From contig JAJTDQ010000005.1 of NCBI GenBank assembly GCA_021300505.1, positions 1-35,561 on the forward strand: a stretch of 35,561 nucleotides of DNA, written 5' to 3'. Each line of letters opens with the position of its first letter. Positions within the stretch are counted from its first letter, which is position 1. The translations under genes and the position numbers were made by a program. Below are positions 1-35,561 of this stretch, piece by piece. The notes below the pieces were generated by a model that ran no database searches, was not told the origin of the DNA, and was given only the letters and a program-made list of their open reading frames with translations. The stretch is from Cryomorphaceae bacterium. GTDB lineage: Bacteria; Bacteroidota; Bacteroidia; Flavobacteriales_D; Crocinitomicaceae.

Positions 1-2
1 GT

Positions 3-1169
3 GGTGTCGCAACGAATGGAAACAAAACATTGCACGTGGGATGTCAAGGAACATGGTGTATTGGCGCAGGCGCTACCTACAATGCGGGGGACGGCGGACT
101 TGGATTTTTCGCATCTACAACAAATAAACGTACGGTTTATAATTCAAACATTTCAACAGCTGGTTATTCCAATCTCACGCTTTCTTTCGATTGGATTGGA
201 ATTGGTGCCGCAGGAACAGATTATTGCTCGGTGCTCTACAGTACCAATGGTGGAACAACATGGACTACATTGCAAGCAATGACAGGAGGTACAACTTGTG
301 GTAATGGTCAAGGATTATGGCAAGCTTCAAACATCACTTTACCTGCGGCCTGTACTAACATTGCTAACCTTCGAATCGGATTCAATTGGCAAAACGATAA
401 TGACGGCGCTGGAACGGACCCTTCCTTTGCAGTGAATAATGTCCGTATCACAGTTCCTGGAGCAACTCCACCTGTTGCTGGTATATTGAACACTGTTTCA
501 ACACTATGCCCAGGAGAATGTGTATCATTTAGTGACCAATCAACAGGAACGATCACATCATGGACATGGGATTTTGGTGATGGCACAACATTCAACCAAC
601 AGACACCACCTCCTCATTGTTACAGCACACCTGGAAACTATACCGTTACATTGACTGTTGGAAACTCAGGTGGAACGAGCTCTCAAACAGTGAATATCAC
701 GGTAGCACCACTGCCATCCACTGCAACCTCTGTTACAAACACGACAATCACAGCACTTCAATCGGGCGCTGTATACCAATGGGTAGAGTGTCCATCGTTG
801 TCTCTTATCCCTAATGCAAACAACATCACCTATACAGCGACCACAAACGGTGATTATGCTGTAATTGTCACAAATGCTCAGGGTTGCGCTGACACATCTG
901 CATGCACAACGATTAGTGGACTTGGAATAGATGAGGACATAAACGAGCAGTTTCAAATCGCACCAATGCCATTTTCGACAGAGCTTACCATCAGTGGTTT
1001 GAAGGATGGGGATTTCACACTTTCAATTTATTCGATTGATGGTCGTGAAGTTTATTCAATTGGACATGCAACAAACGGAACTTATGCGATCGAAATACCT
1101 TCTGGGCAATACATACTAATTGTAAGTACTGAAGATGGAACGATTTCGAAAAGAATCGTTCGTGAATAG
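3..1169 (+). CDS. Secreted PKD-domain protein with C-terminal type IX secretion (Por) sorting domain; 5' end outside window
   Basis: Frame open from base 3 with no stop upstream of the listed TTG start at 30. PKD-like segment 'GECVSFSDQSTGTITSWTWDFGDGTTFN...YSTPGNYTVTLTVGN'. C-terminal 'FQIAPMPFSTELTISGL...LSIYSIDGREV...GQYILIVSTEDGTISKRIVRE' is typical of T9SS type A sorting domains. Confidence 0.85.
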   Translation, partial: GVATNGNKTLHVGCQGTWCIGAGATYNAGDGGLGFFASTTNKRTVYNSNISTAGYSNLTLSFDWIGIGAAGTDYCSVLYSTNGGTTWTTLQAMTGGTTCGNGQGLWQASNITLPAACTNIANLRIGFNWQNDNDGAGTDPSFAVNNVRITVPGATPPVAGILNTVSTLCPGECVSFSDQSTGTITSWTWDFGDGTTFNQQTPPPHCYSTPGNYTVTLTVGNSGGTSSQTVNITVAPLPSTATSVTNTTITALQSGAVYQWVECPSLSLIPNANNITYTATTNGDYAVIVTNAQGCADTSACTTISGLGIDEDINEQFQIAPMPFSTELTISGLKDGDFTLSIYSIDGREVYSIGHATNGTYAIEIPSGQYILIVSTEDGTISKRIVRE

Positions 1170-1203
1170 ATCGTTATCTCAATGAATATGGACTAAATTT
1201 ACA

Positions 1204-1653
1204 TTAGTCAAATTTCGGGTAAACACAGAAATTAAAATATTCACCTATTCTACCATCAATCATGTGCTTAAACTTGATGCAATCAAGTGCACCCTTTTCG
1301 CCATTGAACACCTTACCATGATTGGTCTTTCGACCTATAGACTGAAAATGAAATAGTTCCATCAAAGCAGAAAATCCTGAAACATCCAATCCTGTGAATG
1401 GGTTTTCTGCAGACATCCCGATGCCAGCTATAACTTGTCTACATCCGTGCTGTAAAATAGCGATATCCTCCTCATCGAAATCGGATGGTGGTTGATTAAA
1501 AAAATCATCTTTACGATAAAGTTCAGCTCCAATTTTTAAAAATTTACTCGCTTTTGAGTAGATATATGGAAATTGATTTTCAATGGCGTAATTCTGCTGT
1601 TCTTCACTCATGGAATCAAAGAGTGCGGTAATATTTACAACGTTACTATTCAT
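1204..1653 (-). CDS. Hypothetical protein; start probably the internal ATG at 1653 overlapping the upstream stop
   Basis: ORF 1204..1677; Met9 (MNSNVVNITALF...) overlaps the end of the 307-aa ORF ('catgaatag'), which suggests translational coupling. Confidence 0.55.
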   Translation of the reverse strand: MNSNVVNITALFDSMSEEQQNYAIENQFPYIYSKASKFLKIGAELYRKDDFFNQPPSDFDEEDIAILQHGCRQVIAGIGMSAENPFTGLDVSGFSALMELFHFQSIGRKTNHGKVFNGEKGALDCIKFKHMIDGRIGEYFNFCVYPKFD

Positions 1654-2569
1654 GGGTTTTGTTTTGATTAATTTCATTCGGATAGTTATAGAGCTGAGCG
1701 TAGTCCTTTTTCGATAAATGATAAAATGTAATTTTCTTTAAAAATGTAAACGTGTATCGTTTAATCGCCTCAATGACTCCACTATAATTACCATCCATCC
1801 AGGGCATTAAACCAAGGGATTGAATTTCATTTTTTTCACAATAATCCAAGATTTCGATCATGGACAGTCCTTGTATGTCAAGCGTTTTTTGTTTTTCGAG
1901 AAAGTAGGACCTGATATTCGGTGAACGATGTCTGAAAATTTCACTTTGACTAGAAATACTTACACCAATCAAATCCAACTCATCAGTATCTTGCCAGATG
2001 CTCTTCTGCTTCACTTGAACGTGAACACCCGGATTGAGTGCTAAACTTTTTGATTTCTGTATTCTCTTCAGTCGAAAGACCTCACCAAAGCTGTCGACTT
2101 CCTTATACACTCCATTTCTATAAGCCTTGTGAGTGAACAGGCAAGGATTCAGAAAGTCTTCATCACTACGTGTCAATTTGGTAAAATCAAATCCCCAATC
2201 AAGCTTTTTAATTTTCCCTAAAATACGCACGGACTTGTAATAATTTAAATCGCTTACTAAGACAAACTCATCCAAGAGACATGGCGACAAATATCCCATC
2301 ATGAAGTGGGAGAGCATAACAAAGGATCCACCTCCTTCTTGCAGCCCTTCATTGATATTCACCAAGCAAGAAATTTTCAAGTTTCGGCGCTTCAAACGTT
2401 CAACGGCATCGAGCACATTACAACTCCAACATTCAACCTTTTCACCTAATTGATCATTTCTGAATGCGTGATAATCGATTAATATGATTTTATCAAAGGG
2501 CAATTTCTCGTATTCGGCTCTATATGGTCCAGATGCGAGATACACCAATACTTTCTGTTTATCCCTCAT
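1646..2569 (-). CDS. Hypothetical protein, Rossmann-like N-terminus possible (KVLVYLASGPYRAEYEKLPFDKIILIDYH)
   Basis: 307-aa ORF starting with ATG, no family recognised. Confidence 0.55.
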   Translation of the reverse strand: MRDKQKVLVYLASGPYRAEYEKLPFDKIILIDYHAFRNDQLGEKVECWSCNVLDAVERLKRRNLKISCLVNINEGLQEGGGSFVMLSHFMMGYLSPCLLDEFVLVSDLNYYKSVRILGKIKKLDWGFDFTKLTRSDEDFLNPCLFTHKAYRNGVYKEVDSFGEVFRLKRIQKSKSLALNPGVHVQVKQKSIWQDTDELDLIGVSISSQSEIFRHRSPNIRSYFLEKQKTLDIQGLSMIEILDYCEKNEIQSLGLMPWMDGNYSGVIEAIKRYTFTFLKKITFYHLSKKDYAQLYNYPNEINQNKTHE

Positions 2570-2715
2570 TACTTTTTCAGGTATTTCATTTGGCTTTGTG
2601 TCGATTGTTTACGCCAAGTTGTTTTATTCATAACAGTTGCCGTATGATCTTTTGCATTTTGATTGTTTAAATCAATTTTAGCTTTATAAAGAATGAATTT
2701 ACTATTTTCGTTTAT

Positions 2716-4176
2716 ATGGTAAAGACAATACTGGTAGTACTTTGTGTTATTCTCCTTGCGTCATGTTCACGTTTTCATATACAAAAAGGAGAATCGTATT
2801 ACGACCACGCTAATTATCCGATGGCTATTGCTCACTTTACCGCTGCAATGAAAAAAGGGAAGAAATCAGAAGTCAGGTTTATGCTTGCGGAATGCTATGC
2901 AAAAATGGGGAAACTTGATCTTGCCGAACAACAATTTAAGGAAGCTGCACATGTTGGAATGTATGTTTCACCCTTTCATCATCTGGAGTATATCCGTGTG
3001 CTCATGGAACAAGGAAAATTCGACCAGGCAAGCAATCAACTTCTAAACTATACGAAGGATAATACGAATGATCTATCGGCTTTATTTATGTTCGCCATTT
3101 GTAGGTCCTTCGTCCATGAAAACATCCATTATCCAATGACTTTTCTGAGGGCTTATTGGTTAGATAGGCCTGTTCATTCAAACAACTACAGCAATCTCTG
3201 GATTCAACAGCTGTATCAAAGTGAAAAGAAAAACACGACTGTCTTTATACAGAAAAACTCACCATTCTGGTTAAGTCCACTGTATTTAAGAACTGACATT
3301 GTGAGTCGTTTTGAAAATGGTGCTATTCTTCAGAATGCGTCGGACTTGCCGAATTACTCTCGAATTCATCCTTGGTTATCCAGTGATGGTTCAAGACTTT
3401 ATTTTATTGCTAATTTGCCCAATGGCTTTGGTGGAACCGATATATATTGTTCTAACTTCACAAATGGTCAATGGTCAAGTCCGGTTAATTTAGGTGCTGA
3501 GATAAATACGAGTGCCAATGAATTCTTGCCCTATAGTTCAGAAGATGGCTCACTCTTCTTTTGCCGAGACCACAAGGATGGATTATTCAGCTACATTACA
3601 ACGCAACAAGACCGTTACTGGTTAACACCAATCCGGCTTCAGCAAAACTATTATAACCCTATTGAAGTCAAGACAGACGATCTTGTTTCTAGCGATTTTA
3701 TTGGAAGTTTCCCCGGTGCTCTTCAAAAGGTAAATTCACCCCAAAAATTCAACTTTTACGCAAGCACAAGATGGTTTGGCACTCAAAATTTTGAAGTTGA
3801 AATTATTGAGTTAGATAAACCAATTCTACTCAACTCAATTTACTACGATTATGATAAGTTTAACCTCAGGGAAGAGGCCATTCAAGAGCTCGATAATCTG
3901 GTAAAAATGATGAAGGACAACCCTCAATTATTCATCGAGATTGGCTCCCATACAGATAGTCGTGGTTCAGCCCAATACAATTTGACGCTTTCTCAGAACA
4001 GAGCGCAATCTGTCGTATCCTATCTTATTGCTAAAGGAGTTGACCCAGTTCGTTTGAGTGCAAGGGGTTATGGAGAATCGATGTTACTTAATGGGTGTTC
4101 AGATGGCGTAAAATGTACCGAAGAACAACATCAACTCAATCGAAGAACGACATTCACTGTTCGAAAAAGTCTTTAA
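2716..4176 (+). CDS. OmpA-family lipoprotein with TPR-like N-terminus, WD40-like (PD40) repeats and C-terminal OmpA peptidoglycan-binding domain
   Basis: Lipobox-like 'VILLASCSR'; TPR-like helices (DLAEQQFKEAAHVG); 'HPWLSSDGSRLYFIANLPNGFGGTDIYCS' PD40-like; C-term 'IEIGSHTDSRGSAQYNLTLSQNRAQSVVSYLIAKGVDPVRLSARGYGES...RRTTFTV' OmpA. Confidence 0.9.
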   Translation: MVKTILVVLCVILLASCSRFHIQKGESYYDHANYPMAIAHFTAAMKKGKKSEVRFMLAECYAKMGKLDLAEQQFKEAAHVGMYVSPFHHLEYIRVLMEQGKFDQASNQLLNYTKDNTNDLSALFMFAICRSFVHENIHYPMTFLRAYWLDRPVHSNNYSNLWIQQLYQSEKKNTTVFIQKNSPFWLSPLYLRTDIVSRFENGAILQNASDLPNYSRIHPWLSSDGSRLYFIANLPNGFGGTDIYCSNFTNGQWSSPVNLGAEINTSANEFLPYSSEDGSLFFCRDHKDGLFSYITTQQDRYWLTPIRLQQNYYNPIEVKTDDLVSSDFIGSFPGALQKVNSPQKFNFYASTRWFGTQNFEVEIIELDKPILLNSIYYDYDKFNLREEAIQELDNLVKMMKDNPQLFIEIGSHTDSRGSAQYNLTLSQNRAQSVVSYLIAKGVDPVRLSARGYGESMLLNGCSDGVKCTEEQHQLNRRTTFTVRKSL

Positions 4177-4199
4177 TTCCTCTCGATTTTATTGGACAT

Positions 4200-5152
4200 T
4201 TAGAACATTCGAATCGCCCTTACACGGTAGGTATATTCTTTGGGGAAATTACCCACTTCGGTTTGGTTGATATTGAAGTTCACACTTCCAGCGGTTGCTC
4301 CAGTAAATTGATGTGAGGACCAATACCATGAAGGGAAGAAATTCCCTATTCCATTGAGTAATAAATTTTGACGCATTTTTCGCAATTCTTCGTAAGTTGG
4401 CAAGTACGCCCTCCGAAGACAGAATCTCCATAAGTCAATTGTCCTAAATCTGATGTTTGAAAGGTTAACTGCTCGCCATACGAAGTCGCAATCGCATTCG
4501 TCGCAAAGGCGCGAACATAATACAAAGTACTCGGAATAAGATTGTCGACTTTAACATCAAAAGCACCTAGTCCACTGCCAACAACAACTGATGAATTGCT
4601 TGTTGTAGGATTGGATACGGTTGACCAACAAAATCCACGTTGAGTAACGATTTGAGCACCCTGGGAATAAACGGTTCCATACAACCTAGTTGAGTTGATT
4701 GTCGTTTCACTTGGTGCCAATGTATGCACTTCAGGCGAACCAATTGCGTTCCCTGTAGTAAATGATACAATTTTACTACACGACAAGCCTGCTTCACCTA
4801 TCACAAAAAATTTCATTTCGTAATAACTCGACAACTCAAAATTCAACAGCTTGAAATACGCTGACTTATCATCGAATGAAACAGGGTAAAGTGTGTCGGC
4901 TTGAAGAAAATCATTTCCTTTTACGACGATCAATCCGCGTTCTGTAATTTCACCATGATTTTCATTTAGAATATCCCCTTTTATTACGATTGAATCGTTC
5001 GACGCACTGAATACAGCCACAGACAAATCCGCCTTAACCGGCAAATCCCAACGTCTGTACTTATCGCAACCTACTGAAAGTAAGATGACAACAACGCAAA
5101 GTTGGAGGCTTACTAATTTAAAACTGAACATACTCTTTGAATTCATCAACAA
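4200..5152 (-). pseudogene. Fibronectin-III-like / DUF1566-type (C-type-lectin-fold) lipoprotein disrupted by an internal deletion and frameshift
   Basis: Frame 1 (4346..5152) encodes lipobox 'VILLSVGCDKYRR', FnIII-like 'RGFCWSTVSNPTTSNSSVVVGSGLGAFDVKVDNLIPSTLYYVRAFATNAIATSYGEQLTFQT', then 'TYGDSVFGG' followed by an unrelated tail. A second frame (4200..about 4410) encodes the DUF1566-like C-terminus 'YLPTYEELRKMRQNLLLNGIGNFFPSWYWSSHQFTGATAGSVNFNI...KEYTYRVRAIRMF'. Confidence 0.75.
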
Positions 5153-6635
5153 TTATAAGTTTGTCTTTTCGAATCGCGGACCGTATCACCCTTTCTTGAA
5201 CGTCATTTTCTATGCCTAGTTTTATTACCCATGAAAACTGAAACAGCCATGCGACAGCAGACACTCCAGTAGAAATTAACGATGCCTTATGCCATGTATT
5301 TGCGCGCACATAATTGGGAGATGATCCTATCGGAGCATCACTCGTTTCGTTATAGTATTTTTGGTAATAATGTTGCGAAACAACTTCCGATGTTAACGCA
5401 AAAATGGAAGGTAAAGCAACCATTCCAAAACAAAGCATTGATTTTTGTAAAGAATTTGACACCCTCCTCATTCCTAATCCCGGAACAACGGCAGAAAGCA
5501 AGCCATTTGCCCATCCATAGGCTCTATATTTTAATAGCTGAGTTGAATGAAATATAGAATCATTTACAGTGATGTATCTTTCTCGAATGGAATATTTGCC
5601 CAATGGGAAACCAAGATCACTTAAAATCGGTACTGAGTAAAAATTTTTTCGCCGAATCACATTGATTTCTGATGTGCGCACAGACATGCGAATAGGATAT
5701 TGCGCATTGACAAACTGACCACATAAAACACTAGGATAATGAAGGCTTAAAAGGATTTTTGCATTGTCAAAAGGAGGAGTTTCGCTTTCGGTAGTGTGCA
5801 GCGAAAAATGAGATTGATTTATTCCTTCACTTGTGTAAGCGATCGAAAAAGTAGTTGAGAATTCATTTTGCTTTGATATTTCACTGAAACGAATTCCATC
5901 GTAAATCAAACTTCTCTTTATCGAATTTGTCTCACTAGGATTCAACAGAGAATAATCAAAAATTTCATTATTTAATCTCATAGCATTCTGACCCGTGAAA
6001 TAGGACAATTCTGATTTATGAATCACCACATTACCATTGAAGGAAACCAATTCTGAACTTGCCCCAACGACTTGTCCAATAGGTATATCCCCATTGAAAA
6101 GAAAAAGATTTAGCGGCGTAAATGCCGCCCTACCAAATTGAAAGGTCTGAACTTCGCCACATCTGTTAAGCAAAAAAACCTCCTTGGAATTTAACCAAAT
6201 AGATTCAAAGAAAGAACGGATCAGATCTACAGAAGATTTGGACCTCAGATAATAGGATACTCCATTAAATACGAATGGATGCACCTCACGGTTGTTTTGT
6301 TGCACATAAAAACTCCTATCTTCCTGCTTCAGTGCAATGGAATCGAGCAATTGCGCAACGCGCGCTCCGAGGCGAAGGTAATCTTCCTTTCCTTGAATAC
6401 TTATTTTGAAAGAGAATAAACCTGTAACACCTTGGTTCGGATCACTCTCCTCAATTGAATAACTAAAGGCGTTTAAAGGATTGAATTCTATTTGCGCGAG
6501 GTTAGTTCTTAGAAAATCAACTTCTGCCTGTCCATCGATGCGCAAATTCAACGACGCAGCATGACACTCGTGCAAATTAAATTTGAACGTAAGAGATAAA
6601 ACGATAAATAAAAGAATCCTAAATGGGTGAGTCAT
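5118..6635 (-). CDS. Hypothetical exported/membrane protein
   Basis: 505-aa ORF with N-terminal signal-like helix 'RILLFIVLSLTFKF' and C-terminal hydrophobic segments (LSAVVPGLGMRRVSN..., ASLISTGVSAVAWLFQFSWV). Confidence 0.65.
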   Translation of the reverse strand: MTHPFRILLFIVLSLTFKFNLHECHAASLNLRIDGQAEVDFLRTNLAQIEFNPLNAFSYSIEESDPNQGVTGLFSFKISIQGKEDYLRLGARVAQLLDSIALKQEDRSFYVQQNNREVHPFVFNGVSYYLRSKSSVDLIRSFFESIWLNSKEVFLLNRCGEVQTFQFGRAAFTPLNLFLFNGDIPIGQVVGASSELVSFNGNVVIHKSELSYFTGQNAMRLNNEIFDYSLLNPSETNSIKRSLIYDGIRFSEISKQNEFSTTFSIAYTSEGINQSHFSLHTTESETPPFDNAKILLSLHYPSVLCGQFVNAQYPIRMSVRTSEINVIRRKNFYSVPILSDLGFPLGKYSIRERYITVNDSIFHSTQLLKYRAYGWANGLLSAVVPGLGMRRVSNSLQKSMLCFGMVALPSIFALTSEVVSQHYYQKYYNETSDAPIGSSPNYVRANTWHKASLISTGVSAVAWLFQFSWVIKLGIENDVQERVIRSAIRKDKLIIVDEFKEYVQF

Positions 6636-6650
6636 TCTTCTTAACCAAAA

Positions 6651-7127
6651 TTAGAATGGCAATTCTGGATAAGGAATAAATTGAGAAGCGATAGAGATCA
6701 ATACTGGTGCAATAACAAAAGACAAGGTAATCAGAATAATACCATGTAATCCAGCAATTTCTCTATTGTTCATCGATAATTCATGTTTTTCAACTTGCGA
6801 GGTAAACATCCCAACAAGAAAGAAACTTATCCAGAAAAATGCAAACGAGAACACCCACATACCAACAAAAAAGCCGATGGAATAAAGTATTGCGTTAACG
6901 AAATCTTGCTTATCGAAAAAGAAGGTAAATGCATTGGTAGAAATTTCCGAGATGTGATACAAATTCACCCCTGCCGAAAGTAAAGCCGAAAAATAGATCA
7001 TCAAAATGGCCATATTCTTTGGCGTAGAAATTTTATTCAGGAACTTACTAATTACGATTGAATAGGTAAACATATAAGCTATTCCAAGCAGAACAATAAT
7101 GACTAAGTTAATTACAGAAGTACTCAT
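6651..7127 (-). CDS. Small multi-TM membrane protein
   Basis: 158 aa with about four hydrophobic helices (VINLVIIVLLGIAYMFTYSIVI; NMAILMIYFSALLSAGV; FFVGMWVFSFAFFWISFFLVGMF; GIILITLSFVIAPVLISIA). Confidence 0.65.
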   Translation of the reverse strand: MSTSVINLVIIVLLGIAYMFTYSIVISKFLNKISTPKNMAILMIYFSALLSAGVNLYHISEISTNAFTFFFDKQDFVNAILYSIGFFVGMWVFSFAFFWISFFLVGMFTSQVEKHELSMNNREIAGLHGIILITLSFVIAPVLISIASQFIPYPELPF

Positions 7128-7152
7128 TTTTACGTTGTTTTTTCGTTTAACA

Positions 7153-8043
7153 TTAATTTAAATAGGATTCCCAATCATTTCCTTTTACATCATACCCTAG
7201 CTGAAAGTCGCGTGCGGTAAGTTCCCATAAAAAGTATTTTTTACCCGAGGCATCTTTTCCGTAGCTTGGATAGGATCTGTTTTTCAGGTGAACACCCAAA
7301 ACACTGTGTCCCTCCTCCATACTTACCATCACCGCCACATCGAAACCGAGTTCGTTTAAGATTGTGTAAGCGAATAATGAACGCGTGTCACAGTCCCCCT
7401 TTTTGTGGTACATGAACTCTGCTGGAGCATATACCCCATTTGGCATGACTCCGCTACAACATCCTCGTCCATCACTTTGCACCTTACAATCTGCACTGAA
7501 ACTACCGAAAGGCATTTCACATGGACAATCTTCTTCATCACCAAGAACCAGTGTGTAGGGAATAAATTGAACCGCAGAGGCGATAAGTTCCATTGACTTC
7601 ATATATGCTTCGTCTCTTGGATAATTTTGCCGTTTAATTTCGGCTTTAAATGCCTTGATCATCGGATCCATGATCGGCAAGCTGTTGTCATGCAATTTGC
7701 CGTAAAGTACATTTAGAATATTCCCTTGTGACTCTCTAAATCCAGGTACTTGATTCAACTGCACTGAATCAACCGCAAAGGATATTTTATGCCATTTCCT
7801 GTCGTAATCCTGCCATTTCCAAACAATATTTATCTTGCCATTAACGGAACTCGTATCTTCCTTCTCCGTATCGCCCCATTCGTCATCTTGCTTATCTTCT
7901 GCCTTTACTTCCTTTTCCCATTCTTTCACCATTTTTTCATTAAAGAAAAAATGACCAAAAAAAGGAATGAATACAAGAAACAAAAAGAGAAGCAATATCC
8001 AGAAGACAAGGTTTCCAATGTTAAAATACTTCTTATTATTCAT
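7153..8043 (-). CDS. Transglutaminase-like membrane-anchored protein
   Basis: N-terminal TM 'LVFWILLLFLFLVFIPFFGHFFF'; 'YHKKGDCDTRSLFAYTILNELGFDVAVMVSMEEGHSVLGVHL' resembles the transglutaminase-like Cys..His core. Confidence 0.65.
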   Translation of the reverse strand: MNNKKYFNIGNLVFWILLLFLFLVFIPFFGHFFFNEKMVKEWEKEVKAEDKQDDEWGDTEKEDTSSVNGKINIVWKWQDYDRKWHKISFAVDSVQLNQVPGFRESQGNILNVLYGKLHDNSLPIMDPMIKAFKAEIKRQNYPRDEAYMKSMELIASAVQFIPYTLVLGDEEDCPCEMPFGSFSADCKVQSDGRGCCSGVMPNGVYAPAEFMYHKKGDCDTRSLFAYTILNELGFDVAVMVSMEEGHSVLGVHLKNRSYPSYGKDASGKKYFLWELTARDFQLGYDVKGNDWESYLN

Positions 8044-8054
8044 TCGAAAAAATT

Positions 8055-9026
8055 TTACCTGTTAGGTCGCTTTGTCCGATTGTAAAAATCAGCATAAGAT
8101 CTATTGGACAACCATTTTACATATTCCTCTTTTTCAATAAGAATAAATCGTCTTGACAAAATGTAATGGTCATTGGTAATTCTCAACTCTTGTACTACCA
8201 ATTCTCTCATTACCGGTCCTTTCAAAAACTCAGCACTTTTATTCAACAGAATGATAGGAAACAAGAAGATGATGAGGACAATAAAATCCATTAAATACTT
8301 CCAATACCCCAACCCTCTTGATAAAAATTCAAGATCTACAAGAAGTGAATTTGAGTTAATCAGTAGGAACTCTTTTCCTTTCGCCGCAGTAAATATGTAT
8401 TTCTTCGACCATGGATCGACCACGACTTCTTTCGATTGCAATAACTGGTCAATGGATTCATTTATTTGTCCACGAAACAGGAAAAGTTCTAATCCATTCG
8501 CTACGATAATCCCAAACAAAACCAATATGAGAACGAACATTAGTTTACCTATAAACTGATTGACAAATCCCGTTTTTCGCTGATTGAAATTTGCTGTAGC
8601 ATTTCTTATGGCGATTTTCTTGTCGGTGAGAAAAGCTTCGCGGTCCGCTTTGGATTGAAGTTCCATCACTTTAGCATCTGTCAAATCCTCAAATTCTCTT
8701 TTTTTATCAATCCAATTCAAGTAAAGCAACTCATCTTGAGGTGACAATGAAGCAATAATCAATAACCGTTGGAAATTATACATGACTAGACCAAGAAAAA
8801 CTCCAGTAAGTAGTGCTATGAGATAGGATTGAAAAACAATTGCCGCAAACAAGAACATGGAAAATGCAGCAAGTATTGATGTAACACTAATGAAAATGAC
8901 CAAGCGAGAGTAAATCTTTTTTTGACGATCAGCTTCATCAGTTGTGAGTGTCTCGAAAATCCCAGGACCTATGCCGATTTGTTTGTACAGTTCCATTATT
9001 GAGGGCATATTAATTTGTAATCCCAT
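8055..9026 (-). CDS. DUF4407-like membrane protein (divergent copy)
   Basis: TM pair 'LVIFISVTSILAAFSMFLFAAIVF...LIALLTGVFLGLVMYNFQRLLI', coiled-coil-like middle, then further TM helices. Same layout as the clearer DUF4407 ORF at 11627..12913 (GLIIFNLDRFIV vs GLVMYNFQRLLI). Confidence 0.6.
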   Translation of the reverse strand: MGLQINMPSIMELYKQIGIGPGIFETLTTDEADRQKKIYSRLVIFISVTSILAAFSMFLFAAIVFQSYLIALLTGVFLGLVMYNFQRLLIIASLSPQDELLYLNWIDKKREFEDLTDAKVMELQSKADREAFLTDKKIAIRNATANFNQRKTGFVNQFIGKLMFVLILVLFGIIVANGLELFLFRGQINESIDQLLQSKEVVVDPWSKKYIFTAAKGKEFLLINSNSLLVDLEFLSRGLGYWKYLMDFIVLIIFLFPIILLNKSAEFLKGPVMRELVVQELRITNDHYILSRRFILIEKEEYVKWLSNRSYADFYNRTKRPNR

Positions 9027-10426
9027 TCCGTATGAGGATCTGGTCCAGGTGTCAATTTCACCATAAATCGAGTAGGCTTTCCTTTTTCTGCCTCATAATT
9101 CCATGAAATAGTTCCTGTCCCTGAAACCAAACCATTCGTGCTTCCAACCAACTCTCCATCGTAATACACTTCCATCATGTCCTTGGCATCAATCATGTTG
9201 TAGACAACGCCCACAATGCCTGACTTATCGCCTAATTCGTAATAATCGACAGTCACCTCATTTGTTCCATTCGCCTTCTTAGATGCACATGGTTCAACCT
9301 CAATTTTCGTGTCGTCAATTTCTTTTTTCTTTCTTTCAATCTCCTCGTCATATTCTTTGATCAAACGTTCACTTTGCGCCTTTTCGTAGTAGCATTGGAA
9401 GTGTCGACCTAGAGACGTACATTGTTTGAGTAAAAACAAAAGGAGTAGTAAAAGAAACAAGTATTTCAACCAATTTAAACACCCCTTATTTCTGCAACCA
9501 GCCTTTGCCTTGTCTATGGCATCTGTAATGGGCGAATTGGGGTTGTTTGGGTCCTTTACGCCGGTCCCTCCATTGTCTGGATCATTTGTATTCACAGGAT
9601 CATCACCTGCATTTGACGGTAAATTGGGTGGGATAAAATTGGGGCAAAATAAAGTGTAATCCCAAATGGTATCTGGTTCTTTGCCGGTCACAACAACTGA
9701 AACAGTGTTATCCTTATTGAATTTGTAATCGAAAGATTTCCATAACTCCGTTGATTGGTTACCGGAAGATAAATCTCCTCCAATGAAACCATCTACATTC
9801 GGGTGTACTTCATAGGTAGACCATATTCTTTTTCCCTCATAGTTCACCTCTAGTCGATCTATACGTTGTACAGGATTGAATCGCAGCCAAACTTTACCAG
9901 ATTCGGGTCCAAGATAAATTTCTCTTTGGTCAACGCCATATCCTCCCGATTTGTTTTCAGCATTGCATTGCAGACATGGCTCGTCTGGTGTTGGCTTGGG
10001 CAAGGGGGTGTCGATTGGTGGATTCACCTTACGCTCTAAAATTGATCCATAGAGCGTCCCTGAAATTTTAACATAGGTTTCGTCATTTTTCAAAGAAGAA
10101 TGAACACCTTTTTGAAAATTAGGTTGTTCAAATTTCACCTCATCCAAATTGAATTCGTAGAAATCAAAAATTCTTGGGATTTCGAATGGCCATTGACCAC
10201 CGGGTTCAATTTGAATGTTATGTACTTGATAAAATTCAAAATCAGTTTTTGGCAATTTAGCTTCTAAAGGCAATAACTCAACCTCAGTAACATGTCCGCG
10301 ATAGATATTCATTGAATGAAAATCATTCGGAGTGATTTCCTTTGAAAAATCATGGACATCTTTTTGCTGCGTAAAGAAATGGCCATCAAAGTGCGCCTTA
10401 ATCTTGTGAAGAACCTTATTTTCCAT
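8996..10426 (-). CDS. Membrane-bisected protein, paralogous N-terminus to 10416..11573; similar beta-rich domain on both sides of the TM
   Basis: TM 'GCLNWLKYLFLLLLLLFLLKQC'. Repeated segments 'EPCLQCNAENKSGGYGV...WDYTLFCP' and 'EPCASKKANGTNEVTV...WDYKLICP'. Confidence 0.65.
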   Translation of the reverse strand: MENKVLHKIKAHFDGHFFTQQKDVHDFSKEITPNDFHSMNIYRGHVTEVELLPLEAKLPKTDFEFYQVHNIQIEPGGQWPFEIPRIFDFYEFNLDEVKFEQPNFQKGVHSSLKNDETYVKISGTLYGSILERKVNPPIDTPLPKPTPDEPCLQCNAENKSGGYGVDQREIYLGPESGKVWLRFNPVQRIDRLEVNYEGKRIWSTYEVHPNVDGFIGGDLSSGNQSTELWKSFDYKFNKDNTVSVVVTGKEPDTIWDYTLFCPNFIPPNLPSNAGDDPVNTNDPDNGGTGVKDPNNPNSPITDAIDKAKAGCRNKGCLNWLKYLFLLLLLLFLLKQCTSLGRHFQCYYEKAQSERLIKEYDEEIERKKKEIDDTKIEVEPCASKKANGTNEVTVDYYELGDKSGIVGVVYNMIDAKDMMEVYYDGELVGSTNGLVSGTGTISWNYEAEKGKPTRFMVKLTPGPDPHTEWDYKLICPQ

Positions 10427-11573
10427 TTTTCGACTTTAAAATGAAAATTTCCACGCGCATATTTCGATTGAACCACCTTCCTTTGCCATCTAATTGCCTT
10501 TCGTTACTGACAATTGGGGTCTTGTTCCCATTACTTTTCAAACGCAAACGTGACGATTCAATGCCATTGTCTCTCAAAAATTTGGCGAGGCTTTCCGCTC
10601 TTTTCAGATCGGTACCTGCTTTTTCTCTAGGTGCTGGATTTTCGTAACCCTCCAACGAAACAGAAATTTTAGGATACTTCTTCATGAATGTTAGCACTTG
10701 TTTAAAAGCTCCTACGGATGATGGATTCACATCGGCTGAATTTTCGTAAAAATAGACTTTCGAAATATTCGCCAACTCATTCGCTAAATTTGTATCGTAC
10801 ACCTTTTTCAAGGAGTCCAATTCTCTTTTGCGCTCGGTCTCTTTCAGCTTCATTCGATCGGCCTCATCACATGTTCGCTGTCTACCTTCATCGTCATTGC
10901 ATTTGCGAATCAACCACAGTAATAAAAGCAATAACAAAATCCATTTTAACCAAGATAAAATAGTGGTTAAACATCCCCTTCCTGAGGAAAGACAGCCCTT
11001 ACCTTTGTCTAGTAGGCCAGTGAATGGATTATTAGATCCAGGGGCATTGCCTCCTGGAACATTACCAGGACCATTACCAGGACCATTACCGGGACCATTA
11101 CCACCCGTGCCATCACCTCCTGTTTGCGGCGGAGCTACTTTCTTTAATGGCATTGGTTTCACCGTTTTTCCAATGACTTTGGAACGAACGTGGACATACA
11201 TTTTTCTTTGACCAGCCCTATCCTTAGAGCTAGACTTTATCAAATCTCTATCCGTGAACCAATGTTCCACATACTCTGGATTGATCAGCACCAAAGAACT
11301 AAAATCCAAACTTTCATCTTTATTGGATGTTGGAAATGACTTGAGCGTTAATCCTTTGACACCTGAGAGTATAATACTTTCATAATTCTCATATTCATGA
11401 GGTAAAAACTGATTCTTTATCTCAATATTCGTTATGTCACCCGAGTATAAATTAACGTTGAATTTATGCGCTTTCGAATCATGTTTTGTTTCAAATAGTT
11501 TATCTACAGCCTTATCTTGATCGGTATAAAAATACCCATCCAAATCACCGTATATCACATATTCTTCCGCCAT
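10416..11573 (-). CDS. Membrane-anchored protein with C-terminal OmpA-like domain and Gly/Pro/Asn linker
   Basis: Linker 'GGNGPGNGPGNGPGNVPGG'; TM 'LTTILSWLKWILLLLLLLWLI'; C-term 'YFYENSADVNPSSVGAFKQVLTFMKKYPKISVSLEGYENPAP...RAESLAKFLRDNGIESSRLRLKSNG...NRNMRVEIFIL' OmpA-like. Confidence 0.8.
   Translation of the reverse strand: MAEEYVIYGDLDGYFYTDQDKAVDKLFETKHDSKAHKFNVNLYSGDITNIEIKNQFLPHEYENYESIILSGVKGLTLKSFPTSNKDESLDFSSLVLINPEYVEHWFTDRDLIKSSSKDRAGQRKMYVHVRSKVIGKTVKPMPLKKVAPPQTGGDGTGGNGPGNGPGNGPGNVPGGNAPGSNNPFTGLLDKGKGCLSSGRGCLTTILSWLKWILLLLLLLWLIRKCNDDEGRQRTCDEADRMKLKETERKRELDSLKKVYDTNLANELANISKVYFYENSADVNPSSVGAFKQVLTFMKKYPKISVSLEGYENPAPREKAGTDLKRAESLAKFLRDNGIESSRLRLKSNGNKTPIVSNERQLDGKGRWFNRNMRVEIFILKSKNGK
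11056..11103. repeat. Tandem 12-bp repeat, about 4 copies (ggaccattacca), encoding the GPGN linker
   Basis: ggaacattacca / ggaccattacca / ggaccattaccg / ggaccattacca read directly in the sequence. Confidence 0.85.
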
Positions 11574-11626
11574 TACTACACTTTACAAGTCGACAAATCC
11601 ATCTAAATCAATAACTTAAAGATTAC

Positions 11627-12913
11627 TTACCCCCCTTTTTTCGTCTTGTCATCAAAAAACTGACTTGGGTCGTCTTTAATTTTTTTACTTTCCTCGTCAG
11701 CAAAAACTGTTATTGCCTCTTTCGCATTTCGCTCTTCCAATTCATTTTGGTGTTTGACAACTTCAATAATTCTTTTTGGATTGTAATTTGTGCCTGCCCA
11801 AATCAACTTACCATGTTCATCTTTAATTGGCTCATAATAAATACCCTGTTTGGCGATAAGAATTTGAGTCACATTGTCCTGCATGTACTCATATGCACTT
11901 TTCACCATGAACATCTTCAACAATACTGGTGCTACCTCGAGAAGAACGAATAAGAAACGAACCAAATTAATTGGCCACCACGCATTTCCATAGATTTCTT
12001 TAACAACAGGTTTTCCATTTTCCATTTTAATTTTGCCCGTAGTAGGATCATAGACTTCAACCAATTTACCTTCACTTGACAAGCGTTCAATCATCATAAT
12101 TTTATCCAGAAAACCAGGTTTTAGCGCCTTTATACTATCTGCAGCGTTGTTTAGCATTAGCACTCTTTTGTCCTCAAAGGATGCCAACACTCGTTTCAAA
12201 CTGTCTAATTCACGCTTTTTTGAATTAAATTCGGCTACTGCGTTATCACGAGAATCATATAGTGCAATGTGTCTGGGATTTGAACATGAAGTACCATCTG
12301 TACAAACTTGACCGTTCCATCCAGATGTAGTGAGCAAATCGATGTTATTATTCGCTTCAATCTTTCTCTGTTCAATAGGAATTAATTCGATTGAATCCTT
12401 TTTAATTTTGTCTGCTGTTGAACGGTATTCTCCAGTATTTAAAAACTCTTGCTCTACCTCGTATCGTCTTTTAATACTCATGTCCATCTTGGCATTTTCC
12501 CACTCACGATCAATTTCCTTGTCAAAAATCTCTGTCTCGAGTGGTGCGGAAATGGTGATCCCAATCAGTGCCGCCATCAACAAACGAGGTGCTGCAGCCT
12601 TAAGCTCTTGCCAACTCATCTTCTCATCTCCATCGCCTTTATTTACTGAGACAATGAACCTATCCAAATTGAAAATGATCAAACCCCAAATCAGAGCAAC
12701 AGGAATCGTTACAATCCATGACCCAAAAATGGTCTGCATTGCAAAACCCATTGCAAGTGTTGCCAGTACTGCAGTCGCAAATACTACTCCACCAATCCCC
12801 ATCATTTTCATGTGGTCGTAATAGCTCGCATATTGCATAATCTGCTCATCTCCACCTGCACATTTCCACAAAAAACGAGCAATCTTTTTGCCCCACATTT
12901 TGTCAATATCCAA
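11627..12913 (-). CDS. DUF4407-family membrane protein
   Basis: 'KMMGIGGVVFATAVLATLAMGFAMQTIFGSWIVTIPVALIWGLIIFNLDRFIVSVNK...APRLLMAALIGITISAPLETEIFDKEI' is characteristic of DUF4407 proteins. Confidence 0.85.
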   Translation of the reverse strand: MDIDKMWGKKIARFLWKCAGGDEQIMQYASYYDHMKMMGIGGVVFATAVLATLAMGFAMQTIFGSWIVTIPVALIWGLIIFNLDRFIVSVNKGDGDEKMSWQELKAAAPRLLMAALIGITISAPLETEIFDKEIDREWENAKMDMSIKRRYEVEQEFLNTGEYRSTADKIKKDSIELIPIEQRKIEANNNIDLLTTSGWNGQVCTDGTSCSNPRHIALYDSRDNAVAEFNSKKRELDSLKRVLASFEDKRVLMLNNAADSIKALKPGFLDKIMMIERLSSEGKLVEVYDPTTGKIKMENGKPVVKEIYGNAWWPINLVRFLFVLLEVAPVLLKMFMVKSAYEYMQDNVTQILIAKQGIYYEPIKDEHGKLIWAGTNYNPKRIIEVVKHQNELEERNAKEAITVFADEESKKIKDDPSQFFDDKTKKGG

Positions 12914-12921
12914 CTTGTAAT

Positions 12922-13713
12922 CTACATTATTTCCTGATGCATTTTGTCACGAACCACATGAAAAAGGTGCTTCCCATTTTCTGTGTACTTTTGTGAATTC
13001 AAAAAATTCAATTTTACTGTATTTTGCTCTTCCAACAGGGCCGATAACACCTTGTTCCTATCGACGCCTTGAAATGGTGACGTATAATTCAACCTTTCAT
13101 TTATTGGATACGGAATTTTCGCATTGGGATAGGTGATACTCACCTTGGGCTGGGAATGCGTAAATGCAAATCCTGTATAAGCTGCACGTGTAAATTCCTG
13201 AGTAGTTGGTTGCATCAATGCTCTCGTCAAACCCATCTTTTGATTCACAAGTTTGGTTGTATTTAAATCCAGAATTTTATCAACCGGAAGATGCAAAATC
13301 TTCTTTTTCTTGCCTTGCAAGGTATAAATGGTCATTTTGAAAGTCGGTCGCTTGCGGTTCACAACGGTATAGGCCCCATTTCCTTTCAAATTCTTCCCTA
13401 CTCCATCGATATCTACACGATAAGCTCCAGTTACTCTCCAAGTTAGTATGATGCTCCCCCCATTCAATAGAAAACCTTGATCATCGGGCAACTTATAATA
13501 CTCCTTCCCATTCAAGGTAACTAAATAATGGTCTGGCGTGATGTCAAATTCAAAGTCAAGAATTTTCCCTTTTTCTTTGCGGTACCAGAAGCCAATGCAT
13601 TTGTAAATAATGCCAAAATAGGGCATCAAACCAAGTACAAGCAAAACCACAATGAATAACAATACCCCTTGAAGCACACTTAAACTAGCAAACCATTTGA
13701 ACACTTCTATCAT
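12922..13713 (-). CDS. Hypothetical protein with N-terminal TM helix and beta-rich soluble domain
   Basis: TM 'VLQGVLLFIVVLLVLGLMPYFGIIY'; overlaps the next gene by 4 nt. Confidence 0.65.
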   Translation of the reverse strand: MIEVFKWFASLSVLQGVLLFIVVLLVLGLMPYFGIIYKCIGFWYRKEKGKILDFEFDITPDHYLVTLNGKEYYKLPDDQGFLLNGGSIILTWRVTGAYRVDIDGVGKNLKGNGAYTVVNRKRPTFKMTIYTLQGKKKKILHLPVDKILDLNTTKLVNQKMGLTRALMQPTTQEFTRAAYTGFAFTHSQPKVSITYPNAKIPYPINERLNYTSPFQGVDRNKVLSALLEEQNTVKLNFLNSQKYTENGKHLFHVVRDKMHQEIM

Positions 13714-14678
13714 ACGGCAACAGGATAAAATTCAAGATCAGAAACATCAGCCATCGGATAATCATCAGGAATATGCGGGGTAGTTGTCTCTATAAAATGA
13801 TATGTTTTTCCATTGTGTATTTTTGTCGATGTTCTTCTAAAGGGCATTCCCGCAACTGCAATGAACATATGCCCCCCCATTTCACCAGGAATATTCGGGT
13901 TTTCCATTTTACAGCTTACCAAAAGAATGTTGTCCTCTTCTATCAATTCCTTTAAAATTGACGCCATTAGTACGGATTTACTATCGCAATCACTGTAGCT
14001 CAATACAAATGATTCATAGGGCAAGGCCAGTTCTATATATTGAAATGGGGGGATCTCAAACTTAGGAATGCCATACGGCAAATGCTGTACAAAATTCTTT
14101 GCAGCTAACACTCTCGATACATAATCGTCTTTACCCAATTGCTGCAAATTCTCAACAATATGCGCTGCAATTTTAGCTGCAAACTGATTACTCAAATCAA
14201 CAACATAGGGATAATTCGTGTCAATAGTTACTTTACCATTGTTCGTTCTAATTTCAATACCTTTTAATGTATTCAAATCCTCAGTAGCTCCATATCCATC
14301 AATAACTTGTGAAACCTCAGTTGGATTCAAACAAACAGAAAAAGTCACGCTTTTACCTTTTATTATTGGGTATGTATAGCTTAAGTCAACATCTTGACCA
14401 TTGGCATTGATGCTTCCATCCACCTTGTAACCGAATTCATTAAAATTCTCTGGACCGTTTCTGTAATTTTTTCTAAATGTTTGGAGATGTTGTGTCAGGT
14501 GCTCGATAAGCAATAGATTGTTCTGGATTGAGGAAGGAACGTTTGTTGAACCGGTACCGTCAGGTGAATTCGGATCATTCGTAGAACTAGCAGCTCCTAA
14601 CAAATCAAAATTGCCATTAAATGCCAAATAAAATGACACAATTAGACATAAGCCCAGAATAGCAATTAGTTCATTCAT
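13710..14678 (-). CDS. Transglutaminase-like protein with N-terminal signal anchor (start revised to ATG at 14678)
   Basis: 'MNELIAILGLCLIVSFYLAF' anchor; 'YESFVLSYSDCDSKSVLMASILKELIEEDNILLVSCKMENPNIPGEMGGHMFIAV...IETTTPH' fits a Cys-His-(Asp) transglutaminase-like core. Confidence 0.65.
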   Translation of the reverse strand: MNELIAILGLCLIVSFYLAFNGNFDLLGAASSTNDPNSPDGTGSTNVPSSIQNNLLLIEHLTQHLQTFRKNYRNGPENFNEFGYKVDGSINANGQDVDLSYTYPIIKGKSVTFSVCLNPTEVSQVIDGYGATEDLNTLKGIEIRTNNGKVTIDTNYPYVVDLSNQFAAKIAAHIVENLQQLGKDDYVSRVLAAKNFVQHLPYGIPKFEIPPFQYIELALPYESFVLSYSDCDSKSVLMASILKELIEEDNILLVSCKMENPNIPGEMGGHMFIAVAGMPFRRTSTKIHNGKTYHFIETTTPHIPDDYPMADVSDLEFYPVAV

Positions 14679-14773
14679 AGTTAGTACTAACAAATATAAG
14701 TAATAATTAAAAAGTCCTTATATCCAAAACATTAATTTTCGAACTTCTCCAATTTAAATTTCTTACAACTAAA

Positions 14774-14809
14774 AAATCCCTAGCCATGGTGTTCCAAGAC
14801 TAGGGATTT
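14774..14809 (-). terminator. Probable intrinsic terminator of the minus-strand RT/MoxR/vWA operon
   Basis: Perfect 10-bp inverted repeat AAATCCCTAG...CTAGGGATTT with a 16-nt loop. Read on the minus strand the stem runs into GGGATTTTTTAG (T-tract). Confidence 0.65.
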
Positions 14810-14999
14810 AAAAATGTGGTGAAATTTTACTTTGGAACGCAATATTGCACTCTATTGTTGCGGAATCAAATTCTAATTAAACTTTATTGTTCGCCAAAGA
14901 ATAGGCGAGAATAATCACTGACTCTTTTCACGACAAGCGAATCGCTTGTCAAAAATGCTAAAATCTTTGCCACCACACTTGAGGCAAAAATAGAGAATT

Positions 15000-16205
15000 T
15001 TACTCAACACGAATGACCTTTCCAGGTAAATGATCCGTTTTTTCGATACCACCATAGACGCACCACAATACCGGCAATGAAACACTTTCTCTAGGTTCAT
15101 TGGCATACGCATCCGTGAAATAAATTAGGCCATTGTACATTCTGTGTCGTTTACCCCACCTCAAAACAGGATCAAATGAGGTCCCGCCCCCGCCCCTAGG
15201 CTTGGGCATTGCCATTTGATTGCGCACATCGTAAACATGATGAATTTCAGCATCGCACTCCACCACGGTAACGAGTGTTCCGGTCTTGGAAATTGCCATT
15301 ATCTCGTTCCAAAACTCCTGAAACAAGGTGTTATTAATAGAGCCTGAGGTATCTATGGCAACAACAATTTTTCTCAACCGTTTAATTCTCACCCCAGGAC
15401 TACCTTCAAAACGTCGACTTTCTTTACGTCTTGTGGTTCGCAATACGGTTTTACCACAGGCAGAATTGAATAGTTTTACCACATGTTTCCAAGAGATTTT
15501 TGGTGGAGCCAACATCCCTTCGATTTCTCGTCTTATTCCCGCTGGCAAGCTTCCCCAGAACTTCGCATCCGTTTTTTCTTGCGCTGATTTCAATATATTT
15601 TTTAAAGCTCTTAGTGCTTTCTCCGAATGAACAGATTCTTCATCCTTCTTGGACCATAATTCGTGCGATCCGATGCAACTCGACGTTTGATGGCTTTCAT
15701 CTTCGGAATTGAGCTTTTGAAATAATTCATAACTCTTTGGATATTTCTCCGCCGCATCTTCTTTTTTCAATTCCAAGAGTTTGTTGTAGTAGTATTCGAA
15801 ACTCTCTTGTTTGGTTAGGCACAAATCTGGAAAGGAACTTATCAAGATAGCACCCTCAGGTAATGGCCAAGGATCAACGTATTGATTCACTACCAAATCT
15901 GCAGCGATATTCTCTATTTTTGGAAATACGCCTTTGCCACGAAAAAGATGGCTAAAAACGAGGTGTAAAAGCTCATGCTTCAAAACGGCCACCCGCTCCA
16001 ATTCATTTAATTTCTCGCTTATAAAAGTTGGATTTACCCAAAGTGTGAATGCTACATCATTATACGAAACAGCCATTGTTGGCACTTTGTCACCAATTAC
16101 GCGTGTTAATCCGGCAAATATATGAGCATAAAAGGGTTCAGGCCTTAATAGCTTTACAGCACTGCGCGATAGTAGAAATTCAGCCTCTGTTGTGACGGAT
16201 TCCAT
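15000..16205 (-). CDS. DUF2201-type protein: N-terminal putative metallopeptidase (HELLH) and C-terminal vWA-like domain
   Basis: 'RVAVLKHELLHLVFSHLFRGKG' zinc-binding HExxH; 'KIVVAIDTSGSINNTLFQEFWNEI' MIDAS DxSGS; C-term 'LPVLWCVYGGIEKTDHLPGKVIRVE'. Confidence 0.85.
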   Translation of the reverse strand: MESVTTEAEFLLSRSAVKLLRPEPFYAHIFAGLTRVIGDKVPTMAVSYNDVAFTLWVNPTFISEKLNELERVAVLKHELLHLVFSHLFRGKGVFPKIENIAADLVVNQYVDPWPLPEGAILISSFPDLCLTKQESFEYYYNKLLELKKEDAAEKYPKSYELFQKLNSEDESHQTSSCIGSHELWSKKDEESVHSEKALRALKNILKSAQEKTDAKFWGSLPAGIRREIEGMLAPPKISWKHVVKLFNSACGKTVLRTTRRKESRRFEGSPGVRIKRLRKIVVAIDTSGSINNTLFQEFWNEIMAISKTGTLVTVVECDAEIHHVYDVRNQMAMPKPRGGGGTSFDPVLRWGKRHRMYNGLIYFTDAYANEPRESVSLPVLWCVYGGIEKTDHLPGKVIRVE

Positions 16206-16206
16206 C

Positions 16207-17355
16207 TTAGAGCATTTTCATAAACTGACCTAATATCTCTTTATTCGTGACCACATTGTGTATGACTTTTAGTGAAGGACTATTGCTCAACTTGGCCTTT
16301 ACCAAATCGAGGTGAAAACCATACCTTAAATCAACCGGAATCTGATTTGACAATAATACATGAGCAAGTACTTTTTCAGCATTCTCAGTCGGTTCAAAAT
16401 TTTCCGACTTAAGCTTTAATACCACACGATAGAGTAACGTATTGATCAAGTCCAAACGAAGCCCTTTCGTTGTTTGCATCAAGTTGCCGATGGTTGAGTC
16501 TAAAGTCTGTGTATTGCTTTCGTCTAAGAACGATTCAGGTGAAGGCAATTGACCAAGACTATCCTCAATAAAGGTGATAAATGTATCCGCCACCTCTTGG
16601 TCGAGGCATCCTTTAGCAAGAATCTCAACAAGGTGAATATGTTGCTTTAAATCAGGAATTTGCTTTGTTTGACCAAAAAACTGAACCAAGGTACGTGGCG
16701 TAGTTCTTTTCATTGTCACCATTTCCGGGTAAGTCAACACAAAATTCACACCTCTTGCATCGATTCCCGCACCCAAGGCCCATTCGGCCCAAGCTTTCGC
16801 ATCGAATTTCAACGTTACGTGAATCATTCTTGTCAACATGGCCTCATCCATTGGGGTAACAGAGTAGTCTCCTGAATCCGGGTTGGCGGTAGCAATGATT
16901 TGCCAATTGGGTGGCAAGGACCACGAGAACATTTCAAAATTCTGAAGCAACTGCATGGTTCCTCTCAAAATACGGTCATCCGCTCTATTGATGTCATCCA
17001 ACAACAAAATTCCTGGGCCTGGATCTGTAGGCACCCATTCTGGTGGCAAATACACCGTTCTTTCATCCCCCACCACTGTTGGATCTGGATCAATTTTAAA
17101 GGGAAGTCCATGCAAATCACCCATCTCCTCAAATTGAGCAGGAGCACAATACGCCACTTTCCATTGTTTTTCTCTGGCCACTTCCATGGCAATCTCCGTT
17201 TTTCCCAAACCATGTGTACCCCAAATACAAATTGGAGTTGGTCTTCTTCCTGTATTGGCTTCAAACTGAAGATTAGATTCTAGAATACTATCTAAGAAAT
17301 CCACCAACCTTTTACCATCAATCGAAGCACCAAAACAACCGTCATTTTTACTCAT
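16207..17355 (-). CDS. MoxR-type AAA+ ATPase
   Basis: Walker A 'IWGTHGLGKTEIA', Walker B 'GILLLDDINRAD', sensor-like 'WQIIATANPDSGDYSVTPMDEAMLTRM'. One nt upstream of the vWA gene and 4-nt overlap with the LRR gene. Confidence 0.9.
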   Translation of the reverse strand: MSKNDGCFGASIDGKRLVDFLDSILESNLQFEANTGRRPTPICIWGTHGLGKTEIAMEVAREKQWKVAYCAPAQFEEMGDLHGLPFKIDPDPTVVGDERTVYLPPEWVPTDPGPGILLLDDINRADDRILRGTMQLLQNFEMFSWSLPPNWQIIATANPDSGDYSVTPMDEAMLTRMIHVTLKFDAKAWAEWALGAGIDARGVNFVLTYPEMVTMKRTTPRTLVQFFGQTKQIPDLKQHIHLVEILAKGCLDQEVADTFITFIEDSLGQLPSPESFLDESNTQTLDSTIGNLMQTTKGLRLDLINTLLYRVVLKLKSENFEPTENAEKVLAHVLLSNQIPVDLRYGFHLDLVKAKLSNSPSLKVIHNVVTNKEILGQFMKML

Positions 17356-18626
17356 AAGCTACGAATATACATTCTATTATTCATTAACATTCTCTTGTCA
17401 TCAATCTTCAATTGATTGCCCCTCAAAAACAATTGAGTATGGATTCTGCTCAAATCATGCTCCTCTAGTTGAACGTCTTGTATTCTGTTGTCTTCTAAGT
17501 TTAAGCGAGATAGATTCACCATTTTCAATAGTTCACTTGGAATCGTATGGAGTAAATTTTCACTTAAATCCAAATGAACCAACGTAGAAAAATTGCTCAG
17601 GTCTTTCGGAAGGTGTTCTATGTAATTTTTAGACACATTGATCACTTCAATGGCAGATAATGGCGAATCGAAATCGAGCTGAGTAAGTTTATTTTCAGTC
17701 AAATCAATTTCCATCAAACTATCACCAGCCGCACCAAATTTGGGCAAACAAGTTAGCCTATTACTTCTTAGGCTAACTACAGAAAGCTGAGATAAAGCAC
17801 TAAGGTCAATCTCTTCTATTCGTTGATGGGACACATTCAGTTCCCTGAGATTTACTAGTTCTTGAATACCCCTCGCATCCCCAAGCTTACCATCAACAAT
17901 GTGTAGCGATGATAAATTTCGCTTTGGAAGCAGTGTAAAGTCGAATCTCTCTAAAGGAATTGATTCCAACTTGAACGCCTCCAATGTTTGGTATTGCATA
18001 TCGAAAGTAGGCTGAGTTGTCAACTCGCAGAAACTAAATTCTAGATTTCTTAAGCCATGCATTGCACTTAGATCCTCAGGCAGAATATCACCCTTAACGT
18101 TCTCGAAAATTAATTCCTCAACATAAGGACTTTTGTACAGAGAAGCTGTCAGCTGATAATCTGATTTCACATTTTTAATCTTTATACTTTTTAGTTGTTC
18201 TTGGCATAGTTGAAAATCCAATGGAAAAAGCACATCGATCAACTCTATGTCAAGGATTTCCACTTTTTGAATGGCCAACGCTTGAATGATTTGATACAAC
18301 ACACCCTTAGGACATTCCGTTAACAACAAGGGTAAAATCAAGGTGTTTTTATCGACTAAAAATTTTAATTCACAGGCGCGCAATCCGAAACGAATATCCG
18401 CAGGCATAGAACCATCTGCCCCAAAGGACAAAAGTGCCAATTGAATCATTTCAATTTTGTCAAGAAACAAATTCCTGTCCTGATCAGAGACAAAAGGGTA
18501 GGTTCTATGCCAAAGTGCGTCCGTTTCCTCCACCGAAAACAGCGAAATGAAAAGTGAATTTTGATCCCAATTTCTAAGATCAAGTATTAATTCTAACAAT
18601 TTAGATTCATTGTCCGCTGTGTCCAT
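17352..18626 (-). CDS. Leucine-rich-repeat protein
   Basis: Repeats 'LSVVSLRSNRLTCLPKF', 'LMEIDLTENKLTQLDF', 'IEVINVSKNYIEHLPKDLSNFSTLVHLDLSENLLHTIPSELLKMVNLSRLNLEDNRIQDV'. Confidence 0.9.
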   Translation of the reverse strand: MDTADNESKLLELILDLRNWDQNSLFISLFSVEETDALWHRTYPFVSDQDRNLFLDKIEMIQLALLSFGADGSMPADIRFGLRACELKFLVDKNTLILPLLLTECPKGVLYQIIQALAIQKVEILDIELIDVLFPLDFQLCQEQLKSIKIKNVKSDYQLTASLYKSPYVEELIFENVKGDILPEDLSAMHGLRNLEFSFCELTTQPTFDMQYQTLEAFKLESIPLERFDFTLLPKRNLSSLHIVDGKLGDARGIQELVNLRELNVSHQRIEEIDLSALSQLSVVSLRSNRLTCLPKFGAAGDSLMEIDLTENKLTQLDFDSPLSAIEVINVSKNYIEHLPKDLSNFSTLVHLDLSENLLHTIPSELLKMVNLSRLNLEDNRIQDVQLEEHDLSRIHTQLFLRGNQLKIDDKRMLMNNRMYIRSL

Positions 18627-18637
18627 TAAACGCTTGT

Positions 18638-21600
18638 TTACTTTTTAATATCCTCTCGAATCTCAATTGTTCGATCTAACTTCTTACACAATTCTCGAAG
18701 CTCCTTACCCATGCTGTCAAATTCATTAAAGTGGCTAACATCAATAAAATTCAACTCCAGACAATGTTCAATAATGGTTTTAAAATGCTCCGGCATTAAA
18801 AAGTTCGAGCAGCGGGCATAAAGTTTTTTCAGTTTTGGGAACTTTGAGCAAAAGATGTTAATGTCTCCCAAGTTACTGGCGTTCAGACCGTCAAAGTACA
18901 GCTCTTCACAAGACGGAAATAGTGGGACATTGGCAATGTTAAAAAATCGAGTGAAGGATAATTTCAAGGTCTTTAAATTGGGCATTGAAGGCAATGTCAA
19001 AGGCTGAGACAACTTCAAATAGGATAAATCCAAGCAAACACAATCCAACGCAGCCTCATCAGATATATTCAAACTCATGTAGAACCCATTGGCGTTAAAA
19101 TACTTTTTCTCTATGGCATACTTCACAAAATAGTCGTAATATTTAACGCTCATACCTGCTCTATTTCCTAGAAAAAATGTGAACAATTCTTGCTCAATCG
19201 ATTGTAAATCAGATAATTTTGAGTGTTCATTTCCCTCATGAACAAATGTATACATACCCTTCGTGTCATAGGAAACTCTCCTGTAAATTTGATTCAAGAT
19301 GTAATACAAATCTTGTGCTGCATACTTTTCAGTCAAATAATTCGCCACAGCTGGAAGCACCGCATTTTTCCTTCTTTTTTCCTCTCTAATCGTCTGATTT
19401 AAGAAAACAAGAATTCTCAAGCTTCGCTCAAGTGCTGCAAGTACAAAGGAAGAATTCAATTTGAGACTTGGATGAGCAAGAATAAAACTAAACGGATTTC
19501 CATAAATTGCTGCCAGCATGATTTCTTCATCCTTAAACATTCTTCTCGAAAGCTTGAACGGATCGATCGCTCCTTGTTTCAAGTTAGCCAATAGATCCTC
19601 CCTATTCAACGAACCTATCATTGGATCATTGGCGTGTTGTTTCCGTTTAATGACATACTTCTTTCTCAAAATGGATGGCAAAACTTGCAGCCTCTTAGCA
19701 GCATCGTCATACAGCATTGGGAAGATGGAGATTCTGTTCAACTGATTCATTTGGCTCAGATCGTATTTGGTAGAAGAATGAAAAACAGAAAATTCCGTCC
19801 TCCCCTCCGACATCCTTTTTAGAAGTCCTGTTTCCTCATTTAAAACTAGACTATTCCTATACTCCGAAACAACCCTGAACATCGTTCGAAACGGCACACT
19901 TAATTTATACACATCGTATTTTAAACTATACCCGACCAAAGGGAAATTGAAGAAGGTTTTGGATTTGCCTAATCCAACAATTTTATTGTAGGATCTGCCT
20001 TGCGATTGCGCAACACCTTTGAATGCTTTTGACCCAGGAAATAAACTGAGAACATTCCCCCGTCTAACACTCCTTTTTTCGTTATTCGCACAAACCAGCA
20101 CAAAATTTTCAACATGAAATTGCTTTGTGGGTAAAATGTCAAAAAGCACATTTGTTTCTTGCTCGAAAAGTAAAGAATTGAGTGGATAAAAAATCGTTAA
20201 ATTTTGAAATTGACCATTCGAAAAATAATCTGATGGACAGGCTCCTCGAACACCAATAATCTTTAGTAGAAGATTTGGACGATGATAACTTTCAGATGTA
20301 GCAGGTAAATCCGTTACTTGAATACCAGGATGGAGTAAATGGTATTTTTCAGGTTTGACATTAAAATTGCCGTTAAAAACCAAATTTGGCAGCCATGAAA
20401 AATCAATAATCAAGGAATGTATGCAGTTTGATTGTAAATGTTCAGGATAGAAAACGTGTTTTTTTGAAAGCAATTCTGCATCTATCGGATCAACAAACAA
20501 TTCACTTTGGCTTTGATCAAGTCCGACAAATTCGTTTAATTCCAATAAACTAGATAAGTGAAAGACTTCAGCGTTCTTTAAAATGGTCAGTCGGTTTCTT
20601 AAATCTTCATGAAAAGGTTCAAAAAGTATGGATAATGTTTCTAGACCTTTAACTTGATTTAATCGCTCGAATAAACGGGTACTTTCTATTTTATTTGAAC
20701 CGATTTGAACCGTTACTTGCAGTGCAACAACTGTAATTTGTTGTTGAATTAATTGATCTAATTCTTCGTCTGAATCACATCGATAGAACATCAATTCTAA
20801 CGCATTTTCATACAATTCAGAAAAATCAAGCGTTGGTAGTTCAGGCGCATCAAGGGTAAATTCGTGTAGCCTTGGAATCAGTTTTTTGATCGGAACCACC
20901 ATATCCACCAACTTTGTATTTTGATGCAAAATCAAATGTTTAACACTTGAAGGCAGCAAATTAACATCAAAATTCTCTAGCTCATTGTTGCTTAAATCAA
21001 TTCTATTTACCGGGGCTAATTGTTCCAAGTCAATCGATGTCAACTTATTATTTGCCAACAGAATGGACGAAGATTGCCAGTTTATCAACACATTGGATGG
21101 AACTGATGCTATACCCAAATTACCTAAATCCGTGGAATGCTTTGCGGTAGAAACCGAATTCCAAAAATGAACGGACAAATCAATAGTTTTCAGTTTCGCT
21201 TCGATATTTAACGAACGAACTAGTCGCAATGAAAATGCGGATGAATACGTTTGTGTTTTTCTGTATAAACTAAATAACCGAGGATAGAAATGTCCATCGC
21301 CGTCCGATACCGTTCCGCTTAATGAAAGGAAATCATTCACGGGGATGTAGCCAGACGTCCTACTACATTTTTTGAAACGACGATTCAATGATGCTTTATA
21401 TCCTCCTTTTTTTGGTAAAAAGAGAAATACATTTCTTCCGAGCCTCGTGTTGGATTGAGACATATGGGGCAAATGGGTCATACTCGACGTCCAGTAGGCT
21501 GCGACTTTATTGAATGCTCGTGCATGTGTAATTGAATTGAAGAACCCATTGTACTGTGGATCCATAGGAATGCGTAACCCTAAACGTTGACGGTCTTCAT

Positions 21601-22996
21601 ACAGCGTTTCCTTCAGGTACAATTCAAATTCGTCTGTACTTGGTAGACGCCAACCATCATTTAATTTGGAGACAATTTCTATCATCGAGGCCTCTGTATA
21701 CAGCGTACGGTTTTTTCCCCATTTACTCAGTTGCACAAGCCCCTCTGTGGCTGTTCCAGACTGTTCGACTGCCAATTCATCTTCCTTTTTCCATTCAACA
21801 TCTCCAATGATGGTGAATTCTTGAGTATTTAATTTTGCCGCAAGTGCCTCAACAGATTCGATGTAATCAACCGCTTCAGTGATTTTCTTATTGGCTTCAC
21901 AAAACCGAATGATGATGCTCAATTCTCCAAAATAACGATGGAATTCGGCATTGGCTTTCTCCACAGATAGAACCCAGGAAATTTCACCTTTGATTTTTTG
22001 TAAATATTTAGGCCTTGTTGTTTTGAGCTTTTCAATGTGTTCTTCCCCAAATTTTTTCAAATAATACATTTGCTGACGCAGACCGCGCTTCAATGTTTTT
22101 GGTACTGATTTTTTCTCATTGACCACTACACCAGTAACAATTTGACGCTGATGCTTACGCAATACACGCGTCTTTGTCCTATTCAACTGCAGCTGTTCCA
22201 GTTTAATTAGTCGATTTATTGTCCCTAAAACGGCTTGTGGTTTAAGTTTATCTTTAGATCCAGAAACCGTAATGTCATCCGAATAGCGCGAGTAATTGAG
22301 TCCATTTCGAATGCAGTAATCGAGGAAAAATTTATCAAAACGAACGAGATAGTGATTGGCTAAAATTCCACTTGTCGGACTTCCCTGAGGAAGAAAACCA
22401 TTCAAAGAAATGACATTAACCAGCTTTTTACTGAGTTTCGTTAATTCAACCAGTTTCTCTTCCTGTGATAATTCCCTAGCCAGGATGCCTAGTTGATATA
22501 AGTAATGTGATTTTGTCGACAATAAATTCAACCAAAATGGAAGTAGTTTGTCCGTTTTAACACTGCCAAAAAAATCCTTGATATCCAATTTCATTACCAG
22601 CTCATTCGCGACATGAAAATTGGCATTGCGAACCACTGAAATTCCAGGTCTATACGCGACAGCACAATCCCGCAAAATAAACTTGTTCACTTTACGTGGG
22701 TAGCGTCGATTTTTCCACTCCTTATTTTCGTTTGTATAGATAAATTGCAACAATTGACCTTGCACCTCTTTCAAAACGGGCTTTGGCTCATGCAATATCC
22801 TCAGCTTACCGTTTTGTTTTTTAATTGTGTGTTTTGTGTAAAACTCTTCCGTAAGCGGTCCATCTATTTCTAACTGATGAACTAAACAAAGTGCATTAAA
22901 CGTGGGCAAATTGGGTATGTTATCGAATGACAATACCTCCTTACCTAAATCCTGATAATTAACCAGACTCACTTGACTCACTCTTCGCACCCTCAT
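18638..22996 (-). CDS. Retron-like reverse transcriptase fused to a Fib_succ_major/C-type-lectin-like domain and LRR-like segments
   Basis: RT motifs: 'VVRNANFHVANELVMKLDIKDFFGSV' (NAxxH and motif A), 'FLPQGSPTSGILANHYL', 'YSRYSDDITVSG' (YxDD), 'IVTGVVVNEKKSVP' (VTG). CLec-like: 'GWRLPSTDEFELYL...VAAYWTSSMT...SSAFSLRLVRSL'. LRR-like: 'VNRIDLSNNELENFDVNLLPSSVKHLILHQNTKL' and C-terminal 'NLKTLKLSFTRF...LKKLYARCSNF'. Confidence 0.9.
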   Translation of the reverse strand: MRVRRVSQVSLVNYQDLGKEVLSFDNIPNLPTFNALCLVHQLEIDGPLTEEFYTKHTIKKQNGKLRILHEPKPVLKEVQGQLLQFIYTNENKEWKNRRYPRKVNKFILRDCAVAYRPGISVVRNANFHVANELVMKLDIKDFFGSVKTDKLLPFWLNLLSTKSHYLYQLGILARELSQEEKLVELTKLSKKLVNVISLNGFLPQGSPTSGILANHYLVRFDKFFLDYCIRNGLNYSRYSDDITVSGSKDKLKPQAVLGTINRLIKLEQLQLNRTKTRVLRKHQRQIVTGVVVNEKKSVPKTLKRGLRQQMYYLKKFGEEHIEKLKTTRPKYLQKIKGEISWVLSVEKANAEFHRYFGELSIIIRFCEANKKITEAVDYIESVEALAAKLNTQEFTIIGDVEWKKEDELAVEQSGTATEGLVQLSKWGKNRTLYTEASMIEIVSKLNDGWRLPSTDEFELYLKETLYEDRQRLGLRIPMDPQYNGFFNSITHARAFNKVAAYWTSSMTHLPHMSQSNTRLGRNVFLFLPKKGGYKASLNRRFKKCSRTSGYIPVNDFLSLSGTVSDGDGHFYPRLFSLYRKTQTYSSAFSLRLVRSLNIEAKLKTIDLSVHFWNSVSTAKHSTDLGNLGIASVPSNVLINWQSSSILLANNKLTSIDLEQLAPVNRIDLSNNELENFDVNLLPSSVKHLILHQNTKLVDMVVPIKKLIPRLHEFTLDAPELPTLDFSELYENALELMFYRCDSDEELDQLIQQQITVVALQVTVQIGSNKIESTRLFERLNQVKGLETLSILFEPFHEDLRNRLTILKNAEVFHLSSLLELNEFVGLDQSQSELFVDPIDAELLSKKHVFYPEHLQSNCIHSLIIDFSWLPNLVFNGNFNVKPEKYHLLHPGIQVTDLPATSESYHRPNLLLKIIGVRGACPSDYFSNGQFQNLTIFYPLNSLLFEQETNVLFDILPTKQFHVENFVLVCANNEKRSVRRGNVLSLFPGSKAFKGVAQSQGRSYNKIVGLGKSKTFFNFPLVGYSLKYDVYKLSVPFRTMFRVVSEYRNSLVLNEETGLLKRMSEGRTEFSVFHSSTKYDLSQMNQLNRISIFPMLYDDAAKRLQVLPSILRKKYVIKRKQHANDPMIGSLNREDLLANLKQGAIDPFKLSRRMFKDEEIMLAAIYGNPFSFILAHPSLKLNSSFVLAALERSLRILVFLNQTIREEKRRKNAVLPAVANYLTEKYAAQDLYYILNQIYRRVSYDTKGMYTFVHEGNEHSKLSDLQSIEQELFTFFLGNRAGMSVKYYDYFVKYAIEKKYFNANGFYMSLNISDEAALDCVCLDLSYLKLSQPLTLPSMPNLKTLKLSFTRFFNIANVPLFPSCEELYFDGLNASNLGDINIFCSKFPKLKKLYARCSNFLMPEHFKTIIEHCLELNFIDVSHFNEFDSMGKELRELCKKLDRTIEIREDIKK

Positions 22997-23006
22997 TTAT
23001 TCAAAA

Positions 23007-24218
23007 TTACTTCGAATTTACTCTTTGCATGGTTATGTCCACTATCATCCAATCATCTAAATACCCCACAAAATCAAGTCTATCATCTATGGCGTCAATT
23101 TTGTGCAAAAAATAGGACAAAGTCCAATCAATCACGTCTGCATTTTGGTCATCCCTAGCCTCAAGTAAAAGTACTATTTGATTTTTTAAAGTCTGTTGAA
23201 TATCATGGATATATTCCTCCATGACCAAAGCGCTAAATTTTTCTTGCAATTCCAAATATGGAAGCCTATCTGGACAAATATCGGACAGGAAACCAAGATA
23301 GTGCTCGTCTTCATATTCGTACAATTTATAGAAATCAGAAAAACTAAATTTTGTTGATTCTAAAGGATTTAATTGACTAAAAAACGAGAACATCCAATCA
23401 GCCTGAAACTCAATTTTGTTTGTATGATAGTATTTAAACAGGTAGGTAATCCACTCAGAAACATCGATATCAAAGGCTATTTTCAGAAGTTCATTGTGTT
23501 CTGCTGAGCGATTATTTGGATACAGGTTATTTACAACATCCCGCATAATCAAACCCGCATAGTCTTGAAGATGATTACAAATCTCACCAAATCTTTGATA
23601 TGAGGTTTGTCCATTGATTTCAGATTCACAAAAGGAGATCAAGTAGTGAAAATCTTCTTTAAATTGAGTCAGATAACGACCATTCACACGTGGACTATCC
23701 GAAAAATAGAGGTATTCGGCATACATTGCTACACCTTCATTCCGTAAACTCGAAATATAATGCATAAAAATCCAAAAATTACTGGACGTCTGTGGAGATA
23801 TGAATGTTTGATTTTTACGCGTAAGGTATACCGACCTAGATTCACAAATCACTTGATGATCCAAGGCATGAATCAATTCATGAAGTACGGCTTTTTGAAT
23901 TTCAATTTTATTTAGAGTTAACTGATCATCTCCTAACCAATTAGAAACGATTTGATTAAAGCAAATTTCAAAATACCTTGGTGATGAATTTTGCGCATTG
24001 TACATTGCAATCCATTCGTTTGGAAATGAATTTGCCGGAAGAAAATGAATATCTATTTCCAAATCAGGATGAAGAAAAGAGGAGAAATGCTCTAAAAAAT
24101 AAGTGAACTCTTCAACTAAAAACGCTTCCAATAAAAGGTGTTTATTCTCTTTTGGGAAGTCTTCATTTTCATGTAAAGCGTTGGTAAACCTATATTTCGC
24201 CAAACTATTTTTTATCAC
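23007..24218 (-). CDS. Putative zincin metallopeptidase
   Basis: 'KAVLHELIHALDHQVI' HExxH motif (encoded at 23856..23882); first gene of the minus-strand operon, 10 bp before the RT gene. Confidence 0.65.
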   Translation of the reverse strand: MIKNSLAKYRFTNALHENEDFPKENKHLLLEAFLVEEFTYFLEHFSSFLHPDLEIDIHFLPANSFPNEWIAMYNAQNSSPRYFEICFNQIVSNWLGDDQLTLNKIEIQKAVLHELIHALDHQVICESRSVYLTRKNQTFISPQTSSNFWIFMHYISSLRNEGVAMYAEYLYFSDSPRVNGRYLTQFKEDFHYLISFCESEINGQTSYQRFGEICNHLQDYAGLIMRDVVNNLYPNNRSAEHNELLKIAFDIDVSEWITYLFKYYHTNKIEFQADWMFSFFSQLNPLESTKFSFSDFYKLYEYEDEHYLGFLSDICPDRLPYLELQEKFSALVMEEYIHDIQQTLKNQIVLLLEARDDQNADVIDWTLSYFLHKIDAIDDRLDFVGYLDDWMIVDITMQRVNSK

Positions 24219-24334
24219 GGAAGAGGAGTGTTTTTAGATTGTTTTCTAAATTAGAGGAAATTTTCAAATGAATTGTTATTCTAAACTTTTCTATGCGTAC
24301 CAACTGAAATTTTGAAAATTAAAAACTAATACAC

Positions 24335-24958
24335 ATGAACAATTCGGTTAATTCAGAAAATGGAATACTTTGGGTCGGTGACAAAGCACTTGAAACGTAT
24401 TTGAACACAGACAAAAATGTATTGAAAGCGTACACGAATTATTTATTATTATTCGATTCAAGTTACTCGAAGACAGATCGTGAAGTGACGTATTTGAGTG
24501 ATTTTGAAGAATCGGGTAAACTTGATTATGACTCCAACCAGCTATCGGAACCCATTCAGAAGTATTTTTCAACGATTGAAAACAAGAAAATTGATTTAAT
24601 GATTGGCAGTTCGTATGAACTACTTTTTCAAAAAATCATTGATATGGCGAAGGAGGTGAAATCGAGAGAAACGGTCAAAAACGACAAGGAGGAATATCAA
24701 TTGTTTTCGTTTCAACATTTCAGAAACAGAACGGAAACCGAATTTGATTTTTCAGCAAAAGACACCCTATTCTTAGAGCAAAACATTCCCTTCAAGGATA
24801 TGATTTCCGATTCAAAGAATACCATAAAAAAAGCGAAAAAATCTTATCGTAATGTTTTAACGACAAAGAAAGACATTGCTGAGATCAATGAGTTTTTATA
24901 TCGTTTTAGTGAGATGACTGGCGATGTAAGCAACTGTACGGATGTCGAAATAATATAA
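24335..24958 (+). CDS. Hypothetical protein preceding the sigma factor
   Basis: 207-aa ORF starting with ATG, 15 bp upstream of the sigma-like gene, same strand. Confidence 0.6.
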   Translation: MNNSVNSENGILWVGDKALETYLNTDKNVLKAYTNYLLLFDSSYSKTDREVTYLSDFEESGKLDYDSNQLSEPIQKYFSTIENKKIDLMIGSSYELLFQKIIDMAKEVKSRETVKNDKEEYQLFSFQHFRNRTETEFDFSAKDTLFLEQNIPFKDMISDSKNTIKKAKKSYRNVLTTKKDIAEINEFLYRFSEMTGDVSNCTDVEII

Positions 24959-24973
24959 TAACGAAACAAAGGG

Positions 24974-25546
24974 ATGAATAGGAGATTACTTTTTACAGAA
25001 TTAATTCGGAGACATGAATCAAACATCCGTAAAACGATCCGTGTGCGCATCAAAAATAGCATGGATGCGGATGACGTTTTTCAGGACCTATCTATGCACA
25101 TCCTTGACAAAATTGAGCGTGAATCAGAAGACCAATTGTCAAAATGGGATTCAAAAAGTTGGATGGCAACAGTGACCATCAATTATTGTTATTCTGTATT
25201 GCGAAAAGTGACATCGAAAAAGAGCCGTCGTATGACCGATTTGCCGGATGACGAAACACTTGAACGGAAGGCTTACCAAAAAGGAGAGGCTGGTATGCAT
25301 CAAGAAGATCCTTCGCGCAGTGTAAAACATTTCCAAATCGATGATATCCTATCCTTGCTGAACGAAAGAGATCAAACGATTATCATCCTTAAGCTTTTCG
25401 AAAATCGGTCAATGGAGGAAATTGATGAAATTACAGGCTTGACCAATAGTTCTCAATATTACAAAAGAGCAATTGAAAAGATCCGCACTAAAATTGATGT
25501 CGATGGATTCAAGGACCAATACGACGACTTTTTCTTTGATGATTGA
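24974..25546 (+). CDS. Sigma-70 family (ECF-like) RNA polymerase sigma factor
   Basis: Region-2-like 'DADDVFQDLSMHILDKIE...WMATVTINYCYSVLRK' and region-4-like 'LNERDQTIIILKLFENRSMEEIDEITGLTNSSQYYKRAIEKIRTKI'. Confidence 0.8.
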   Translation: MNRRLLFTELIRRHESNIRKTIRVRIKNSMDADDVFQDLSMHILDKIERESEDQLSKWDSKSWMATVTINYCYSVLRKVTSKKSRRMTDLPDDETLERKAYQKGEAGMHQEDPSRSVKHFQIDDILSLLNERDQTIIILKLFENRSMEEIDEITGLTNSSQYYKRAIEKIRTKIDVDGFKDQYDDFFFDD

Positions 25547-25550
25547 TTGA

Positions 25551-28109
25551 TTAATTTTTTAAGTCGATCCCGACATCTTTTAAATTCGAATGCTTCCCTG
25601 TGGAATAGGAAATAAAATGCTTGGTGCCGTTTTCTTTCCGTTCACTGAACAAGTATGCTTTGCCATTATTCACCTGAATAAAGTTCTCCAGATTCCAAAT
25701 CTCATTAACCTCTTCATCTTGTATGTACCAATACATCTTATTCAATACTAGCTTCTCTGAAATTTGCTTGATTTCAGTGGATATCTTTTCCAATTCAATC
25801 AATTCAGCATCCTTTAAATAAGGATTTAGGTACTTGTTTCTATCCTCCCATTGCTCGGGAACCATGGTAATCACTCCACCCGTTTTGTAGGATAGAGCAA
25901 CAACATCATTTTTCTCCGTCTTTACCAGGTTGACCATATTCCCGGGGAAGAGCGAAAATTGATTCAATAAATGCAAAACAATCACTTCTAATTCAACATA
26001 TACCTCGAAATCAACCTTTGTCATTGCGCCATGACCTCTGGTCTTATTCCTTACACTCGTAATGAAGTCCAAGAAGGTTTGAATAGTCACTTTTCCTTTT
26101 AATGGTCTTTTCGCATTTTCGCCTATCGTTAAATCTAAAAAAGCAAAGTCACTCAAATGATCAAATTGACACAAACCGCTAAGCGGAAAATGTAAAAAAT
26201 CATAGAGCTGTTTTGCCAAAATTGAAGTATTTTCTTGATGATTGAACTCATTCATCCAGAATCTCAATCTGCTCATGATTGCACCAAAAGAAACCTGATT
26301 AGGCATTTCCGTGTTCTTATTTTTTTTGTCCTCAGAAACCATCCAGAAAGGCTCTCCAGTCACTTCATTTTTAGCATAGAGAATGGCCATACAATAACAA
26401 CTCAAAATTTCGCACAGATTGATAATTTCCATGAATCGTGTTGAGGGAGAAGGATCCTCATGCATCTGTCGAAAAATGGTTGACAATTCATGAATGCCTT
26501 TCTTTGAAATCGTTTTCACTGCATCAATTTCCGCTTGTTGAAACACAAATTTCAATAAGTAATGGTTGTGTTTGCTCCCCTCCAATGAAAGTTCGATATT
26601 GATCTTTTCTTCTAAAGGCAAGCTCATTTTGTTTGCTGCATCATTTCTTATCAATAACTCATCTGTGCTGGCAATCTTCTCATAGGCGGCCTCCATCTGA
26701 AGTCGAATTCTATCCAATGACGTACTAAGCAAATAACCTTCCTTTTCTTTGGTTGCCAAAAGCACGTCAAAATCGAAAAAATCAATACAGCAATATACAT
26801 TTTGCAAAGATTGATTCAACTGGTATTCAGTTATCGAAAGCACCTCCTCATCCAAGCCTGTTTCCAATTTTAGATGGTCATGGACAAAAATAATGTTGCG
26901 CACATTTTGGTTGCTGATTTCCGTTGTTGAGAAAGTAGATTTATACAGTCTGTAATGAAAGGAAAATGCATTAAGCACGATCAAATCATTGGATATTCCA
27001 TTGAATAACGACTCCAATTTACTAAAAATAGTCGTGTTCTTATTTGGATTTACGTATACCACCCTTCGGTACAGCCTTAACGCAAGTTTATTAAATTTCA
27101 CACGAGCAGATGGATCGACAATGAGGTAAAAATTGTTTGTTTCATCAAACTTTCGCGCACGCTGTTTTCTGAGTAAAATCATAAGAATGACAAAGAGTGC
27201 AGCTATTGGCACAATGACTTCAACCTCTCTGGAGAAAAAAGCAATTGTCGCCAGTATCGCGCCCAGCAAAATTCCGATATATTCGAATGGCACTCCGTTG
27301 GTATCGAAATAGCTAATTTTTGAGCTCGTCAAAGCAGAATAACCATCTGTAAAACTTAATTTCCTTAGGTAAACAAAGAACAAATGGCACCCAATCAGAG
27401 GGATAATAAATGAAAAATCATCGATAGTCATCAACATCAAAGCGGTCATTAACTTGTAGAAAATATCGATGTATTCGTGGCTTTCCCGTATGGAGAGGAG
27501 CTCGACCGTAAAATACCTACGGTTATAAAAATTGTTCGTGTCGGGGATATTGATTGGCGCAAAGAAGAGCACTTTTATTCGAAGTAAAAGCAGAACAAAG
27601 GTGATTGACAATGAGAATTTTACTATCCATGAATCGAACATGGTAATACCCAATACAAACAGCATTCCTATCGTCAGTAAATCAAAAAAATCCCTGAAAT
27701 ATAAAATCAAGTTGGTTCGTCCGAAGATGATCGGAATCGATTTTAGTAGAAATCCAAAAACAATGATGAGAAAAATATACGTTTTCAACTCATAACTCAC
27801 AGGAGTGTAAAAGAGAAAAATCAAATTACTCAATAAATCAACAGCAAACTTTGGTGCTTTAAAGACCAGCTCTTTGCGCCAAAATGTTTTTTCAATCAAT
27901 TGAAAATCAGGCAAACTTGCTAAATCATTGATATACTCAACAGTAGTGAATTTGCGGTAGACAGCGTTAAACCAAAGATGTACGAGGACCCAAACCACCA
28001 CAAACCACAATGGGTTAATGAGATGGATTAGTTGATTAAAACGTTCTGTAACGTAATGCACATCATTCCAAAATTCCATTTCCAAAGCACATTTAAATTG
28101 AACCATCAA
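25551..28109 (-). CDS. Large membrane protein with multi-TM N-terminal half and C-terminal soluble half containing a HEPN-like RNKTRGH motif
   Basis: Hydrophobic helices across aa about 30-310; 'FLDFITSVRNKTRGHGAMTKVDFEVYVELEVIVLHLL' (motif encoded at 26028..26051). Confidence 0.65.
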   Translation of the reverse strand: MMVQFKCALEMEFWNDVHYVTERFNQLIHLINPLWFVVVWVLVHLWFNAVYRKFTTVEYINDLASLPDFQLIEKTFWRKELVFKAPKFAVDLLSNLIFLFYTPVSYELKTYIFLIIVFGFLLKSIPIIFGRTNLILYFRDFFDLLTIGMLFVLGITMFDSWIVKFSLSITFVLLLLRIKVLFFAPINIPDTNNFYNRRYFTVELLSIRESHEYIDIFYKLMTALMLMTIDDFSFIIPLIGCHLFFVYLRKLSFTDGYSALTSSKISYFDTNGVPFEYIGILLGAILATIAFFSREVEVIVPIAALFVILMILLRKQRARKFDETNNFYLIVDPSARVKFNKLALRLYRRVVYVNPNKNTTIFSKLESLFNGISNDLIVLNAFSFHYRLYKSTFSTTEISNQNVRNIIFVHDHLKLETGLDEEVLSITEYQLNQSLQNVYCCIDFFDFDVLLATKEKEGYLLSTSLDRIRLQMEAAYEKIASTDELLIRNDAANKMSLPLEEKINIELSLEGSKHNHYLLKFVFQQAEIDAVKTISKKGIHELSTIFRQMHEDPSPSTRFMEIINLCEILSCYCMAILYAKNEVTGEPFWMVSEDKKNKNTEMPNQVSFGAIMSRLRFWMNEFNHQENTSILAKQLYDFLHFPLSGLCQFDHLSDFAFLDLTIGENAKRPLKGKVTIQTFLDFITSVRNKTRGHGAMTKVDFEVYVELEVIVLHLLNQFSLFPGNMVNLVKTEKNDVVALSYKTGGVITMVPEQWEDRNKYLNPYLKDAELIELEKISTEIKQISEKLVLNKMYWYIQDEEVNEIWNLENFIQVNNGKAYLFSERKENGTKHFISYSTGKHSNLKDVGIDLKN

Positions 28110-28238
28110 AAGTATTCAATTTACTTTCTAAACATGTTCAAGAATAATAAAAACTGTTTCTTGATTTTGAACAAATTATCGCCTTAAATTAAATATATTT
28201 AATGCCTAGAAAAAGTTGTTAATAGTAACCTTTATAAA

Positions 28239-31200
28239 ATGAATACAGCTCAGGCAAAAGGCAAATTTAATCTCAAAGAAATACTTGGAAAGAAAGCGCT
28301 ACACCTTACCATTATTTTGACAATCATCGGTGTACTTGTGGCTTTGTTTTTTCACATTAAAAATTCTGTCAATGAACAATTGGTCAGAACTCAACTTGAA
28401 AAAGAAACGCCATCCGAAATTTTAAATCACGCGAATACACTTTATTGGTTAGGGAGAACATACGGAAACACAACCCATGAGTTTGAAAAGTCCGAAAAAC
28501 TTGCTCTTCGTGTTAAAGAAATGTTGGCAGGAAAGAACGATTCCATAAGTACGTTAACACGCATCAAGGCGGATAAAATCATTTCCAACTCTAAACACAA
28601 TAGAGAACAAAACGCGTTAACAGTTAACAACAAATACCCCTATTTCCTAGACTTCGCAGGACTCAATGAGTTACCTGAAGAAGACCAACCATTGGAAGAA
28701 ATGGATCGTGTAACAACGATTCGCGTATTAACGAAGCTCTTGGATTTACCAGAACAAAATTCATCACGGCCATTGCGTGACTACCCCTACTTCAGTATTT
28801 TAGTACACAACACCAACGACGCACAACTTCATGAGGCGGGCATCCAGTACCTCAATTTAACCACCAAACAGTATACTATTTCCGAACATGAAATTGCACA
28901 AATTACTGGCGTGAAAAATTTCAAGGTAGAGCAAATCTTAAAAGACACTATCAATGTTCGCAAGATTTGTGATTTTTTCAATTGCAGTGAGTTGGCGATC
29001 ATCAATGTAAACAAGCAAGATCAGTACGATGGAATTTACTACTATGGTGCAAATATTCGCCTCATTTCACCAAACAGCAACGAAGTAAAAGTCTCTCGAT
29101 ACACAGAAGCCTTCACTACTGCCAGAGGATACAATGCCATGCTTGGCATTAAGATTCCCCTTCTCATTTCTTACCTTTTGCTCCTCATTTTAGGGGTTGA
29201 ATTGCTCTCGTTACTCAATCTTTTCGCCTATTCTCGAATCAAGTGGCATCGCTTTATTCTCGTAGGGATCATATCCATGGTCATTAACATTGTTTCGATA
29301 GAAGCACTTGCTTATTTTTGGAACCCAGCATCGGGTGAATTTGCTGAAACAGACAAGGCGATGGTCTGGATATTTGCGGTAGCCTTGAGTTTTACACTTA
29401 TTCCAATAATCATAGGTCATCTCACAGTTGGTAAATTGGACCGATTTATCAGTTCTTTTGATTCAGGCTTGGATGATAAAAATGGGCTGTTCAGCGTTAT
29501 TTTCCCAGGATTAACAGTATATTCAATTTCAATAACGTATTACAACCTACTGCGTTTTGGCATTTCCGAAGACCTCTATTTTGCACTGTACGCCTTTGCT
29601 TACTCCGTAGTACTATCTTACCTCTTGAGTTATTATTGGAAAAAGGTGAAAGAGCTTCCATCCAAGTCATTTTTATTTCACCAAATTTCCGTTTACACAT
29701 TACTTGGGATCATTGTCCTTTGTGCGATCTTATTTCCTTACTCAACATTCGGGAACTTAGATCCATCCAACACATTGAATGCGTTTATTCTCTTTGTTTG
29801 CATTCCACTATTTCTATCCTTAATGAATGAAATCATTCTAAAAGTCTATTTTTCGAAACATACGAGTAGTGAATTGCAAAAAACAATTGATATTGACAAT
29901 ATTCATTACGTCCCAAGTCTTTTTGAGGATGAGATGCGCGGCAACTTGAAAGATCAGGGTGTTTTAGTCTTGTATGGCGCAAAAAAAATGGGGAAAACAT
30001 GGCTTGCAAAAAAGATAGCTGAACGTTTGTTGACTGATAACACATATGATAATTTGGTGTATATTGATTTTTCTTTGTCTCAATCAGAAGAAGAAAAAAA
30101 CAAAATCAACTATTATCCTTTCGCGGAAGGATTTTCGCATCTTTTGCCTAAAAATGTTTTCAATGACCAAGCGGAAGAGGCAAGAAAATCAGGGAATATA
30201 TTGGGGAAGCTAATAAGTTCAATTACCTCTGCAGGTGATTTTCTAGTAGACGAAAGTGAGTCAAAGCCTGCAGAATTGTCGAAAATTCGAAAAATAATCA
30301 CAGATAAAATTAGTGAGCACCCGCAAACATTAATTGTGTTCGATAATATCCATGTGGCGCAAGGCGACAACAAAGAACTATTCCTATCCTTCGTCAATGA
30401 GATACACCGCATCAATGTAGAGAATAAGAAGGATTCGGAACAAAAAAAATACCCGCTTCTGCTGTTCACTTCGACTCAAGGTTTTCATTTTAAGCGTGAA
30501 TTCGAAAATATTATCGAGGGACTTATCAATGCTAGAAATTCGAAACAGAATGCGACATTTAAACTGGAGGATAAAATTATCGCACTTTCTCAAGAACAAA
30601 ATTGCCCGCCTTTTTATACGATCTCGTCTGATCCACAATTTTTGAACAAATACCTTAACAAATTTAATATTGGAATTTTTGACCGGAAAATCATTTTGGA
30701 AAAATTCAAAAAATCAGAAAAAGATAAAGCGCCAGGTCTAGTAGCTGAAATACTAAAGTCCCTCGACGACCTTCAACAAATATCTATAAAGGACAAAACA
30801 ATAAAAGTTAGGCACCACGACTTTGAAATTCCTGACATCGTTGAGGAGTTGGACTTTTTCGAACAGGTTGTTAAGACACTGAGTCCTGAGCTGATCGATA
30901 TCTTGCGCTGCTGCGCCTACTCCGCGATGGACGATGGTGAATTTGAGGTAGCAGCAATTAGCTTCATTCTGGAAAAGAAACGATTGGATATTCTACATCA
31001 CTTGAATATCGCCGAAAACTTAAATATCGTATACGACACCAAAGACAAAAATGATTGGTACCGATTTAACGATGTTCGATTTATCATGGTACTAAAAAAA
31101 CAAGATAGTCAAGGGATAAACCAGTTATTTTCTCAGCTTGGCAAGGAATATTACCTAAGGTGGGTGAATTTCTATTTTGAGCATTTCGAAGACTTAAAAA

Positions 31201-33074
31201 AAGATGTTATCAATCACCGCCAAACACTCATCTCATTAGCTGAAAGATCCTATCTATTGAATGAAATTCAACCTGAAAAGTCTTTAATGATCTTAAAGAA
31301 AATGGGATATTTCTTTTTAGAGCCACAGATTAGCCTTCTCGAAAACGCAAAGCAATCATTCCAAAATGCGATTTCGATAATGACAAGAAAAAATAGCACT
31401 AGTCTTAAGGCTGAACTATATGAGATTCAAGTGAAAGGTTTGCTGAGGACCCTTGATGAAAAGAATGAACTCAACGAAACAGAAGCATATGAAATTCTTT
31501 CACAGAAAGAGGAAATAATTGACTGTTGTCCAGAACTCGCTTTCGATTTGTACTATACAGAAAAATTGGCTTTTGCCAAGAGTACCTCCTACCATCCAGA
31601 CGTTGCCACGAAGTACATTGATGAAATCAATACAAAGCTGACCAATGAAAAATTGGATGATGTCAATGAATTAAAACTTCGATTTTTAGTACTTATTCTC
31701 GAACCGATGGGTGGTGCTAAATTTGAAACTCTGCAACGATTGTGTGTATCATACGAAGCATTGATAAACAGAATTCAACAGAGCAATCAAATTGACGTAT
31801 ACCTGTCAGGTGGCATCTATCAACAACTTCTCAATAATTACGGTGGAAATATTATTGGAGATAAAATGATTGGGCACGATGAATTAAAAGATAATCCAGA
31901 AGCTAGATTGGAACTCTTTTTAAAATCAATTCAAATATTAACACTTCGTGTACGCATTGAATTGGATCGTTTTGTAAATAACGCACAACATGAACAACTT
32001 GTGGAAGGCCTCCAAAAAATAAAGAATATTCAAGAGTCGAAGGAAGTACGTTCGTTTGAAGATGCCTTAGTGATTATCCGACAAATTGTCGATGTTTTAA
32101 ACTACAAGGCTATTACTTATTTCGTTGATCGAAAGGGCTTGAGTTATACAGTGAATTATTTGACGAGATCTCTTTATTATTATTGTGTTGATAAAAACGT
32201 GTTGCGCATCTCTTCCTCAGAATTAAAAACCATAATTGAGGACCTTTCTGACTATGCCTATTCCTTGAATAGTGATGTACAAGATTCGATGGGTATCATC
32301 ATGTCTTCATCCTTTAAAGGATTGATCAAACAAGATTTCAACTCTTCAAAAGACGCGAAGCAAATCAGTGAAGCCTTCGGTTGCTTCGAAGAATCATTTG
32401 CTCAAGCATTTAGTACACAATTCTACCAATCGGTTCTTGCACTCAATAATATGGCGAACCTTGTTGCGAGCTCGGAGAGCAATACAAGCTCTAAATTAGC
32501 TACAAAACTTAAGTCTAACAGAAATTTATTCACCCAGCGTCACCTCCTGAATCACTTTGATAAAGTTGATTTGGATCAAAATGGAAGCACGGCAAAACTA
32601 GAGGAAGATAACGTAATCGAGAATAAGGCTGACTTATCGAAATTAACGAAAGAGCCCGGATCAAAATTTCATAAGTCGGCATTTAAAGATCCACAAGACG
32701 TTATCGATTTCATCGAAGATCTGGTGAAAAATCAACCCAGCTTGTTTGTTAAAGAAAATGGCAAGGCATACTTACAAATAGAGCTGGACTATGTCGTGGG
32801 AACAAATAATGTGATCGCTATCGCGGAACTCCCAGAAGGCGCTGAAGTTAAAACAGGAAAAAGAAGGGACTTCAATGACGCAAAGTTAGTCTCGGGTATT
32901 CCCTACCCAGAAACGAAATGCTTTTCCGCCGTTTTGTCCAAAGATTTGGATTACATAGAAACAGCTCACCCCGGTCCAATTTCTCCACAGTTTCCGTCAA
33001 CAAAGCAACCATTGGAAATACAAAAGGCCAATAGCGATTATTGGAATAAGCACGCTTTTATCATTAATGAGTAA
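28239..33074 (+). CDS. Multi-TM protein with internal P-loop NTPase (STAND/AAA-like) and long helical C-terminal region
   Basis: N-terminal TM 'LHLTIILTIIGVLVALFFHI', loop domain, TM cluster, then Walker A 'LVLYGAKKMGKTWLAKKIA' (about 29973) and Walker B-like 'TLIVFDNIHVAQ' (about 30327). Confidence 0.75.
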   Translation: MNTAQAKGKFNLKEILGKKALHLTIILTIIGVLVALFFHIKNSVNEQLVRTQLEKETPSEILNHANTLYWLGRTYGNTTHEFEKSEKLALRVKEMLAGKNDSISTLTRIKADKIISNSKHNREQNALTVNNKYPYFLDFAGLNELPEEDQPLEEMDRVTTIRVLTKLLDLPEQNSSRPLRDYPYFSILVHNTNDAQLHEAGIQYLNLTTKQYTISEHEIAQITGVKNFKVEQILKDTINVRKICDFFNCSELAIINVNKQDQYDGIYYYGANIRLISPNSNEVKVSRYTEAFTTARGYNAMLGIKIPLLISYLLLLILGVELLSLLNLFAYSRIKWHRFILVGIISMVINIVSIEALAYFWNPASGEFAETDKAMVWIFAVALSFTLIPIIIGHLTVGKLDRFISSFDSGLDDKNGLFSVIFPGLTVYSISITYYNLLRFGISEDLYFALYAFAYSVVLSYLLSYYWKKVKELPSKSFLFHQISVYTLLGIIVLCAILFPYSTFGNLDPSNTLNAFILFVCIPLFLSLMNEIILKVYFSKHTSSELQKTIDIDNIHYVPSLFEDEMRGNLKDQGVLVLYGAKKMGKTWLAKKIAERLLTDNTYDNLVYIDFSLSQSEEEKNKINYYPFAEGFSHLLPKNVFNDQAEEARKSGNILGKLISSITSAGDFLVDESESKPAELSKIRKIITDKISEHPQTLIVFDNIHVAQGDNKELFLSFVNEIHRINVENKKDSEQKKYPLLLFTSTQGFHFKREFENIIEGLINARNSKQNATFKLEDKIIALSQEQNCPPFYTISSDPQFLNKYLNKFNIGIFDRKIILEKFKKSEKDKAPGLVAEILKSLDDLQQISIKDKTIKVRHHDFEIPDIVEELDFFEQVVKTLSPELIDILRCCAYSAMDDGEFEVAAISFILEKKRLDILHHLNIAENLNIVYDTKDKNDWYRFNDVRFIMVLKKQDSQGINQLFSQLGKEYYLRWVNFYFEHFEDLKKDVINHRQTLISLAERSYLLNEIQPEKSLMILKKMGYFFLEPQISLLENAKQSFQNAISIMTRKNSTSLKAELYEIQVKGLLRTLDEKNELNETEAYEILSQKEEIIDCCPELAFDLYYTEKLAFAKSTSYHPDVATKYIDEINTKLTNEKLDDVNELKLRFLVLILEPMGGAKFETLQRLCVSYEALINRIQQSNQIDVYLSGGIYQQLLNNYGGNIIGDKMIGHDELKDNPEARLELFLKSIQILTLRVRIELDRFVNNAQHEQLVEGLQKIKNIQESKEVRSFEDALVIIRQIVDVLNYKAITYFVDRKGLSYTVNYLTRSLYYYCVDKNVLRISSSELKTIIEDLSDYAYSLNSDVQDSMGIIMSSSFKGLIKQDFNSSKDAKQISEAFGCFEESFAQAFSTQFYQSVLALNNMANLVASSESNTSSKLATKLKSNRNLFTQRHLLNHFDKVDLDQNGSTAKLEEDNVIENKADLSKLTKEPGSKFHKSAFKDPQDVIDFIEDLVKNQPSLFVKENGKAYLQIELDYVVGTNNVIAIAELPEGAEVKTGKRRDFNDAKLVSGIPYPETKCFSAVLSKDLDYIETAHPGPISPQFPSTKQPLEIQKANSDYWNKHAFIINE

Positions 33075-33079
33075 GTAAC

Positions 33080-33430
33080 ATGAAAAAGGAAAACAATAAA
33101 TACGAAGAGATCGGAAAAGATGTCATTGAATATGTCGATACCCGAATTGAACACACTAAACTCCAATTCATCGCGAAAACGATTGAAATTGGGTCCTATA
33201 CATTCAGTTCGCTTATTATTATCCTTTTGTTCTTGGTATTTTATTTTTGTTTAGTATGTGGAACTGCACTTTGGATAGGTCATTATTTAGGTGCACTGCA
33301 CATTGGTTTTTTCATCATTATGGGGATTCATTTGTTCTTTTTGATTTTACTTATTCTGGTGAAGAAATACTTGGTTGAAATACCATTACAGAATAAACTC
33401 ACTCGGATCATTTTCAATTCTAAAAAGTAA
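33080..33430 (+). CDS. Holin-X/DUF1469-like small membrane protein
   Basis: 'YVDTRIEHTKLQFIAKTIEIGSYTFSSLIIILLFLVFYFCLVCGTALWIGHYLGALHIGFFIIMGIHLFFLILLIL' resembles DUF1469/holin-X proteins of Bacteroidota. Confidence 0.6.
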   Translation: MKKENNKYEEIGKDVIEYVDTRIEHTKLQFIAKTIEIGSYTFSSLIIILLFLVFYFCLVCGTALWIGHYLGALHIGFFIIMGIHLFFLILLILVKKYLVEIPLQNKLTRIIFNSKK

Positions 33431-33433
33431 AAC

Positions 33434-33763
33434 ATGGAAATCAAGAAGTTTGACGATATCCGATTCGAACTTGTTCGACTTGAAGCAAAGATGGATCAGC
33501 AAGAGAAGTCCATAAAACAAAAGTTCAACGATTTGTTTGTACAAACACACCCTTTGACAATTGCTGCTCAAGTATTAACAGGTTCTTTTAAAGACATAAA
33601 GAACGACCGTTGGGTACGTGTTTTCAATTTAGTTATGTATGCCTACAAACAATTCAATGAAACAAAATCGGAAGGCTCAGACAACCCGATTGTTGATACG
33701 ATATTGAAGGTCATTGATATTGATTCCATCATTAAGGATGATGAATCTGAATCAGAAAAGTAA
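33434..33763 (+). CDS. Hypothetical protein
   Basis: 109-aa ORF with ATG, 3 bp after the previous gene. Confidence 0.55.
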   Translation: MEIKKFDDIRFELVRLEAKMDQQEKSIKQKFNDLFVQTHPLTIAAQVLTGSFKDIKNDRWVRVFNLVMYAYKQFNETKSEGSDNPIVDTILKVIDIDSIIKDDESESEK

Positions 33764-33776
33764 TTACACAATTATT

Positions 33777-34949
33777 ATGGAATTAATAGCAAAACGATTT
33801 ACAGCTGGCAATCTACTTTTTGTTAACTCAATACATTCAGACGGCGAAACACTCGTACTCAAATGGCCGGGTCTGTTTTCCAATAAAAAAGAACGAATTG
33901 ATATTCTCGGGTTGAAGGTCATTCAAGTCGAGGGCAAATCATCAAGGAATGAACTTGTTTCAATTCTTGTTCGTGATTTTTTTGACTCTGAATATAAGAT
34001 CGACGGATTCGATGTTAACGAAGCAGAAAAATTCTGTCAGGAAGTTCACCATGTTAAAAAGGATATTGAGAATAAACGCCAAGATTCTTTAAAAAACAGT
34101 ATTCACCAACTCGAAGCGCTACAGGGCTTAGAGGAGCTAAAAGAAATCGTTAAAGACACGATCAAACTTCGTCGGTATTATAAAGAAACAGGCGAAAATA
34201 GTATGCTATCGATGCACATGGTTTTTAAAGGGAATCCTGGAACAGGAAAAACGACTGTGGCAAGACTTATAGGTGAGATTCTTTACCTCGAGGGGGTGCT
34301 TCATTCAAACAACTTTGTGGAGTGTAGCAGGGTTGACTTAGTCGGTGAATATATCGGTCATACAGCGCCTAAAACATTGAAAATGTGCGAAAAGGCACTT
34401 GATGGAATTTTATTCATTGATGAAGCCTATACACTTTCTGGTCAATCGGAGATGAAGAATGATTTTGGAAAGGAAGCCATCGAAACCTTGCTGAAATTTA
34501 TGGAAGACAATCGTAATCGAACGTGTGTCATTGTGGCTGGATATTCTGATTTAATGAACCAATTTATTGCATCCAACCCAGGTCTCAAATCAAGATTTAC
34601 CCATTTTATTGATTTCTCGGATTTTAATGAAAAACAGCTATTTCAAATGGCAAAAGATTTCTTCGAGAAGGAAAAAATTGAATTTTCTGATGGGGTTGAA
34701 AGCGAATTTTTTGGACAAATAAAATCCATTTACGACCATCGAGACAACAATTTTGGCAATGGGCGTGTTGTGAGAAATCTTTGTGAGGCAATCGTTCGTA
34801 ACTACGACCTTCGAATGGCTGAATCTCTGGACTCAAAAGAAAACACACTCAACAAAAAACTTATTTCAGCTGATTTTCATCTTGTTTTCGAGGAGTATTT
34901 CTCGTTGAATAAGCGCGTTGAACCAACAAATGATTCAATCGGTTATTAA
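33777..34949 (+). CDS. CbbX/CfxQ/SpoVK-type AAA+ ATPase (start revised to ATG 33777)
   Basis: 'MVFKGNPGTGKTTVARLIGEILY', 'DLVGEYIGHTAPKTLKMCEKALDGILFIDEAYTLSGQ', 'TCVIVAGYSDLMNQFIASNPGLKSRFTHFIDFSDF'. Confidence 0.9.
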   Translation: MELIAKRFTAGNLLFVNSIHSDGETLVLKWPGLFSNKKERIDILGLKVIQVEGKSSRNELVSILVRDFFDSEYKIDGFDVNEAEKFCQEVHHVKKDIENKRQDSLKNSIHQLEALQGLEELKEIVKDTIKLRRYYKETGENSMLSMHMVFKGNPGTGKTTVARLIGEILYLEGVLHSNNFVECSRVDLVGEYIGHTAPKTLKMCEKALDGILFIDEAYTLSGQSEMKNDFGKEAIETLLKFMEDNRNRTCVIVAGYSDLMNQFIASNPGLKSRFTHFIDFSDFNEKQLFQMAKDFFEKEKIEFSDGVESEFFGQIKSIYDHRDNNFGNGRVVRNLCEAIVRNYDLRMAESLDSKENTLNKKLISADFHLVFEEYFSLNKRVEPTNDSIGY

Positions 34950-34950
34950 C

Positions 34951-35561
34951 CTAGAAGAGCGTCATTTGGTCTTCGTCGTCCTTCTTCGTTAAATCCCACT
35001 CTACCGTGGTTCCATCCGGTACTCCATCGTCTGGATCTTCTGCTCCATCAACACCTTCAATGGCATCAACATCTGCATCAAGTTCTTCAGGTTCTTGGAT
35101 TTCATCTGGCCATGGTTCCGTTCCTTCAATGGCATGGGTCAATACAATTTCCTTCACTTTTAGCTTCGTCAACTGATTCCCTTGAGCCTTCATTCCTTTG
35201 ACCTCAATAAAATCAGCGATATTCACTTCATTGTCTGGCAAGTTCTTGGTTTCCTTAAGCAACTTATTGTATACAATGCGTACATTAGGCCTATATGCTG
35301 TGGATACAGTATCCATATATGAACCCGCAGATTCGCTAATGAAGAGTACCTTTTTATCGATGGTCACCTCACAATGGAAACGTTTCACAAAGTGTAAGTC
35401 CTTTTCTGCATCGTAATAAACCGCCGAAATGGCATGATCTGGATTCCACTTTTCGATGTGAATCATGTCCTCATCAAAATGATTCGACAAATCGAAATTA
35501 CTTAAGCGGTATTCACCCGATTTATACAACGTTAAGATCTTATCTTCGCCTTTGAATGAAC
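34951..35561 (-). CDS. parC: DNA topoisomerase IV / gyrase subunit A-type protein, C-terminal part; 5' end beyond window
   Basis: Frame open to window end ('SFKGEDKILTLYKSGEYRLSNFDLSNHFDEDMIHIEKWNPDHAISAVYYD...'), ending 'DEDQMTLF', as in Bacteroidota ParC C-termini. Confidence 0.75.
   Translation of the reverse strand, partial: SFKGEDKILTLYKSGEYRLSNFDLSNHFDEDMIHIEKWNPDHAISAVYYDAEKDLHFVKRFHCEVTIDKKVLFISESAGSYMDTVSTAYRPNVRIVYNKLLKETKNLPDNEVNIADFIEVKGMKAQGNQLTKLKVKEIVLTHAIEGTEPWPDEIQEPEELDADVDAIEGVDGAEDPDDGVPDGTTVEWDLTKKDDEDQMTLF

What the first reader, a model, noticed from the sequence alone, without database searches (positions are those of the whole stretch)
18638..22996. 1452-aa fusion of a retron-like reverse transcriptase, a C-type-lectin-like (Fib_succ_major) domain and LRR segments
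Seen directly: RT motifs at 22613..22627 (NANFH), 22367..22387 (QGSPTSG), 22274..22285 (YSDD) and 22130..22138 (VTG) in the N-terminal ~340 aa. About aa 395-595 (21212..21814) matches the Fib_succ_major pattern GWRLPS..EF / AYWTSS / FSLRLVRS. LRR-like stretches follow, including the extreme C-terminus. Established: CLec folds are the usual targets of diversity-generating retroelements (DGRs), and LRRs are common recognition modules. Having a recognition-type fold on the same chain as an RT is unusual. Inference: the CLec/LRR parts sense a ligand and gate RT activity, or the RT product modulates the sensor.
Basis: partly seen in the sequence, partly recalled or inferred. Interest (0 to 1): 0.88.

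Follow-up and report, generated by a model that had tools for sequence, protein, structure and literature searches.

The report
Retron fused to sensor domains
Lake bacteria carry an apparent virus-defence system in which a retron reverse transcriptase, an enzyme that makes a small DNA copied from RNA, is welded to recognition-type domains and sits in one operon with an ATPase and a protease-like protein, a combination I found in no paper or database here.

Summary
The 1452-aa fusion is real. Four further Flavobacteriales MAGs encode it full length at 34-37% identity, with every domain under purifying selection. The RT is a retron RT (NANFH, QGSPTSG, YSDD, VTG; best PADLOC model RT_III-A, E=1e-73), not a DGR RT. 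C-terminal parts: a CLec-like domain (Lcl_C/Fib_succ_major; weak but shared by 4 of 5 members), N- and C-terminal LRRs, and a DUF4116 domain in all five.

It has the retron msr-msd anatomy (a1/a2 ends that differ in sequence between loci, AGC, covarying hairpin), occurs only in the five fusion genomes among 197, and resembles the msr just upstream of the sister solo RT. The operon is [HExxH protein, in two genomes]-RT fusion-LRR-MoxR ATPase-DUF2201 metallopeptidase/vWA-msr/msd. The MoxR-LRR-vWA trio also occurs without RT.

Best reading: a new retron architecture in which RT-msDNA plus CLec/LRR sensors control a MoxR-vWA protease module, probably anti-phage. No activity has been shown.

The parts
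23007..24218 (-). 403-aa HExxH protein (HELIHALDHQ), putative zinc metallopeptidase; possible accessory, first gene of the operon
   Evidence: Homologue (32% identity) in the same place only in L048; absent next to the fusion in L049-L051. HExxH conserved in both copies. No Pfam family.
18638..22996 (-). 1452-aa fusion: retron RT + CLec-like + LRR + DUF4116 + LRR
21887..22909 (-). Retron-type RT domain (aa 30-370) with NANFH, QGSPTSG, YSDD and VTG, all conserved in 5 of 5 except at single positions
   Evidence: PADLOC RT_III-A 1.4e-73; PDB retron RTs are the best hits by sequence and fold; tree
21209..21814 (-). C-type-lectin-like domain of Lcl_C/Fib_succ_major type (aa 395-596)
   Evidence: weak, below Pfam cut-offs
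20837..21163 (-). N-terminal LRR stretch (aa 612-720)
19391..19531 (-). DUF4116 domain (aa 1156-1202)
   Evidence: all five members; best 1.7e-8
18761..19045 (-). C-terminal LRR stretch (aa 1318-1412)
17352..18626 (-). 424-aa LRR protein
   Evidence: LRR_8 1.9e-12; orthologues at 30-33% in all five operons
16207..17355 (-). MoxR-type AAA ATPase (AAA_5), Walker A GTHGLGKT and Walker B LLLDD intact
   Evidence: (67-71% identity in the other operons)
15000..16205 (-). DUF2201 protein: N-terminal putative metallopeptidase (KHELLH) and C-terminal vWA-like domain with MIDAS DTSGS; likely effector
   Evidence: DUF2201 2.5e-16, DUF2201_N 2.6e-12; motifs conserved
14812..14980 (-). Predicted msr-msd RNA of the retron: a1 14970-14980, AGC 14957-14959, msr hairpin 14932-14950, msd-side hairpin about 14835-14873, a2 14812-14822
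14771..14808 (-). Intrinsic terminator-like hairpin with T run, ends the operon
   Evidence: Sequence and conserved covarying stem

Best explanation
This is a retron of new architecture built into a MoxR-vWA conflict module, most likely an anti-phage system. Shown by sequence: the operon ends in a conserved msr-msd-like RNA; the RT is an intact retron RT; it is fused to CLec-like, LRR and DUF4116 modules; the operon also encodes an LRR protein, a MoxR ATPase and a DUF2201 metallopeptidase/vWA protein. Inferred: the RT makes msDNA from the downstream RNA; the RT-msDNA complex and the fused CLec/LRR arms form one sensor that keeps the MoxR/metallopeptidase-vWA pair inactive; phage damage to the msDNA, or a phage ligand bound by the arms, releases it; MoxR remodels the vWA protein with ATP and its protease domain acts, stopping growth or killing the infected cell.
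For: Retron identity: NAxxH and VTG, RT_III-A best of all PADLOC models, retron structures the best PDB hits by sequence and fold, and a tree in which the five fusion RTs form one clade (100/97) sister to a solo retron RT (100/99). RNA: conserved and covarying (7 of 24 pairs change on both sides; 3 of 500 shuffles reach that); a1/a2 ends complementary but different in sequence in W, L048, L049 and L051; model R1 hits only the five fusion genomes of 197, each time right after the vWA gene; a similar msr with long a1/a2 lies immediately upstream of the sister solo RT. Unit: RT fusion-LRR-MoxR-vWA in the same order in all four loci that span it, and on two contigs in the fifth. All domains under purifying selection (dN/dS 0.13-0.39). 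Catalytic motifs of RT, ATPase, HExxH and MIDAS intact. Two loci lie next to restriction genes: GmrSD pair in L049, type IV mREase in L051. The MoxR-LRR-vWA trio exists without RT in L060 and Chondrinema, so the retron looks like an added controller.
Against: No msDNA, phage protection or toxicity has been measured. The RNA is downstream of the operon, whereas the standard place is upstream of the RT (PMC6868368). The a1/a2 helices of L048 and L049 taken alone are no longer than chance. The upstream-msr match in the sister retron is weak by score (15.4 bits, E 0.19). Which protein is the effector is a guess, and the direction of control is borrowed from other retrons. Only five genomes, all MAGs.
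Confidence: 0.62

Rival explanations
1. A retron RT and its RNA are present and make msDNA, but the MoxR-LRR-vWA genes are an independent system that has merely been joined; the fusion is a retron with its own sensor or effector in the C-terminal arms.
For: MoxR-LRR-vWA occurs without RT in L060 and Chondrinema. In Retron-Sda1 a self-sufficient system replaced the type III effector and the RT was not needed for defence against the phage tested (PMC12548924).
Against: Same order and tight spacing in all four spanning loci despite 34-37% protein identity; the msr-msd lies beyond the vWA gene, so the trio is enclosed between RT and RNA.
Confidence: 0.2
2. A diversity-generating retroelement: the RT diversifies the CLec or LRR parts.
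For: CLec folds are the usual DGR targets, and DGR-diversified CLec proteins occur with MoxR and vWA genes (PMC10907252).
Against: No TR/VR repeat; retron motifs; low dN/dS including the CLec domain; best models are all retron RTs.
Confidence: 0.02
3. The downstream RNA is a regulatory 3'-UTR element or another RNA, not the RT's template, and the RT works template-free or on another RNA, as in some DRT systems.
For: Position downstream of the operon is unusual; no Rfam family matches.
Against: AGC at the start of the conserved part, a1/a2 pairing, and similarity to the msr upstream of the sister solo RT; strict co-occurrence with the fusion.
Confidence: 0.12

Closest known systems
Type III-A retrons (RT_III-A; PRTase and winged-helix partners)
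   Same: RT best matched by the RT_III-A models; structured msr with AGC and a1/a2 ends.
   Different: No phosphoribosyltransferase or winged-helix gene; RT carries about 1080 extra residues; RNA at the 3' end of the operon. In Vagococcus the PRTase, a small gene and the RT are separate genes.
Retron-Sda1 (III-A1 RNA and RT with HipA/DUF3037; PMC12548924)
   Same: A type III-like retron in Bacteroidota whose usual effector is replaced by another predicted defence module.
   Different: Different module (MoxR/DUF2201/LRR), and here the RT itself is fused to recognition domains.
RT-fused retrons: Ec67/Eco2 RT-Toprim (I-C), RT-protease (XI), RT-TIR (XII)
   Same: A retron RT with a C-terminal extension on the same chain.
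   Different: Those extensions are single enzymatic effectors by their model names; here CLec-like, LRR and DUF4116, no recognised enzyme, and the enzymes are separate genes.
MoxR-vWA (VMAP) ternary conflict systems, including those with DGR-diversified CLec sensors (PMC7159879, PMC10907252)
   Same: MoxR ATPase + vWA protein + CLec-type fold + protease domain + reverse transcriptase in one locus.
   Different: RT is a retron RT, fused to the CLec-like part; no DGR repeats; no VMAP or trypsin-like protein seen; vWA protein is of DUF2201 type with its own HExxH domain, a family not mentioned in PMC7159879.

Membership tests
Retron | RT with NAxxH in region X and VTG in motif 7 / region Y, YxDD core | tested here: met
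   NA-F-H, VTG, YSDD aligned and conserved in 5 of 5; features as given in PMC6868368
Retron | msr-msd RNA with a priming G in AGC and self-complementary ends | tested here: met
   prediction only
Retron | msr-msd upstream of the RT (standard cassette) | tested here: not met
   RNA is downstream of the last gene in W, L048, L049, L051 and L061; 11 nt or less between HExxH gene and RT in W and L048, 23 nt in L049
Retron | RT-DNA (msDNA) produced | not testable with these tools
   Needs cells
Type III-A retron | RT of the III-A clade | tested here: met
   RT_III-A 1.4e-73, next non-III-A/Ec107 model 6.4e-51; the deeper forks of the tree are weak
Type III-A retron | PRTase and winged-helix partner genes | tested here: not met
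   No such gene in the operon; so filed as retron, not as type III-A
Diversity-generating retroelement | Template/variable repeat pair | tested here: not met
Diversity-generating retroelement | Hypervariable CLec target | tested here: not met
   dN/dS 0.215 for linker+CLec and 0.39 for its most variable part, one pair of genomes
MoxR-vWA (VMAP) ternary system | MoxR ATPase plus vWA protein | tested here: met
   AAA_5 1.7e-6; DUF2201 2.5e-16
MoxR-vWA (VMAP) ternary system | VMAP protein with peptidase, cyclic-nucleotide or adapter domain | tested here: inconclusive
   No such Pfam hit in the operon; no VMAP profile was at hand, so only 'works like', not 'is a'

The most novel reading that the evidence does not exclude
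A previously undescribed class of defence system in which retron msDNA, an RT-borne CLec/LRR receptor and a MoxR-driven vWA metallopeptidase form one machine: a reverse-transcribed DNA used as tripwire of an ATP-dependent proteolytic conflict system.
Probability: 0.5. Interest if true: 0.88.

Novelty: new variant of a known kind. Interest (0 to 1): 0.77.

Why it matters
It would join two lines of bacterial immunity so far described apart: retrons, which guard toxins with reverse-transcribed DNA, and MoxR-vWA conflict systems, whose CLec sensors are diversified by another kind of RT. It suggests that RTs have been coupled to the same ATPase-vWA-CLec logic twice. It also shows that a retron RNA can sit at the far end of a multi-gene operon, where searches limited to the region upstream of the RT would miss it. 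Both claims can be tested in E. coli.

Tried and rejected
DGR: no repeats, wrong RT, low dN/dS. Assembly join: rejected by four further MAGs. msr-msd upstream of the RT or operon: no room in W, L048 and L049. Rfam for a known RNA: nothing but an unrelated SAM riboswitch in L050. Phage or plasmid origin: no full-length relative in viral contigs, phage or plasmid records, only RT-domain matches. AF2 for the CLec fold: five-sequence alignment too shallow, region not modelled; the C-terminal model is poor in the middle. Relatives of the C-terminal part outside the family: none in 396 genomes of the phylum. Hits to the C-terminal part in other proteins of the order mostly cover DUF4116 alone. Papers combining retron with MoxR, von Willebrand, LRR or C-type lectin: nothing describing this; the library lacks most subscription papers and the main retron classification paper.
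Full report
What was checked. The window lies in a 2.4 Mb, 174-contig MAG, 85% complete. The 1452-aa ORF is open from end to end and the motif coordinates in the finding are exact. tblastn over 197 genomes of the family finds four full-length relatives (G152, G132, G189, G142). One scan of all GTDB species genomes returns the same four records, lake MAGs labelled Flavobacteriia or Flavobacteriales. None was found in 396 genomes spread over the phylum, viral contigs, phage records or plasmids. Identity to the window protein is 34-37% over the whole length, 46-49% in the RT, 28-30% in the CLec segment and 30-34% after it. Between the closest pair, L050 and L051, dN/dS is 0.13-0.39 in every segment. 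The fusion is therefore old, kept and not an artefact.

What the RT is. The best PADLOC model is RT_III-A (1.4e-73), then RT_Ec107-like, with all other retron types well behind; the relative L051 gives the same order. NAxxH, VTG and YSDD are conserved in all five; [quoted passage not shown] The best PDB matches by sequence are retron Ec67, Ec86, Ec78 and others, and by fold retron Eco2, Eco7 and Ec86 (the RT part of the model has pLDDT mostly 60-90, the overall model is poor). In a tree of 31 RTs the five fusions form one clade (100/97) whose sister is a solo RT of the same family, G139 (100/99); deeper forks are weak.

What is fused to it. The CLec-like segment has the pattern GWRLPT..E(F/Y)..., AYWTS......RLVRD. 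Four of five members hit Lcl_C (PF07603; best 1.3e-4) and three hit Fib_succ_major (best 9.4e-4), always below the curated cut-offs. Profile-profile comparison to Lcl_C gives E 3e-6 over a short stretch. I treat the CLec assignment as likely (about 0.8), not proven. LRRs flank a long middle region. DUF4116 is present in all five (best 1.7e-8, above cut-off in two). Its function is unknown.

The operon. On the minus strand: 403-aa HExxH protein (in the window and L048 only), RT fusion, LRR protein, MoxR ATPase, DUF2201 metallopeptidase/vWA. The order fusion-LRR-MoxR-vWA is the same in W, L048, L049 and L051. In G132 the fusion and the other three genes are on two contigs (L050, L061). MoxR is 67-71% and vWA 53-58% identical to the window's, while LRR is 30-33%: a conserved engine with fast-changing recognition parts. 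Walker motifs, HExxH and MIDAS are intact. MoxR, LRR and DUF2201 also stand together without any RT in L060 (G163) and on a Chondrinema plasmid, where the order is vWA-MoxR-LRR-LRR. L059 (G124) shows MoxR followed by the start of another gene, cut by the contig end. So the trio is a module of its own that met a retron in this lineage.

The RNA. The intergenic stretch after the vWA gene folds strongly in all four loci first examined and aligns with 68-75% mean column identity. It begins 20 nt after the vWA stop in the window. Anatomy: a1 (14970-14980); AGC (14957-14959); a perfect 8-bp hairpin with apex CGA(G/T)TCG; a second, looser hairpin; the conserved block GAATTRGAATT; a third hairpin; AAAGTA; a2 (14812-14822); then a terminator hairpin with T run (14771-14808). 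The a1/a2 pairs are AAGTGTGGTGG/TCACCACATTT, GCCGTGT/GCGCGGC, GCGCGG/CCGCGC and ATGGTTGTGT/ACACAACCAT: different letters, pairing kept, although two of the four are individually within chance length. Of 24 pairs in the model, 7 show changes on both sides (3 of 500 shuffles reach that), and sliding the partner by 1-3 columns drops paired cells from 86% to 35-44%. These are only four distinct, related sequences, so the statistics are modest. The covariance model R1 hits exactly the five fusion genomes of 197 (the model was built from these five, so the informative part is the absence elsewhere). With filters off it finds a weak match (15.4 bits, E 0.19, second in rank in 16.5 kb) immediately upstream of the sister solo RT of G139. 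Inspection shows TTAGCA, an 8-bp hairpin with the same CGATTCG apex followed by TTG, and a 17-bp a1/a2 helix. This is the standard upstream placement, so the fusion lineage appears to have moved its RNA to the 3' end of the operon. No Rfam family matches.

How it probably works. Shown: the parts, their conservation and their order. Established elsewhere: retron RTs with msDNA hold effectors inactive until a phage trigger (PMC12548924 abstract). In MoxR-vWA systems, PMC7159879 and PMC10907252 propose sensing followed by MoxR-driven activation of a protease or other effector, in the second paper with CLec proteins as antigen sensors. Inferred: here the retron complex and the CLec/LRR arms are the sensor, MoxR the ATP-driven switch, and the DUF2201 protein the likely effector. 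Context agrees with defence: GmrSD-type genes flank L049 and a type IV methyl-directed restriction enzyme flanks L051. No activity has been tested, and the effector assignment is the weakest step.

Classification. It passes the sequence tests for a retron except for the place of the RNA. It passes the RT test for type III-A but fails on the PRTase/winged-helix partners, so I file it as a retron of a new architecture, not as III-A. It resembles MoxR-vWA ternary systems in logic, but VMAP membership could not be tested. It is not a DGR.

Noticed in passing
L060:3323-8341 and L128:6668-13341: MoxR-LRR-DUF2201 (vWA/metallopeptidase) cassettes without an RT, one in a Flavobacteriales MAG and one on a Chondrinema litorale plasmid, where one LRR protein also carries a BRCT-like stretch. 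A possible conflict system of its own.
   Followed up: partly
L027:7708-8987: Solo retron of G139, sister to the fusion RT, with an upstream msr-msd having a 17-bp a1/a2 helix and no obvious effector gene beside it.
   Followed up: partly
window 25551-34949: Large uncharacterised genes: 852-aa protein without Pfam hit, 1611-aa protein with an AAA/STAND-like NTPase domain, small membrane proteins and a CbxX-type AAA protein, possibly another NTPase system.
   Followed up: no
window 4346-14693: Block of minus-strand genes with DUF4407 and OmpA domains and several proteins without Pfam hits; the first ones are syntenic with L048.
   Followed up: no
window 24335-25546: A sigma-70-like factor with a short partner gene, divergent from the operon and conserved in the same place in L048.
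   Followed up: no
L001 (G000:C136): A second, distant retron-like RT (391 aa) in the same genome.
   Followed up: partly
PHROGs phrog_1314: The window's DUF2201 vWA protein matches a phage family labelled 'HNH endonuclease' at 5e-61 over its whole length; the label looks doubtful for a metallopeptidase/vWA protein.
   Followed up: no
L050:1654-1746: SAM-I/IV riboswitch (Rfam RF01725, 55 bits).
   Followed up: no
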